The notes beneath the pieces are model-generated. The model was not told the DNA's origin. It saw only the letters and a list, made by a program, of their open reading frames with translations, and did no database searches. A stretch of 64,000 nucleotides of DNA from Verrucomicrobiota bacterium. GTDB taxonomy: Bacteria > Verrucomicrobiota > Verrucomicrobiia > Opitutales > Opitutaceae. The translations under genes were made by a program, and so were the position numbers. Where the stretch lies: NCBI GenBank assembly GCA_030604905.1, contig JAUVVA010000001.1:1-64000 (forward strand), given 5' to 3'. Shown here one piece after another: positions 1 through 64,000 of this stretch; within the stretch, counting starts at the first letter, position 1, and every line of letters starts with the position of its first letter.

Positions 1-633
1 ATCCAGACCGTCATCCGGCCCAACAACGACGCGCACCACGATTTCCGCGGCTTCGCCGGGCGCATCGCCGGCGGCGTCTTCAAGCCCGGCGACGAGATCG
101 TCACGCTGCCCTCCGGCCTGCCCGCCAGGATCAAGTCCATCCACGGCCCGCAGGGCGAGGTCGCCGAGGCCTTCGCGCCGATGTCGGTCGCCATCACGCT
201 CGACCGCGAGGTCGACAGCTCGCGCGGCGACCTCTTCGCCAAGCCCAACAACCAGCCCGCCGTCGCGCAGGACCTCGAGGCCATGGTCTGCTGGTTCAAC
301 GCCAAGGCGCTCCAGCCCGGCGGCAAATACATGCTCCGCCACACCACGCGCGAGACGAAGGCGGTGGTGAAGGCGATCCGCTACAAGGTCGACATCAACA
401 CGCTCCACAAGAAGGAGGACGACCTCACGATCGGCATGAACGACATCGGCCGCATCCACGTGCGCACCGCCGTGCCGCTGATGATCGATCCCTACAAGCG
501 CAACCGCAGCACGGGCAGTTTCATCCTGATCGACGAGTTCACCAACGCGACCGTCGGCGCCGGCATGATCCTCTGGCCGGATGGCAGCGAGCGTCCGCAG
601 ACCGAGCAATTCGCCGACATGGGCGGCCTATGA
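1..633 (+). CDS. cysN: Sulfate adenylyltransferase subunit 1 (CysN), C-terminal part, truncated at window start
   Basis: Frame open from base 1 (IQTVIRPNNDAHHDFRGFAGRIAGGVFKPGDEIVTLPSG...); EF-Tu-like domain 2/3 typical of CysN (DREVDSSRGDLFA, LKYMLRHTTR-like segment, VNTLHKK-like segment). Confidence 0.9.
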   Translation: MQTVIRPNNDAHHDFRGFAGRIAGGVFKPGDEIVTLPSGLPARIKSIHGPQGEVAEAFAPMSVAITLDREVDSSRGDLFAKPNNQPAVAQDLEAMVCWFNAKALQPGGKYMLRHTTRETKAVVKAIRYKVDINTLHKKEDDLTIGMNDIGRIHVRTAVPLMIDPYKRNRSTGSFILIDEFTNATVGAGMILWPDGSERPQTEQFADMGGL

Positions 634-838
634 TCGGGGAGACCGACCGATCCGACGTGGCACCCCGCGAACGCGGGACCCGTGGGTTCGGAACAGGGGC
701 GCGACGCCCAGGCCACTCCAAGCCGGCCACAGCTTCACTGGAACTGTCCACCGCGTTCCAAACCGAGTTATGGCCACAAAAAGCGCAAAGAGCGTTGCTG
801 CCGTCGCGGCTCTCCCGCGCGCCAATCGGTCAGAGAAT

Positions 839-924
839 GGCCGCAAAAAGGTGCAAGAGGCGCAAAAAAGCAGAGTCGCCGGAGCTCTGGATTGCTTTTG
901 CGACTTCTGCGCCTCTTTGCGGCC
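839..924. repeat. Imperfect inverted-repeat intergenic element, copy 1
   Basis: GGCCGCAAAAAGGTGCAAGAGGCGCAAAAAAGC pairs imperfectly with GCTTTTGCGACTTCTGCGCCTCTTTGCGGCC; 3' arm nearly identical to the copy at 35174-35260. Confidence 0.7.
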
Positions 925-1050
925 GATCAATTCTGAAAGAGACTTCGATGACGGGACAGGGTATGTCTGGTAAATAGGTTCATCCTGCGCGCAAACGAGA
1001 GGAGAAACTCGCTGGGCCGGCGGGTCAGACTGTCGCTTCGCTCGGCAGTC

Positions 1051-1123
1051 CCATCCGCGTGATCAGTGGTTACAGCCCGGCCCTTCGCCCATCTGGGTCC
1101 ATCGGTGTGATCTGTGGTTAAAG
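1051..1123. repeat. Two short tandem-like intergenic repeats
   Basis: CCATCCGCGTGATCAGTGGTTACAG (1051-1075) and CCATCGGTGTGATCTGTGGTTAAAG (1099-1123). Confidence 0.6.
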
Positions 1124-1160
1124 TGAATCACCGGTCGCCGTCTCCCGGCGGCCGGGGCCT

Positions 1161-1709
1161 TTACGCCGCGGGTGGCGTCACTTGTTCGATCACCACTTCG
1201 AGCGGCTTCTCCGGGGCGCAATCGGCGCGCAGGGCGACGAAGCGCTCGCGGTGTTCGTCGTAGATCCGCCACAGCGCGTTGCGGTCCGTCTCGGGCAGGG
1301 GCAGGGCGTCGATCTCGGCGCGGGAGTAGAAGCCAAAGCGCCCCTCGTCGATCGTCGCCGGCAGGCTGTCGAGCGGTTTGGTGCAGCGGAAAAGAAACAG
1401 CAGCCAATGCGAGGCGCCCTCGTAGGCCTTTTCCGCGATCATCGCGAAAAGGTGGAGGTCGGCCGTGCTGACCACGTGGCCGGTCTCCTCAAAAGTCTCG
1501 CGCACGGCGCACTCGAAGGGGGACTCGCCGGTCGCGGTTTCCAGCTTGCCGCCGATGGGGGACCAGGTGCCGCGGTTGGGGGCCTTGGCGCGCAGGAGCA
1601 GGAGTTGTTCGCCGCGCGAGTTCTCGATGAAGACGAGCACGGCGAGCTTGTAGCCGAGCAAGGCGCTGGGCGTGGCGGAGGCAGCGAGGGGCGAGGCGGC
1701 GGCGGACAT
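1161..1709 (-). CDS. NUDIX hydrolase
   Basis: NUDIX box GGKLETATGESPFECAVRETFEETG. Confidence 0.88.
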   Translation of the reverse strand: MSAAASPLAASATPSALLGYKLAVLVFIENSRGEQLLLLRAKAPNRGTWSPIGGKLETATGESPFECAVRETFEETGHVVSTADLHLFAMIAEKAYEGASHWLLFLFRCTKPLDSLPATIDEGRFGFYSRAEIDALPLPETDRNALWRIYDEHRERFVALRADCAPEKPLEVVIEQVTPPAA

Positions 1710-1849
1710 GAACGTGACACCCCACTAAGGCGCAGCCGCGGCCAAAACAGAAGCCTGCTCTTTGGCGCGCGCGGCAGGCCCGACACCGGACAGGCGGGGA
1801 CCGCCGCCGAGGGATGCGGGAGCCCTGCGCCCGTGCCGCCTCGCCAAGC

Positions 1850-3484
1850 CTACAGCCCGGCCTGGGTGATGGCGGCGATCAGATCGTGGCGTTCTTGGAA
1901 AAACAGGTAGCGGTCGCTTTGCAGGTCGGTCCGCAGCCGGCGCAGGAGGTCGACGGGCGGTTGACGCAGCGCGAGCAGGCCGGGCAAGGACTCGCGCAAT
2001 TCTTCTGCGCGGATCGCCTCGGGGTCGAGGGTGATGAGCTTGTTGAAGGCGGCCTGATGCACCGGGTCGATCTCCAGCGCCTTGCGCAGGGCCTGGAGGG
2101 CGAGTTCGCGCGCGCCCACGGCCTCGAGCCGGCGCGCGGTCAACACGAGCAGATCGGGGCGGAGGTTGGGCTGGGCGAGGTATTGCAGCAAGGCGCCTTG
2201 GGCGGCGAGGATGTCGCGCTGGGCGAAAAAAGCCACCGCGCGCAGGGCGTCGAGACCGCGCAGCGAGGCGTCGGGCAGGCTGTGGTCGATAAGGGTGACG
2301 AGCTGGATGGTCGACTGGGCCTCGGCGTAGCGGCCGGCGACGAGCTGGGCCTCGATCAGGCAAATGGCGGCGGTGCCGGGCGGGAGGGGCAGCGTGGCGC
2401 GGAGATCGTAGAGGCGGCGCGCGAAGTCTACGCGGCCGTTGTTGGACACGAAGGAGGCGAGGCCCTCCATCGCCGAGGCGTCGCGGGCGAAGCGGTCCAG
2501 GTAGCTCTCAAAGCCGCGGGCGAGCGCGTCCTCGGCGCCGGTTTCATGGAGTTGCTGCAGCTCGTCGAGGAAGGCGCGGGGATGTTCGGGGAAGGCGATC
2601 TGGCGTTGCAGGGCGAGGCGGCGCAGCTCGCCGGGGCGGCCTTCGTGGCGAAGCAGGGCGACGAGCTCGACGTAGGCTTCGAGGTTTTCCGGGTGGGCCC
2701 GGAGGAGGCCGCGCAAGCGCTCGGCGGCCTCGGCGCCGCGTCCGCGGGCGTGGGCGATGCGGGCGAGGAGGAGCTGGCCGTCCTGGGTGCGCGAGGTCTG
2801 GTGGAGGTCGAGCACGGCCTCGGCGCGCTCATGGCGGCCGCGGAAGTAGTGCGCGGTGGCCTCGGCCATGAGCAGGATATGGCGGGCGTTGGGCGAGAGG
2901 CCGGGGGTGGCGGCGCGAAAATCGGCCGCGATCTGCGCCACGGCGTCGTCTTCCTGGAAACGGAAGAGGGAGGCGAAGACCCACTGGAGGTAGTCGAGGT
3001 GGTCGGCGTGGTAGGGCAGGCCTTCGACCATGAGCGGGCGGGCGAGGTCGGGGCGGTGCAGGGCGAGGTAGAGATCGGAGACGCGTCGGCGCGCCTCGGT
3101 GTCTTCCGGGACCGAGGAGAGGCCCGCGCGCATGTAGCCGAAGGCGGTGAGATACTCCCGCTCCTCGAACTGCCGTTTGCCGAGCGCGAGGAAGTATTCG
3201 CCCTTGGAGCGCCGGTAGTCGTCGATCTTGAGCGGAAGAAGGAGGAAGTGCGTGTAGCGGGCCTCGGGGAAGCCGCGCCGGTATTTGACGAAGACCCAGC
3301 CCGCGGTGGCCAGGCCCACCCAGCCCAGGAGGGCGAGCAGGAGGCCCCAGACGAGGCAGCGTTTCCAAAAGAAGCGGATCTTCGTCTCGTGGAGGGAGCG
3401 CTCGTATTGGAAAGGGGCGAGCGTGCCGAGGCCGAGGAAGCTTTCGATCTCCTTGTGTTTGGGGTCGACTTTGGAGAGGTCCAC
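1850..3484 (-). CDS. Membrane-anchored tetratricopeptide-like repeat protein
   Basis: N-terminal hydrophobic segment (CLVWGLLLALLGWVGLATAGWVFV) followed by helical repeats (EYLTAFGYMRAGL, PENLEAYVELVALLRHEGRPGEL). Confidence 0.75.
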   Translation of the reverse strand: MDLSKVDPKHKEIESFLGLGTLAPFQYERSLHETKIRFFWKRCLVWGLLLALLGWVGLATAGWVFVKYRRGFPEARYTHFLLLPLKIDDYRRSKGEYFLALGKRQFEEREYLTAFGYMRAGLSSVPEDTEARRRVSDLYLALHRPDLARPLMVEGLPYHADHLDYLQWVFASLFRFQEDDAVAQIAADFRAATPGLSPNARHILLMAEATAHYFRGRHERAEAVLDLHQTSRTQDGQLLLARIAHARGRGAEAAERLRGLLRAHPENLEAYVELVALLRHEGRPGELRRLALQRQIAFPEHPRAFLDELQQLHETGAEDALARGFESYLDRFARDASAMEGLASFVSNNGRVDFARRLYDLRATLPLPPGTAAICLIEAQLVAGRYAEAQSTIQLVTLIDHSLPDASLRGLDALRAVAFFAQRDILAAQGALLQYLAQPNLRPDLLVLTARRLEAVGARELALQALRKALEIDPVHQAAFNKLITLDPEAIRAEELRESLPGLLALRQPPVDLLRRLRTDLQSDRYLFFQERHDLIAAITQAGL

Positions 3485-3530
3485 GGCGGGGAGCGGGTGG
3501 CGTAGCGGAGGCCGGAGCGGGTGGGGGGGA

Positions 3531-3565
3531 AAGAAAAACCCACCGCACCCGGAGGTGAGGTGGGT
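3531..3565 (-). terminator. Rho-independent terminator for the 3593-4396 gene
   Basis: Minus strand ACCCACC...GGTGGGT hairpin followed by TTTTTCTTT. Confidence 0.6.
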
Positions 3566-3592
3566 CTCGGAAGACGGAGGGAAGACGGCGTT

Positions 3593-4396
3593 TTAAGCGG
3601 TCACGCGGCGACGGCGGCGGGTGGCGACAAAGCCCACGGCAGCCAAACCGGCCAAGCCGGCGATGGAGGCGGGCTCAGGGATGACCTGAATCACGCCCTG
3701 AGAGATGAACTGAGAGGTATTCCAAGAAAGGCCTGAAGGTAGGGGGTTGTTGTTCAGGAAGGCTGTGGTGTTAAAGCTCGCACCTGTAAAGCCGCTGGAG
3801 AAGAAAGTGAACGAATCTCCAACATTGGCCGTTGCTAGATAAGTGGGAGCGACCTGTATCGTTATCGCAGCTCCGCTAGTCGTGAGACTTCCATTGCCAA
3901 GGAAACGCCCGAAGACGGTCGGGCTTGTTATTTCAAAAACCAACGGTCCGTTGATCGAGTGGTTTCCGGTGAGGGTAATGGAGCGAGTTCCCAAATTGAC
4001 GCCGGCGGTGTAGGCTAAGCCTCCACTTCCGCCGGCCCATGTCGCGTTGGCACCGGCAAAGACAGGTAGACCTAACGTGTGGAGGGACGAATCCAGATTC
4101 GTTATGGCTCCGTTAACTTGAAGCGTATCGTTTCCAAACGCGAGGATGGCGGTAGGCGATGAAAGCGATGATGCAAACGTTAACGAACCTATAACCGTAA
4201 CACCGGTATCAATGCCGATCAAGTCATCGGTTGGTTGTGTCTGGATGATAACCGAAGATGACGAGTTAGGGACCCCATTGCTCCAGTTAGACGAAGTGGA
4301 CCATGTGGAGTCGAAGCCTCCGTCTATCCACGCCGTTTGGCCAATTAGAATAAGGGGCGAAGTTAAGAGCAGTCCTGAGGCGTAAAGGGATTTCAT
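3593..4396 (-). CDS. PEP-CTERM sorting domain protein
   Basis: Signal peptide and C-terminus VIPEPASIAGLAGLAAVGFVATRRRRRVTA. Confidence 0.9.
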   Translation of the reverse strand: MKSLYASGLLLTSPLILIGQTAWIDGGFDSTWSTSSNWSNGVPNSSSSVIIQTQPTDDLIGIDTGVTVIGSLTFASSLSSPTAILAFGNDTLQVNGAITNLDSSLHTLGLPVFAGANATWAGGSGGLAYTAGVNLGTRSITLTGNHSINGPLVFEITSPTVFGRFLGNGSLTTSGAAITIQVAPTYLATANVGDSFTFFSSGFTGASFNTTAFLNNNPLPSGLSWNTSQFISQGVIQVIPEPASIAGLAGLAAVGFVATRRRRRVTA

Positions 4397-4414
4397 GAGT
4401 TGCGGCCGGCGATT

Positions 4415-5491
4415 TTACAGCGAATACGGAAGTTCGAACGACAGGAATGAATTCGCCCCTGTCGCAGAGTTGCGCTTGAGCACGGTGAAGCTTGTTCCGG
4501 CGGGGATAACGACTGAATTTCGGTTTACTGAACCACCCCCAACGAGGCGCCATTCATTATCAGTCCTTTGGAAGTAGACATCGTTTTTCAAGGTGAGCGG
4601 GTTGTAGATACTGAGTGTGTCGCCTGTAAGCGCGTTGTTGGATTTTGTCCAATTGGCAATATTTAGCTGAGCAAGTGTGGTGTCGGCGGGATGTAGAGTT
4701 GAGGTGGTGATAACGGAACCAGAACCAGTGGTTTTTGCGAGCGGACGAATTTTCGGCACTTCACCGACAATTGTCAGGCTGGTCGCCGTCCGGTTGGCTC
4801 TACGGTTTATAACCAAGCCCTCTTCTGGAAAAATTACCCGATTATTGATGTTGGTCGTCGCGGTATTGGTTCTCCAGTGACCCAATGTAGTGCTAAAAAA
4901 GATAATGTCGTTCCGGAGGGTCGCCTTGTTGTAAATGTTGATGGTATCAGCAACCAAGGCGGAAGATCCTCCCGCAATGACAATCGGGTCGCCGGGACCG
5001 TTCGTTCCAAAGATCCCGGCAATTGTATCGGCCGGGAAGATTTCTATGCGATCACCTTGAGCGACGGAAAATCCCACTTCATTAAGTGGAGTTTCGCTGG
5101 ATGAATTATCGCTGACATCGACAGTAATGGTATTGGCCGTGTTCGCCGTGATGAGCATTCTACGGCCGGCCTGTGTGCCACTTGCAATCTTAAGGATATA
5201 CGGACTGTCCGATTGAGCCAGTTGGTTGGAGGTGAATGGGGAAGCCGCTACGGTTATTGAATTGCCGGTGGCACTCTGAATTGGCCCAGTGTAGATGGCT
5301 GCAGCCGTGAGAGGAAAAGCGACGTGGATCGATGTAAGAGAGGTGGATCCAGTTGCCGGGAAGCTATAGACCATCGCCCCGACCGGCGTGGTCGCCACGC
5401 TCTGGGCGTTGAGGGTGGTGAGGGCGGCAAAGAGCAAAGCCGCGCAGGCGGCGAGGGGGCGGGGCGAGAGCATGCGGCAGGTAAGGCTCAT
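4415..5491 (-). CDS. Secreted hypothetical protein, resembles the verrucomicrobial TIGR02597-type family
   Basis: Signal peptide then VGAMVYSFPATGSTSLTSIHVAFPL; repeated SAPADTINIYNKATLRNDIIF / ALTGDTLSIYNPLTLKNDVYFQ segments. Family name from memory. Confidence 0.65.
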   Translation of the reverse strand: MSLTCRMLSPRPLAACAALLFAALTTLNAQSVATTPVGAMVYSFPATGSTSLTSIHVAFPLTAAAIYTGPIQSATGNSITVAASPFTSNQLAQSDSPYILKIASGTQAGRRMLITANTANTITVDVSDNSSSETPLNEVGFSVAQGDRIEIFPADTIAGIFGTNGPGDPIVIAGGSSALVADTINIYNKATLRNDIIFFSTTLGHWRTNTATTNINNRVIFPEEGLVINRRANRTATSLTIVGEVPKIRPLAKTTGSGSVITTSTLHPADTTLAQLNIANWTKSNNALTGDTLSIYNPLTLKNDVYFQRTDNEWRLVGGGSVNRNSVVIPAGTSFTVLKRNSATGANSFLSFELPYSL

Positions 5492-5911
5492 GGGTGGGAG
5501 GGCGTCAATCGCGGGGAAGAGGCAAGAGCGGATATCGTAACGCTAATCGTTGCGGGGCGGGGCTGGACTGGAACCAAGGGCAAATTTGGCCGGCCAAAAT
5601 GCTCTTGTCGAGGCAAGAGACGCGCACATTGCCCGCGCTTTGGCTAAGTGTTTGTGAAAGGCATGGCGGACGTATTGTAAGTTTTTGGAGGGAGGTGGAA
5701 TGCGTTGTCCGGGTTTGGCTGCCGCTTTTCCTCGTTCTTTGCTGGGACCATTCCCGCAGTGAGGCTTGGGGGCCGGCACCGGGGCAAAGGGCGGCCTGTG
5801 TCCGGGGCGGCCCGACGCCGCGGCGCGAGCACCTGCGTCGAGCGCGGGCGCGAGGCGGGCCGGCTCCTCGCGGCCGGCGCCCCCGCCCGAGTGCATTGGG
5901 GTGCCGCTCTG

Positions 5912-6919
5912 TCACTCGCTCGCGCTCCGCTTGATTGGGAGAGCGGCCCGGCGCGCGCCGCGGAGGGCTCTTTGGTCTGCGGCGGGCGCGCGTGCCTCGG
6001 CGGTCGCCGACGGGAGCAAGATCAGGCTCGCCGTATGGCTCACTTCGCCGCCCGGGTTGGCGGCGGCGAGGCGGGGGGAGAGTTGCTCGATCTCCACAAA
6101 GGCCAGCTCTTCCCGGCCGAGGTAAACTTGGGTGGTCAGGCCGGCGTCGGGGGTGTCGACCACGCGGCCGACGATGGGGCCGGGGGCCAGTCCCAGCCGC
6201 GCCCCTCCCGGCAAATCGGCCCACAGCGTCTGCGGCGGCAGGCCAAACTTGGCGTCGCCGTCGCCGCGGTGGAGCACCAGTTGGCCGGGCACCGGGCCCG
6301 GGGACGCGAAGCGGGGTTCGGGGGCGGCCTCGACGCGCAGGCGGTCCCTGGCCGGCACGAGGGGCAGATGGCCGATGCCGTGGGGCAGGTCCGGCGTGGG
6401 CTGCGGCACCACGTGGACTCGCGCCTCGGGGTGGATCTGGACGATTTGCACCGCCTGCCGCGGCTCGCCGTCGCCGGCCCAGCGGACGATGAGCTCGACG
6501 CCTTCGCGGTGCAGCACGTAGTCGCGCACGATCCGCGGATAGCGGTCGTCGCTGTGCGCGCCGACGACGCGCAGGGTGCGTCCGCCGTCGCGGCGCTCCA
6601 CCCGCTCGGCCGCGGCCGCGTGCCAGTCGTGGAGCGGCGGCCATTCGCGCGGCCACTCCGCCTGCGGGCCCAGCCAGACGATGTGGCCGCCGGCCGCGAG
6701 CAGGTTTTGCGCGCCGCCGGGCGGATGGAGCTCGGTCAGGCGGGCGCGCTCGGGGTCCACGACCAGGGTCCAGCCTCGTGTCTCGGCCTGGAAGCGCCCG
6801 CTCTCCGTTTGCCGCCAGCGCGGATCCGAGACGCATCCACCCCAAAGCGTCGCGAGAACCAGGAGGATGAGCAGGCGGGGGCGGGACGGGCGCGAACGAT
6901 CAAGGGGCGGGCGGGGCAT
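5912..6919 (-). CDS. Putative lipoprotein, aldose-epimerase-like/DUF4380-like fold
   Basis: MPRPPLDRSRPSRPRLLILLVLATLWGGC lipobox-like N-terminus; start trimmed from the ORF-track model because the upstream extension is antisense to 7097-10624. Confidence 0.65.
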   Translation of the reverse strand: MPRPPLDRSRPSRPRLLILLVLATLWGGCVSDPRWRQTESGRFQAETRGWTLVVDPERARLTELHPPGGAQNLLAAGGHIVWLGPQAEWPREWPPLHDWHAAAAERVERRDGGRTLRVVGAHSDDRYPRIVRDYVLHREGVELIVRWAGDGEPRQAVQIVQIHPEARVHVVPQPTPDLPHGIGHLPLVPARDRLRVEAAPEPRFASPGPVPGQLVLHRGDGDAKFGLPPQTLWADLPGGARLGLAPGPIVGRVVDTPDAGLTTQVYLGREELAFVEIEQLSPRLAAANPGGEVSHTASLILLPSATAEARAPAADQRALRGARRAALPIKRSASE

Positions 6920-6962
6920 GCGGGGATCGTGTCGGCCCGTCCGCCCGAGGTCCCAGTCTTTT

Positions 6963-6977
6963 CTACCAGTATAAGCA
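6963..6977. promoter_or_regulatory. Candidate operator, motif family 2
   Basis: TTCTACCAGTATAAG between divergent genes 5912-6919(-) and 7097-10624(+). Confidence 0.45.
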
Positions 6978-7096
6978 GAAGCTGTCCGCATCCGTTCAAC
7001 GAGTGAGTAAGAAGGGGGGTTCAGCTTCCCCGCGTCCTTCCGGAATGCTGCGGCCCGCCCGGGCCCCGGCTCGCCCGGGCGAAATACCCCCTCCCC

Positions 7097-10000
7097 ATGA
7101 AACTCCCCCCATTCCCCCGCCTGTTTGCCGCGCTCGCCGCCGCCGCGCTGGCTCCGCTCGCCTCGGGCGGCATCCTCTACCTCCAGGACTTCGGCCGTGA
7201 AAACGACGCCGTGAACGACAACCACCAGGAGCGGCTCAACCACAGCACGGTCTACGACAACACCAATCCCGCCTCCTACCACTGGTTCGCCTACCACGGG
7301 CGGCCCGGCGTCGTCGAAAACATCAGCACCAACCCCTTCCCCTCGAGCAACAGCGGCCGCACCCGCGTGCGCCACCTCGTCGGCACGCCGATCGACGCGG
7401 TGAAGACGCCCAACGCCAGCGGCCCCGCCCAGGGCTCGCAGGGCCGGGGCTTCGTCCATGTGCAGACGACCGGCGCGTCCGCCGCGGCGGCGAACGACAT
7501 CTTCCTCTTCACCGAGCTGCGCGACACCTTCGCGGTCTCCGGTCAGCTGCCTCCCCAGGCCCGGCGCAGCGAGTTCAACGCCGCCGTGGCGGCCGGCGGC
7601 GGCGCGGGCAATCTCACCGCCCGCTGGCGCGGCGGCGTGGGCCACACCAGCACCACCCAGCGGCTCGCCGTGCGCGTGGACGATGCCTGGTTCGTCACCA
7701 GCGGGCACGCGGCCACCTTCACGCAGACCTGCACCGAGGCCGACTTCGCCCAGAAGGCCGTCGTGCACGAGGTGCGCCTCGGCGAGGCCCAGTGGCTCCC
7801 GCTCACCATCATCGGCGGTCTCGCGCCCGGCAACGGCGCCCCCTCCGCGTTGCCCGCCGGCGAGATCTCCGGCTTCGGCGTCTACGCCACGATCACCGCG
7901 ACCAGCGGCAGCGATGTCTTTGTCGACACCTTCGAGATGGAGCTGCCCGCGGCCGCGGGCACCGGCTACTCCTGGGGCAATGTTCGCATCGGCGGCGGCG
8001 GCTTCGTGACCGGACTCGTCGTGCACCCCACCGAGCCGAACCTGATCTACATCCGCACCGACATCGGCGGCTGCTACCGCTGGGATCCGGTAGCGGAAAA
8101 ATGGATACCGCTGATGGACGCCATCGGCTGGGAGGAGAGCAATCTCTACGGGATCGACGGCATCGCGCTCGACCGCTCCAACCCCGACCTCGTCTACGTC
8201 GCCGCGGGAAAGTATTCCTGGGGCTCGCCCTCCGACGTGCTGAAATCGACCGATCGCGGCGCCACCTGGCAGCGCACCGGGCTCAACAAACTCTTCGGCG
8301 GCAACCAGGGCGAGCGCTGGGCCGGCGAACGCGTCGCGGTGGATCCGCACCACGGGGCCCGCGTCATGGCTGGCACGCTGCAAGACGGTCTCTGGATCAG
8401 CACCGACGCCGCCGCCACCTGGCACAAGGCGCCGCTACCGGCCGTCACCGAGGGCAAACGCATCAACACCGTGTTCTTCGACCCGCGGCCCGGCGCGGCC
8501 GGCGTCGTGTATGTCGGGGTGAAGGGCGCCGGTCTGTTTCGCTCGACCGACGCCGGCCTGAGCTGGAGCGCCATGGCGGGCTCGCCGCCTACGCCGCACC
8601 GGATCGCGCTCGACGCCGGGGGCGTGCTCTTCGTCACCGCGACCAACGGCGCGTTCAAACTCGTCGGCTCCACCTGGGTGGACATCTCCCCGCAGGCCAA
8701 CGGACCTCACTCCTACAACGGCCTCTCCGCGCATCCGAGCATCCCCGGCCGCGTGCTCGTCACGCGCTATTGGAGTGGCTTTAACAACTTCATCTACCTG
8801 AGCAACGACGGCGGCTCCTCCTGGACGCACCTCAATCCCTCCGCGAGCGAGGTGAACCAGGAGAAGTATGACGTCCTCTGGGCGCCGAGCGGCCACTTCG
8901 CCTCCGCCGTCTCGTCGATCACCTTCGATCCCCACCAGCCCTCGCGCGTCTGGATGACGGATTGGTATGCGACCTGGCGCGCGCCCGACATCGGCCAAAA
9001 CCTCTGGCAGCGGCTCACCCAGGGCCACGAGGAGATCGTGACCTTCGATCTCATCAGCACGCCCACCGGCGCGCCCCTGCACAGCGTGGTCGCCGACGTG
9101 GCGGGCTTTCGCCACACCGACTTCAGCACCTCGCCCGCCGCCCGTTCCTCCACGATGCAGGACATGCTCTCGATCGACTGGGCGGAGAACAACCCCAACC
9201 GGCTCGTGCGCACCGGCGGTCGTTCGGGGCTCAAGGATAGCAACGAACAAATCATCTACGCCCCCTCCGGCTATTCCAATGACAACGGCCTCACCTGGAC
9301 CGATTTTCCCAGCCAGATCGGCACCGGCGGGCGCATCGCCATCTCGGCCGACGGCACGCGCATCGTCTGGTTGCCGCGCGGCACCACGCCCCGGGTCTCG
9401 ACCAATCTCGGCGCCTCCTGGCAAAACTCCAGCGGCGCCCTTGCGACCAGCATCAACGACATCTGGGATTGGCGCCAGCCGCTCGCGGCCGACCGGGTGG
9501 ATTCGAACAAGTTCTACTATTACCAGGCCGGGCGTTTCTATCGCAGCGACAACGGCGGCCTCAACTGGACCCAGGTCGCGACCCTCCACAACGACCACGG
9601 TGTCTACATGAAGACCGTGCCCGGCCAGGCCGGCGGCGTGTGGGTGAGCCTCAACAACCGCGGCCTCTTCCGCTCCTCCGACGGGGGCTCCACCTTCACC
9701 AAGCTGCCCGAGATCTCCCAGTCCAAGCTCTTCGCCTTCGGTCGCGCCCCCTCGGCCGGCGCTCCCCCCGCCGTCTTCATCCAGGGCGTGGTCAACGGAG
9801 TGGCGGGCATCTTCCGCTCGGACGACTTCGGCACGAGCTGGACCAGGATCAATCCCGACAACTTCCTCGCCGGCAACAGCCCCAACGCGATGGAGGGCTG
9901 CCGCCAGGTCTGGGGCCGCGTCTACATCGGCACCAACGGCCGCGGCATCTACGTCGGCGAGAGCCCCTCCGGCCCCCCGCTGGTCTCCGCCACCAGCTCT

Positions 10001-10624
10001 CCGGCCGAGGCGGGCAGCGTCGCCGTCCACTCCTCCCCCGACGCCACCGGTTCCTCCACGCTTACCGCGATTCCCCGCCCGGGTTACCTCTTCACCGCTT
10101 GGAGCGGCGGCGTGGAGGGTGCCGCCAATCCCCTTACGCTGAGCGTCGCGGGTCCAACCGAGATCGTGGCCCACTTCAGTCCCGACCTCCGCGACTCCGA
10201 TGGCGACGGCCTGAGCAACCACGCCGAGATCACGATCCACGGCACCGACCCGCAGCTCGCCGACACCAGCGGCGACGGCATCAAGGACGGCGACAAGGTG
10301 GCGCTCGGGCTCGATCCGCTCAAAAACGACTCCGCGCTCGTCGCCTACTTCGGCACGCGGGCCGATCTCTACCCGCACTTCTACACGCTCGACGATCTGG
10401 CCACGCTCGCGCTCACCCAGCCCTTGATCTTCCACTCGCCCGACTCGGGCGGCTACGCGCTGCGCCTGGGCCTTCAGGTCTCCCTCGACCTGCAAAGCTG
10501 GACACCGCTCCCGCTCAGTCCCGAGCGCATGAGCCTCACCACGGGCGGCGAGCTCGAGCTCGTGGTCGACATGCCGGCCGGAGTGCACGCCAGCTTCTAT
10601 CGCCTTCAAGCCGGTCCCAACTGA
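7097..10624 (+). CDS. GH74-like multi-BNR beta-propeller protein with InlB-type and thrombospondin-3-like C-terminal repeats
   Basis: [40 protein letters not shown], many S-D-G-G-x-x-W BNR motifs, [13 protein letters not shown] and [10 protein letters not shown] segments, [20 protein letters not shown]. Confidence 0.88.
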   Translation: [1175 protein letters not shown]

Positions 10625-10698
10625 TCCACTGGGGCGGCGCTTCGCGAAATCGCCGTCTCCCGTTCTACTTTCTCCCCCTTCCGCCAAGCCCTTCCCCT

Positions 10699-12936
10699 AT
10701 GCAAAAACGTCCTGCCCTGCTCGGCGGCTCACGCGCGCTCCCCGGCGCCGTGGCCGCATTCCTGATCGCCCTCCTCCCGGCGCACGCCGCGTCGGCGGCC
10801 GCCTCGCGCCCGGGCGCGTCCGGCGCGTCGGTCGCCACGCCCGGCGCGCCGGCCGCGGATCTGGCCGCCACGCCCGACTACCGTCGCTCCGGCGGCTGGG
10901 TGTCCTCGCGCATCGGCGGGGGCGGTTATCTGCAACACGTCGTCTTCGCGCCCTCGAACCGCGAGGTCGTTTACCTCACCGTGGATGTCGGCGGCATCTA
11001 CCGCAGCGACGACGGCGGCCTCACCTGGAACATGCGCCACGCCGGCCTGCCGCAGGAGGTGGGCGGCGCGGCGGTGCGCGGCGCGGTGGTCGATCCGCAA
11101 AATCCCGACATCGTCGTCGTCGCCGTCGGCAGCCAGTGGGGCCGTGCCCTCGGCCTCTACCGCACCGAAAACGGCGGCCGCACCTGGGCGCGCGTGGCCG
11201 ACGGGCTCTTCTACGGCAACGAGCCGCAGCGCGCCTGGGGCCACATCCTCCACTGGCCGACCCACGGCTCCGGCAAGCGCCTCTACGCCGCCTCCGCCGG
11301 CAGCGGTTTCCTCGTGAGCGAAGATTCCGGCAAGACTTGGTCGAAGCGCGGCGACCTGGACCGCGTGAATCCCGTCGCGATGGTCGTGGACTCGCGCAAC
11401 CCCGACCGACTCTGGCTCTCCGCCCACGCGTGGAAGCCCTACAACCGCGACCGCCTCGAGGGCGGCTTTTTCTACAGCGCCGACGCCGGCCGCACCTGGG
11501 CGCGCCGCGAGGGCGATTCGCCGATCACGATGGTGCAGCACCCGCGCCAGCCCGACACCGTGCTCGGCGTCTTCGGCGGCACGCCCGCCATCCGCGCCTC
11601 CTCCGACCAGGGCCGCAGCTGGAGCGGCTGGGCCGAGGGCCTGCCCGACGTGGACCGCCACGGCGACTCCGTCTCCGACCGTCGCTTCCAATCGCTCGCG
11701 CTCGGGCCCGACTTTGTGCTCACCGCCTCGCAGCGCGGCACGAGGTGGCGCCGCGAGCTCGACGGCGGCCCCTGGCGCCGCGTGCCCCGCGAGCACGTGC
11801 GGCAAACGGGCGAGGGCGAGCGTTGGTTCGCGCTCTACGAGACGCGCTTCGACCGGCTCGGCGCCGCGCTCGGCTTCATCAAGGTGCACCCGGAGAATCC
11901 GCGCCGCTGGTTCTTCACCGACTGGTATGCGCTCTACCGCAGCGACGACGAGGGCGCCAACTGGACCATGACCATCGACGGCATCGAGGTGACCGTGATC
12001 CACGCCTTCATCCCCGATCCCAAGAACCCGGACCGCGTCTTCCTCGGCATGGCCGACAACGGCCTCTTCGTCTCCGAGGACGGCGGCCGCAGCTACCAGA
12101 TCATCCCGCTCGCGGCCGACGTGAAGGCCATCGAGATCAGCGGTGGCCCGCGCCCGCGCGTCTTCGCCACCGGCGGCAAGACTTCCGGCGCGCAAAACAT
12201 CCGCGAGATCTTCTGGGCCGACCTCGACCAGGTGCGCGGCGAGTGGACGCGGGTGGAGAAGCGCGGCGTGTTGCCCGACGGCGAGGACAACCGCTCGCAC
12301 TCCCTCGCGGCCAACCCGCTCCGTTCCGGAGAGATTCTCGTCGGCTACTCCGGCCCGGTGGGCGAGGGCAGGGGCGGCGTCTATCGCTCCACCGACAACG
12401 GCGACACCTGGCGCTGGTTTGGCCAGGGCCTGCCGGAGGGGCGCAACCTTATCACCGGCCAGCCCTGGAACACCGGCCGCGAAGTCGCGCTCAACGCCCG
12501 CGGCACCGCGGTGGTGAGCGGCGGCGACGTGCTCTTCGTGCGTGCCGCCGGAGCCTCGGCCTGGTCGCGGCCGGCCTCGGCTCCCTCGGGCCGCATCGGC
12601 TCGGTCGTGGCGTCCGCGACGGAGGACGGCGCCTTCTACGCGGCGACCGACCGCGGCCTTTGGCGCAGTCGCGACGAAGGAGCGAACTGGGAGCAGGTGC
12701 GGGAGGGCGCGGCCCGTCACCTCGCCACCGATCCGCGGCGCGCCGGGCGCGTGGTGGCCAGCCTCGCCGACGGCATCGTGTTGAGCGACGACGGCGGCGA
12801 CACCTGGGTGCGCCTCTCGGACGATCTCCCGCGCCGCCACTTCCCCTACCTCGGTCTCATCGGCCAAGACGGCATCGTGGTCGGCACCGACGGCACCGGC
12901 GCCTTCCGCGCCGATCTGCGCGATGTGAAGCCCTGA
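10699..12936 (+). CDS. GH74/BNR-type beta-propeller protein, secreted
   Basis: Signal peptide; GGWVSSRIGGGGYLQHVVFAPSNREVVYLTVDVGGIYRSDDGGLTWNMRH and repeated BNR motifs. Confidence 0.85.
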   Translation: MQKRPALLGGSRALPGAVAAFLIALLPAHAASAAASRPGASGASVATPGAPAADLAATPDYRRSGGWVSSRIGGGGYLQHVVFAPSNREVVYLTVDVGGIYRSDDGGLTWNMRHAGLPQEVGGAAVRGAVVDPQNPDIVVVAVGSQWGRALGLYRTENGGRTWARVADGLFYGNEPQRAWGHILHWPTHGSGKRLYAASAGSGFLVSEDSGKTWSKRGDLDRVNPVAMVVDSRNPDRLWLSAHAWKPYNRDRLEGGFFYSADAGRTWARREGDSPITMVQHPRQPDTVLGVFGGTPAIRASSDQGRSWSGWAEGLPDVDRHGDSVSDRRFQSLALGPDFVLTASQRGTRWRRELDGGPWRRVPREHVRQTGEGERWFALYETRFDRLGAALGFIKVHPENPRRWFFTDWYALYRSDDEGANWTMTIDGIEVTVIHAFIPDPKNPDRVFLGMADNGLFVSEDGGRSYQIIPLAADVKAIEISGGPRPRVFATGGKTSGAQNIREIFWADLDQVRGEWTRVEKRGVLPDGEDNRSHSLAANPLRSGEILVGYSGPVGEGRGGVYRSTDNGDTWRWFGQGLPEGRNLITGQPWNTGREVALNARGTAVVSGGDVLFVRAAGASAWSRPASAPSGRIGSVVASATEDGAFYAATDRGLWRSRDEGANWEQVREGAARHLATDPRRAGRVVASLADGIVLSDDGGDTWVRLSDDLPRRHFPYLGLIGQDGIVVGTDGTGAFRADLRDVKP

Positions 12937-12961
12937 GGCCGGCTGAGCCGGCTTGAGGCCG

Positions 12962-12995
12962 GGCCGCCCGCGCCGCTACCGCGGCGCGCGCGGCC
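12962..12995 (+). terminator. GC-rich hairpin, probable terminator
   Basis: GGCCGCcCGCGCCGC-TACC-GCGGCGCGcGCGGCC followed by TGTAGTTGTTTT. Confidence 0.45.
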
Positions 12996-13107
12996 TGTAG
13001 TTGTTTTGCCCCTTTTCCGTCTGCCGGCGCGCCGGCGGACGGGACGCGCCCGTGCGCGTGCATTCACCGGCGAATTCCTCGTCGGTTCTTCAACCCCAAC
13101 CCCCACC

Positions 13108-15009
13108 ATGAACCTGCCCCCAATCCTGGGCGCTCCTTTGTCGGGCGCCTTCCTTCGGGCTCGCCGTGTGGCTGGCGCCTGCGCGCTGGCCCTGTTCGCG
13201 GCCCTCGGCGTCTCGAGCGCCTCCGCCTACAACGAGCCCGTCGTGCCCAACGCCACTCCGGAGGCCCGCTCGGTGCTCCGTTACCTCTACGACATCTCCG
13301 GCACCAAGATCCTCTCCGGCCAGATGGGCGAGCGCTGGAGCCCCGCCAACACCGAGAACTACGTCCATGGCGTGATCGGCGCCTATCCCGCGCTCTACGG
13401 GATGGATTTCCTCTTCGAGGACTACACCGATTCCGGCAACAACCGACAGCGGGCCATAGACGCGGTCATTCACCGCTACAAGACCCAGAACGCCATCGGC
13501 ATGATGAGCTGGCATGCTGTGCCGCCGTGGAATCCGGAGAGCGGTGGCTGGAAGGCCATGCACGGCGAGAGTGCGCCCGCCTGGCGTATCGACAACATCC
13601 TCACGCCCGGCACGTCCGAGCACACCGAGTGGATGGCGCGGCTCGACAACATCGCCGGTTACCTGAAGCAGGCGCGGGACGCTGGCGTGCCCATCATCTG
13701 GCGCCCTTTCCATGAGATGAATGGCGGATGGTTCTGGTTCGGCAAGCAAGCGCGCTTTGCGGAGCTTTGGACGCAGATGTATCAGCGCTTCACCGTGCAC
13801 CACGGCCTGAACAATCTGCTCTGGTGCTACTCGCCCAACGCCCCCACCGGCATCACCTGGTCGATCTCGCAGTCGTATCCGGGGCATCAATACGTGGATA
13901 TCCTCGCCCTTGATCTCTACGAAGACCGCGGAAACACCTACAACACGACGCAATACAACAACCTCCTCGCGCTCGCCGAAGGCCGTCCCATCGGCCTGGG
14001 CGAGGTCGGGCGTCTGCCCGATGTGAACACGATCCTGCCGTCTCAGCCGCTCTGGGCCTTCTGGTGCGTGTGGAACGGCTACGAACGTCCCAACGGCGAG
14101 CCCGCCAATACCGACGAGCGCTACGCGAGCGTCTTCGGAAATCCTGCCGTCATCACCCGCGACCAGGTCGTGCTTCCCGCCCCCGACGCGCCTCCCTCCT
14201 CGGGGCTGATCACCAACGGCGGTTTTGAGAACAACCTCGCCTCGTGGACCATCACGCCCGGCACGGCCTCGGTCGTCACCTGGCCGGTGGCGAGCGGGAG
14301 CAAGGCGCTGCAGATCGGCAGCAGCTCCGTCTGGGGCTTCGCCCACCAGAACCCCGTCGGCTGGCAGGTCGGCACCACCTATCGTCTCACCGCCAAGGGT
14401 CGCATGGGCTCCGCCGGCGCCAGCTTCAAGGTCGGCTTCAAGGGCAACAACTTCGACCAGTCGCTGACCTTCTCGAGCACCAGCTACGAGCAGAAGCAGA
14501 TCGACGTCACCGTGCCCGCCGGCGCCACCTGGACGCAGGTTTACGTGAGCCGCGCCATCAGCTCGAACTACGGCTTCGCGGACGACATCTCGCTGACCGT
14601 GGCGCCGCCGAATCTGGTGACGAACGGCGGCTTCGAGGACAACCTGACGGGCTGGACGGTGGACAACAACAGCGCGGTCGTGGTCACCACGCCCGTCGCC
14701 TCCGGCGCCAAGGCGATGCAGATCGGCTCCACCTCGGCCTGGGGCTTCGCGCAGCGCGCGCCGAGCGGCTGGCAGGCGGGCGCGACCTACAAGCTCACCG
14801 CCTCGGGTCGCGTCACCTCCGGCACGGTGCGGGTCGGTTTTAAAGGAAACGGCTTTGATCAGTCGGTGACCTTCTCGACCACGGACTACGAGACGAAGGA
14901 GATCGTGGTCACGGTCCCCGCCGGCGCCACCTGGACGCAGGTCTATGTGAGCCGCGCCACCGGCTCCGGCTACGGCTACGTGGACGACATCGTGCTGCGG
15001 CGCGAATAG
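13108..15009 (+). CDS. GH26 family beta-mannanase-like enzyme with two C-terminal carbohydrate-binding-like modules
   Basis: IIWRPFHEMNGGWFWFG (acid/base Glu) and PIGLGEVGRLPD (nucleophile Glu); duplicated modules NGGFENNLASWTITPG / NGGFEDNLTGWTVDNN. Confidence 0.88.
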   Translation: MNLPPILGAPLSGAFLRARRVAGACALALFAALGVSSASAYNEPVVPNATPEARSVLRYLYDISGTKILSGQMGERWSPANTENYVHGVIGAYPALYGMDFLFEDYTDSGNNRQRAIDAVIHRYKTQNAIGMMSWHAVPPWNPESGGWKAMHGESAPAWRIDNILTPGTSEHTEWMARLDNIAGYLKQARDAGVPIIWRPFHEMNGGWFWFGKQARFAELWTQMYQRFTVHHGLNNLLWCYSPNAPTGITWSISQSYPGHQYVDILALDLYEDRGNTYNTTQYNNLLALAEGRPIGLGEVGRLPDVNTILPSQPLWAFWCVWNGYERPNGEPANTDERYASVFGNPAVITRDQVVLPAPDAPPSSGLITNGGFENNLASWTITPGTASVVTWPVASGSKALQIGSSSVWGFAHQNPVGWQVGTTYRLTAKGRMGSAGASFKVGFKGNNFDQSLTFSSTSYEQKQIDVTVPAGATWTQVYVSRAISSNYGFADDISLTVAPPNLVTNGGFEDNLTGWTVDNNSAVVVTTPVASGAKAMQIGSTSAWGFAQRAPSGWQAGATYKLTASGRVTSGTVRVGFKGNGFDQSVTFSTTDYETKEIVVTVPAGATWTQVYVSRATGSGYGYVDDIVLRRE

Positions 15010-15047
15010 CATCGCCCGCTCGCCACCCGGCGACTCGTTGGCCCCCA

Positions 15048-15096
15048 GGGCGCGCTTCCCGCTTCATGCAGGCGGGCAAGCGCGCCCCTTTTTTTT
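15048..15096 (+). terminator. Rho-independent terminator downstream of GH26 gene
   Basis: GGGCGCGCTT...AAGCGCGCCC stem followed by eight T. Confidence 0.85.
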
Positions 15097-15152
15097 GTGC
15101 CACCGCCGCGTCGGTCTGCGCCGCGTTGGCCGACGGCCCCGCGCGCTCGTCG

Positions 15153-15166
15153 GGCAACGTCTTGCC
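15153..15166. promoter_or_regulatory. Candidate LacI-type operator, motif family 1
   Basis: GGCAA-CGTC-TTGCC about 130 bp upstream of 15294. Confidence 0.5.
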
Positions 15167-15293
15167 GAAACTCGGCTTCGTCGTTCTTCGCGCGGAAGCG
15201 AAGCGCGCCTAGAGGTGACGCCGCGAGCTTTGCTCGTGCTCTGCCGCGTCAACCTCAACCCCCTCCCGCTCACCCCGCGGGTGCTTCCCCGAC

Positions 15294-18200
15294 ATGAACA
15301 GAACCCATTCCCCTTCGCGTGACGGCGCTTCGTGCGCCCTCCGCTTTTTGCGCTCCGCGCTCTTCCGGTTCCTTCCGCTCCTTCTGCTGCCGGCGCTCGC
15401 GCTCCGCGCGCAGAGCGCCCTCCAGTGGCAAGCCCTGCAAGAGCCGGGCGTCGGCGGCTGGGTGACCTCGGTCGCCTACAGCCCCCACAACAGCTCGGTC
15501 GTCCTCGTGGCCGGCGACATGCTCGGCATCGGCCGCTCCACCGACGCCGGCTCCACCTGGCGGCGCACATCCGACGGGCTCAACGGCTACGAGATCGCCG
15601 AGTTCACCTTCCACCCCTCGCAGACATCCACCGTCTGGGCCGCCACGATGGAGGGCCCCTACAAGAGCACCGACGCCGGCCTCACCTGGACGCTCAAGGA
15701 CTCCGGCCTCCCCATAAAAGTCTGGGGCGAGTATCACCGATCAGTCCAAAAAATCCTGATCGATCCAAAGAACTCCAACCGCCTGCTCGCTTTCGCCGGC
15801 AACCGCCGCGACTTCAAGCCCGAGAGGCTGCGCAACACCGGCGCCGTCTGGGTGAGCACCAACGGCGGCGAATCCTGGTCACTGCTTTCGCGTATCGACC
15901 CCGCCAATACAGGCCCCGGCCGCAACGTGCGCTCCGCCGTCTATGCCGCGGGCTCCGGCTCCACCACGCTCTACGCCGCCGTAGGCGGGATGCGGGTGAT
16001 GCGCTCCACCGACGACGGCGCCACCTGGCACGCGCGCAGCAACGGCCTGCCCTCCGGCGTCACCGTGCACGCCCTCGCCGCGCACCCGACGCAGCCCGGC
16101 ACGCTCTGGGCCGCCCTCTCCGACGGCCAGCGGGTTTACAAGACCACCGACGGCGGCGCCAATTGGTTCGCCAGCGGCTCCGGCATGCCGACTTCCGGCA
16201 CCGTGACCTCCCTCGCCGTCGCCGCCAACGGCAGCCTGCTCGTCGCCACCAACAGCAAGGAGCACAGCATCCACCGCTCGAACGACGGCGGCGCCTCCTG
16301 GTCGCGAGTCAACGCGGGCGTGGACGAGCCCTATTTCTGGTCGATGACGGTAAACTACGCCGCCATCCGCCCCGGCCAAAACGCCGAGGTGATCGCCGTC
16401 TCCAATGTCTCGATCTTCCGCTCCACCAACTTCACCGCGACCACGCCCGGCTCGGTGACGTGGACCGACACCTCCGCCTATCGCCCCGTCGGCGCCGCCG
16501 CCGCCCACTGGCGCAGCCGCGGCTTCAGCGGCCTCGTCGGAAACAAGGTCACCTTCAACCCCTTCAATCCGAATATCTCCGTCCTCTCCGCGATGGACGA
16601 CGGCAAGGTGCTCGTCTCTCGCGACAATCAGATCACCTGGAAGGCGCGGCATCAAAACGTCACCGTTTACGACCATGGCTACGACGCCTCCTTCGCCGGC
16701 CCCGGCGGTTCGGTGGTCTATGCCGCGATCGGTCAGCATCCGAAGGATCGCCCGAACACCGGCCTCGTGAGGAGCAGCGACGGCGGCCAGACTTGGACGC
16801 AGGTCACCCGCCCGGCCGGCACCCAGGGGCACTGCTCGGCCGTCTATGCCAACCCCGCCAGTCCCGACCACGTGCTGGCGATCTATGACAACCGCCTCTT
16901 TCGCTCCACGACCGGCGGCGCCTCGTGGACCCAGATTCCGGTTTACCTCAACGGCAACCAAGTGACGAACCTCCAGGCCGTGACCGGCAACGGCTTCACC
17001 TCGGCTCCGACGGCCTATTACGTGGCCGGCCGCAGCGGTGCCTGGCGCTCCACCGACGGCGGGCTCACCTGGGCGATCATCAGTTCGCAGGGCATCGGCT
17101 CTGACGGCCAGGTGCGGCTCGCCATCTCGCCCGCCGCGCCGCACCTCGTGTATCGCGTGCTTTGGAACACCGCCAACGACAACACCAGCGGCATCGATCG
17201 CTGGAATAACAACAACTCCACCTGGACCTGGCTCTCCCGCAAATCCGGCAGCTCCCTCTCCTCGCAGTCGATCGCCAACATCTTCTGCGTCGCCATCGAT
17301 CCCATCGACGCCAACCGAATCGCCATCGCCACCAACGAGGATCCCTTCCACGACCGCTACGAGTTCTCGGGCGTCTGGCTGAGCGAGAACGGCGGCGCCT
17401 CCTTCGCGCAGCGCAACTCCGGTCTCGGCGTGCGCCGCTTGCGCTCGCTGGCCTTCTCGCCCGACGGCTCGCGGCTCGTCGCCGGCACCAACGGCGGCGG
17501 CTACTACACGGCCAACGTCGCCTCGCGTCCGGTGCGCCACGAGGCCGAGTTGCTCGCCATCGCCGGCAGCAGCGGCGACAACGCCTACACCGCGCCCGAG
17601 GCGCCGGCCAGCGGCGGGGCGGCCTTCTTCTACGCGAGCGACGCCGTCGGCGACCAGGTGACGCTCGGCCCGGTGCCGATATTCGCCGGTTCGCGCGAGG
17701 TCTCGGTCCGTTACAAGCGCTTCCACAGCCGCGGCATCATCCAGGTCTCGTGGAGCACCCACGCCAACGGCTCCTTCACCTCCCTCGGCACGATCGACAT
17801 GTATGGCGCGGAAACCTACCTCGAGGCCGCGCTGGGCTCGATCAACACCACGCACGGGGAGGTGTTCCTGCGCTTCCAGGTGGTCGGGAAAAACAGCTGG
17901 AGCTCCGGGCACACGATGGGCCTCGACCGCGTGTCCTTCACGCCCACCGGCTCGTCTTTCGCGAGCTGGGCCGCGGAGCGTTTCGACGCCGAGCAGCTCG
18001 CCGACGCCGCCATCTCCGGACCCGAGGCGACGCCCGATCACGACGGCGTGCCCAACCTCCTCAAATACGCCGTTGGCCTCGAGCCCGGCGTGCCCGCGTC
18101 CGCGTCGCCCCTGGTGCTGCTGCCCGCGGCGGAATCGGTCTTCGAGGCCCGGTTTCACCGCGCCCGCGCCGAGTTGCTCTACGAGGTCCTCGCCAGCGTC

Positions 18201-18413
18201 GATCTGCAGGCCTGGGAGGTGGCGGCGGTCAATCCCGGCGAGGTGGGCGGTCTGGTGAGCGTGCCGCTCGGCCCGCTCTCGTCCGAGCACCCGCGCCGCT
18301 TCGTGCGCTTGCGCGTCTCGTCGCTCGCGCCACGGACCGCGTCCGCGCGGAGCCCCCGCGTGCGCCGCGCCTTGCGCGATTCCTCCCGCCCGCTCCGCGC
18401 CGCGCGCGTCTGA
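15294..18413 (+). CDS. BNR/GH74-like beta-propeller protein with CBM-like domain and C-terminal DGVPNL-type module
   Basis: STDAGSTWRR, STDGGLTWAI, SDGGQTWTQ repeats; C-terminal DHDGVPNLLKYAVGLEPG...YEVLASVDLQAWE. Confidence 0.82.
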   Translation: MNRTHSPSRDGASCALRFLRSALFRFLPLLLLPALALRAQSALQWQALQEPGVGGWVTSVAYSPHNSSVVLVAGDMLGIGRSTDAGSTWRRTSDGLNGYEIAEFTFHPSQTSTVWAATMEGPYKSTDAGLTWTLKDSGLPIKVWGEYHRSVQKILIDPKNSNRLLAFAGNRRDFKPERLRNTGAVWVSTNGGESWSLLSRIDPANTGPGRNVRSAVYAAGSGSTTLYAAVGGMRVMRSTDDGATWHARSNGLPSGVTVHALAAHPTQPGTLWAALSDGQRVYKTTDGGANWFASGSGMPTSGTVTSLAVAANGSLLVATNSKEHSIHRSNDGGASWSRVNAGVDEPYFWSMTVNYAAIRPGQNAEVIAVSNVSIFRSTNFTATTPGSVTWTDTSAYRPVGAAAAHWRSRGFSGLVGNKVTFNPFNPNISVLSAMDDGKVLVSRDNQITWKARHQNVTVYDHGYDASFAGPGGSVVYAAIGQHPKDRPNTGLVRSSDGGQTWTQVTRPAGTQGHCSAVYANPASPDHVLAIYDNRLFRSTTGGASWTQIPVYLNGNQVTNLQAVTGNGFTSAPTAYYVAGRSGAWRSTDGGLTWAIISSQGIGSDGQVRLAISPAAPHLVYRVLWNTANDNTSGIDRWNNNNSTWTWLSRKSGSSLSSQSIANIFCVAIDPIDANRIAIATNEDPFHDRYEFSGVWLSENGGASFAQRNSGLGVRRLRSLAFSPDGSRLVAGTNGGGYYTANVASRPVRHEAELLAIAGSSGDNAYTAPEAPASGGAAFFYASDAVGDQVTLGPVPIFAGSREVSVRYKRFHSRGIIQVSWSTHANGSFTSLGTIDMYGAETYLEAALGSINTTHGEVFLRFQVVGKNSWSSGHTMGLDRVSFTPTGSSFASWAAERFDAEQLADAAISGPEATPDHDGVPNLLKYAVGLEPGVPASASPLVLLPAAESVFEARFHRARAELLYEVLASVDLQAWEVAAVNPGEVGGLVSVPLGPLSSEHPRRFVRLRVSSLAPRTASARSPRVRRALRDSSRPLRAARV

Positions 18414-18417
18414 GCCG

Positions 18418-18431
18418 GGAAACGCTTTGCC
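18418..18431. promoter_or_regulatory. Candidate LacI-type operator, motif family 1
   Basis: GGAAA-CGCT-TTGCC just upstream of 18467. Confidence 0.5.
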
Positions 18432-18466
18432 CATCTCCGCGTTCGAGCCACCCGGACGCGGAGACC

Positions 18467-19870
18467 ATGTTTTTCGCCATGCCCTCTCTCGCCACCCCGC
18501 CGCTTTCCCTGCACCACGATTTCACCCTCGCCGCCGACGAACTTCGCGTGTGCGCGAATCCGCACAAGGGCTGGTATCTGCACCATTTTGACAACGGCCT
18601 CGCGCGCTACGGCGCCTTGCTCGATCCGCAGGATCGCCTGCTCGATTTCCCCGGCCTCTCCACGCTCTACCTGCGCATCCCCTGGTGCGAGCTCGAGCCC
18701 GAGGAGGGCCGCTTCGCCTGGCACCTGATCGACGAGGTGGCCGACGCCTGGCTGCCCACCGGCCGCACGCTCGCCTTTTGCGTGAGCTGCAAGGAGACCG
18801 ATCGCGCCTATCCCTTCGCCACGCCCGCCTGGGTGCGCGAGGCCGGCGCCCGGGGGAGCTTCATCCCGAGCGGAAACGGCGAGTGGCGGACCTGGGAGCC
18901 CGACTACGGCGATCCCGTGTTTCTGGCGAAGCTCGAGGCCTTTCATCTCGCCTTCGCCGCGCGCTACGACGGCCGACCCTGGGTCGAGTGGATCACGGTC
19001 GGCAGCTATGGCGACTGGGGCGAGGGGCACACCTGCGCCTCCAGTCGGCGCGAGTGGCCGGTGGAGGTGATTCGCCGCCACCTCGATCTCTATCGGCGCT
19101 GCTACCCGCTCAGCCGCATCGAGGCCAACGACGACCTGGTGGGCAGCCGCCTCGACCGCGCGGGCGCGGAGGAGCTGCGCCGCCACATCGACGAGTGCGG
19201 CTTCGCGCTCACCGACCACGGCGTGTGCGTGGACTGGTTTGCCCGCCACTTTGGCCCGAGCACGCTGCGCGACGCCTCCTGGCTGGCCCGCGCCTCGGAG
19301 CGCGCGCCCGTCGTGCTCGAGCTGGAGCACTACCACATCACGCGACGCACCGGAAACTGGAAGGACGGCGCGCCGCTGCGGCTCGCCATCGAGGAGACGC
19401 GCGCCACCTACGCCGGCTTTCACGGCTGCGCGCGCACCTGGCTGGGTGAAAACGCCGACTACGCGCGCCAGGTCGCCAATCTGCTCGGTTACTGGCTCTT
19501 CCTGCACGAGGTCGAGTGGCTGGCGGGAGCCGAGCCGGGCGACCCGGTGCGTTTGCGCGTGCGTTGGCAAAACCGCGGCGTCGCTCCGCTCTACCACGCG
19601 GCCGATCTGGTGCTGCGGCTGCAGCCGGTCTCCGGCGCGCCCGCCACCGCGTGCAAGCTGCGCGAGATCGGCCCGGCCGAGACGCCGCCGGGCCGCGCGG
19701 TGGAGCTGCGCGTGGAGCTTGAGCGGCGCCCGGAGCCCGGGGCCTATCGCGCCTCGCTCGGGCTGGTGGATCGGCGCACGGCATTCCCGGTGCGCTTCGC
19801 GATCGAGGAAACGCGCGAGACGCCCGATGGCTTCGTGCGCCTCGACGGCGCGTCCTGGGTGCTGAGGTAG
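18467..19870 (+). CDS. Glycosidase-like protein (TIM-barrel, DUF4832-type organisation)
   Basis: NPHKGWYLHHFDN, TLYLRIPWCELEPEEGRFAWHLID, WVEWITVGSYGDWGEGHT (TIM barrel-like), C-terminal beta domain. Confidence 0.7.
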   Translation: MFFAMPSLATPPLSLHHDFTLAADELRVCANPHKGWYLHHFDNGLARYGALLDPQDRLLDFPGLSTLYLRIPWCELEPEEGRFAWHLIDEVADAWLPTGRTLAFCVSCKETDRAYPFATPAWVREAGARGSFIPSGNGEWRTWEPDYGDPVFLAKLEAFHLAFAARYDGRPWVEWITVGSYGDWGEGHTCASSRREWPVEVIRRHLDLYRRCYPLSRIEANDDLVGSRLDRAGAEELRRHIDECGFALTDHGVCVDWFARHFGPSTLRDASWLARASERAPVVLELEHYHITRRTGNWKDGAPLRLAIEETRATYAGFHGCARTWLGENADYARQVANLLGYWLFLHEVEWLAGAEPGDPVRLRVRWQNRGVAPLYHAADLVLRLQPVSGAPATACKLREIGPAETPPGRAVELRVELERRPEPGAYRASLGLVDRRTAFPVRFAIEETRETPDGFVRLDGASWVLR

Positions 19871-19994
19871 GGGCCCGCGAATCGGGGCCGGAGCGGGCGT
19901 GCCCTCACGCCCGCCGCTCGGCGCGAAGAGGCGGCGCGGAGGGCGTGGCGGGCACGCTCTCTTCGGCTTGGCACGCGGCGGCTCGCCGCCGCGC

Positions 19995-22034
19995 TCACTC
20001 CGGTGCGGAGTGTTTCCAGACGCCGTAGCAGGCGGTGGCGAACCAAGCCTCGCGGGTGCGCGGGTGCAAGCGCACCCACTGGGGCTCGCGGCCGCCGTCG
20101 AGCCGCGTGCCGTCGAGCGGCCGGGTGAGGTTGAGGTTTTCCCAGGTCGCTCCGGCGTCGCGCGAGCGCAGCGCGCCGGCCGAGCTGGCGAAGGTGTCGC
20201 GGTTGGCGGCGACGTAGATCACCGCGGGATCTCGGGGATCGAGCGCCACGGAGCGCACGCGCGGCGCGCCCGTCTGGTCGTGCGGCAGCGCGGGGTCGGG
20301 CAGGTAGGCGCCGCCCTGCCAGACGCGCAGGCGGTTTTGCTCGACCACGAGGTAGCGGTCGCGCGCCGGATCGTAGGCGAGATCGGTGACGCCGCCCTCG
20401 GCGGTGAAGACCGCGGTCCAGCTCGCGCCGCCATCGCGGGAGCGCACGATCCGCACCGCGCCGCCGCCTTGATCGACGCCGACCAGCTCGCCGTTGCGGG
20501 TGTCGTGGGTGAAGACGTGCGTCGCGCCGTTCATCACGGTCCAGGTGCGGCCGCCGTCGGTCGAGCGATGCTGGCTGGCGAAGAGCGTGCGCGCGGAGCG
20601 CGGGTCGCCGTTGGAGACGAGCGGCGTCGCCATGGTGAGTTTCGTGAGGTCCCAGCCGCGGCCGCCGTCTTGCGAGACGTTGACGATCTTGGGCGCGCCC
20701 CAGCCGGCGGCCTCGCCGACCACGAGCTGCCCGGGCGTGCTGGCGTAGGCGGCGTAGTTGAAGCCGCCCCACTCCTTGCCACCGGGAGCGAAGTAGCGCC
20801 AGGACTCGCCGCCGTCGGTGGTGAGCATGGCGCCGTAGTCCTGCGAGCCGAGGAAGAGCACGTCGGGATCGGTGGCGGAGAAGTTGAAGGAGCCGCCGAC
20901 GAGGAGGTTGTTCACGCCGTTGCCGGCGAAGGCGTAGCTGCGCCCGCCGTCGCGCGAGAGGGCGGGGTAGTCGCCGCCGGAGCTGAGGAGGATGTCGGCG
21001 TCGAGCGGGTGAAAGGCGAACTGCGCCTCGCGCGCGTTGGACGGGATGAGCGTGAAGCCGCGCTCGATCCGCGATTCGTGCCAGTAGCCCGGATTCCATT
21101 GGAAAAAGACGAGGCGCCGCGGGTCGGAGGGCGCGACGGTGATGTTGCGGAAGACGCCCTTCTCGCGGACGAGGGCGTCGGCGGCGGAGTTGCGTTGCCA
21201 GGTGAGGCCGCCGTCGGTCGAGCGCCAGACGGAGTCCGGTCGCGTGGCCCAGACGAGCTCCGGCGCGGCCGGCGTGGTGTCGATGCCGGTAGCGGGGCCC
21301 TCGAGCGTGGTGGTCCAGGTGCGGCCGCCGTCGGTGGAGCGGAGCACGCCGGCCTCGCCGGCCGCGAGCAACACGCCCGAGCCCGGGAGCACGGCGAGTT
21401 GCGCGCTGGCCGCCGCTTCGCCGCCCGGCACCTCGGCCCAGGTCTCGCCGCCATCCTCGGTCTTGTAGAGCGCGCGATGGGGCTCGGGCGGGGCGCCAAA
21501 CATCGGCCGGTCCGGCGCGAGGCGCGACCAGTAGGCCACGCGCGTGAAGCCGAGGCGCTCGTCGTAGGTGGAGGGATCGTAAACGAGGGAGCGGCGGGCG
21601 CGATCCTGCGAGCCCGACTGGGTGACGGGCAGCACCTCGCGCCAGGAGGCGGCGCCGTCGGTCGTGAGGTAAACGCCGTTGAAGCGATGCACGCCGGAAT
21701 TGGCCGCCACCACGATGGCGCGGGCGGGGTTGCGCGGGTCGATCGCGGCCGCGGCCGAGCCGCGCGAGTGGAAGCCGATGTTGGCCGGTTCCCAGTTTTT
21801 GCCGCCGTCGAGCGAGCGGAAGAGGCCGCCGACGTCGGTGCACCAGAGCATGAAGTCGCCGCTCGTGCGGTCCACCGCGAGGGCGCGGAACCACTGCGCG
21901 CCGTCGCCGGTGATCACGCCTTTGGCGCGCAGCTCGGGGTTGGTGAAGGTGACGGGGCGCCACTCGGCGAGGGCCGGCTGGGCGAGGAGGGCGAGGAGGG
22001 CGGCGAGGGCGGCGGGCGAGAGGCGGGGGAACAT
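19995..22034 (-). CDS. BNR-repeat/GH74-like beta-propeller protein, secreted
   Basis: Signal peptide MFPRLSPAALAALLALLAQPALA; LWCTDVGGLFRSLDGGKNWEPANIG and repeated STDGGxTW motifs; upstream ATG at 22058 also possible. Confidence 0.83.
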   Translation of the reverse strand: MFPRLSPAALAALLALLAQPALAEWRPVTFTNPELRAKGVITGDGAQWFRALAVDRTSGDFMLWCTDVGGLFRSLDGGKNWEPANIGFHSRGSAAAAIDPRNPARAIVVAANSGVHRFNGVYLTTDGAASWREVLPVTQSGSQDRARRSLVYDPSTYDERLGFTRVAYWSRLAPDRPMFGAPPEPHRALYKTEDGGETWAEVPGGEAAASAQLAVLPGSGVLLAAGEAGVLRSTDGGRTWTTTLEGPATGIDTTPAAPELVWATRPDSVWRSTDGGLTWQRNSAADALVREKGVFRNITVAPSDPRRLVFFQWNPGYWHESRIERGFTLIPSNAREAQFAFHPLDADILLSSGGDYPALSRDGGRSYAFAGNGVNNLLVGGSFNFSATDPDVLFLGSQDYGAMLTTDGGESWRYFAPGGKEWGGFNYAAYASTPGQLVVGEAAGWGAPKIVNVSQDGGRGWDLTKLTMATPLVSNGDPRSARTLFASQHRSTDGGRTWTVMNGATHVFTHDTRNGELVGVDQGGGAVRIVRSRDGGASWTAVFTAEGGVTDLAYDPARDRYLVVEQNRLRVWQGGAYLPDPALPHDQTGAPRVRSVALDPRDPAVIYVAANRDTFASSAGALRSRDAGATWENLNLTRPLDGTRLDGGREPQWVRLHPRTREAWFATACYGVWKHSAPE

Positions 22035-22111
22035 GGCGGGGAGGGGAGGGTAGGGCATGGAGGGCAGGCCCCGAGCTTGGGGCGGCGCCCGGGCGTATCC
22101 AGAACGGGAGC

Positions 22112-22127
22112 CGGCAACGCGTTGCCG
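22112..22127. promoter_or_regulatory. Perfect 16-bp palindrome, candidate LacI autoregulatory operator, motif family 1
   Basis: CGGCAACGCGTTGCCG between divergent 19995-22034(-) and 22213-23358(+). Confidence 0.65.
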
Positions 22128-22212
22128 ATCACGAGCCGAGTCCCGCCTCGATGCTACGATCACACAAACTTTTGAATACGTTCTTTCGGATTTGTTTCCT
22201 TACTCTTCCTCC

Positions 22213-23358
22213 ATGACCCCGCCCCGGAAGACTGCGTCGCGCCCCGAGGAGAAACCGTCCGTCGAAGCCGAGGCCTCCGCGCATCTGAGCCTCGCCGCGC
22301 TGGCCGAGGCGGCCGGCGTGTCGGTGGCGACCGCTTCGCGCGCCATGCGCGACCACTGCCGCGTGTCGCTCGAGGTGCGCCGCCATGTGCAGGCGGTGGC
22401 GGAGAAAATCGGCTACCGGCCCAATCCGCTCGTCGCCTCGCTCATGCACCAGATCCGCGAGCGCCAGGTGAAGGCCTTTCAGGGCGTGGTCGCGATGATC
22501 GGCTGCGCCTCGTCGCGCGCAGAGTGGGAGCGCAACGCGGTCGCTCGCCTCTTCTGGGCGGGCGTCGAGGCCGAGGCGAAGCGGCTGGGGTTCCAAGCCG
22601 AGCTGCTGCTGCCGCGCGCCGAGGGATTGCCGCGCGCCCGTCTCGCGGGGCTGCTGCGCGCGCGCGGCATCGTGGGGGCCGTGTTGCTCGACCAGCCGCG
22701 CGCCCACCCGGACCGGCAGGAGCTGCTGGTGGACGAGCCGGTGGTCGATCCCGGCGTGCTGCCGCTCGTGCTCGTCGGCCACAAGCACCTCCACCCGACG
22801 ATCAGCTTCGCGATGAGCGACCAATACGCCAACGCGCGCCGCGTGGGGCGGCTGCTTTGGGAGCGCGGGTATCGCCGCCCGCTCCTGTTTTCCACCCGCT
22901 ATGTCGCGGCGGTGACGGAGAACCGTTTCGAGGCCGGCCTGGCCTACGCGGGCGAGCCCGGCTGGCTCGCGGTGCTGCACTCGCACGCGCTGCTGCCGCC
23001 GGGGCTCGGCGAGGCGCTCCGCTCCGCTTTTCTCGCCCAGGCGAAGGAGCAGCTGTTGGCGCGCATCCGGAAGCACCGGGCGGACGTCGTCGTCTCGGTG
23101 GACAACGAGACCCTGCGCTGGATGCGCGAGGCGGGGCTCGAGACGCCGGGCGAGATCGGCTTCGCCTCCCTCGATTGGTGCGCGGATCTCGCGTCGATCT
23201 CCGGCATCGAGCAGCGGCACGAGGTGGTGGGCGCGGTGGCCACGCGCAGGCTGGCCGAGCTGGTCGCGCGCAACGAATCCGGGCCGCAGGAGATCGTCTC
23301 GGGCCTCCTCGTCGAGGGCGCGTGGCGCGAGGGCGCCACGCTGCGCGCGGCCTCGTGA
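22213..23358 (+). CDS. LacI-family transcriptional regulator
   Basis: [53 protein letters not shown]. Confidence 0.93.
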
Positions 23359-23369
23359 GCGAGCCGCTT

Positions 23370-23383
23370 GGCAACGCGTTTCC
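23370..23383. promoter_or_regulatory. Candidate LacI-type operator, motif family 1
   Basis: GGCAA-CGCG-TTTCC, 12 bp after lacI stop and 47 bp upstream of prepilin start. Confidence 0.5.
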
Positions 23384-23429
23384 GGGCGCCGCGATTGTGA
23401 TGTCGGCCGGATTTTTCCTTCTTGTTGGC

Positions 23430-24146
23430 ATGCCCCGCCACACCCCATCTCCCCGACGCGGCTTCACGCTGATCGAGCTGCTCACCGTCATCGCCATCAT
23501 CGGCATCCTCGCCGCGATCCTCGTCCCGGTCGTGGGCCGCGTGCGGGACTCCGCGCGCCAGTCCACTTGCGCCAGCAACCTCCGCCAGATCGGCACCGCG
23601 GCGCTCCTCTGGTATCAGGACAACCCGCGCTCCAAGCTCCAGCCGCAGATCACCGAGCCCGATCCCAACAACCCGGGCTCGACCTGGAACGTGTCGTGGA
23701 CCGCGGCGCTGTTTCCCTACTTCGGCGTTCCCAACACCCAGCAGTATCCCTCGCAACCCGACCTCACGCACTGCTCGATGATCCGCCACGACGGCACTTG
23801 GCAGCGAAATTCCTACGGCATCAACGTGCTCACCAACGACCCCAACTGGCGCGCCGGCATTGGCGCCATCCGCGAGCCCGCCCGCACGATCCTCGCCGGC
23901 GACGTCGTCGGCACCACACTCGATCCCAACGCCCGCAACGCCTTCCAGGTTCTCAATCCTCCTGGCTACGGTAGCAGCAGCCCGACCGACATGGCCTACA
24001 TGGCCACCCGGCACTCCGGCGGCTCGCGCGCCAACATCGTCTTCTACGACGGCCACGTGGAAACCGTGGACCGCGACAAGTATCACTGGCCCACTCTCGG
24101 CGGCTTCACCACCAGCGCGCCGCAGAATCCCTGGAAGCCCTGGTAG
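23430..24146 (+). CDS. Prepilin-type N-terminal cleavage/methylation protein (DG-type pseudopilin)
   Basis: [36 protein letters not shown] and C-terminal [20 protein letters not shown]. Confidence 0.9.
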
Positions 24147-24292
24147 GCGCCGAGCCGCGTCGCCCACTGTATCCGCCTCCGCGCGCCCGCCGCTTCCCGG
24201 CCGGGATGGGGCCGCCGCGTTTTCGTTGAGCTCCCGCTCGCACCCCCGCGTCCCCTCACCGCCTCGTTTCCGCGTCTTTCCATCCCATCCCC

Positions 24293-25102
24293 ATGCATTC
24301 AACCATCAAAATCGCCACGCTCGCCATCACACTCGCCGCTTCCGCCTCGTCGCTCCATGCGGTGCTCATCGCCTCGGAGACCTTCGACACCTACAACCTC
24401 TCGACCGTCGACGCCGGGGTCGTCACCGATCCGCTGCAAGGCAACAATGGCGGCACCGGCTTCACCTCCGCCTGGGCCGGCAGCGGGCCCGGGCAGGTGG
24501 AGACCGGCGCACCGGGCTTCACCGGCAACTACGCCTCCGTCACCAGCAGCATCTTCGACCAGTATCGCACTTTCCCGTCCGTGACCTCCGGCGACCTCTG
24601 GATCGCGTGGAAGGCGGCCTGGGGCAGCCCCGCCGGTAGCGACGGCTCGGTCGGCTACGGCATTCTTGGTCTCTTCAACTCCGGCGGCACGCAGGAACTG
24701 GTCTGGGTGGGCGACACCAACGGCCAGGGTGACCAACTGCGAAGCACGGTGGCGGGCGTGGGTGTGAATCATTTCACCATCACGGCCGACGCCGTCTATC
24801 AGTTTGCCATCGAGATCACCAACATCGGCGCCGGCGCGGGCCAGTCGTCGGTCAATATCTACAGCTTCAACAACGCCGGGGAGCTCACCTCCCTGCGCTC
24901 GGTCACGGGCGTGACGATCAACGAGGTGGGCCGCCTGCGCCTCTGGGGCGGTTTCGCCTCCGAGCCCCGCTTCGACGACATCTACATCGGCACCACGCGC
25001 GATTCGGTGATCGAGCCCTCGATCATCCCTGAACCGGCCGCCTACGGCGCGTGGCTGGGCGCGGGGGTGCTCGGCCTTTGCGCGCTGCGTCGTCGGCGCT
25101 GA
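24293..25102 (+). CDS. PEP-CTERM sorting domain protein
   Basis: Signal peptide; C-terminus IIPEPAAYGAWLGAGVLGLCALRRRR. Confidence 0.88.
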   Translation: MHSTIKIATLAITLAASASSLHAVLIASETFDTYNLSTVDAGVVTDPLQGNNGGTGFTSAWAGSGPGQVETGAPGFTGNYASVTSSIFDQYRTFPSVTSGDLWIAWKAAWGSPAGSDGSVGYGILGLFNSGGTQELVWVGDTNGQGDQLRSTVAGVGVNHFTITADAVYQFAIEITNIGAGAGQSSVNIYSFNNAGELTSLRSVTGVTINEVGRLRLWGGFASEPRFDDIYIGTTRDSVIEPSIIPEPAAYGAWLGAGVLGLCALRRRR

Positions 25103-25135
25103 GCTGGCGCCTGGGCAAATCTCCGCCGAAAACGA

Positions 25136-25165
25136 CAAAGCCCGGGCCGTGTGGCCCGGGCTTTG
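25136..25165. terminator. Bidirectional rho-independent terminator between convergent genes
   Basis: CAAAGCCCGGGCC-GTGT-GGCCCGGGCTTTG perfect 13-bp arms, A-rich left and T-rich right flank. Confidence 0.85.
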
Positions 25166-25199
25166 TTCGTTTTGGCAAAAGTCGGATACGCCCCGCGGC

Positions 25200-25766
25200 T
25201 CACTCCACCGCGGTGACGGACACCTCGTCGACCCACACGGTGCCGCGGCCGCGAAAACCGACCACGAACTGCCAGGTCACCGTGCCCGCGGGGAGTTGAA
25301 ACTCCTCCTCGTAGACGCGCCAGGGGAGCTCGAGTTCGGTGGTGCCGGCGAGCGAGAGCCAGCGGATCTGGCGGCGGTTTTCGTCGAAGCACTGGATGCC
25401 GATATCGAGCGCCTCGATCTCCTCGGCCGCCACGCGGATCGCGGCGCGAGCCTTGATGCGCGGCGCGGTGCGGGCGAGGTCGGACTGCACGCTGCTGTAG
25501 CCGGCCGTCGGGTGATGCACGCGCAGCGAGGCGTCGCCCGAGAATTTTTGCGCGGTGTCGCGGGCGAGCACGGGCGCGAAGCCGGCGTCGTTCTTGTGCC
25601 AGATGCGCCAGAAGTTCGGCGTGGCGGTGCCGGCCTCCATGCCGCCGTTGCGGACGAGCGAAGCGGTCGGGGCGGGGGGCTGGGCGAGGGCGGGCAGGGA
25701 GGACAGGCCGAGCGCGAGACCGGCGGCGCACGCGGCGAGACGGGGGAGGAGGCGGCGGGTTTTCAT
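25200..25766 (-). CDS. Secreted carbohydrate-binding-module-like protein
   Basis: Signal peptide; LVRNGGMEAGTATPNFWRI...TVTWQFVVGFRGRGTVWVDEVSVTAVE jelly-roll CBM pattern. Confidence 0.65.
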   Translation of the reverse strand: MKTRRLLPRLAACAAGLALGLSSLPALAQPPAPTASLVRNGGMEAGTATPNFWRIWHKNDAGFAPVLARDTAQKFSGDASLRVHHPTAGYSSVQSDLARTAPRIKARAAIRVAAEEIEALDIGIQCFDENRRQIRWLSLAGTTELELPWRVYEEEFQLPAGTVTWQFVVGFRGRGTVWVDEVSVTAVE

Positions 25767-25817
25767 CTGTGGGATGGGAACCGGGTCGAGGGTGAGACGG
25801 CGCGGGTGGGGCGAGGG

Positions 25818-26654
25818 TCAGGCGGTGCGGCGACGGCGGCGAGCGCCCACGAGGGCGAGAGCGGCCACGCCGGCGAGGGCGGCGAAGGCCGAGGGCTCGG
25901 GAATGGCGGCGGTGTAGACGACGCTGACGTTGTCGTATTGGATGGTGCCGTTGCCGCCGGTGGTGCGCATGTAGAAGGAAAGGATGTTGAAGCTCGTCTG
26001 ACCGTCCGCGATGGAGGCGGCGACCAGGCTGGTGAGGGAGCCGAAGTCCGCGCCCTCGGAGAGGGTGATCTCGATGGTGCCGTTGTTGTTGAAGAGCGTG
26101 AACTGGGCCGCGCGCATCGCGCCGGTGCTCAACGAGGAGGTGGCGGACGCGCGGCTGATCCCGTTGAAGAAGGGAGTGGTGTCGTTGGGGCCCGAGCGCT
26201 CGAAGATCTCGTTGTTGCCGGCGCTGGTGCGAAGCGTGCCGTAAAAGCCGCGCCAGGTGTTGGCGGGCGAGTTGGCGGCCCATTGGTCCCACTCGGCGGC
26301 GCCCCGGCCGGTGGCGGGTGTGCCGGAGAAGAAGCCGACGTCCACGGAGCGGATGTTGGTGCTGGCGGGGTTGTAGTTGAACGAGACGCTGAGCGTGTCG
26401 CCGTCGGCCAGCGTGACGGACTCGAAGGCGGTGGTGAAGTATTGGCTGGAGGTGCTGTTGAAGTTGTTGGCGACCCCGTTATCGAGATAGTATTGGCCTC
26501 CGGTCCAGTGCCAGCCGGCGAGGGTGGTCTGGAAGGTCGAGTCAACGAGCGTCGTCTGCGCGGAGACGGCGCAGGCGGCGAGGCAGGCGCCGAGCACGGA
26601 GGCGCGGCGGGCGAGGCGAAGGCGGGATGAGGCGGGGCGTGTGGTTTGGGGCAT
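25818..26654 (-). CDS. PEP-CTERM sorting domain protein
   Basis: AAIPEPSAFAALAGVAALALVGARRRRRTA. Confidence 0.88.
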   Translation of the reverse strand: MPQTTRPASSRLRLARRASVLGACLAACAVSAQTTLVDSTFQTTLAGWHWTGGQYYLDNGVANNFNSTSSQYFTTAFESVTLADGDTLSVSFNYNPASTNIRSVDVGFFSGTPATGRGAAEWDQWAANSPANTWRGFYGTLRTSAGNNEIFERSGPNDTTPFFNGISRASATSSLSTGAMRAAQFTLFNNNGTIEITLSEGADFGSLTSLVAASIADGQTSFNILSFYMRTTGGNGTIQYDNVSVVYTAAIPEPSAFAALAGVAALALVGARRRRRTA

Positions 26655-26703
26655 GGCGGGTGGTGGTTACGGGACGCAGCCTGCACCCGCACGCCGCGCC
26701 GGG

Positions 26704-27759
26704 TCATGCCGCCGCTTTACTCACTCGTTGAGTTCCCCGCGCTTTTCCCGGCGTGGATCGCCCGTCCACCCAATGGCCCGGCGTCTGGACCACCTTGGGC
26801 AGGGGCGGCACGCCGCGGACGTTCAGATGCAGGCCTTCGACGGCGAGCTCCACCGCGGTGGCGCCCACCGTTTCCAGTTTTTGATCGATCCCGCTGAACT
26901 CGGGATGGTCGTCGCGCCAGTTGAGCAACACGAAGCCGAGCGGGCCGGCGGGGGCGATGAGGCGGTGGCGGAGCAGGATCTCGCCGACCCAGGGCTGCGG
27001 GGTGAGGATCGCGTCGGGTCGGTGCTCGGCGATCCAGGCGCGCGCCTCGTCCAGCCGCCATTCGGTCCAGACGTAGGGCGGCATCGGGACGGTGAGGCCC
27101 GCATGCTGGCAGACGAGGTAGCCCGCGACCCACTGGTGGTAGAGCCACTTGTCGGAGGCGAGCGGTTCGAAGAACGCGATGCGGCGGTAACCGCGGTGCC
27201 GGAGCTGGCGCACCGCGAGGGTGAGGCAGGCGGCGTAGTTGGGCGAGGCGCGGTGCAGGTCGGGACGCCAGAGCGAGAAGCCGACCGCGGCGCAGGCGAA
27301 GGGCGACAGATCCAGCGTGAGGTGGCCGTGCTGCGCCTGCATCGGCCCCACCACGATGCCCTCGATGCCGCGGTGGAGGAGGATCGAGCGGATGCGCGCG
27401 GTGCTCATGCGCGGCTCGAGGGTCCAGATCTCCTCGAGACGGTAGCCGAGCGCGATGGCGCGCGTCTCGGCGCCGCGGAAGATCGGGCCGAGCGAGCGGT
27501 CGCGGCGCATGTGGGTGCGATCCTGCCAGGAGTTGAAGTAGGCGAGCACGCTGCCCGCGGGCGTGGCTTCGCGGCGGCGGAGCTTGGCCATGATGGCACT
27601 CACCGCGGGGTTGCGTTCGTAGCCGAGCTTCTCGGCGACCTGCCGGATGCGGCGGCGGGTCGTCGAGGGCAGGCTGGGATGATCGCGAAGCGCCAGGGAG
27701 ACGGTGGAGCGGTCGACGCCGGCGGCGGCGGCGACGTCTTTCATCGTGATCGTGGGCAT
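26704..27759 (-). CDS. LacI-family transcriptional regulator
   Basis: MPTITMKDVAAAAGVDRSTVSLALRDHPSLPSTTRRRIRQVAEKLGYERNPAV. Confidence 0.94.
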   Translation of the reverse strand: MPTITMKDVAAAAGVDRSTVSLALRDHPSLPSTTRRRIRQVAEKLGYERNPAVSAIMAKLRRREATPAGSVLAYFNSWQDRTHMRRDRSLGPIFRGAETRAIALGYRLEEIWTLEPRMSTARIRSILLHRGIEGIVVGPMQAQHGHLTLDLSPFACAAVGFSLWRPDLHRASPNYAACLTLAVRQLRHRGYRRIAFFEPLASDKWLYHQWVAGYLVCQHAGLTVPMPPYVWTEWRLDEARAWIAEHRPDAILTPQPWVGEILLRHRLIAPAGPLGFVLLNWRDDHPEFSGIDQKLETVGATAVELAVEGLHLNVRGVPPLPKVVQTPGHWVDGRSTPGKARGTQRVSKAAA

Positions 27760-27798
27760 CGGGTGACGGGGTGGGGAATGCGTGGGCGTGGTGCGGTC

Positions 27799-28845
27799 TC
27801 AGGGGGCGCGGGATCGCGGGAGCGCCGCGTCAGCAGGTGGCGTGATCCAGCGGCTTTCAATCAGGGAAAAGCGTTGGACCCGCGGAGGGCCCAGCTCGTG
27901 GCGCTGGATTTGGCCGACCAGCATGTCCACCGCCACCGCCCCGAGCTCCTCCGTCCTCTGGTCGGCGCCATACCAGTCGCCCAGCGCGGGGGTCCAGTCG
28001 AGGTGGGCCAGAGCGATGCGCCCGAAGGGGTCGAGCCCACCCTCGCGGAGAAGGCGGGGAAGGCGTTGGTCGTAGGTGATGATGGCGTCGAGGCGGTGAC
28101 TTCGCGCCCAGCTCACCAGGCCTTGCGGTTCTTTTTTCAAGTCAAGCACCGGCGGGCAGCGCCGAGGTCCCCGTCCGGCGTGGGCGGCCCAATAGCCGGC
28201 GGTGAACCGGTGCTCGAGGCGCTCGTCGTCCGTCACGGCGAGCCCGATGCGACGCCGGCCGAGCGCCTGCAGTTCGCGGACGGCCAGCATGACGGTGGCG
28301 TATTGGTCGTTTGCCGCGCAGCTCACCGACGGTTCCACCACCCGCCGGCCGGCGACCACGACGGCAAAGCGCCCCCACACCTCCGCAAACTCCGCCGGCA
28401 AGCGCTGGTGCTCGCGGGGCGACACGACGACGGCGCCGTCGATCCCGCGCGCCCGGAGGATGCGCTTCAAACGCGCGCCGGTCATCTCGGGATCCCGCAG
28501 TCGAAACTGCGCCACCTCATACCCGAGCTCGCGGGCCCGCTCGATGATTCCGCGAGCGAGGCGGCCGCGGTGGGAGAGGGGATCTTCGCGCAGGTCGGCT
28601 TGCGTGGAGCCGTTGAGCAAGGCGAGCGTGGCCCGGTAGCGCGGTGTGCGGCTGGCGCGGAGCTGGGCCATGAGTTTGCCGACAAGCGGGTTTGCCCGAT
28701 AACCCTGGGCCTCGGCCGCGGCCCTCACCCGCCTCCGCGTTTGCTCTTCCACCCCGCGCTCGCCCTGGAGCGCGCGCGCCACGGTGCTTTTGCTCACGCC
28801 GGCCGCCACGGCGATCGAACGAATGGTCGGCTTGGGCGGTTTCAT
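27799..28845 (-). CDS. LacI-family transcriptional regulator
   Basis: MKPPKPTIRSIAVAAGVSKSTVARALQGERGVEEQTRRRVRAAAEAQGYRANPLV; start trimmed to the ATG before the HTH. Confidence 0.93.
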   Translation of the reverse strand: MKPPKPTIRSIAVAAGVSKSTVARALQGERGVEEQTRRRVRAAAEAQGYRANPLVGKLMAQLRASRTPRYRATLALLNGSTQADLREDPLSHRGRLARGIIERARELGYEVAQFRLRDPEMTGARLKRILRARGIDGAVVVSPREHQRLPAEFAEVWGRFAVVVAGRRVVEPSVSCAANDQYATVMLAVRELQALGRRRIGLAVTDDERLEHRFTAGYWAAHAGRGPRRCPPVLDLKKEPQGLVSWARSHRLDAIITYDQRLPRLLREGGLDPFGRIALAHLDWTPALGDWYGADQRTEELGAVAVDMLVGQIQRHELGPPRVQRFSLIESRWITPPADAALPRSRAP

Positions 28846-28967
28846 GGGACTGTCCCGACGGGAAGCTTTCGCGGCGTTGCCCGTGAAAGGCGAGTCTTCT
28901 CCACAGCCGGGTGCGAGCAAGGCCGAGCCTGGGCCGGACGCCCCGTTCAACACCCCTTCGCGCCACC

Positions 28968-29885
28968 ATGCCCGCTCCCCTGCTCTACGAATCCCACATG
29001 CACACGCCGCTGTGCCGACACGCCTCCGGGCAGCCGGAGGACTACGCGGCGGTGGCGGAGGCGCGCGGGCTGCGCGGTATCATCGTCACCGACCACAATC
29101 CGATCCCGGGCGGCTACTCGGCCGACATCCGGATGCGGGAGGAGCAGTTCGACGACTACCTGGCCCTGGTGGCCCGGGCTCGCGCGGCTTTCGCCGGCCG
29201 CGTGGATGTGCGTCTCGGGCTCGAGTGCGACTACGCGCCGGGCCTGGAGAAGGACGTCGAGGCGCTGCTCAAACGCGCCGACTTCCACCACGTGCTCGGC
29301 TCGGTGCACACGCACGCGCCCTGCTACAAGCGTGTCTACCTGACGGGCTCCTGGTTCGAGTTTCAGCAGACTTATTTCGAGCACCTCGCGCTCTCCGCCG
29401 AGACCGGGCTCTTCGACACCATCGCGCACCCCGACCTGGTGAAAAACGAGTCGCCGCAGGAGTGGCATCTGCCCCGGATCGCGCCGCACATCCTGCGCGC
29501 TCTCGACCGCATCGCCGAGACCGGCGTGGCGATGGAGCTCAACACCTCCGGGCTCTTGAAAACCATCCCGGAGATGAACCCCGGTCCGGAGATGCTCCGC
29601 GCGATGCGCGAGCGCGGCATCCCGGTGGTGATCGGCGCCGACGCGCATCGGCCCGAGCGGGTGGCGGACCGCTATGTCGAGGCGCTGCATCTCCTCGCCG
29701 CGACTGGCTATGAACACACGAGCCAATTCCTCGGGCGGAAGCGTCACGACGTGCCGATCCACGACGCGATCGCCAGTCTGACGGCGCCGGAGGAGGCGGG
29801 AAGCGGCGTCTTTTTTACCGATAAAAACCGCGGCTTCTTTCGCCCTTCGCCCGCTCCGCTAGCGTCGACTTCGACGGATCGATGA
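28968..29885 (+). CDS. PHP-domain histidinol-phosphatase-like protein
   Basis: ESHMHTPLCRHASGQPEDYAAVAEARGLRGIIVTDHNP; GSVHTHAPCYKR; DTIAHPDLVKN; VVIGADAHRPE metal-binding motifs. Confidence 0.85.
   Translation: MPAPLLYESHMHTPLCRHASGQPEDYAAVAEARGLRGIIVTDHNPIPGGYSADIRMREEQFDDYLALVARARAAFAGRVDVRLGLECDYAPGLEKDVEALLKRADFHHVLGSVHTHAPCYKRVYLTGSWFEFQQTYFEHLALSAETGLFDTIAHPDLVKNESPQEWHLPRIAPHILRALDRIAETGVAMELNTSGLLKTIPEMNPGPEMLRAMRERGIPVVIGADAHRPERVADRYVEALHLLAATGYEHTSQFLGRKRHDVPIHDAIASLTAPEEAGSGVFFTDKNRGFFRPSPAPLASTSTDR
29812..29827. promoter_or_regulatory. Candidate operator, motif family 2
   Basis: TTTTTA-CCGA-TAAAAA about 108 bp upstream of prepilin 29935, inside 3' end of the PHP gene. Confidence 0.35.
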
Positions 29886-29934
29886 ATCCGCGCCGCCCCT
29901 TTTCCCCCTCCCCATCTCCCAACCACCCCCGCCC

Positions 29935-30639
29935 ATGTCCTCCCCAAGCCTCTTCAGTCGTCCCGTCCCGTCCCGGCGCCGCGCGCCCGGTTTCACGCTC
30001 ATCGAACTGCTCACCGTGATCGCCATCATCGGCATCCTGGCCGCGATCATCATCCCGACGGTGGGGCGGGTGAGAGAGTCCGCCCGCTCCGCGCAGAGCA
30101 CCTCCAACGTGCGGCAGACCGCGACGGTGCTGCTGCTTTACGCGAACGACAACCGCAACACGCTCCCGCCCGGCTGGAACGACGCCGACAACGTGCCGGT
30201 TCGACAGGTATGGCAGGATCGCGTCGCGCCCTACGTCGGACTGGCGGCGGGGCAGATGCGGGTGAGCCCGGCCAATGTGCTCAGTTCGCCCTATCAGACT
30301 CTCACCGGCCGCGACGACTGGTGGGCGGAGGGCCGCAGCTTCGGCCTCAACACCTTCGCCTACGATCCCAACGCCCGCCCGCAGTGGGGGCGCAACATGG
30401 GCAAGGTCCGCGACACCAGCCGGATTCTTCTGGTCGGCGACATGACGCAGGGTGAAAACGATTTCGTCGGGCCGCCCACGGGGGTGAACCCCAACGCGGC
30501 CCGTCGCCCCGCCTTCCGTCACGGCGGCGGCCGGATCGCCCACTTCGCCTTCTGCGACGCCAGCGTGCGGGGCCTCACCAGCGCGGAGCTCGAGCTGAAT
30601 CCCGCCGACGGCTCGCCCAGCCTATGGCGTTGGTGGTAG
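29935..30639 (+). CDS. Prepilin-type N-terminal cleavage/methylation protein
   Basis: [40 protein letters not shown]-terminal RHGGGRIAHFAFCDASVRGL...SLWRWW. Confidence 0.92.
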   Translation: MSSPSLFSRPVPSRRRAPGFTLIELLTVIAIIGILAAIIIPTVGRVRESARSAQSTSNVRQTATVLLLYANDNRNTLPPGWNDADNVPVRQVWQDRVAPYVGLAAGQMRVSPANVLSSPYQTLTGRDDWWAEGRSFGLNTFAYDPNARPQWGRNMGKVRDTSRILLVGDMTQGENDFVGPPTGVNPNAARRPAFRHGGGRIAHFAFCDASVRGLTSAELELNPADGSPSLWRWW

Positions 30640-30669
30640 TCGACCGCGGTTCATCTCCCTGGGGCCCGG

Positions 30670-30697
30670 CGCCGACTTATACCAGTATAAGTCGGCG
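30670..30697. promoter_or_regulatory. 28-bp near-perfect palindrome, candidate operator, motif family 2
   Basis: CGCCGACTTATAC-CA-GTATAAGTCGGCG, 13-bp perfect arms, 100 bp upstream of prepilin 30797. Confidence 0.6.
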
Positions 30698-30796
30698 TTG
30701 CTTTTGAATCAGACGGGTTTGTGCAGCGTGGGCACGTGACGATACCGACGCGGTCTAATCGTCCAAACAATCCACCCCGGTTGCTTTACCCCCGCC

Positions 30797-31513
30797 ATGA
30801 ATGCCCCTCGTGCCCACCTCCCTTGCGAACCGGCCCGGCCCGGTTTCACGCTCATCGAGCTGCTCACCGTGATCGCCATCATCGGCATCCTGGCCGCCAT
30901 TCTTATCCCGACGGTCGGCAAAGTGCGGGAGAGCGCCCGCCAGTCGGCCTGCGCGAGCAACGTGCGCCAGCTGGCCGTCGCGCAGCAACTGTATGCCAAC
31001 GAGAACAACGGCCGCTTCACCGTCGGCTTCGACATGGCCGATGGCGCGACCGTGATCTGGCAGGCGCGCTTGTTGCCCTACCTCTCGATTCGCCAGGGCA
31101 ACAATTCCCAGCTCACGGCCAACCAATACCGCACGATGCCGGGCAACCTCTACGTCTCGCCGCTGCACACCTCCGACGAGCGCTTCCTGGCCGGCCAGGC
31201 GCTCACGAGCTATCGCCTCAACGTGAACTTGAACGCCTGGAGCTGGTGGACCGGCGGGCCGCGTTGGTCGTTCCGCGCCGACGCGCCGCCGTCTCCCTCC
31301 CGCGTGCTCCTTCTCGGAACCTGCCGCCTCGACAACGTGGATTACGTGATGCCCGACTGGGAAAACTGGGGCAACTGGAGCATTGTCGATATCCCCGGCT
31401 CCTCGCAGCGCCGCTTCAACTGGGCCTTTGCGGACGGGCACGTGCAGTCGCTCACCCGCGAGCAACTCGCGGACGGGAGCCCCGAAGGCCGCGCTCGCTG
31501 GCGCTGGTGGTAG
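30797..31513 (+). CDS. Prepilin-type N-terminal cleavage/methylation protein
   Basis: [48 protein letters not shown]-terminus RARWRWW. Confidence 0.92.
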   Translation: MNAPRAHLPCEPARPGFTLIELLTVIAIIGILAAILIPTVGKVRESARQSACASNVRQLAVAQQLYANENNGRFTVGFDMADGATVIWQARLLPYLSIRQGNNSQLTANQYRTMPGNLYVSPLHTSDERFLAGQALTSYRLNVNLNAWSWWTGGPRWSFRADAPPSPSRVLLLGTCRLDNVDYVMPDWENWGNWSIVDIPGSSQRRFNWAFADGHVQSLTREQLADGSPEGRARWRWW

Positions 31514-32585
31514 CCAGCTTATCGGGGCGCGACAGGTCCGCGCCGTCGCGCCAGCAGCCTTTGACCACGATCTCGTAGGGCAGGGCGGGCGGGCCGACCT
31601 CGTTGCGGTAGAGCTGGCCGACCACGAGGTCCACGGCGGCGGCGGCGACCGCGGCGTGGCGCGAGTCGATGCCGCTCGCGCTCGCGGGGCCCGCGGAGAG
31701 GTTGAGCTGCACCACGTCGGGCCGGCAACGCTCCGGGGCGTGTTCGAGCACGAAGGCCGCGTGGTAGGTCATCACCACATCGGGCCGGTGCGCGCGGAGC
31801 CAGCGCGTGAGCGGGGGGACGCCGCGCTCGTCGTAGCCGGGCAGGACGAGCGGCGGGGGCTGTGGCTCCTTGCAATCAGCCTCGGCCAGCAGGCAGCGCG
31901 CGCGCTGGGAGCCGTCGGCGAGGCGGTCGTTGGCCACGTCGATCACCAGCCCGATGCGTTCGTAGCCACGCGCGCGCAGGGTGCGCCAGGCGAGGCCGAG
32001 ATTTTGCGACATCGCCGGGCGGGCGCCGTGAAACACCGCGCCTCCCGCCGGGGCGGAATCGTCGTTGAGGTGCGTGGCCGCGCCGATCGTCACCACCGCG
32101 AAGTCAGACCAGTCGCGCCCCGCCTGCGCCGGATCAAGGGGCCAGGGCAGGAGCACGCCGCGGATGCCGCGGGCGCGCAGGGTGCGGAGCAGTCGATCGA
32201 CCTTGCGCGGGTGCTGGTCGCTCCGCGGCAGGTGAAACTCCTCGAGGCCAAAGCCGAGCGCGGAGGCGCGTTCGCGCGCGCCCTGGAGGTAGCCGTCGGC
32301 CCAGCCGGTGCGGCGCCAGAAGTCCGGCGCATCCTCCTCGTTGATCCAGGCGAGGTTGGCCTGGAAGCCCGGTCGCCGCCGCGCCCGCACCTGCGCTTGG
32401 TAGGCGGAGATCAGCGGATTGGGCCGGTAGCCCAGCTCCTTCGCGATGGCCAGCACCCGCTCGCGGGTCGCGGCCGAGGGGCCTGGGCGCTGCCGCAGCA
32501 CGAGCGAGACCGTCATGGTGGACACTCCGGCGCGCGCGGCGACCTCGGGCAAACCGCAGGGCGCGGGGGAGGGCGGGGGTTTCAT
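31452..32585 (-). CDS. LacI-family transcriptional regulator
   Basis: CGLPEVAARAGVSTMTVSLVLRQRPGPSAATRERVLAIAKELGYRPNPLI; 3' end overlaps convergent prepilin gene by 62 nt. Confidence 0.92.
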   Translation of the reverse strand: MKPPPSPAPCGLPEVAARAGVSTMTVSLVLRQRPGPSAATRERVLAIAKELGYRPNPLISAYQAQVRARRRPGFQANLAWINEEDAPDFWRRTGWADGYLQGARERASALGFGLEEFHLPRSDQHPRKVDRLLRTLRARGIRGVLLPWPLDPAQAGRDWSDFAVVTIGAATHLNDDSAPAGGAVFHGARPAMSQNLGLAWRTLRARGYERIGLVIDVANDRLADGSQRARCLLAEADCKEPQPPPLVLPGYDERGVPPLTRWLRAHRPDVVMTYHAAFVLEHAPERCRPDVVQLNLSAGPASASGIDSRHAAVAAAAVDLVVGQLYRNEVGPPALPYEIVVKGCWRDGADLSRPDKLATTSASERGLRGSRPRVARG

Positions 32586-32599
32586 TCTACCAGTAAAAA
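32585..32599. promoter_or_regulatory. Candidate operator, motif family 2
   Basis: TTCTACCAGTAAAAA at the start of the divergent LacI gene and 47 bp upstream of 32646. Confidence 0.45.
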
Positions 32600-32645
32600 C
32601 GAGTCGCTGTTTAGAGCGCAAGCCGAGGCACCCAAAGTCGGGTCC

Positions 32646-34115
32646 ATGCCTCCCCGACTTTCCTCCCTCCCCGCCACGAAATCTCCCGCCGCCTTGGTCA
32701 TTCCGGCCCTCGCTCCGTCCGTTTGCCCGCGCGAGGCTGTGGTGCGCTTTGATCGCCCGCTTCAGAGCTGGGACGGCTTTGGTTTCAACTACGTCGAGGC
32801 CTGCCAGACCCGCGATTACGGACGCAGCCCGCAGGACTACGGCGGCCTGAGCGACTTGCCCGAGGCGACGCGCCGCCGGGTCTGCGAACTGGTCTTCGGG
32901 CAGGACGGCCTGCGCCCCGGGCTGCTGAAGATGTTTCTCGATCCGTGGCAGCAACGCGCGGCCAACGCCGCCCATGACCACGAGACGAGCACGCACTGGA
33001 TGCGCTGGTTTGCCCGCGAGGGCAGCCGTCTGACCGCCGCCCGGGGCGAGGAGCTCGCGGTGCTGACCACGCTCTATGGCCCGCCCGGGTGGATGACCGT
33101 GCAAGGGATCCTGCGCGGTCGCGATCTCGCGCCGGGTGCGATGGACGCCCTGGTGGATTACGTGGCCAGCTGGGCGCGTTTCCTGCGCGAGCAGGAGGGG
33201 CTGCGTCTGCGCGCGGTGGCGCTGCACAACGAGGGGGAAGACTGGTCGCGCTGGCCCGACGATGGCTCCGGACCCGGCGACGAGGGGCACGACTACAATC
33301 TTCATTGGCCGCCCGCGCAGGTGGCCGCCGGTTTGGTGGCGATGCGTCGCCGGCTCGACGCGATGGGCCTGCGCGACGTGCTCGTCGGCCCCGGCGAGAC
33401 CACCAACTGGCGCCGTTTCCATGAGTGGGGCTACGCCGACGCGATCGCGGAAGATCCGGACGCGCTCGCCGCGCTCGGTCTCATTACCTCCCACGGTTTC
33501 TTCGCGCCGGGCCTGGGCCGGTGGAGCGCCGACTACCGCAGCGCGGGCATCGACCTGCTCCGCGCGAAGAAGCCCGGCCTGCACGCCTGGACCACCAGCA
33601 CGGGCTGGGGCACCCAGCACCTGAGCCTGCTCTGGGAAATCCAACAGAGCCTGATGAGCGCCAAGATCAACGGCTTCATCCCCTGGGCCGGCATCCAGCG
33701 CGAAGGGCGCTGGACGGGCGGCGATCCCAATCCCCACGCCGCCATGCACGTCACCGAGGCGGGCGAACTGCGGGTGAACCGCGAGTATCATGTTTACCGC
33801 CACGCCTGCCGCGCCGGGCGCCCGGGCTCCCGGGTCGCGACCGTGTCTTCCAACGACAGCGAGGTCGTTCTCTTCGCCTTCTCGGCCCCTGAATCGGCTA
33901 GCGGCGCGGGCGATGCGCTCGTGCTCGCCAATCTTTCCGACACCGCGAAGCCCCTGCGGCTGAACGTGGGGGACGTCGCCGGGGGAAGCGCGCGGGTCTT
34001 CGACGCCGCCATGACCACCGAGACGGAGGACTGGGTGGCGCTGCCGCAGGTCGCGCTGCCGGCCACCCTGCTCCTGCCGCCTAAGGCCGCCGTCAGCCTC
34101 GTCGCCCTGCGATGA
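32646..34115 (+). CDS. GH30-like glycoside hydrolase-type TIM barrel, no signal peptide
   Basis: QSWDGFGFNYVE, LLKMFLDPW, VLTTLYGPPGWM, LRAVALHNEGEDW (acid/base-like NE), C-terminal beta domain DALVLANLSDTAKPLRLNV. Confidence 0.65.
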   Translation: MPPRLSSLPATKSPAALVIPALAPSVCPREAVVRFDRPLQSWDGFGFNYVEACQTRDYGRSPQDYGGLSDLPEATRRRVCELVFGQDGLRPGLLKMFLDPWQQRAANAAHDHETSTHWMRWFAREGSRLTAARGEELAVLTTLYGPPGWMTVQGILRGRDLAPGAMDALVDYVASWARFLREQEGLRLRAVALHNEGEDWSRWPDDGSGPGDEGHDYNLHWPPAQVAAGLVAMRRRLDAMGLRDVLVGPGETTNWRRFHEWGYADAIAEDPDALAALGLITSHGFFAPGLGRWSADYRSAGIDLLRAKKPGLHAWTTSTGWGTQHLSLLWEIQQSLMSAKINGFIPWAGIQREGRWTGGDPNPHAAMHVTEAGELRVNREYHVYRHACRAGRPGSRVATVSSNDSEVVLFAFSAPESASGAGDALVLANLSDTAKPLRLNVGDVAGGSARVFDAAMTTETEDWVALPQVALPATLLLPPKAAVSLVALR

Positions 34116-35125
34116 ACCACGCGCCATCTTTCGCCGCCGCCGATGCGGAGCGGATCGAGGCCCTACGCGAGCTGATCGCGCAGGGCGGACGCTTCGATGG
34201 CGACGCGCACGTCACCGACCCCGCCCAGTGGCCGCCCGCGCTCGCGCAGCGGCTCGCCGACGAGCCCGATTATTTCCACGGCCGCCCGCTCAGCGCCGAG
34301 GAGCTGCTCGCCGAGATGGACGTGGCGGACGTCGCGATGGCGCTCATCTGGCAAAATCCCGCCGCCACCCGGCGCGGCCCGGATCGCGCGGACAACTTCG
34401 CCGCGCTCGCCGACTCCAACCGCGCCATCGCGCTGGCGGCCGCGCGCTGGCCCCGGCGCTTCGTGCCGGGCGGCTGGACCGACCCCGCCGGGCTCGGGGT
34501 GGACGAGGCGAAGCGAATGGTGGACCTTTGTGTGGACGAGCTGGGTTTCCGCATCGTGAAGATCAACCCGGCGCAAAACGCGATCCCGATGGACGGGGCC
34601 GAGGTGCGCGCGGTCACCGAGCACATCGTGGCGCGCGGCGCCTTGCCGGCTTTTCACGTCGGCGGCGACACGCCCTGGACGCCGGCCTCGGCGCTGGAGG
34701 GGCTCGCCCGTGTGATCGCGCCGTATCCCTTGATCGCGGTGCACATGGGCGGCGGCGGCTCGGGCTACGTGGAGGGCGACGAGACCTGCCGCGCGGTGCG
34801 CGAGGTCGGCCTGCGCCAGGAGAACATCCATTTCGTGCAGAGCGCCAAGCGCGACTCGCACATCGAGAGTGACCTCATCCGTTACCGGCTGGCCGGGCCG
34901 GCGGCGCTGGCGCGGATCGGCTTCGGCAGTGACGCGCCCTATGGCAAGCTCGCGTGGAATTTCGGCGGCGCGGAGGCGATGATCCGCGGGCTGCGCGACG
35001 ATCGCCATCCCGACCCGCGCCTCCGCGCGCAGCCGGGGCTCTTCACCGAGGCCGACGCGCGCGGGCTGCTCGGTGGCAACGTCGCCCGGCTGCTGCTGCG
35101 CTTTTGCGAGGCGAGGCGCGGCTAG
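34112..35125 (+). CDS. Amidohydrolase family (amidohydrolase 2-like) protein
   Basis: GDAHVTDPAQW, IVKINPAQNAIPMDG, PAFHVGGDTPW, LIAVHMGGGG, IGFGSDAPYG; ATGA overlap with 32646-34115. Confidence 0.72.
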   Translation: MNHAPSFAAADAERIEALRELIAQGGRFDGDAHVTDPAQWPPALAQRLADEPDYFHGRPLSAEELLAEMDVADVAMALIWQNPAATRRGPDRADNFAALADSNRAIALAAARWPRRFVPGGWTDPAGLGVDEAKRMVDLCVDELGFRIVKINPAQNAIPMDGAEVRAVTEHIVARGALPAFHVGGDTPWTPASALEGLARVIAPYPLIAVHMGGGGSGYVEGDETCRAVREVGLRQENIHFVQSAKRDSHIESDLIRYRLAGPAALARIGFGSDAPYGKLAWNFGGAEAMIRGLRDDRHPDPRLRAQPGLFTEADARGLLGGNVARLLLRFCEARRG

Positions 35126-35173
35126 TCTAGGATCCGGCCATCGAAGCGGCTTTGATGGCAGGAGACGGAGAAG

Positions 35174-35260
35174 GGCCGCAAAGAGGCACAAAAGGCGCAA
35201 AAAGGAGCCGGTGGTCGTTTCGTGAGGTCTGCATTGCGGCTTCTGCGCCTCTTTGCGGCC
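35174..35260. repeat. Imperfect inverted-repeat intergenic element, copy 2
   Basis: GGCCGCAAAGAGGCACAAAAGGCGC... pairs with ...GCGGCTTCTGCGCCTCTTTGCGGCC; matches 839-924. Confidence 0.7.
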
Positions 35261-35308
35261 ATGCCTCGCCAGACTTATCGAACTCCGCTTCGCGGTTCGA
35301 AACCGCGA

Positions 35309-35342
35309 AAAACAAGACGGGTCTCTCGGGCCCGCCTTGTTT
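35309..35342 (-). terminator. Rho-independent terminator for 35352-37562
   Basis: Minus strand AAACAAGGCGGG...CCCGTCTTGTTTTT hairpin plus T run; adjacent second hairpin TTCGCGGTT-CGA-AACCGCGAA at 35289-35309. Confidence 0.7.
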
Positions 35343-35351
35343 ATCGATGTA

Positions 35352-37562
35352 TCAATCGCGCGCGGCGGGCGTGGCCATGAAGATGCCGCGACCGCCAGTG
35401 GCGATGAAGACGCGACCGTGAACCTGACGGCAGCCGGCCATACCCTGGGGCTTGTTGGGGAAACGACGGTAGTCGTGGATCGCAATCCAGGTCCGGCCCA
35501 TGTCGTCGGAGCGGTAGATGCCCTCGCGCTCCTCGCCCTCGAGGCGGCCGTAGAGGTAGGCGCTGGGCGTGTCGTCGGTGGGACCCTTGCCGAAGCTGAA
35601 GTAGTGCGCGTGCCGCACGTCCGGGCGGCGCTCGAAGGTGGCGCCGCCGTCGGTCGAGCGGAAGAGGCCGTTGCGCTCGAAGGCCACCCACACCTCGCCG
35701 GCGCGGCCGGGCACGGTCTTGATCTTGCGGTCCACGGCCTTCGGAAGTTCGGTGTTCACGATCTTCCAATTCACGCCGCCGTCCTCGCTGCGGTAGAAGT
35801 TGCCCGCGCCGTCGTGGGCGTAGAAGTGGCCGTTCACGCGATCGGCGGCGAGGGGGCTCTGGTAGTTGAAGATGAAGCGGTCCACCATGCTGCCGGCCTC
35901 CTCGCCGCGGGCGTTGCGCAGGCCACGCACCGTCTGCCAGGTGGCGCCGCGGTCGGCGGTGGCGTAGATGCCGTTGCCGGCGGTGTCCCACACGATGTGG
36001 CGGCCGTCGGCGGAGATGGCGACGCGGCCGCCGCCGGCCTCGGGGTGGGGACGGCTGCCGAAGCGCGTCCAGGTGCGGCCGCTGTCGTCGCTGATCGCGC
36101 CGTCGCCGGCCTTGGTCCAGTCGCGCACGGCGACGACCACGAGGGTGGAGGGCTTGTGCTCGGCGAAATCGGCGCCGGTGACGGCCGCGTTGAAATCGAA
36201 GGCGAGGTGGCGGAGGGTTTTTTCCGGATACGACTCGAATTGCTCGTGCACAAAGCCGGTGACGTCGGCCAGGCCGCTGAGCAGGGGCGGGCCGACGGGC
36301 GGGCTGATGAGGCCGTCGCCGATGCCGACTGTTTCCTCGATGTTCCAGGGCATCATCGACCAGGCGACGGTCGGCGCGGCGATGTCGCGGGTGCGCCAGA
36401 CCATATACCAGTCGGAATACCAGACCTCGCCGGGCGCGAAGGGGTTGAACTCGGCGGCGAAGGTGGAGGCGCGGGCTTTCTCCTTCGGATACCAGGGGAT
36501 GGTGGAGTGGTCGTGCTCGTCTTCGATCTGGCGCCAGGTGCGGCCGCGGTCCTCGCTGAAGAACATCGGGCAGCGGAAGCCCCAGAAGTGGCGCGAGGCC
36601 AGCATGCGGTCGTGGTTGTTGGGATCGATGCCGATCTGCACGAAGGTCTCCTGCGGGAGCGAATCGACGTGGGTCCAGGCGCGGCCGTCGAAGCGGGAGA
36701 GGCCGCGACGGTGGGTGATCCAGAGTTCGCCGTGGCGGTTGACGCGGGCGCGGTTGAAGCGCACCGGCGCGTCCTCGAGTTCGTGCCAGGTGAGGCCGCC
36801 GTCGGTGCTGCGGTGCAGGCGGGTGCGGCGCTCCTTGTCGAAGGCTCCGAGGTAGAGCACGCGGGTGCGGCGGGGATTTTCGATCACGCCGGAGGAGGTG
36901 TCGGCGACGAAGAGGAAGGTGCCGGAGGGTTCCTTTCTTTGCGGTTGCACGTCGCCGGTGGGGGCGGACGGCATGGGGGCCCAGGTGAGGCCGGCGTCGG
37001 TCGAGGCGATGAGGCCCTCGCGGGAGGCGTAGTAGACGATGGACGAGTTGTGCGGGTCCACCTGCATCGTGTTGGAGTGCGTCTGCTGCCAGTTGGAGGC
37101 GATCCAGACGCGGTGGCCGGTGCGGGTCCAGGTGTCGCCTCGGTCGGTGGATTTCCACATCTCGCCGCGGGTGTTCCAGCTGTCGGTGCCGGCGGCGAGG
37201 TAGACGATGTTGCCGGTCTCGTCGTTGGGGTCGATGGCGAGGGACTGGGCGGAGTTGAGGTCCTGGTCGGCGAGGGAAAGCCAGTCGAGAAGCTGTATCC
37301 AGGTATTGGATGCGGTGTCCCAGCGGTAGACTCCGCCGACGTCGGTGGTGATGTAGGCGAGATCCTTGACCTTGGGGTGGAAGGTGATGGTGGGGATGGA
37401 GCCGCCGCCACCGATCGGCACGGAGCGCCAATCATAGGCCTCGGCCGCGCGAGAGGCCAGGGCGACGGGCGCGGCGAGCACGATCAGGACTAGGCAGAGC
37501 GCGAGCAGGGGGTGCAGAAGGAGGCGAAGGGGGCGGGAGGAGGGCGGGGAACCGGGGAGCAT
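35352..37562 (-). CDS. GH74-like beta-propeller protein, secreted
   Basis: YDWRSVPIGGGGSIPTITFHPKVKDLAYITTDVGGVYRWD; LADVTGFVHEQF; BNR repeats; signal peptide. Confidence 0.86.
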   Translation of the reverse strand: MLPGSPPSSRPLRLLLHPLLALCLVLIVLAAPVALASRAAEAYDWRSVPIGGGGSIPTITFHPKVKDLAYITTDVGGVYRWDTASNTWIQLLDWLSLADQDLNSAQSLAIDPNDETGNIVYLAAGTDSWNTRGEMWKSTDRGDTWTRTGHRVWIASNWQQTHSNTMQVDPHNSSIVYYASREGLIASTDAGLTWAPMPSAPTGDVQPQRKEPSGTFLFVADTSSGVIENPRRTRVLYLGAFDKERRTRLHRSTDGGLTWHELEDAPVRFNRARVNRHGELWITHRRGLSRFDGRAWTHVDSLPQETFVQIGIDPNNHDRMLASRHFWGFRCPMFFSEDRGRTWRQIEDEHDHSTIPWYPKEKARASTFAAEFNPFAPGEVWYSDWYMVWRTRDIAAPTVAWSMMPWNIEETVGIGDGLISPPVGPPLLSGLADVTGFVHEQFESYPEKTLRHLAFDFNAAVTGADFAEHKPSTLVVVAVRDWTKAGDGAISDDSGRTWTRFGSRPHPEAGGGRVAISADGRHIVWDTAGNGIYATADRGATWQTVRGLRNARGEEAGSMVDRFIFNYQSPLAADRVNGHFYAHDGAGNFYRSEDGGVNWKIVNTELPKAVDRKIKTVPGRAGEVWVAFERNGLFRSTDGGATFERRPDVRHAHYFSFGKGPTDDTPSAYLYGRLEGEEREGIYRSDDMGRTWIAIHDYRRFPNKPQGMAGCRQVHGRVFIATGGRGIFMATPAARD

Positions 37563-37683
37563 GCGGCCAGCATAAGGCAAGGCCGCCGCCGGAGCGTATT
37601 GGCCTTTTCCGACAAACTTTGCATTTCCTCGGTAAGCCGTGGGGCTCCGAGCCGCGCGTGAGCCGAGGGCGCGGTTCCTTCGA

Positions 37684-39036
37684 TCAGAGGCGCTCGCCGT
37701 TGCTGCGAATCACCTCGGCATACCAGCGCGCGGAGGACTTGGGGGTGCGTTTGCCGGTGGGGTAGTCGACGTGCACGAGACCGAAGCGTTGGCGGTAACC
37801 TTCGCTCCACTCGAAGTTGTCCAGCAGCGACCAGTGGAAGTAGCCGGCGGCGGCCACTCCGTCGGCCGCCGCGCGGCGGAACTGCTCGAGGTAGCGCGCG
37901 GTGTAGTCGATGCGGTGCGGGTCGGGCACCTGGCCGTCGCGGTGCACCCAGTCGGCGCCGGAGCAACCGTTCTCGGTGATGACCACCGGCAGGCCGTAGC
38001 GTTCGTGCCAGAATTTCGGGCCCCAATAGAGCACCTCGGGCGTGATGTTCCAGTAGAGGTGGGTGAGGGGCGCGCCGAGCGGGCGCTCGAGCCGCTGCAC
38101 GGAGCCGTCCTCGGCGCGGCGCACCCGGTAGCCGTTGTAGAGATTGTAGCCAAACCAGTCCAGCGGCTGGCTGATCAGGGCGAGGTCGGCTTCGCTGTGG
38201 CGCGGCATGGCGTCGCCCCAGAGGCGGAGGCCGTCTTCCGGGTAGCGGCCCTTGTAGACCGGATCGAGCCACAAGACGGGGTTCCACATCGAGGTGTCGG
38301 TCACGGCGAAGGCCCGTTCGCGCGCCGCCTCGATGTCGGACGCGCTCTCGGTCGCGGGCACGGGCACGTCGCCGGTGGGGGCCCAGCCGATCAGGGGCGG
38401 GGTCTTGGCGCGGGCCCGGATCACTTGCACGGAGCGGCCGTGCGCGAGCAAGGTGTGGTGGGCGGCACGCAGCACCTCGGGCAGGCCGAGCTTGTCGCCC
38501 GGCGCGTGGTCGCCGCTTTGCAAGCCGAGGCCGACGAAGCAGGGCGGCTCGTTGAGCGTCATCCAGTGGCGCACCCGGTCGGAGAGGCGATCGACGACCA
38601 CGGCGGTGTATTCGGAAAACCACTTCGGGCTGTCGGGGTGGAGCCAGCCGCCGCGGCAGTAGAGTTCCCAGGGATAATCCCAATGAAAGAGCGTCGCCCA
38701 GGGCGTGATCTTTTTGGCCAGGAGCTCGTCCACGAGGCGATCGTAGAAGCCGAGTCCGGCCTCGTTTACCCGGCCGACGCCGTCCGGCAGGATGCGTGGC
38801 CAGGAGAGCGAGAAGCGGTAGGCCTGCAGGCCGATATCGGCCATGATCGCCACATCCTCGGCGTAGCGGTGATAGTGGTCGCAAGCGAGGTCGCCGGTGC
38901 AGCCGTTCCACACCTTGCCGGGTCGGCGGGTGAAACGATCCCAGACGGAGGGGCCTTTGCCGTCGGCGTCGGGCGCGCCTTCGATTTGGTAGGCGGAGGT
39001 GGCGGCGCCCCAGGTGAAGTTTGAGGGGAAGGACAT
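37684..39036 (-). CDS. GH1 beta-glucosidase-like enzyme
   Basis: MSFPSNFTWGAATSAYQIEGA, TLNEPPCFVGLG (acid/base), VVITENGCSGAD (nucleophile). Confidence 0.95.
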   Translation of the reverse strand: MSFPSNFTWGAATSAYQIEGAPDADGKGPSVWDRFTRRPGKVWNGCTGDLACDHYHRYAEDVAIMADIGLQAYRFSLSWPRILPDGVGRVNEAGLGFYDRLVDELLAKKITPWATLFHWDYPWELYCRGGWLHPDSPKWFSEYTAVVVDRLSDRVRHWMTLNEPPCFVGLGLQSGDHAPGDKLGLPEVLRAAHHTLLAHGRSVQVIRARAKTPPLIGWAPTGDVPVPATESASDIEAARERAFAVTDTSMWNPVLWLDPVYKGRYPEDGLRLWGDAMPRHSEADLALISQPLDWFGYNLYNGYRVRRAEDGSVQRLERPLGAPLTHLYWNITPEVLYWGPKFWHERYGLPVVITENGCSGADWVHRDGQVPDPHRIDYTARYLEQFRRAAADGVAAAGYFHWSLLDNFEWSEGYRQRFGLVHVDYPTGKRTPKSSARWYAEVIRSNGERL

Positions 39037-39116
39037 GCTTGGGGGAGGGGAGGAGCAGTTCAGGCAGGCCGGTGGCGAGAGCGGGGTAAAGGCAAAGTCG
39101 CCGACGGTCCTGCCCT

Positions 39117-39128
39117 CCGCACGTGCGG
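39117..39128. promoter_or_regulatory. 12-bp perfect palindrome in divergent intergenic region
   Basis: CCGCACGTGCGG between 37684-39036(-) and 39224(+). Confidence 0.25.
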
Positions 39129-39223
39129 CTAAGGATGTCGAGATCGGCCAATAGCTTTCCCGCGCCTCTCCGCACTATGGTCTGCGGCCTTGCCCCGGTT
39201 CTTTCCCCTGGCCCCCAACAAAG

Positions 39224-42200
39224 ATGAAACTACCCCAAACCCTGAAAATCGCGCTCGGTCTCGCCCTGGCGCTTCCCTTCGGCGGCGCCTTGCGCGCGTC
39301 CGTCTTCACCGCGACTCCCACGGCCGACGCGTGGATCAGCAGTCATGCCGAGGCCAACCTCAATTTCGGCGGACAAAACGCCGACGGCGAGCGGCTGCGC
39401 GTGCGCAATCACGACGCCGCGTCGAACACGCGTCATCGCAAGAGCTACCTGCGCTTCGCCACCGGAGGCGCGGGCCAAAACCCCGCCACGGCCGAGGAGG
39501 CGCGCTTCACGCTGACGCTCGCCGCCTCGCAGAGCGGCACCTACCGGCTCTACGCGATCAACGACGGCGCGGCGGGCGACGCACCCAACGCCTGGTCCTC
39601 GACCGGGATCACCTGGAACAACGCCCCGCAAAACGACACCGCGAGCGGCGCCGGAATGGCCTCCGGCGCCACTTTGCTCGGCACCTTCTCGACCAGCGGG
39701 TCCGCGCCCGCCGGCCAGACGGTCGTGATCGACTCCGCGACGCTGCCGGCGCTGCTCACCGCGGTGCGCGCCGACACCAACAACTCGATCACCTTCGTTA
39801 TCACCCAAAGCGGCACGGCCGGCTCGAGCATCGATTTCGCTTCGAGCCGCCATGGCACGCTCGCCGCACCGCAGCTCCGCGTCGTTTACCCCGGCGCGGG
39901 CCAGCAGATCCCCGGCGACGCGATCTTCATGACGAGCACGGCCACGGGCGCCCGCGCGGCGGACGCGTGGATCAGCAGCCACGCTGAGGCCAACCTCAAC
40001 TTCGGCGGACAAAACGTCGACGGCGAGCGGCTGCGCATGCGCCACCACGGCAGCTCGTCCAACACCCGTCATCGCAAGAGCTACCTCCGCTTCGACCTCG
40101 CCGGCTCGATGCCGGTCGCGACGGTGCAGCAGGCGGGAGTGGTGCTCACGGTGCAGGCCTCCGCCGCGGGCTCCTTCCGGCTCTATGCCATCCGTGACGG
40201 CGTGAGCGGCGACGCGCAGAGCGCCTGGAGTTCCTCGACCATCACCTGGAACAACGCCCCGCAAAACAACACCGCCAGCGGCAACGGCGTGGGCTCCGGC
40301 ACCGACCTTGTGGCGAGCTTCACGCTCGTCGGCAACGAGCGCGCCGGCCACGAGATCACGCTGAGCTCGGGCGATCATCCCGCCCTGCTCGACGCGATCC
40401 GCGCCGACACCAACAGCCTGGTGACCTTCATCTTGGTGCAGCAGAACACCGCGGAGTCCAGCGCGGCCTTCGCCTCCTCGCGCCACCCGACGCTCGCCGC
40501 CCCCGGGCTCTGGCTGTATGGGGACGGCGGATACGACTGGCGCACCGTGCGTATCGGCGGCGGCGGAGCGATCCCGCACATCGTCGCGCACCCGCTCGTG
40601 CCCAACCTCTTCTTCGCCGCGACGGACGTGGGCTCGCCCTACCGCTGGAACCATGGCCAGCAGCGCTGGGAGCCGATGCTCCACGCCACGCCGTTGAGCA
40701 CCTGGTCGCTGGGCGCGGCCGGCAACATCGCCTTCGATCCCAACGACGCGAGCGGCAACACGCTGTTCGCGGCCGTCGGGAAATACAATTACGTCGAGGG
40801 CGACCTCCTCAAGTCCACGGACCGCGGCGCCACCTGGACGCGCATGAATCTGCCCGTGCGAGTCGGCGCCAACCAGGATCAGCTGCACGGCCAGCGGCTC
40901 GTCGTCGATCCGGTCAACAGCAACGTCGTCTATTTCCTCAGCCGCCAGGACGGCCTCTGGCGCAGCACCGGGGCGGGCAACCCCGGCACCTGGACGCAAC
41001 TCCATGCCGGCGAAAGCGGCCGCTTCATCCTGCTCGATCCCTCCGGTGGCAGCACCAGCGGTCCGAACCGCTCGGCCCGCATCTACATCCACTCCGCGAA
41101 CGGCGGGATCAAGCGCAGCACCAATGGCGGAACGTCCTTCCAGTCGATCGGTGGCCCGTCCGGCGGCATTCGTCGCGGCGCGATCGGTGGTGACGGCGTC
41201 CTTTACGTGACCACCTCGACCGGCGTGTGGCGTTACAAGAACAACGCGTGGGCGGTGAACACCAACGCCAACGAATACGCCGCCATCGCGGTGAGCCCGC
41301 ACAATCCCCAGCACGTGCTCGCGGCGCGGCACGACTGGGCGCACAAGCAGAGCCTGCGCATCTCGCTCGACGGCGGCGACACCTGGGCGACCATGCCTTA
41401 TCAGCGCGATGTGTCGGAGGCGCCGTGGGTGCCGGACGACTACTTCGCCTCCTCGCCCTTCGATTTCGCGTGGTGTCCACACACGCCCGGCCGCGTGTGG
41501 TTCTCCGATTGGTATTTTACGTGGGAAACTCAGAACGTCTTCGCCGCCACGCCGGCCTGGAAGGCGCGCGCCCGCGGCATGGAGGTGGGCGTCACCATCG
41601 GCTCGCTTCTCTCCCCGCCCTCCGGATCCAACTGGCTTCACAGCGGCGTGGCCGACAACGGCGGCTGGGACCACAAGTCGCTGGTCGATTCGCCCGCCTA
41701 TTCGGTCGCTGGCAGCCCGCGGCTCCACGGTCACTTCGAGGGCATGGGCATCGCGGTGCAGGAGACCAACCCCAACTTCATCGTGCGCGTCGGTCGGCGC
41801 GACGGTTGGAACGGACTCGCGGCGGGCGGCTACTCGACGGATGGCGGGCTCACCTACACCCGCTTCACCAATCTCCCGCCCAACGGCGCCGGCGGCCGTG
41901 TCGCGGTCTCGGCCGACAGCACGAAGATGGTTTGGGTGGCGCAGCCGGTGAACTATGAGCACCCCGTGACGAAACAAGTCACGAACCAGCCCGGCGGCGT
42001 CTTCTACTCGCACGACCTCGGCCAGAGCTGGCACGTCTCGGTCGGCGCCCATGTGCAGACCATCGGCGGCACCGACACCTTCACCTACACGCAGCCCATC
42101 GCCGCGGACAAGGTGAATGGAAACAAGTTCTACATCTACCGCCGCGGCCGGCTCTATCGTAGCACCGATGGCGGCGCGAGTTTCGCCGAGATCCTCAACA

Positions 42201-42613
42201 CGCTTCCGTGGCACGAGATCTACACGCAGGTGAAGATCGACACCACGCCCGGCGTCGAGGGCGAGGTTTGGGTAAGCCTGCTCAACGACGGTCTCTGGCG
42301 CTCGATCGACAGCGGTTCGAGTTTCCAGAAGGTCGCCGCGGTGAACCGCTCCACCTTGTTCTCCATCGGCGCGGCGTCGCCCACGACCGGGCTCGCGACG
42401 ATCTACGTGCACGGGCGCGTCAACGGTGAGGACGGGGTCTTCCGCTCCGAGGACAAGGGCCTCACCTGGACCGAGATCTCCACCGCCACGCACCGTCTCG
42501 GCAACCAGCCCGACAGCATGGCGGCCTGCCGTCGCGTCTTTGGCCGCGTCTTCATCGGCAGCAACGGCGACGGCATCTTCGTCGGCCAGCCGGCCGGCAC
42601 TCCGCTGCCCTGA
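39224..42613 (+). CDS. Two tandem DNRLRE domains fused to GH74-like beta-propeller
   Basis: Duplicate ADAWISSHAEANLNFGGQN..DGERLR.R.H....NTRHRKSYLRF, then YDWRTVRIGGGGAIPHIVAHPLVPNLFFAATDVGSPYRWN. Confidence 0.88.
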   Translation: MKLPQTLKIALGLALALPFGGALRASVFTATPTADAWISSHAEANLNFGGQNADGERLRVRNHDAASNTRHRKSYLRFATGGAGQNPATAEEARFTLTLAASQSGTYRLYAINDGAAGDAPNAWSSTGITWNNAPQNDTASGAGMASGATLLGTFSTSGSAPAGQTVVIDSATLPALLTAVRADTNNSITFVITQSGTAGSSIDFASSRHGTLAAPQLRVVYPGAGQQIPGDAIFMTSTATGARAADAWISSHAEANLNFGGQNVDGERLRMRHHGSSSNTRHRKSYLRFDLAGSMPVATVQQAGVVLTVQASAAGSFRLYAIRDGVSGDAQSAWSSSTITWNNAPQNNTASGNGVGSGTDLVASFTLVGNERAGHEITLSSGDHPALLDAIRADTNSLVTFILVQQNTAESSAAFASSRHPTLAAPGLWLYGDGGYDWRTVRIGGGGAIPHIVAHPLVPNLFFAATDVGSPYRWNHGQQRWEPMLHATPLSTWSLGAAGNIAFDPNDASGNTLFAAVGKYNYVEGDLLKSTDRGATWTRMNLPVRVGANQDQLHGQRLVVDPVNSNVVYFLSRQDGLWRSTGAGNPGTWTQLHAGESGRFILLDPSGGSTSGPNRSARIYIHSANGGIKRSTNGGTSFQSIGGPSGGIRRGAIGGDGVLYVTTSTGVWRYKNNAWAVNTNANEYAAIAVSPHNPQHVLAARHDWAHKQSLRISLDGGDTWATMPYQRDVSEAPWVPDDYFASSPFDFAWCPHTPGRVWFSDWYFTWETQNVFAATPAWKARARGMEVGVTIGSLLSPPSGSNWLHSGVADNGGWDHKSLVDSPAYSVAGSPRLHGHFEGMGIAVQETNPNFIVRVGRRDGWNGLAAGGYSTDGGLTYTRFTNLPPNGAGGRVAVSADSTKMVWVAQPVNYEHPVTKQVTNQPGGVFYSHDLGQSWHVSVGAHVQTIGGTDTFTYTQPIAADKVNGNKFYIYRRGRLYRSTDGGASFAEILNTLPWHEIYTQVKIDTTPGVEGEVWVSLLNDGLWRSIDSGSSFQKVAAVNRSTLFSIGAASPTTGLATIYVHGRVNGEDGVFRSEDKGLTWTEISTATHRLGNQPDSMAACRRVFGRVFIGSNGDGIFVGQPAGTPLP

Positions 42614-42650
42614 GCACCTTGGGTGCCGGCTCCGTTTCTCCTCCACGTCC

Positions 42651-43892
42651 ATGCACACGCCCTCGTCCGCTCCTGGTTCCTCGTCCGATCCGGTCGCTTC
42701 CGGTCGCTGCCCGTTTCATCACGGCGGCGCTCCGGGCGGCGATCCCTTCGGCGAGGCCCGGCGCGGCGCGGGCGTGCTGCGCAACGTGTTCCAAGGGGAG
42801 GATGTTCCCATGATCCTGCGCCACGCCGAGGTGCGCGCCGCGGCGGCGGCCTGGGATCGCTTCAGCTCCGACGCCCCCTTCCGCGTGCCAATCCCATCGG
42901 AGGAGGACGTGCGCAACGCGCGCCAATTGCCGATCGAGACCGACCCGCCCGACCACACCGACTATCGGCGCATCACCGAGCCTTTTTTTCAGCGGCCCAA
43001 GACCCCCGCGATGATCGCCGCGGTGGAGCGCCTCATCGTCGAGTCCCTCGACGCCGCGCTCGCCGCCGGCGAGGTGGAGGTGGTGCGCGCCTTCGCGCTC
43101 CCGCTCCAATCCCGCGCGCTCGCCCTCCTGCTCAATGTGCCCGCCGCCGAGGCGGAGGAGTGGATCGGGTGGGGGACGCACGTTTTTCGCGACGGGGCCG
43201 ACGGCGAGGCCAAGGGCGCCGTGCTCGACCGCTACATCCGCCGTCGCCTCGCCGAGGCCGAGCAAGGGCCGGGCGGCGATGATTTTTTCAGCTCGATCAC
43301 CCGCGCCACGTTCCGAGGCAGACCGCTGACGCGCGAGGAGCAGGTCGGCTTCACCAATCTCGTTTTTGCCGGCGGTCGCGACACGATCATCCAGACCGTC
43401 GCCATCCTCTTTTCCCTGCTCGCCGAGCAGCCGCGGCTTTTGGCGCAACTGCGCGCCGGGGCCGACATCGCGCTCGCCGCGGAGGAGATCCTCCGCGTCG
43501 CGACGCCGCTCACCCACATCGGCCGCGTGTGCCCGCGCCCGACCGAGGTGGGCGGACAAACCGTGCCGGAGGGCGGCCGCGTGTCCCTCTGCTGGGCCTC
43601 GGCCAACCAGGACGAGACCGTGTTTCGTGATCCGCAGACCGTGCGCCTGGACCGTCGCCCCAATCCCCACCTCGCCTTCGGCAGCGGGCCGCACACCTGC
43701 CAGGGGGCGCCGCACGCCCGGCTCCTCGTGCGCAGTTTGCTGAGGCGGATCGCGGACACGGTGGAGTCGATCGCCTTCCTCGAGGCGGCGCCTCATCTGG
43801 AGCGTCAGCCTTCCTACGAGCGGGCCGCCGGCTGGGAGCGCCTGCGCGTGGCCCTGCGGCCGCGCTCCCCGCTCTTGCAGGACCAGGCCTGA
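42651..43892 (+). CDS. Cytochrome P450
   Basis: I-helix FAGGRDTIIQT, ExxR EILR, heme loop FGSGPHTCQG. Confidence 0.93.
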   Translation: MHTPSSAPGSSSDPVASGRCPFHHGGAPGGDPFGEARRGAGVLRNVFQGEDVPMILRHAEVRAAAAAWDRFSSDAPFRVPIPSEEDVRNARQLPIETDPPDHTDYRRITEPFFQRPKTPAMIAAVERLIVESLDAALAAGEVEVVRAFALPLQSRALALLLNVPAAEAEEWIGWGTHVFRDGADGEAKGAVLDRYIRRRLAEAEQGPGGDDFFSSITRATFRGRPLTREEQVGFTNLVFAGGRDTIIQTVAILFSLLAEQPRLLAQLRAGADIALAAEEILRVATPLTHIGRVCPRPTEVGGQTVPEGGRVSLCWASANQDETVFRDPQTVRLDRRPNPHLAFGSGPHTCQGAPHARLLVRSLLRRIADTVESIAFLEAAPHLERQPSYERAAGWERLRVALRPRSPLLQDQA

Positions 43893-44184
43893 CCCTAAGT
43901 CGCAAGGGGCGGTCTTTCGAAAACAAGGCGTATCGAGCCTTTGGCCCGAAGGCTGGTCCCGCGCGTTTTATTCGAGCCCGATCAAGGGATCCCGAACGTG
44001 GGCGGGGTGCGCCCCGCCGCAATCGCGGAGCGCGTGCGGGTGGTGCGCCGTCCTCCGCCGACGCGCTCCGCCGACGCGCTCCGCCGGCTGCGGCTGCACC
44101 GGAGGCAGGGCACGATCCGTCGAGTCGACGCGTAGGCCGAGGTTTGGATAGCCGACAGCATGCAGGGATAAGAAACGCAGTTAC

Positions 44185-44195
44185 TGCAAATTGAA
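44185..44195. promoter_or_regulatory. Candidate AraC-type site, motif family 3
   Basis: TGCAAATTGAA 115 bp upstream of prepilin 44310; same 11-mer at 46860. Confidence 0.35.
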
Positions 44196-44309
44196 GAAAA
44201 GGCGCCTCGCGTGTAGTGTGATTCCGTTACCTCGCCCCGAGTTCTTCTCGCGAAGACCCAGAGGGCGCCCCCGCCTCAGTCCTCGTCCCGCCCCTTCGGC
44301 CCCGCCCCA

Positions 44310-44990
44310 ATGAAGACCATCCATCCCGCCCCGCGCGGCTTTACCCTGATCGAGCTCCTCACCGTGATCGCGATCATCGGCATCCTCGCCGCCATCATCA
44401 TTCCCACCGTCGGCCGCGTGCGCGAGTCGGCGCGCGCCGCCCAGAGCATTTCCAACCTGCGTCAATGCGCCATGGCGATCCGGCTCTATGCCGAGGCCAA
44501 TCGCGACCGCCTGCCGGGCGGCTACTCTTTCCCCGCTCCGGGGCAAAGTCCCGCCGTGTGGCAGGACCAGGTGGCGCCCTTCGTCGGCATGCGCGAAGGG
44601 TCTTCGCAGCGCGTGAGCCCGCAGTTCGTGCTCAACTCGCCCTACCAGGTCATCACCGATCCCAACCGCGCCGACTGGTGGAACGAGGGCACGACCTTCG
44701 GCATCAGCCTCTACATGAAGGAGCCGCAGTGGAACTTCCGGCTCGGCGCCGTGCAGAGTCCCTCGCGCACGGTGCTCGTGGGCGACAAGCGCCAGGGCGC
44801 CAACGACTATGTGCGCCCCTCCGTCGGCGCCTATGGAGGTGGCGGCCAAGCGCAGCGGCCTGAGTTTCGGCACGGTGGCCAACGCATCGCGCACTTCGCC
44901 CACGTGGACGGGAGTGTCCGCGGCTACACGTCGGAAGAACTGGCGGAAGATCCCGCCGACGGCCGTCCCAACCTCTGGCGCTGGTGGTGA
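44310..44990 (+). CDS. Prepilin-type N-terminal cleavage/methylation protein
   Basis: [59 protein letters not shown]...NLWRWW. Confidence 0.92.
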   Translation: MKTIHPAPRGFTLIELLTVIAIIGILAAIIIPTVGRVRESARAAQSISNLRQCAMAIRLYAEANRDRLPGGYSFPAPGQSPAVWQDQVAPFVGMREGSSQRVSPQFVLNSPYQVITDPNRADWWNEGTTFGISLYMKEPQWNFRLGAVQSPSRTVLVGDKRQGANDYVRPSVGAYGGGGQAQRPEFRHGGQRIAHFAHVDGSVRGYTSEELAEDPADGRPNLWRWW

Positions 44991-45055
44991 TCTCGCTCGG
45001 CTCAAGCGTCACCCACTCCTGATACCCTCTCACCTTTTTCTTCAGCCCCAACGTT

Positions 45056-45871
45056 ATGATCAACACACTACGCAGCCCCCGTGGCCTCCTCGGCCTCACC
45101 GTCCTCGCCGTCGCCTCCTTCGGCGTTTCCGCCCAAGCCCAGACCGTCCTCACCGCCGTGGCGGATTCATGGATTGAGAACATTAATCCGAATACCAACT
45201 ACGGCACCGAAAACCGCCTGCGCTTCAATCGTCAGGCGGCGGGCACGGCGCCCAATTTCACCGAGGGCACGCGTTTCCGGAAAACCTACATCGCTTTTGA
45301 CGCTACGTCCTTCGATTTCAGCGGCGCGGCCATCGAAAGCGTCTCCTTGCAGTTTGTGGTGTCCGCGAACTTCACGCCGACCACGGCCGGCCTCACCTCC
45401 TTCAAGGTCTTCGGGCTGATCGACGGCTCCGCCGGCGATGCCGTCAATGGCTGGACCGAGACCGGCATTACTTGGAACAACGCGCCCTCCAATGATTCCG
45501 GCGCCAACACCATGGGGGCCGGTGCGGTGGAGCTGTTTACCTACACCCTCCCTGCTGGCGCTTTTTCCGGCTCGGGTGGTCTTGTCCCCGCAGGCACCGT
45601 CATTTCTCTCAACAGCAGCACGCTCACGGAAACGCAATACGCCGCCCTGCTCGGCTTCGTGCAGGCCGACACCAACAACCGTCTCTCCTTCGTGCTGACG
45701 GGGCAGAGCCTCGATTTCTCTTCGCTCGAGATCGCCTCCCGTTCCAACACCACCTACGCGGGCCCGCAGCTCACGCTCACCGCCATCCCGGAGCCCTCGG
45801 CTTTCGCAGCCATGGCCGGTCTCGGCGCGCTATCCTGCGTGGCGCTCCGCCGTCGTCGGGCCGGCGTTTAA
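45056..45871 (+). CDS. DNRLRE domain protein with PEP-CTERM sorting signal
   Basis: VADSWIENINPNTNYGTENRLRFNRQ...RKTYIAFDA; C-terminus IPEPSAFAAMAGLGALSCVALRRRRAGV. Confidence 0.88.
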   Translation: MINTLRSPRGLLGLTVLAVASFGVSAQAQTVLTAVADSWIENINPNTNYGTENRLRFNRQAAGTAPNFTEGTRFRKTYIAFDATSFDFSGAAIESVSLQFVVSANFTPTTAGLTSFKVFGLIDGSAGDAVNGWTETGITWNNAPSNDSGANTMGAGAVELFTYTLPAGAFSGSGGLVPAGTVISLNSSTLTETQYAALLGFVQADTNNRLSFVLTGQSLDFSSLEIASRSNTTYAGPQLTLTAIPEPSAFAAMAGLGALSCVALRRRRAGV

Positions 45872-45927
45872 CGGACCGCCCTCGTATCCATCCCCTAGCC
45901 CCGGGACCGAAAGCCGGCGCAGCCGCA

Positions 45928-46818
45928 TCACGCGTGCGTGCGCCGGTATTCGCCCGGGGTTTTATTATGCATCCACGTAAAGGCCCGGCAAAAGGCGGGA
46001 GCCCCGGTGTAGCCGCACTTGGTGGCGATTTCCTCGATCGACAGCGTGCTGGCGCGCAGCAACTGCGCCGCCTCGTTGAGCCGATGCTGGCGCAGGATGG
46101 TGCTCGGGCGCATGCCCCAGGCCTTGCCCAGCTTTCGCGACAAGTGGGTGGGGGAGTAGCCCAGCTGCTGCGCGAACTCCTTCATCGAGATCTTCGAAAA
46201 GGTGACCAAGCGGGAGGGCGGCGGCAGGTCGGTCGTCTCCTCCAGCTTCAGGTGCGTGCTCATCACGTGGCGCTCCACGTCGTCCCAGAGCGTGGTGAAC
46301 CACGCGTAGGTCTCGGTCGACCAGCGCGAGGCGCTGCGCTCCGGCTTGCGGTGATACAGGTCGATCAGGCGCGCGGTGGCCTTGAAGACCGGCGCGGTGG
46401 GCTTGAGCTCGTGCAACATGCCGTAGCGGTGGAGCAGATATTCCATCGCGTTGACCGCCGTCTCTCCGGCGAGGTGCACGCTCATCTGGATCCAGGGCTC
46501 GGGGCCGCGGTCCTTGCGCAGCACAAACTGGCCCGGCGTGCGCAGCAGCAGCACGTCGCCCGCATTGACGCGGACACTCCGCTCCGGTGTCTCCAGCAGG
46601 GCCTGCCCCGCCACCGTGAGGATGCACACCGCCTCGGGTGTGATCGCGGCCGCGACGCCCTCCATCTCGGAGTGTGGCCGCGTGCGCTCCGCAATGCCCA
46701 CAAAGGTGGGGCGAAAGCGCGGGCCGTCCCAATTGGGCGCCTTGGGCTTGCCGTAGACCATCCGCTTGGGCAGCCAGCCGAGCGCGCGCGGCGCATGTTT
46801 GATGGGTTCGAAATACAT
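45928..46818 (-). CDS. AraC-family transcriptional regulator
   Basis: SMKEFAQQLGYSPTHLSRKLGKAWGMRPSTILRQHRLNEAAQLLRASTLSIEEIATKCGYTGAPAFCRAFTWMHNKTPGEYRR. Confidence 0.94.
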   Translation of the reverse strand: MYFEPIKHAPRALGWLPKRMVYGKPKAPNWDGPRFRPTFVGIAERTRPHSEMEGVAAAITPEAVCILTVAGQALLETPERSVRVNAGDVLLLRTPGQFVLRKDRGPEPWIQMSVHLAGETAVNAMEYLLHRYGMLHELKPTAPVFKATARLIDLYHRKPERSASRWSTETYAWFTTLWDDVERHVMSTHLKLEETTDLPPPSRLVTFSKISMKEFAQQLGYSPTHLSRKLGKAWGMRPSTILRQHRLNEAAQLLRASTLSIEEIATKCGYTGAPAFCRAFTWMHNKTPGEYRRTHA

Positions 46819-46859
46819 CGGCGCTTAATTTGGCAGAAACTGCAAGAAAGCGCAATCCA

Positions 46860-46870
46860 TGCAAATTGAA
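46860..46870. promoter_or_regulatory. Candidate AraC-type site, motif family 3
   Basis: TGCAAATTGAA 42 bp from AraC start, about 105 bp upstream of GTG 46976. Confidence 0.35.
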
Positions 46871-46975
46871 TCCGCGGCGCATTCGGCGGATAGTGGGCGG
46901 CGTCGATCCTTGGGCGCCATCGCGCCGGGGATCCTTGTTCGCCCCCGACGTCTTTTCCCCAACCCCGCCCCCGCC

Positions 46976-48286
46976 GTGTCGCGCCTGTTTCCATCCTCCT
47001 CCTCCCGCGTCCCGGCGGGGCTGCTTATCGTGGGTCTGGCCGCCTTGCTCCCTCCCGGCGGCTTTTTCGCATCGACTCTGCCCGCGGCCCTCGTCGCCGC
47101 GCCGGCCGCCTTGCCGGCGGATACGACCGGGCATTTCTGGATGGAGGTCCTGAGCAGCGAGGCGGGCGGGGCCGACACCTACGTGAGCAGCGACCGCGAG
47201 TCCGGCCAGTCCTTCGCGCAGGAAAACCGCCTCCGCGTGCGCACCAATCCCGACGGCGACCGCCATCGGAAGATCTATCTGCGCTTCCCGCTGGCCGCGT
47301 TTCCTTTCCCCGTCACCGAGGTGGACGCGGTCGAGCTGCAGCTCACCGTGCAGGAGGCCTTTCACCACCATGGCCGGTTCGAGCTCGAGATTCACGGGCT
47401 GGGCGAGGCGGAGACCGCTTGGGCATCCGCGACGCTGAGCTGGTCAAACGCCCCCGGACACGATCCGGCCTCGCCGTCAGGGGCGGGCCCCGGAGCCCGC
47501 CTCCTGGGACGCGTGAGCCTGCCGGGCACGCTCGCCGCCGGGCAGTTGATCGTGCTCGGTCCGGACACGCTCCCGGCGGACACGCACGCGGCGCTGCTTG
47601 CTTTCGTGCGCGAGCGGCGCGGAGGAGCCGTCGGCCTCGTGCTCAGCGCGCGCACGCCGACCTTCACCAGTCTCGCCTTCGTCTCCGGTCGCGGAGCGCT
47701 GCGTTCTCGCCCCGCGCTTTCCCTTCGACACGCGCCCGCCGCGTCCGTCTCGCCGGCTTCCGCGACGCTCGCCGCCGCACCGGCGTCGGTTCCCCTTTCC
47801 GGCCCCACGCCTCCCGGGACCACGCCCCGCCTGCCGGCGCTCTTCAACCCCGACATGGAGCAGGGCGCGGAGACCGCGGCGGGCTGGGCCGTCACCTGGA
47901 CCGGCAAGGGCCGTCTGCAGGCGCTGCGTGATACGCAGCAGCGAGCCGAGGGCGCGGCCTCGCTTCGCCTCGAATCCGTCGGCGGACCCGCGGACGGCAG
48001 CGTGTCGCAGCGGCTGCGCGTCACCGAGCCCCGCCTGCTTTTTGTCGGCCATGCGATGCTGCCCGCGGACAGCCGTGCGGAGTCGTTGGTCGCGCTTCAG
48101 GTGCTGGCCGAGGATGGCAGCCAGCTCGATTGGATCGGTCTGCACGAGCTGCGCCCGGAGGGCCGCTGGGTGCGCTTCGAGCGCGCCGTCACGCTTCCGC
48201 AAAACGTCCACCGCGTGCACCTCGTCTTCACCCTGCGCGGAGAGGGCGCGGCTTACCTCGACGGCCTGGAGGTTTTTGCCCGTTAG
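46976..48286 (+). CDS. Secreted DNRLRE domain protein with C-terminal CBM-like domain
   Basis: ADTYVSSDRESGQSFAQENRLRVRTNPDGDRHRKIYLRF; GTG start at 46976 chosen because signal peptide follows; ATG 46859 is the alternative. Confidence 0.78.
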   Translation: MSRLFPSSSSRVPAGLLIVGLAALLPPGGFFASTLPAALVAAPAALPADTTGHFWMEVLSSEAGGADTYVSSDRESGQSFAQENRLRVRTNPDGDRHRKIYLRFPLAAFPFPVTEVDAVELQLTVQEAFHHHGRFELEIHGLGEAETAWASATLSWSNAPGHDPASPSGAGPGARLLGRVSLPGTLAAGQLIVLGPDTLPADTHAALLAFVRERRGGAVGLVLSARTPTFTSLAFVSGRGALRSRPALSLRHAPAASVSPASATLAAAPASVPLSGPTPPGTTPRLPALFNPDMEQGAETAAGWAVTWTGKGRLQALRDTQQRAEGAASLRLESVGGPADGSVSQRLRVTEPRLLFVGHAMLPADSRAESLVALQVLAEDGSQLDWIGLHELRPEGRWVRFERAVTLPQNVHRVHLVFTLRGEGAAYLDGLEVFAR

Positions 48287-48343
48287 CGGCACGCCGCCTC
48301 CTCGCTCCGTTCCCGTTTTTCAATCCCCCCACCGAATACACCG

Positions 48344-51300
48344 ATGTTTTTCCGCCCTCTTTTTGTTTCCACGTTCACCGCCTTAGCCGCGTCGCTCGTC
48401 GGCGCCGCCACCCATGTGGCGAGGACCGACGCCGCCGGTGGCGCCGACGCCTACATCAGCAGCCACGCCGAGGCCGGCGCCAACTTCGGCGGCGAGGCCC
48501 GCCTGCGTGTGCGCGCCAACACCAGCGACGACCGGCACCGCAAGATCTACCTGCGCTTCCCGCTCGCGGGCGCGCCTTTCGCCGCCTCGGCGATCGAGAC
48601 CGCCCGGCTCGAGCTCACGCTCCAGGAGAGCTTTAACTTTGGCGCGAACTTCGAGGCTCGCCTCTACGGGCTCCCGCAGGGTGCGACCGGCGATGGCGCC
48701 GCGGGCTGGGCGGCCAACTCGATCACCTGGAACAACGCCCCGGCCAACGCCACCGGCTCGCGCAGCGACATGGCGGCGGGCGCGCGCCTGCTCGGCAGCT
48801 TTACCCTTTCCGGCTCCCGCTCCGCCGGCACCCGCATCGCGCTCGACGCGGAGACGCTTCCGGCCGCCACCGCGACCGCGCTGCGCGATTTTCTGCGCGA
48901 GGACAGCGACGGATACGTCACGCTGGTTATCACCGCCGTCACGCGGCACGAGACCAGCGTGAGCTTCGTCTCCTCGCGCGGCGACGCCGCGGCGCGTCCC
49001 GCGCTCGTGCTGGGCGAAGAGGCGCCGACCCCCGTCGCCCCGCTCTTCTCCACGCTCGCGCCGCACCCGCGCCTCATCCTCACGCCCGCGGTCGAGGCGC
49101 GCATCCGCGCCATCCGTGCCACCGACCCCCTGCTGGAAAATCTCATTCAAGTGGTCGTGGCCGAGGCAGAGCGCGGCCTGCTCGAGCCCGTGATCGAGCG
49201 TCGTCTCGACGATCCCAACGAGACGCGCGCCTGGCTCTGGCGGATGAAGGACCAGCGCCGCGCCGCGATGTATCGCGTGCTCAACATGGCGCTCGCTTAC
49301 CGGCTCGACGGCGACGAGCGCTTCGCGGCGCGCGCCGCGCAGGAACTCGTCACCGCGGCCGGCTTCAACGGCTGGTTTCCCGAGCACTTTCTCAACATCG
49401 GCGAGATGACCACCTGGGTCGCTCTTGGCTACGACTGGCTCTACGATTACCTCACCCCCGCTCAGCGCTCGGCCATCCGCCAAGGCATCGTGAACAACGG
49501 CCTCAACCCCGGCCGCGGCAACTACGAGGTGAACGCGAGCTGGACCCAGTCGCGCGACAACTGGAATCAGGTCTGCAACGCCGGCCTCATCCTCGGCGCC
49601 CTCGCCGTGGCCGAGCATCATCCGGAACTGGCGGAGTTTATCGTGCGGCGCGGAGTCGAGAGCCTGAAGCGCCCGCTCCCGGCCTATCTGCCCGACGGCG
49701 ACTGGTATGAGGGACCGACCTACTGGGCCTACGGCACCACCTACCACGGCTTCGCGCTCGACGGCCTCAAGACCGCGCTCGGCCACATCCTCGACACCGC
49801 CTCGGCCGAAGGCTACGCGGAGCTCGGCCGCTCCGGCGCCTTTCACGTCCAGACCATCGGGCCGACCAATCTCTACTTCAACTTCGGCGACTCCAAGGAA
49901 GTCGCCTACTTCTCGCCCGTGCTCTTCTGGCTCGGCCGTTGGTTCGAGCAGCCGGTCTACGCGTGGTTCCAGCGTTGGGTGGCCGAGCGCGATCTGCCGC
50001 GCATGCGCCGCACCGAGCCGCCGCGCCTGATGTCGGACGACACGCTCGACCGTTTCCTGCCCTTCCTCGTCATCTGGTATGACGACGCCGGCCGCGAGCT
50101 AAGCGACTCCGACCTCGCCCTCGACCAGCACTTCCGCGGCAAGTCGCAGATCGGCGTGATGCGCGGCAACTGGACCGACCCCGACGCCACCTACCTCGCC
50201 TTCAAGGGCGGCCAGGCCAACGACTCTCACGCCCACATGGACGCCGGCTCCTTCGTGCTCGACGCCCTCGGCGTGCGCTGGGGCGTGAAGCTCGGCAAGG
50301 AGCACTACGACAACACGCCCGGCTATTTCGATGCGAGCGGCCCCCGTTTCCAATACTTCCGCCTCAACAACCGCGGGCACAACACCCTCACGATCAACAA
50401 CGCCCTCCAGCGCAGCGACCGCCGCGCGATGATCACGCACTTCAGCAGTCAGCCCGACGTGGGCCTGGCCGTGCTCGATCTCACGCCCGTCTATCAAGGC
50501 CAGGCGCAGTCGGTGCGGCGCGGCTTTGCCCTGGTGGATCGCAGCCGGGTCTTGGTGCAGGACCGCCTCGAAGGCGTGGCCCCCGGGGCGCTCGTGCGCT
50601 GGGCGATGTTCACCGGCGCGGAGGTCTCGGTGGATGGCCGCCGCGCCACGCTCACGCAGGACGGGCGCCGCCTCTTCGCCGAGATCCTCGAGGGCCCGGG
50701 CGAGTTTGAGGCGCTCTCGGCCGATCCGCAGGAGCCCTACAGCAGCACCAACGAAGGCTTCACCCAGCTCACGCTCCGCGCCCCGGCGCCGGTGGACGGC
50801 CGCGTGGAGTGGGTGGTGCTCTTCACCCCCGACCGCGGCTCGACGCCCGCTCCCGCGCCCACGTTGCGCCCGCTCTCGATGGCGCTCGCCGACGGGCCCT
50901 TGCCCGCGGGCTGGTCCGTGGCGCAGCCGGGCGGGGCGGCGGTGGCGGGCGAGACGGGTTTTGCGCTGGGCCACTTCCGGCTCTCCTCGGCCGGGGCCGG
51001 ACTCGCCGGTGCGCAGGATGCCGGTCTCCTCGTCTCCCGCGAATGGCAGGGCGATGGCGAGTGGGTGGTGCGTCTGCAATCGATCCAGGCCGGGCAATCC
51101 TCCGCGCTCGCGGGACTCGCCTGGCGCGGGTCCGACGCGGCCAACGCCGCGCATGCGTTTATCGGCGTGGACCGCAACGGCCGCCCCGTGTGGCGCCAGC
51201 GCGTCTCCCCGGGCGCGGCGACCACGGGCGCCGAGGCCGCCGCGACGCTCATCCCGCCGATCTGGCTCAAGCTCACCCGCGCCTCCGACATGGTGAGCGG

Positions 51301-51877
51301 CTACTTCTCCGGCGACGGGAACGAGTGGACGCAGCTCGGCGGCTCGTTCTCGCTCAGCGGCCCGCTGCGGGCGGGCTTTTTCTCGGCCGGCGCGGGAGCG
51401 CGCGTCGAGGCGAGTTTCGACCGGGTGCAGGCCACGCCCGCCGTGCCCGCGCTCAGGCAGTGGGCGGAGCAGAATTTCGGCGCGGGTGCGGGCGCCTCCC
51501 TCGACTGGCTCGCGGATCCGGATGGAGACGGTGTGCCGAATCTGGCCGAGTTTGCCTTTGGCGGCCACCCGCTGAGTCCCGGCAGCGCCGCGGCGGTGTC
51601 GCTCGATTTTGCGGACGACAGCCTGCTCGTGTCCTTGCCCCGACGCGTCGGCGGCCTGCCCACCGCGGGCGGCGATCACGAGGCCGACGGGCTCCGTTAT
51701 CGGCTGATGTTTTCCACCGATCTCGCCTCCTGGACGCCGGCCACGCACCACTTCCGCGAGGAGACGGTGCTGCCCGACGCCGGCGGGCTCGAGCAGGCGA
51801 TCTATTCCTGGCGCGAGGACCTTGAGCGTCCCTCGCGACTCTTCGTGCGGGTGGAGGTGGAGGCGCTGCACCGATGA
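48344..51877 (+). CDS. DNRLRE domain plus heparinase II/III-type polysaccharide lyase
   Basis: ADAYISSHAEAGANFGGEARLRVRANTSDDRHRKIYLRF; then HPRLILTP..., SWTQSRDNWNQVCNAGLILGALAV, GQANDSHAHMDAGSFVLDALGVRW. Confidence 0.85.
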   Translation: MFFRPLFVSTFTALAASLVGAATHVARTDAAGGADAYISSHAEAGANFGGEARLRVRANTSDDRHRKIYLRFPLAGAPFAASAIETARLELTLQESFNFGANFEARLYGLPQGATGDGAAGWAANSITWNNAPANATGSRSDMAAGARLLGSFTLSGSRSAGTRIALDAETLPAATATALRDFLREDSDGYVTLVITAVTRHETSVSFVSSRGDAAARPALVLGEEAPTPVAPLFSTLAPHPRLILTPAVEARIRAIRATDPLLENLIQVVVAEAERGLLEPVIERRLDDPNETRAWLWRMKDQRRAAMYRVLNMALAYRLDGDERFAARAAQELVTAAGFNGWFPEHFLNIGEMTTWVALGYDWLYDYLTPAQRSAIRQGIVNNGLNPGRGNYEVNASWTQSRDNWNQVCNAGLILGALAVAEHHPELAEFIVRRGVESLKRPLPAYLPDGDWYEGPTYWAYGTTYHGFALDGLKTALGHILDTASAEGYAELGRSGAFHVQTIGPTNLYFNFGDSKEVAYFSPVLFWLGRWFEQPVYAWFQRWVAERDLPRMRRTEPPRLMSDDTLDRFLPFLVIWYDDAGRELSDSDLALDQHFRGKSQIGVMRGNWTDPDATYLAFKGGQANDSHAHMDAGSFVLDALGVRWGVKLGKEHYDNTPGYFDASGPRFQYFRLNNRGHNTLTINNALQRSDRRAMITHFSSQPDVGLAVLDLTPVYQGQAQSVRRGFALVDRSRVLVQDRLEGVAPGALVRWAMFTGAEVSVDGRRATLTQDGRRLFAEILEGPGEFEALSADPQEPYSSTNEGFTQLTLRAPAPVDGRVEWVVLFTPDRGSTPAPAPTLRPLSMALADGPLPAGWSVAQPGGAAVAGETGFALGHFRLSSAGAGLAGAQDAGLLVSREWQGDGEWVVRLQSIQAGQSSALAGLAWRGSDAANAAHAFIGVDRNGRPVWRQRVSPGAATTGAEAAATLIPPIWLKLTRASDMVSGYFSGDGNEWTQLGGSFSLSGPLRAGFFSAGAGARVEASFDRVQATPAVPALRQWAEQNFGAGAGASLDWLADPDGDGVPNLAEFAFGGHPLSPGSAAAVSLDFADDSLLVSLPRRVGGLPTAGGDHEADGLRYRLMFSTDLASWTPATHHFREETVLPDAGGLEQAIYSWREDLERPSRLFVRVEVEALHR

Positions 51878-53817
51878 AACCGCTCGCGATTCTCCCTCCC
51901 GGGTCTTCTGAACTGGCCGCGGTTTCGGCGCCCCGCGGCGCGCGGCCCTCGCCCCGGGTGTTCCCGGTCAACGCGGGCGAACAGACGCTCTTCGAGCACG
52001 AGCCCTCGCGGCTCTTGACGCGTGAGGAGGAGCTCACCCTGCACGTGCGCTGGCGAGGGCCGCACGTCGGCGTCTTGCGGTTTCTCTTCATGGCGCGCGG
52101 TGAGCGAGAGCCTCGTCTCGTGGCCGGCTACACGATCCTGCCCGACTTGTGGGTGACGCTGCGCCTGCCGCTTTCCATCTTCGACATCGACGACCTGCGT
52201 CTGCCCCGCACTCCCGGCGTCTTGACCACGCTCGTCAACGGCCAGCGCCTCGATCCGGCGGAGCTGGATCGGGTGTGTGTGAACGCGCGGGCCGCGGTCG
52301 AGGGCGGCTGCTTCGAGGCCGGGGCCTTGCTGGAGGGGGCGAGGCCGGAGGCCGCCCTCGCGCCGACGCTGCCCGTGGTGGATCCGCTCGGTCAGTGGAT
52401 GGCGCGCGATTGGTCCGGGCGGACCCGGAGCATCGAGGAGATGCAGACGCGCCTGCGGCGCGAGCTGCGGCTCGTGCGTCGCTTTGCCCGGGCGCGGCCG
52501 GAGCCGCCAGTGGCCCACCGGGTGGAGCAGACGGACGGTCGCTGGGCTTTCGTGGACCCGGAGGGGCGGAGATTTTTTAGCCTCGGCATCAACTGCATAA
52601 GCCACGCGCAGTCCGGGCCGATGCCTCCCGCGATGGAGAGCCTGCTCGTCGGGAGGCCGCGTCAGGTCGAGCGCTTGATCGGCGGCGTGGAACAATACTC
52701 GTTTCAGGCGGAGAATCTGCGGCGGGCCTTTGGCGAGGCCGCCTATGAATCGTGGGCCGAGCTGACGGAGTCGCGCCTGCGCCGTTGGGGAATCAACACG
52801 GTCGGCAACTGGAGCGACGAGGCTTTCCTCGCCCGCAGCCGGCTGCCCCATGTGTGGGGCTGGCCCGCCTTTCCCCGCACCGCCACGCGTTTGTTCCGCG
52901 ATTTGCCGGATGTGTTTTCGCCGGATTATGAGATCGAGGCCCGGCGTTGCGCGGAGGCCCTGCGGCCGCGCGCGGCGGACGGGCGCCTGTTGGGCGCCTT
53001 CATGATGAACGAGCCGCACTGGGCTTTTGGCCGCTTTAATCTGGCGGCCGAGATGCTGGTCGCGAACCCCGGCACGCACACGCGGCGCCGCCTGGCGGCC
53101 TGGATGGCGGAGCGCTACGGCGGCGACGCCGCCGCGCTGGCGCGGGCCTGGGGCGGGCGGGCGACGGGCTTCGAGGAGTTCGAGCGTCGCGTGTGGCCGG
53201 ACCTTGCGCGCGCGGGCGGGCGGGTGGAGGAGGATCTTTGGGAGTTCTCGCGGCTGATCGTGCGGCGCTTCGTCGGGGTGCCGGCCGAGGCGGCCCGGGC
53301 CGTGGCGCCCGCCGTTTTGAATCTCGGGGTGCGTTACGCCTGGCTGGCCTCGCCGCTCCTGCTGGAGGGGGCGGAGCATTTTGACGTGTATACGGTAAAC
53401 AACTACTCCGCGAACGCACCGGTCGATACCATCCGCGAGATCGGCGCGGCGACGGGACGGCCGGTGTTGGTTGGCGAATTTCATTTCGGCGCGCTGGACC
53501 GCGGTTTGCCGAGCGCGGGACTGCGCGCGGTGGCGACGCAGGCGGACCGGGCGGTGGCGATCCGGCGTTACGTGGAGACGCTGGCGGCCGAGCCTTGGGC
53601 GGTGGGCGCGCATTACTTCCAGTTGAACGACCAGCCCCTGCTGGGGCGCTTCGACGGCGAGAACTACCAGATCGGCTTGGTGGATGTGTGCCACCGGCCT
53701 TACCGCGAGGTGTGCGCCGCGTTTCGCGCGGCGAGCCGCGCGATCCCGGAGGTCCGCGCCGGCCGCCGCGCGCCCTTTGACGGGGCGTTCAAGGAGATCC
53801 CGCGCGTGTCCTTGTGA
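51874..53817 (+). CDS. GH50-like (beta-agarase-like) glycoside hydrolase
   Basis: DPEGRRFFSLGINCISH, GAFMMNEPHWAFG (acid/base), VLVGEFHFGALDRGLPSAGL (nucleophile-like); ATGA overlap with upstream lyase. Confidence 0.7.
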   Translation: MKPLAILPPGSSELAAVSAPRGARPSPRVFPVNAGEQTLFEHEPSRLLTREEELTLHVRWRGPHVGVLRFLFMARGEREPRLVAGYTILPDLWVTLRLPLSIFDIDDLRLPRTPGVLTTLVNGQRLDPAELDRVCVNARAAVEGGCFEAGALLEGARPEAALAPTLPVVDPLGQWMARDWSGRTRSIEEMQTRLRRELRLVRRFARARPEPPVAHRVEQTDGRWAFVDPEGRRFFSLGINCISHAQSGPMPPAMESLLVGRPRQVERLIGGVEQYSFQAENLRRAFGEAAYESWAELTESRLRRWGINTVGNWSDEAFLARSRLPHVWGWPAFPRTATRLFRDLPDVFSPDYEIEARRCAEALRPRAADGRLLGAFMMNEPHWAFGRFNLAAEMLVANPGTHTRRRLAAWMAERYGGDAAALARAWGGRATGFEEFERRVWPDLARAGGRVEEDLWEFSRLIVRRFVGVPAEAARAVAPAVLNLGVRYAWLASPLLLEGAEHFDVYTVNNYSANAPVDTIREIGAATGRPVLVGEFHFGALDRGLPSAGLRAVATQADRAVAIRRYVETLAAEPWAVGAHYFQLNDQPLLGRFDGENYQIGLVDVCHRPYREVCAAFRAASRAIPEVRAGRRAPFDGAFKEIPRVSL

Positions 53818-53848
53818 GTGGGCGGAAGGCGGGGTGGGCGAGCGGGAG

Positions 53849-53919
53849 CGGACGGCCCCGCGAGGTCTCGTCTGCGGCGATGCCATCTCCGCGCATCCGC
53901 GCTCCGTCGGCACGAAATA
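53849..53919. repeat. 71-bp dispersed intergenic repeat, copy 1
   Basis: About 80% identical ungapped to 57381-57451 by eye. Confidence 0.65.
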
Positions 53920-53955
53920 CCTTGGGGCCGTCCATCGTTTCCTTGGGAATGCGCT

Positions 53956-53991
53956 AAAGAAAACGGCCGGAAGCGCGAAGGCTTCCGGCCG
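53956..53991 (-). terminator. Rho-independent terminator for 54020-55972
   Basis: Minus strand CGGCCGGAAGC...GCTTCCGGCCG followed by TTTTCTTT. Confidence 0.75.
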
Positions 53992-54019
53992 GTGAGGTGC
54001 AGGCGAAGAGAAACGCGGA

Positions 54020-55972
54020 TCAGGCGCGGCGGCGACGGCGCGAGGCGGCGAAGCCCAGGCCCGCGAGACCCGCGAGAGCCGCGAAGGCGGAGGGTTCGGG
54101 GATGGCGGTGATCTGGAAGGACAGACTGTTCGCCCCGAGTATGAAATCACCGGCGTAGCCGGGGGCGAGAAGCGCGCTAAACTGGCTGGCAGATGTGAAG
54201 GTGGTCGAAGCGAAGCTCAGCAGTGTGTAGGTGCCCAGCGATCCGCCGTTGAGGTCGAAGAGCAGGGTTGCGGATCCGGTGCGGGTGAGGGCGCCGGAAA
54301 GAGCAAGCAGCGCGGTCTCATTGCCCGGGGTTCCGAGATCGAAGGACACGGTGGCTCCGTTTGAGGCGGCAAGCGAGGCCGCGCCCGCGGAGAAGCTGCG
54401 CATGTCCAAGACGGCCGTGTTGCCGGTCAGGCTGATGGCGCTGTTGGGGGAGAGCGCGTTGTTAGCCCCGATTGCTAACGTCCCTTCGGAAATGGTCGTG
54501 GCGCCGGAGTAGGTGTTTGCGCCCGCGAGTATCTGGGTCCCCAAGCCGGTTTTAGTGATGGCGACTACACCGCTGGTGGTGAGCCCCAGCGCAGATCCAT
54601 ACGACGAACCGTTGGCGATCACGCCGGAGAAGGTGCTCACGTCATTCTGCTGCGGGTTGATGGTGAGCGTGGCGGTCGTGCTGACATTGGCGAGATTTGT
54701 GACCACGCCGTCGCCGGAGAGGGATCGAATCTGCGGGGCGCGTGAATTCGAAGCGTCCGACAGATTGAAAAATCCGCCGGATTCGACGGTCACGTTGGGC
54801 TGGGCGCCCCCGGTGGTGCCGAAGGGGTTGCCTGTGGCAAAGGTGGTGATCACGTTTTGTCCGATGGTGAACCCCGAGCCGGAAGCGAAGGTGGAGCCGG
54901 CGCCGAAGTTGACAGTGGTGTAGTCGCTCGCGGTGCCCTCGCTGCCGCGGACAAAGCGAATTGTTCCATTCGTGACATTGATAGACGGGGCCCCGCTGCT
55001 TTGTAGGAACCTGAAGCTCTCGTTTCCGCCGACCAAGCTGTTGGCGCCGGTTAGGAACCGTCCGAGGGATACCGTGCGTGTGCCACCGCTAAGATCGAGA
55101 TTGCCGCCACCGTGGGTGTAGCGGCCGTTCAGCGCGCTTATGGCGGAGTTCACGGCGAAGTTGCCTGTTACGGTGGTCGTCGGAGCAACCACCGCCGAGC
55201 TGCTGGCGCCAAAGATTGTTCCGCCGTTGATCGTGAGATTACCCGTTCCGATGGAACTCGAGGTCACGTTGCCGCCCGAAACCACGGGTCCGGTGTTGTG
55301 GAGGCGGAGGGAGCTTCCGGCGTTGAGGATCACGCCGCCCGTAAACGTGTTCAGGGCGTTCAGGTAGACCGGGCTGAGCGGGGACCCTGCAGTGCCCTCG
55401 ATCGTGAGGCGCCCGGAACCGGAAATCACCGAGTTAACAACGATCTGGGAGGTGCTGGCAGCGGCGGTGCCGGTCGTCCAGGTTTGGTTCGCGGATAGAG
55501 AAACGGGGGCGGTGGTGTTGATGGTCAGGACGCGTTCGCCGTTTGCCAGATTGATACCGGAGGCTCCGAGAGTGAGGGAGGATCCGGAGTTGCCGCTGAT
55601 CTGTAGATTGGTCCCGGGATTGTTGGTGTAGGTAATACCCGCGATTTGAAAGTTGACGTTTGCCGAGATGGTGGAGGTGGCGGACGTCGCCGTGTTGATT
55701 GAAGAGAATCCGGCGATCTCCGAGCTGGTCGGGGCCACGCCCCCGGTCCACGCGGCCCCCGTGTCGAAAGCGGCGTTGGAGTTGGCTCGGCCGATAACGC
55801 TCTGCGCGGTGGCAGACGTGGCAAGGCCGGCTGCGGCGAGGGCCGATAGCAGAGCGGCGGCGGCTTTGTAGTTTTTGCGCGGATACGCAACGAGGGCGGG
55901 GGGGCGTTGGTTGGTCATGGAGGCAACAGGGACGAGGGTGGACGTGGAAGAGGCGGGGTTGGGGGTTTTCAT
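54020..55972 (-). CDS. Autotransporter-associated beta-strand repeat protein with PEP-CTERM signal
   Basis: SGVVAITKTGLGTQILAGANTYSGATTISEGTLAIGANNAL; C-terminus IPEPSAFAALAGLAGLGFAASRRRRRA. Confidence 0.9.
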   Translation of the reverse strand: MKTPNPASSTSTLVPVASMTNQRPPALVAYPRKNYKAAAALLSALAAAGLATSATAQSVIGRANSNAAFDTGAAWTGGVAPTSSEIAGFSSINTATSATSTISANVNFQIAGITYTNNPGTNLQISGNSGSSLTLGASGINLANGERVLTINTTAPVSLSANQTWTTGTAAASTSQIVVNSVISGSGRLTIEGTAGSPLSPVYLNALNTFTGGVILNAGSSLRLHNTGPVVSGGNVTSSSIGTGNLTINGGTIFGASSSAVVAPTTTVTGNFAVNSAISALNGRYTHGGGNLDLSGGTRTVSLGRFLTGANSLVGGNESFRFLQSSGAPSINVTNGTIRFVRGSEGTASDYTTVNFGAGSTFASGSGFTIGQNVITTFATGNPFGTTGGAQPNVTVESGGFFNLSDASNSRAPQIRSLSGDGVVTNLANVSTTATLTINPQQNDVSTFSGVIANGSSYGSALGLTTSGVVAITKTGLGTQILAGANTYSGATTISEGTLAIGANNALSPNSAISLTGNTAVLDMRSFSAGAASLAASNGATVSFDLGTPGNETALLALSGALTRTGSATLLFDLNGGSLGTYTLLSFASTTFTSASQFSALLAPGYAGDFILGANSLSFQITAIPEPSAFAALAGLAGLGFAASRRRRRA

Positions 55973-56181
55973 TCAGGAGCATTTATCCCGAATTCCCGAC
56001 CAATTCCAAGAAAAACTAGGACCGATTTGTGCAAAATATCGCAAATCTTGCTTGGCACCCGTGCGGGATCGGGCAGCTTGGTGGCCTAGCTCCCTTGCCA
56101 GAAGGGAGGCGAAACCACGGCGCGGGCGGTCCCCGCGGCCGGATCGCGCCTCCGCTCCTGACCTTCTTTACCGGCGTTTCC

Positions 56182-57279
56182 ATGAAATCTCTTTCCGAAA
56201 TTCGCGATGCGGCTGCAGCCCCCCTTTCTGCTCCGCGGCACCCGGGGGCTTCGTGCCCGGTGGGTCTGGTCATCCTCGGGGCCAACTTTGGCGCAAAGAT
56301 CGCGCGGCAGCTGGCGGAGACCGCCGGGCCTGTGCGGGTGGCCGGCGTGTGTGATCTCGATCAAGCCAAGGCCGCGGCCCTGGCGGGCGAGCTGCGGGTG
56401 AAGGCGTTTTCAGGGCTCGACGCGGTGCTGGCCGACGAGACGGTCGAGGCGGTGGGCCTCTTCACCGGTCCGATCGGCCGCGGGCGCTTGATCGAGCGGA
56501 TCGTGGGCGCGGGCAAGCACGTGATGACGACCAAGCCTTTCGAGCTGGATCCGGAGGCGGCGCAGCGCGCCTTCGAGGCGGCGGAGCGGGCGGACCGGGT
56601 GCTGCATCTCAATTCCCCGGCGCCCTCGCCGGCTCGCGACCTCGCGGCTATCCGCGGATGGCTCGGGGACGGAACGCTGGGCCGTCCGGTGTCGATGCAG
56701 GCGCGCACCTGGGCGGACTACCGCGAGCGCGCCGACGGCTCCTGGCTGGACGACCCGCTGCGTTGTCCGGGCGGTCCGCTTTTCCGCCTCGGTGTGTATT
56801 TTCTCAACGACTTCGCTCCCCTTGCGGGTGTGCCGACGGAGGTGCTGGTGCAGCATTCGCGCGTGCGGACCGGCCGGCCGACGGCGGACAACGCCCAGAT
56901 CTCGATCCGATACGACAACGGCGCGCTCGGGACGGTTTTTGCGAGTTTTTGCGTCGGTGACGGCGAACCCTACCGCGACGAGGTGTTTCTGGCCTGCGAA
57001 CACGGCTCGGTGCGGCGCTGGATGCTGCGGACCGGCAGCGTGGACATGCACGAGGACCGCGCGGTGGTGGAGCTGCACCGGCCGGGCAAGGTGGTCGAGC
57101 GCGTCACGACGGCTCCGGGGGACTATGCGGGTTGGTATCGCTGGGATGCGTTTCACGCCGCGGTGCGCGGCTTCCCCGGCGTGGTGCGCCGCGATGGCCA
57201 TGCGACCGTGGCCGGGGTGCGCCTGCTGGCGGCGATGGCCCGATCGGCGGCGTCGGGCAAAATCGAATATCTGGGTTGA
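56182..57279 (+). CDS. Gfo/Idh/MocA family oxidoreductase
   Basis: GLVILGANFGAKIARQLAETAGPVRVAGVCDLDQAKA; AVGLFTGPIGRGRLIERIVGAGKHVMTTKPFELD. Confidence 0.88.
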   Translation: MKSLSEIRDAAAAPLSAPRHPGASCPVGLVILGANFGAKIARQLAETAGPVRVAGVCDLDQAKAAALAGELRVKAFSGLDAVLADETVEAVGLFTGPIGRGRLIERIVGAGKHVMTTKPFELDPEAAQRAFEAAERADRVLHLNSPAPSPARDLAAIRGWLGDGTLGRPVSMQARTWADYRERADGSWLDDPLRCPGGPLFRLGVYFLNDFAPLAGVPTEVLVQHSRVRTGRPTADNAQISIRYDNGALGTVFASFCVGDGEPYRDEVFLACEHGSVRRWMLRTGSVDMHEDRAVVELHRPGKVVERVTTAPGDYAGWYRWDAFHAAVRGFPGVVRRDGHATVAGVRLLAAMARSAASGKIEYLG

Positions 57280-57380
57280 TCCGCTCGGCGCTTCAGCCGA
57301 CATGCGCACCGGGTGATCTCGCGGCATCTATCAGCGGGACCGTCGCGCCCGGCTCCGCCCGGCGCGCGGGCACCCGAGGC

Positions 57381-57451
57381 CGGACGGTCCTGCGGGCCAC
57401 CGCCCGCGGCGATGCCATCTCCGCGCCACCGCGCTCAGTCGGCTCGAAATA
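57381..57451. repeat. 71-bp dispersed intergenic repeat, copy 2
   Basis: CGGACGGTCCTGCG...GCGGCGATGCCATCTCCGCGC...GTCGGCTCGAAATA, matches 53849-53919. Confidence 0.65.
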
Positions 57452-57526
57452 TCCGGGTATTGTTCGCCCTGCGGGCTCCCCCTCCGCCTGCGTCTCCTGG
57501 CTACGCCATCCCCGCTTGATCCCGCC

Positions 57527-58618
57527 TCAGGTCGTCGCGCGGGTGGTGTCGCCCTGCACGAGGTGGGTCGGTAGCAGCAGGCTCACGCCGGAGGACACGG
57601 CGCGGAGGGCGCGCTGGGCGAGAAGGTGCACGGCGGCGGCACCGAGCGCCTCGTCATCGGTCTCGGCGGAGGTCGGGTGGAGAATGCCGGACTGCCGGAC
57701 GCGCACGCCGCCATGGCAGCCGGTCACGCTGACCTGACCGGGGACCTCGACTCCGACGGAGCGGAGGGCGAGCGCGAGGGCCTGGGCCAGCACGAAACTG
57801 GAGCAGACCCAGGCCTTGACGCCGGAGCGAACGCGGGCTCGCACGGCCGGGAGGTGAGCCGCGAGATCCGGCGGAAGAAAGGAGGCGGCGGCCGCGTCGG
57901 GCACGGTGATGAGATCCTCGGCGGCAAAGGGCAGACCGATCTCCGTCAATGCGGCGACAAAGGCGCCATAACGGGTGCGGGCCCAGCTGAAGCTGGGGCT
58001 GAAGCCAAAGAAACCGAGGCGCTTGTGTCCCTCGGCGGCGAGGTGGGCGACGATCTGGCGCAGGCCCATGTCCTCGTCGGGCCCGACCACGTCGACCGGC
58101 AGGCCGGGGTAGCGGTGGACGATGGAGATGGCGGGACGATCCGCCGCGACGCGGGCGACGACCTCCTCGGGCCAGCGGTGAATGAAGATCACGCCGGCGA
58201 GATCCGGGAGCCGCAAGGCGGGGGGAGTGCGGCCGGGCTGAAAGAGCTCGGCCGCTTCCTCGGGTGTGCAGTGGTGGGAGAAAACACCGATGTTATGCGC
58301 CTGGGCGGAGCGGCTGATGCCGGCGAGGTAGCCTTGTTGACTGGCGCTGCTGACGGACTGGGCGAGCGTGAGCAGGTGGCGGATGCGGCCCGAGGCTCCC
58401 TCGGCGGCGGCCTTGGCTTCGGCTCGGCCTCGGACCGCGTAGCCGAGGCGGGCGGCCTCGGTCTGCACTTTGAGACGGGTGGCGGGATGGATGCCGGGGT
58501 GATCGCGAAGGGCGCGGGAGACGGTGGAGATGGCGATCCCCAGCGAGCGGGCGATGGACTCGAGGTTCGCAGGGGGGGAGTCGACGGGGGAGGGCTTGGT
58601 CTGGGCGCGGCGTGGCAT
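57527..58618 (-). CDS. LacI-family transcriptional regulator
   Basis: NLESIARSLGIAISTVSRALRDHPGIHPATRLKVQTEAARLGYAVRG. Confidence 0.93.
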   Translation of the reverse strand: MPRRAQTKPSPVDSPPANLESIARSLGIAISTVSRALRDHPGIHPATRLKVQTEAARLGYAVRGRAEAKAAAEGASGRIRHLLTLAQSVSSASQQGYLAGISRSAQAHNIGVFSHHCTPEEAAELFQPGRTPPALRLPDLAGVIFIHRWPEEVVARVAADRPAISIVHRYPGLPVDVVGPDEDMGLRQIVAHLAAEGHKRLGFFGFSPSFSWARTRYGAFVAALTEIGLPFAAEDLITVPDAAAASFLPPDLAAHLPAVRARVRSGVKAWVCSSFVLAQALALALRSVGVEVPGQVSVTGCHGGVRVRQSGILHPTSAETDDEALGAAAVHLLAQRALRAVSSGVSLLLPTHLVQGDTTRATT

Positions 58619-58693
58619 GCGTGATGGCCGCGAGCGTGGGGCCACACGCGCCGAGGTCAACGCAAGGGGAGGAGCGCGAAAAGGCGGCCGGAT

Positions 58694-58915
58694 TCAGTCG
58701 CGGCCGGCGAAGGAGGCTTCGCGGCCGGGCCGAGCGAGGTGGGCGGAGAGCTCGTGCACGCTGAGCTCGTTGCGCAGCCGGTGGGCGAGCTTGATGATGA
58801 TTTGCTCGGTTTCGGGCGGCGTGCCGGGTATGCCGAGGAAAATCTCCAGCCGCTCGATCTGCGCGGCGAGGGAACGAATGTGTTCGGGGTAGTGGTTCCA
58901 GGCGGGCCGGTTCAT
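58694..58915 (-). CDS. Small hypothetical protein (73 aa)
   Basis: MNRPAWNHYPEHIRSLAAQIERLEIFLGIPGTPPETEQIIIKLAHRLRNELSVHELSAHLARPGREASFAGRD; fits between co-directional genes. Confidence 0.55.
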   Translation of the reverse strand: MNRPAWNHYPEHIRSLAAQIERLEIFLGIPGTPPETEQIIIKLAHRLRNELSVHELSAHLARPGREASFAGRD

Positions 58916-58940
58916 CGCTGGGGGCAAGGCGAAGGCAGGT

Positions 58941-59477
58941 TTAGAGGTTGACGGTGGACTCGGACAAAAGCTCCAGCAGGTGCGCGCGCTCGATGCAGGG
59001 CAGGTCGTGGGCGCGGGCGAGGCGTGCGTTGGCGGCGGCGGGGTCGAGGAGTTGCCAGGCGCCCAGCACTTCGGCGAAGGCGCTGCGGCGCAGACCGGGG
59101 TCCGAGATGCGTTCGGTTTCGTCGGCGAGGTCGGCGATGCGGGGCAGGAGGCGATCAAGCTGTCGGGCGAGCGCGAGACGCGCGGCGTCGAGCTCGGCGG
59201 ACGCGGGCTGGCGGGAGATCCAGTCGAGGGCGGCGGCGGGATGGCGGGCGACCCAAGCGGGCAGGGCTTCCTCGTCGGGATCGGGGCGCTCGGGACGGAC
59301 GGCGGCCGTGGTCGCCGCGGAAGCGGGACCGGAGAACGGGGTCACGGGTGCGGGCGGCGGGCGGAGGGCGGGCACGCCGCAGGCGAGGACGAGCAGGCCG
59401 CCGGCGAGGGTCCACGCCATGCGACGGAGGGTCTTGCGGGCCGGCTGGCGACGGGAACGGGGGCGGAGCGGGCTCAT
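58941..59477 (-). CDS. Hypothetical membrane-anchored helical protein
   Basis: TM segment TLAGGLLVLACGVPAL; helical WxxxHPAAALDWI / AWQLLDPAAANARL-type repeats; 4-nt ATGA overlap with upstream gene. Confidence 0.6.
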   Translation of the reverse strand: MSPLRPRSRRQPARKTLRRMAWTLAGGLLVLACGVPALRPPPAPVTPFSGPASAATTAAVRPERPDPDEEALPAWVARHPAAALDWISRQPASAELDAARLALARQLDRLLPRIADLADETERISDPGLRRSAFAEVLGAWQLLDPAAANARLARAHDLPCIERAHLLELLSESTVNL

Positions 59478-61675
59478 TGTTCGAGCACGGCGGAGGTGCG
59501 GAAGCTGTTGTCGTGATCGTCGGCGAGCGGGCTGCTGACGGCGATCATGTGGCCGTAGGCGGGCACGAGGTCGGCGACGGCGGCGGTGCCGCTGGTGACG
59601 GTGACGGGCGAAACGGTGTCGGACCAGCTGCGGTGGAGCGAGGTGGGCTGGGGGGCGGAGCCGACGATGAAGCTGCCGGTGTAGTTGCGGTTGGTGGCGC
59701 CGAGATTCTGCACGATGCGGAAGCGCCTGTTGCCCTCGTGGAACTGGAGGACGGCGAAGTGAGCGTGGCCGGGGACGACGTTGATCACGCTCGGGGCGTA
59801 GGCGACGCCGGCGCGGGTGATCTCGACGGTGATCCAGCGGCGGCCCTCGCCGGTGGCGAAGCTGCGGGCGGTATCCTCGGGTGTATCGAGCTTGTTGATA
59901 CGGAGGAGGGCGGAGAAGGTGTCCGCGGAGTTGGGGTCCGAGATGCCGATGCGCTGCTGGAGCATGGTGCCGAGCGGTGAGGAGTGGTTGCCCGCGTGGA
60001 TCTTCGCCCGGAGCTCGCCGAAGGAGAAGACGTTGGAGGAGGCGTCGTTCAGCAGATCGTGATAGGACCCCATGATGTTGAGGCGGCCGCCGGTGAAGAC
60101 GAGGCGGGTGTCGAGGCCGTAGACGGTGGCGGGGGCGTCGTTGTGGATCTGCAGGATGCCGACGAGGCGCTCGGGGGTGAGGACCCAGACCTGGTGGCCG
60201 ATCCAGGGGGTGGCGTCGGCGTCCCAGTTGGTGGTGGCGTCGGAGCTGGTGCGCTTGGAGACGCGGTAGGTGGAGGAGACGGTGCCGAAGTTTTTGCGGG
60301 TGATGACGCGGGTCTGCTCGTCCTGGGTGAGGAAGCGCCAGCGGTCGCCGCGGTTGTAGTTGGTGTCGGCGCCGGCGGTCTCCTTGAACTCCATGCAGAT
60401 GGTGTCGAGGGCGCCCTTGAGGCGGGTGTTGCCGACCACGGGGTCGCCGAGGACGAAGGCGCCGACGAGGGTGCCCTTGCCGACCATGCGGCCCTGGTAG
60501 GGCTGGGCGTCGGAGTAGGCCTTTTCCTCGGGGCCGCCGCGCTGGACGTCGCGGCCGTTTACGGTCCAGCCCCAGTTGGCGGAGCGGTGGCGCGGGCCCT
60601 GGATGTTGCCGTCGAAGAAGACGCCGACCTCGGTGGGCGGGGTGAGGAGTTGGCGGTTGGGCTGGTAGAGGATGGTGTTGAGCAGCTCGGTCGAGGACGC
60701 GGTCTCGGCGTGGCGGCCGAAGTGGTAGTTGTAGCCGTCGTCGTAGAGGTAGGCTTTCCACAAGCAGGCCGGTCGGTTGTGCCGGTTGTTATACATGTGC
60801 TTGTAGGGGATGTTGGAGGACTGCTCGGTGAAGCCGCAGGGCTCGTTGGAGACGAGGCTGTAGCGGCGGGTGGCGTCGAGCGCGGCCTTCACGGTCGGCG
60901 AGCCGGTGAGCTTCCACCACCAGATGTAGTTTTTGACGGCCTCCTCGTGGTAGGAGGCGACCTCGCCCCAGAAGCCGACGTAGCGGGTGCCGCCGTCGGC
61001 GAGCCAGGTCTTGGTCATCACGCCGTCGATGGCGGCGCGGGCTTTTTCGGCGCGGGCGAGGTTGGTGGCGTCGCCGACGGCGAGGCCTCCGAAGTAGACG
61101 GCCTTGGCTAGACGGATGTCGCCGTTGAGCCAGACTTGGGCGAGCACGCCGGGGTTTTGATCGTAGATGAGTCCGCTGGCGGGGTTGAAGGTGAGGATGG
61201 AGTTGCTGTTAAGGGAGAGACCCGAGTGGTAGGTGGAGAGACGCGCGGCGGAGATCTCGGCCGGGCGGTGGGTCTTCATCAGCAGCACGGCGTAGGCGGC
61301 CTGCCAGGACCAGCCGATGTCACGGCGGCCGATGTTGTTGGCGGAGTTGCCGAGGCGGTGATCGAGGAGAACGAAGAGACGGTCGCGGTAGGCGGTGTTG
61401 TTGTGCACCGGACTGTCGGGCGCGAGGTAGGCGTAGGCGGCGAGAAGCATCTCGTCGCCGGCCTTGAAGGAGTCGGGTTCGGGCGTGCTGTTGTTGATCT
61501 TCACGCCGTTGAAGACGCGGGCGTAGTTGGGGCTGGCCTCGTTTAGGTCGAGAAGGTCGGTCGGCGCGGCGGAGACGGAGGGCGCGGCGAGCAGGGCGAC
61601 GGAAGCGGCGAGCAGGCCGAGAAGGCGGCGGGAGGCCGCGCGGAAGGACGACGCAGGGGTGATGCGGACGCTCAT
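59474..61675 (-). CDS. Large secreted protein, possibly alpha/alpha-toroid polysaccharide lyase-like
   Basis: Signal peptide LLGLLAASVALLAAPSVSAAP; helical N-terminal half, beta-rich C-terminal half; family not confidently recognised. Confidence 0.5.
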   Translation of the reverse strand: MSVRITPASSFRAASRRLLGLLAASVALLAAPSVSAAPTDLLDLNEASPNYARVFNGVKINNSTPEPDSFKAGDEMLLAAYAYLAPDSPVHNNTAYRDRLFVLLDHRLGNSANNIGRRDIGWSWQAAYAVLLMKTHRPAEISAARLSTYHSGLSLNSNSILTFNPASGLIYDQNPGVLAQVWLNGDIRLAKAVYFGGLAVGDATNLARAEKARAAIDGVMTKTWLADGGTRYVGFWGEVASYHEEAVKNYIWWWKLTGSPTVKAALDATRRYSLVSNEPCGFTEQSSNIPYKHMYNNRHNRPACLWKAYLYDDGYNYHFGRHAETASSTELLNTILYQPNRQLLTPPTEVGVFFDGNIQGPRHRSANWGWTVNGRDVQRGGPEEKAYSDAQPYQGRMVGKGTLVGAFVLGDPVVGNTRLKGALDTICMEFKETAGADTNYNRGDRWRFLTQDEQTRVITRKNFGTVSSTYRVSKRTSSDATTNWDADATPWIGHQVWVLTPERLVGILQIHNDAPATVYGLDTRLVFTGGRLNIMGSYHDLLNDASSNVFSFGELRAKIHAGNHSSPLGTMLQQRIGISDPNSADTFSALLRINKLDTPEDTARSFATGEGRRWITVEITRAGVAYAPSVINVVPGHAHFAVLQFHEGNRRFRIVQNLGATNRNYTGSFIVGSAPQPTSLHRSWSDTVSPVTVTSGTAAVADLVPAYGHMIAVSSPLADDHDNSFRTSAVLEQ

Positions 61676-61756
61676 GGGGCGAGGGGGTCGGGGGTGGGGA
61701 AATCCGCGCCGGTGCGGGCGCGGGGCGGGGCTGACGCGGACGAAGGGGGCTTATCC

Positions 61757-61775
61757 GTAGTGAAAGAAACACTAC
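61757..61775. promoter_or_regulatory. Inverted repeat upstream of 59474-61675 gene
   Basis: GTAGTG-AAAGAAA-CACTAC, 82 bp upstream of the minus-strand start and next to an AraC gene. Confidence 0.3.
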
Positions 61776-61790
61776 TAGCCCGCGGCGCGG

Positions 61791-62621
61791 TCAACGGCGC
61801 GCGAGGCCCGTTTCGCGCCCGGGGGCGCGCGATGAGCGTTTTTCACCAAACAGTCCGCGCCATTCGGTGGGCGTGAGGCCGCAGGCGACGCGGAAGGCGT
61901 GGCAGAGCGTGCTGCAACTGGCGAAGCCGCTCTCGTCGGCGACTGCCTCGAGCTTGGCGTCGCTCGCGATCAGGCGCTCGGCGGCGACCTCGAGCTGGAT
62001 GCGGCTCATCCACTCCTTCGGGGAGCAGCCCGCGGCGCTGGCGAAGAGGCGACGCAGGGTGGGCTGGCTGACGCCGAGGACGTGGGCGATCTCGCGGACG
62101 CCGGGGCGTTCGTGGAAGTGCGTGCGGAGCCAGTATTCGGCGGCGCGGATGCGGAGTTCCGGGGAGAGGGAGGAGTTCTCGAGGGAGCGGGCGGAAAGGA
62201 GAAGGATGGCGAGGTCCATCAAGGCCCGTTGGGCGTGAAATTCGAGCAGCGGGTCGCCGTGCCACCAGCGCGGTTGAAGATCGCGGGCGAGACGCGAGAG
62301 GCGGGGGAGATCGCCGGAGGCGAGCTCCACGCCGAACCAGCCTCCGCCCGACCGGGCGAGCTTGGCGACGGCCTCGGGAACCGCGTCGAAGTGGAAGACG
62401 GCGATGGCGCAGGGCTGGCGTGGCTCGCCGGCCCAGCCGTGGGTGCAGCCGGGCGCGAAGACCCAAAGGGTGCGCGAGCGCGGAGCGACGGCGGGGCCTC
62501 CGGGAAAGGTGGGCGCGAGGCGGCCGCGGGTCACCGCGTAGATTTCCCAGTGCGGGCGCGAGATCGGGGCGAGCGGGTGGTCGCCGAAATCGCGCGGGCC
62601 TTGGCTGACGTAGGTGAGCAT
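61791..62621 (-). CDS. AraC-family transcriptional regulator
   Basis: GVREIAHVLGVSQPTLRRLFASAAGCSPKEWMSRIQLEVAAERLIASDAKLEAVADESGFASCSTLCHAFRVACGLTPTEWRG. Confidence 0.93.
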   Translation of the reverse strand: MLTYVSQGPRDFGDHPLAPISRPHWEIYAVTRGRLAPTFPGGPAVAPRSRTLWVFAPGCTHGWAGEPRQPCAIAVFHFDAVPEAVAKLARSGGGWFGVELASGDLPRLSRLARDLQPRWWHGDPLLEFHAQRALMDLAILLLSARSLENSSLSPELRIRAAEYWLRTHFHERPGVREIAHVLGVSQPTLRRLFASAAGCSPKEWMSRIQLEVAAERLIASDAKLEAVADESGFASCSTLCHAFRVACGLTPTEWRGLFGEKRSSRAPGRETGLARR

Positions 62622-62647
62622 GGGAATGCGTGACCCACGTCGGGGGC

Positions 62648-64000
62648 TTACCAGCCGCGGCGGGTCAGCTCGGCGGCGAGAAGCTCGGCGATGAGTTGCT
62701 GGCCGGCGTCGTTGAAGTGGACGTTGTCGGAGCGGAGGCTGGCGGGCGGGATGTCGGCGGCGCGGTTGGCCTGGTCGGCGGGCGAGGAGTTGGCGGCGCG
62801 GATGAGGGCGGTGCGCACGTCCACGAAATTGTCCGGAAACTCCTGACGGAGGAGTTGGTTCAGGTTGACCGTGCCGATGTAGTATTGGTTGCCGATGGTC
62901 TCGCCGCCGGTGGCGTTGTCGCCGTTGGTGACGGAGACGATGAGGAAGCGCGCGTCGAGGGCCTTGATGTGCTCCACGGCGGCGCGGATGTCGGCGTAGA
63001 CCTCGTGGGGGCGGGCGTTGTTGTTGCGGCCCATCCAGAGGATGAAGGTGTCGGCGTCGCGATCGGTGTGGGTGCGGAGAGCGAGATCGGTGGCGCCGCC
63101 GGGGTGGGTCCAGTCGAAGACGAAGGGGCCTTGGAGGGCGGTGGGCGCGGCGAAGTCGGCGCTCAGGGAGACGAGGGTGCGGGCCGGTTTGCCGAGGATG
63201 ACGCCGCTGAAGGTGTGGGTGGTGGAGAGGGCGGGGCCGCCGGGGGTGGCGGCGAGGGAGAAGCCCTCGGAGTCGGCCGCGACGACATGGTAGAGCTGGT
63301 GGGCGAAGAAGGCGGGCGGGGCGGCGCCGGGGCGGAAGGAGGCGGTGTCGCCGTTGACGAAATCGTGGTTTGGCGAGGTGAAGCGGGAGGTGTTGGCGGC
63401 GATGGAGAACGTGACGTCGTCGGCGACGAGGGAGACACCGGCGGCGTCGGCGCCGCGCACGAAGTAGGTTTTGCCGACGATGAGGGGCGAGGGCAGCGGG
63501 CCGGCGGGAAAGTGGACGACGTCGCCGTTGGCGAAGGGGTGCCCGGCGGCGAGGAGACGGGTGGCGTTGGCGGCGCGGTTGGACGTGACGGTGGCGGCGA
63601 GCGGGGTGGAGGACTCGCCGATTTTCACGCCGCGGTTGAAGAACTCGACGCGGGAGATGTTGGCGATGGTGGCGGCCTGGGTGGCGCGGGCGGCGCCGGA
63701 GGCGGGATTCATCACGCGGGCGTGGGTGGTGCGCGAGGCGACGATGCGAACGGAGGTGCCGGCGGGAGTGGAGGCGGCGAAGGCGGGGAAGGGCGAGGTG
63801 AGGGTGAGGCCGCGCAGGCGGTCGGCGATTTGCAGGGAGGTGTCGCCGCCGATGCCGCAGTTTAGCACGGTGCGGCCGGGGAGAAGCGTGAGCAATTTCT
63901 CGGCGTAGGTGCCGGGGTTGCCGGTGAGGCTGTCGCCCCAGCAGACGATGCGCGGCGAAGGCGTGACGGGGACCCGCGGGGTGGCTTGAAGGCGGTAGAA
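62648..64000 (-). CDS. SGNH/GDSL-type hydrolase with internal beta-module insertion, truncated at window end
   Basis: Reading frame stays open to base 64000: FYRLQATPRVPVTPSPRIVCWGDSLTGNPGTYAEKL; block V SDNVHFNDAG; the ORF-track start at 63895 is a TTG inside the gene. Confidence 0.85.
   Translation of the reverse strand, partial: FYRLQATPRVPVTPSPRIVCWGDSLTGNPGTYAEKLLTLLPGRTVLNCGIGGDTSLQIADRLRGLTLTSPFPAFAASTPAGTSVRIVASRTTHARVMNPASGAARATQAATIANISRVEFFNRGVKIGESSTPLAATVTSNRAANATRLLAAGHPFANGDVVHFPAGPLPSPLIVGKTYFVRGADAAGVSLVADDVTFSIAANTSRFTSPNHDFVNGDTASFRPGAAPPAFFAHQLYHVVAADSEGFSLAATPGGPALSTTHTFSGVILGKPARTLVSLSADFAAPTALQGPFVFDWTHPGGATDLALRTHTDRDADTFILWMGRNNNARPHEVYADIRAAVEHIKALDARFLIVSVTNGDNATGGETIGNQYYIGTVNLNQLLRQEFPDNFVDVRTALIRAANSSPADQANRAADIPPASLRSDNVHFNDAGQQLIAELLAAELTRRGW

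Follow-up and report, generated by a model that had tools for sequence, protein, structure and literature searches.

A predicted local LacI regulon with uncommon, CytR-like operators beside polysaccharide-degradation genes of a Verrucomicrobiota bacterium

We analyzed a 64,000-nucleotide stretch (the window, whose numbering is used throughout) of a draft genome of 4,187,951 bases in 234 contigs. One block of the window contains a LacI-family regulator gene, here called 22213 after its start, together with four short palindromes and several genes probably concerned with polysaccharide degradation. The features are as follows.

13006-15009, GH26 gene, before the BNR gene at 15294
15153-15166, + strand, predicted operator site 1, GGCAACGTCTTGCC, intergenic, past the GH26 gene and 128 bp from the start at 15294
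15294..18413, + strand, GH74/sortilin-like BNR protein of 1039 aa, predicted target (Pfam Sortilin-Vps10 3.5e-29, BNR 1.1e-9)
18418-18431, + strand, predicted operator site 2, GGAAACGCTTTGCC, GGAAA-CGCT-TTGCC, 36 bp upstream of 18467
18467..19870, + strand, DUF4832 protein, predicted target (Pfam 2.4e-9)
19995..22034, - strand, second BNR/GH74-like protein, divergent from lacI, predicted target (Pfam BNR 4.9e-18)
22113-22126, strand-neutral, core of predicted operator site 3, GGCAACGCGTTGCC, between the divergent BNR gene and lacI
22213..23358, + strand, LacI-family regulator of 381 aa (Pfam LacI, PF00356, 5.3e-12, above the cut-off)
23370-23383, + strand, predicted operator site 4, GGCAACGCGTTTCC, GGCAA-CGCG-TTTCC, 46 bp upstream of the pseudopilin start at 23430
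23430..24146, + strand, DUF1559-type pseudopilin with a prepilin N-terminus, predicted target (Pfam N_methyl 6.5e-9, DUF1559 1.1e-6)
26704-27759, 27799-28953 and the 31452 region, - strand, other LacI-family genes of the window, candidate alternative binders

Both BNR proteins matched xyloglucan hydrolases in the PDB (2cn3 at 2.1e-11 for the protein at 15294, and 2cn2 at 1.7e-15 for that at 19995-22034). An earlier note on this DNA, made from the letters alone, had named these two simply as BNR proteins; they are GH74/sortilin-like. Its glycosidase-like gene at 18467 encodes the DUF4832 protein, whose resemblance to GH35 is weak (GH35 beta-galactosidases appeared at E 0.2 only). The GH26 gene and two further BNR genes precede the module, and the motif was found upstream of none of them.

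The DNA-binding domain of 22213 was matched by solved LacI-family proteins, and its putative C-terminal, periplasmic-binding-protein-like ligand domain scored below the Pfam cut-off for Peripla_BP_3 (9.6e-4; 19.7 bits against 26.5). In E. coli LacI numbering, the recognition residues are V17, A18 and R22, and the hinge, NPLVASLM, has V53, the hinge-helix leucine L56 and M57. No close orthologue was found among 252 genomes of the family, where the best identity was 36%, or in a further contig search, and the four sites therefore could not be footprinted in an orthologous locus.

Direct reading of the window located the motif GGMAA-CGNN-TTKCC at 15153, 18418, 22113 and 23370. All four sites are intergenic, with start codons 36-128 bp downstream, and each is an even palindrome in which inverted repeats of 5 bp are separated by a constant spacer of 4 bp. 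This agrees with the earlier note except that the third site lies at 22113-22126, not 22114-22127. The central CG that the note had ascribed to the sites is not there: the dyad dinucleotide is GT, GC, GC and GC, in the order of the sites, and the CpG stands one base pair off. As had been noticed, site 3 is the core of a perfect 16-bp palindrome, CGGCAACGCGTTGCCG (22112-22127), 87 bp from the lacI start and 79 bp from the BNR start at 22034, so that the regulator's own promoter carries a predicted operator, as in 72% of the LacI members studied (PMC4052901). Site 2 is asymmetric, with the lowest symmetry of the four, and begins 5 bp past a stop codon; site 4 begins 11 bp past the stop of lacI. 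The distances to the starts (128, 36, 87/79 and 46 bp) are within the 30-140 bp usual for LacI-family sites (PMC4052901). A search for a sigma-70-like promoter gave no match in the region.

Within the window, the pattern GGMAACGNNTTKCC matched at these four places only, with 0.08 matches expected from shuffled sequences. A genome-wide scan, as proposed in the earlier note, found it to be rare, with eight places in the 4,187,951 bases and none for a reversed control pattern. Four of the eight lie inside 8.2 kb, a cluster with a Poisson P of about 1.6e-10 (about 1.6e-7 after correction for the number of windows), although the consensus had been fitted to these same sites, and we therefore added a scan of the 710 intergenic bases for any palindrome with a 5-bp arm. 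By a statistic weighted by base composition, which was devised after the unweighted count of palindrome families in intergenic DNA proved uninformative (indistinguishable from GC-rich noise), GGCAA with spacer 4 was the top family, and its score was equalled by none of 3000 dinucleotide shuffles at that spacer. When spacers 0-8 were pooled, none of 1500 shuffles reached it, by a thin margin (best shuffle 8.17, against 8.20). The other genome places are the following.

C82:43252, within a giant adhesin-like gene
C49:45723, within the last part of the reading frame of a different lacI gene
C95:23270 and C201:3315, each roughly 50-70 bp ahead of a possible start of an unrelated gene

These places had no evident link to the regulon and were not clearly above chance, and were therefore kept out of it.

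To relate the motif to the regulator, we collected 160 LacI-type proteins from related genomes, nearly all of the same family, with flanks of 300 bp upstream and 200 bp downstream; the proteins were chosen for their resemblance first to 22213 and afterwards to its homologues, and are not a random sample. GCAA-N4-TTGC adjoins 10 of the 160. It was found beside 9 of the 16 proteins with [VTA]17-[SA]18-R22, as against 1 of the 144 others (Fisher 7e-10, an optimistic value since the helix class was defined after the sites were seen). The nine site-bearing proteins of this class fall in a single branch of 12 that includes 22213 (SH-aLRT 92, from one quick tree). The three branch members without a perfect site (L010, whose upstream region is cut by a contig end, L054 and L109) have L or I at residue 17. 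The association of R22 with a G at -6 agrees with the published recognition code (PMC2978694). In G020, which has the second-best homologue (36% identity), GAGCAAACCGTTGCCT lies upstream of lacI, and GGGCAACGGTTTGCCC lies 13 bp past the lacI stop, before a large TonB-receptor-like gene. The latter placement is comparable to that of site 4. The G020 16-mer recurs at C23:95347, in a low-GC, mobile-looking region; this copy was set aside, as were matches in G075, G063, G002, G007, G009 and G019, which were in coding sequence or near unrelated genes. Use of the DUF4832 gene as a guide was also given up; the gene has a single good relative (in G195, 41%), and the stretch examined there contains no perfect site.

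The relatives also have several sites per locus. The 20-kb surroundings of the regulators of G034, G128, G279, G059 and G020 together contain 20 GCAA-N4-TTGC sites, with 1.12 expected from genome rates. Since these five loci had been chosen partly for a site beside lacI, the enrichment was recomputed without the lacI-adjacent sites, and 13 remained against 1.1 expected (about 12-fold, P 2.5e-10). Among five further 20-kb stretches, four had no sites (two beside the G020 locus, one beside G034 and one on the window's contig), and the remaining one, L276, also beside G034, had four. Over all loci examined, 26 of 38 sites were labelled intergenic, approximately so because a simple gene caller was used. 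Genes adjacent to the sites in the relatives encode TonB receptors, MFS sugar transporters, a sulfatase, GH57, GH88, GH130 and beta-helix proteins. The operator type and the local multi-site layout are kept beside the homologues, but the target genes of 22213 are not.

These results argue that the 22213 LacI protein very probably binds the four palindromes and controls itself and the neighbouring polysaccharide-degradation genes, much as the earlier note had proposed for a module with two BNR genes, one glycosidase-like gene and one pseudopilin gene. The support is computational, by checks that the note had itself suggested, and comes from the rarity of the motif, its occurrence next to homologues of the same helix class and the several sites around those homologues. 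Counting against it are the want of a close orthologue, the three branch members that have no perfect site, the asymmetry of site 2, the sub-threshold ligand domain and the many other LacI-type genes of the genome. A narrower reading restricts operator function to the two strongest sites, 22113 and 23370 (for autoregulation, the pseudopilin and the divergent BNR gene), and takes those at 15153 and 18418 as fortuitous. It draws on the lower symmetry of the latter two and on the stop codon just before 18418; we consider it unlikely, though the best placed of the alternatives, since the four sites jointly make up the highest-ranking palindrome family between the genes and the relatives have several sites per locus. 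It is quite improbable that the sites form one regulon bound by another LacI-family protein. The host genome has at least 21 matches to 22213, and so no fewer than 20 LacI-type genes besides it, and operators can be common to related regulators; however, the other three LacI proteins of the window have RSL, KSR and TML at residues 17/18/22, lie outside the branch with GCAA sites and have no such palindrome adjoining, and the promoter of 22213 holds the best site. That the palindromes cluster by chance in a GC-rich genome, for which one might cite that the motif was derived from the same four sites and that the other four genome places lack an evident regulon link, is hardly credible given the rarity in window and genome, the shuffle tests, the Poisson P and the clusters around relatives.

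In the preferred reading, control by 22213, a dimer would bind (G)GCAA-CGNN-TTGC(C) at the four intergenic places, and site 3 would serve lacI itself and the divergent BNR gene, site 1 the BNR gene at 15294, site 2 the DUF4832 gene and site 4 the pseudopilin gene. By family precedent, the genes would presumably be repressed until a sugar ligand releases the repressor. The neighbouring GH26 and GH74-like genes suggest hemicellulose, and the releasing ligand may be a breakdown product of a plant-type polysaccharide, with xyloglucan or mannan as the best guess.

The recognition residues of E. coli CytR, T17, A18 and R22, are in the same class as those of 22213. In GalR and CcpA operators, a G at -6 is read by R22, and A stands at -4 and -3. 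The predicted operators share these features, of which the pairing of R22 with G at -6 belongs to the published recognition code (PMC2978694), but have C at -5 and a dyad without CG. The optimal CRP-free CytR site of E. coli consists of GTTGCATT repeats in inverted orientation around a GC spacer, and its core, GCAACGCGTTGC, is identical to the core of site 3 (PMC3454398). CytR half-sites read TGCAAC/GTTGCA; of the four window sites, three carry the GCAAC/GTTGC core in one half or both, with an outer G instead of the T of CytR. CytR also differs in its variable half-site spacing, which is constant (4) here, and in having a flexible linker where 22213 has the hinge Leu56; with 23.6 bits against a cut-off of 436 for the NCBIfam CytR model (NF008269), 22213 does not qualify as a CytR orthologue. 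The locus resembles the known LacI/GalR local regulons in the LacI HTH, the even palindromes, the distances to the starts and the placing of predicted operators both at the promoter of the regulator itself and by nearby carbohydrate genes, and departs from them in its GC or GT dyad, where theirs is usually CG (PMC4052901). Among 1303 LacI regulators in that study, whose text makes no mention of Verrucomicrobia, the central pair was CG in 1173 and another in 49.

The displacement of the CpG is not confined to the window. A central CG is absent from all 14 sites of the branch, including those of the window, and in 13 of them a CpG lies flush against AA or TT on one side or both; with the window sites excluded, the flush CpG is found in 9 of 10 (26% expected, P 4e-5). 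The 26 intergenic sites near relatives, a set that overlaps the 14, likewise lack a central CG, and the flush CpG occurs in 19 of them. In the hinge, the site-bearing members of the branch have V53 and M57, Ala being usual for the family at residue 53 (PMC2978694), and the same pair is also common among other collected LacI-type proteins, whose operators are not known. A further LacI protein on contig 12 of G128 (L280:7610-8641), missed by the regular-expression search and found by a profile, has I17, S18 and R22. It shares the GCAA/TTGC arms and has four sites near its gene, but these sites (GCAAACGTTTGC) have the spacer ACGT with a central CG, and its hinge, NRVARRL, has A53; this is a single contrast with the V53/M57 branch and not a test of hinge against dyad. 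When palindromes were sought de novo in the remaining helix classes, conserved candidates emerged for no more than a few groups, each of three near relatives, too few for hinge type and dyad pair to be compared. We tentatively suggest, while thinking it rather less probable than its opposite, that the branch with the V53, L56 and M57 hinge reads a CpG displaced by 1 bp from the dyad (GCAA-CGNN-TTGC), with another mode in place of the near-universal insertion of the hinge leucines into a central CpG. Odd-length palindromes seen in other groups of this radiation (TCTAAC-C-GTTAGA and TTCGAC-C-GTTGAA) may be further cases. If true, the displaced CpG would provide natural material for testing how the hinge helix reads the operator centre.

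Our searches of the open-access literature found no paper on the operators of LacI-type regulators from this group. The sequence comparisons give good support to a new LacI regulon of local scope, whose predicted operators are uncommon and CytR-like. Genomes of this group have dozens of LacI-type regulators each, and one branch of them now has a predicted operator, a recognition-helix class and, across several genera, neighbouring genes for polysaccharide utilisation, so that regulons can be predicted in that branch.

The single 4.2-Mb draft genome (G000) to which the window belongs contains at least 21 matches of LacI type, with 73 candidates at first look, and the proximity of lacI-type genes to DUF1559-type pseudopilin genes was recurrent in this genome, as follows.

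Window 26704-31578: three further lacI genes, accompanied by pilin genes at 29935 and 30797
Contig C49 of the same genome, L039:4640-6949: a lacI-pilin pair

Immediately 5' of the ATG at 18467 of the DUF4832 gene, the sequence at 18434-18464 of the window forms a hairpin (TCTCCGCG...CGCGGAGA), and GGAGA, the putative ribosome-binding site of the gene, lies inside its 3' arm. The hairpin may be involved in translational control of the gene, or may be due to chance.

Odd-length palindromes, each common to three near relatives, were observed in the flanks of other lacI genes and are possible operators of other LacI groups.

L015/L027/L127: TCTAAC-C-GTTAGA
L017/L018/L032: TTCGAC-C-GTTGAA
L135/L169/L175: TTCAGAC-A-GTCTGAA

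A locus (L280) of the related genome G128 has four GCAAACGTTTGC sites (at 7511, 8687, 11619 and 11796), one on each side of lacI 7610-8641 and two close to a TonB-receptor-like gene; these sites and the lacI gene likely constitute a further local LacI regulon. In another related genome, G034, nine GCAA-N4-TTGC sites are present within 28 kb (L266 and L276). They fall into two groups separated by about 14 kb, which suggests a single large polysaccharide locus governed by one LacI.
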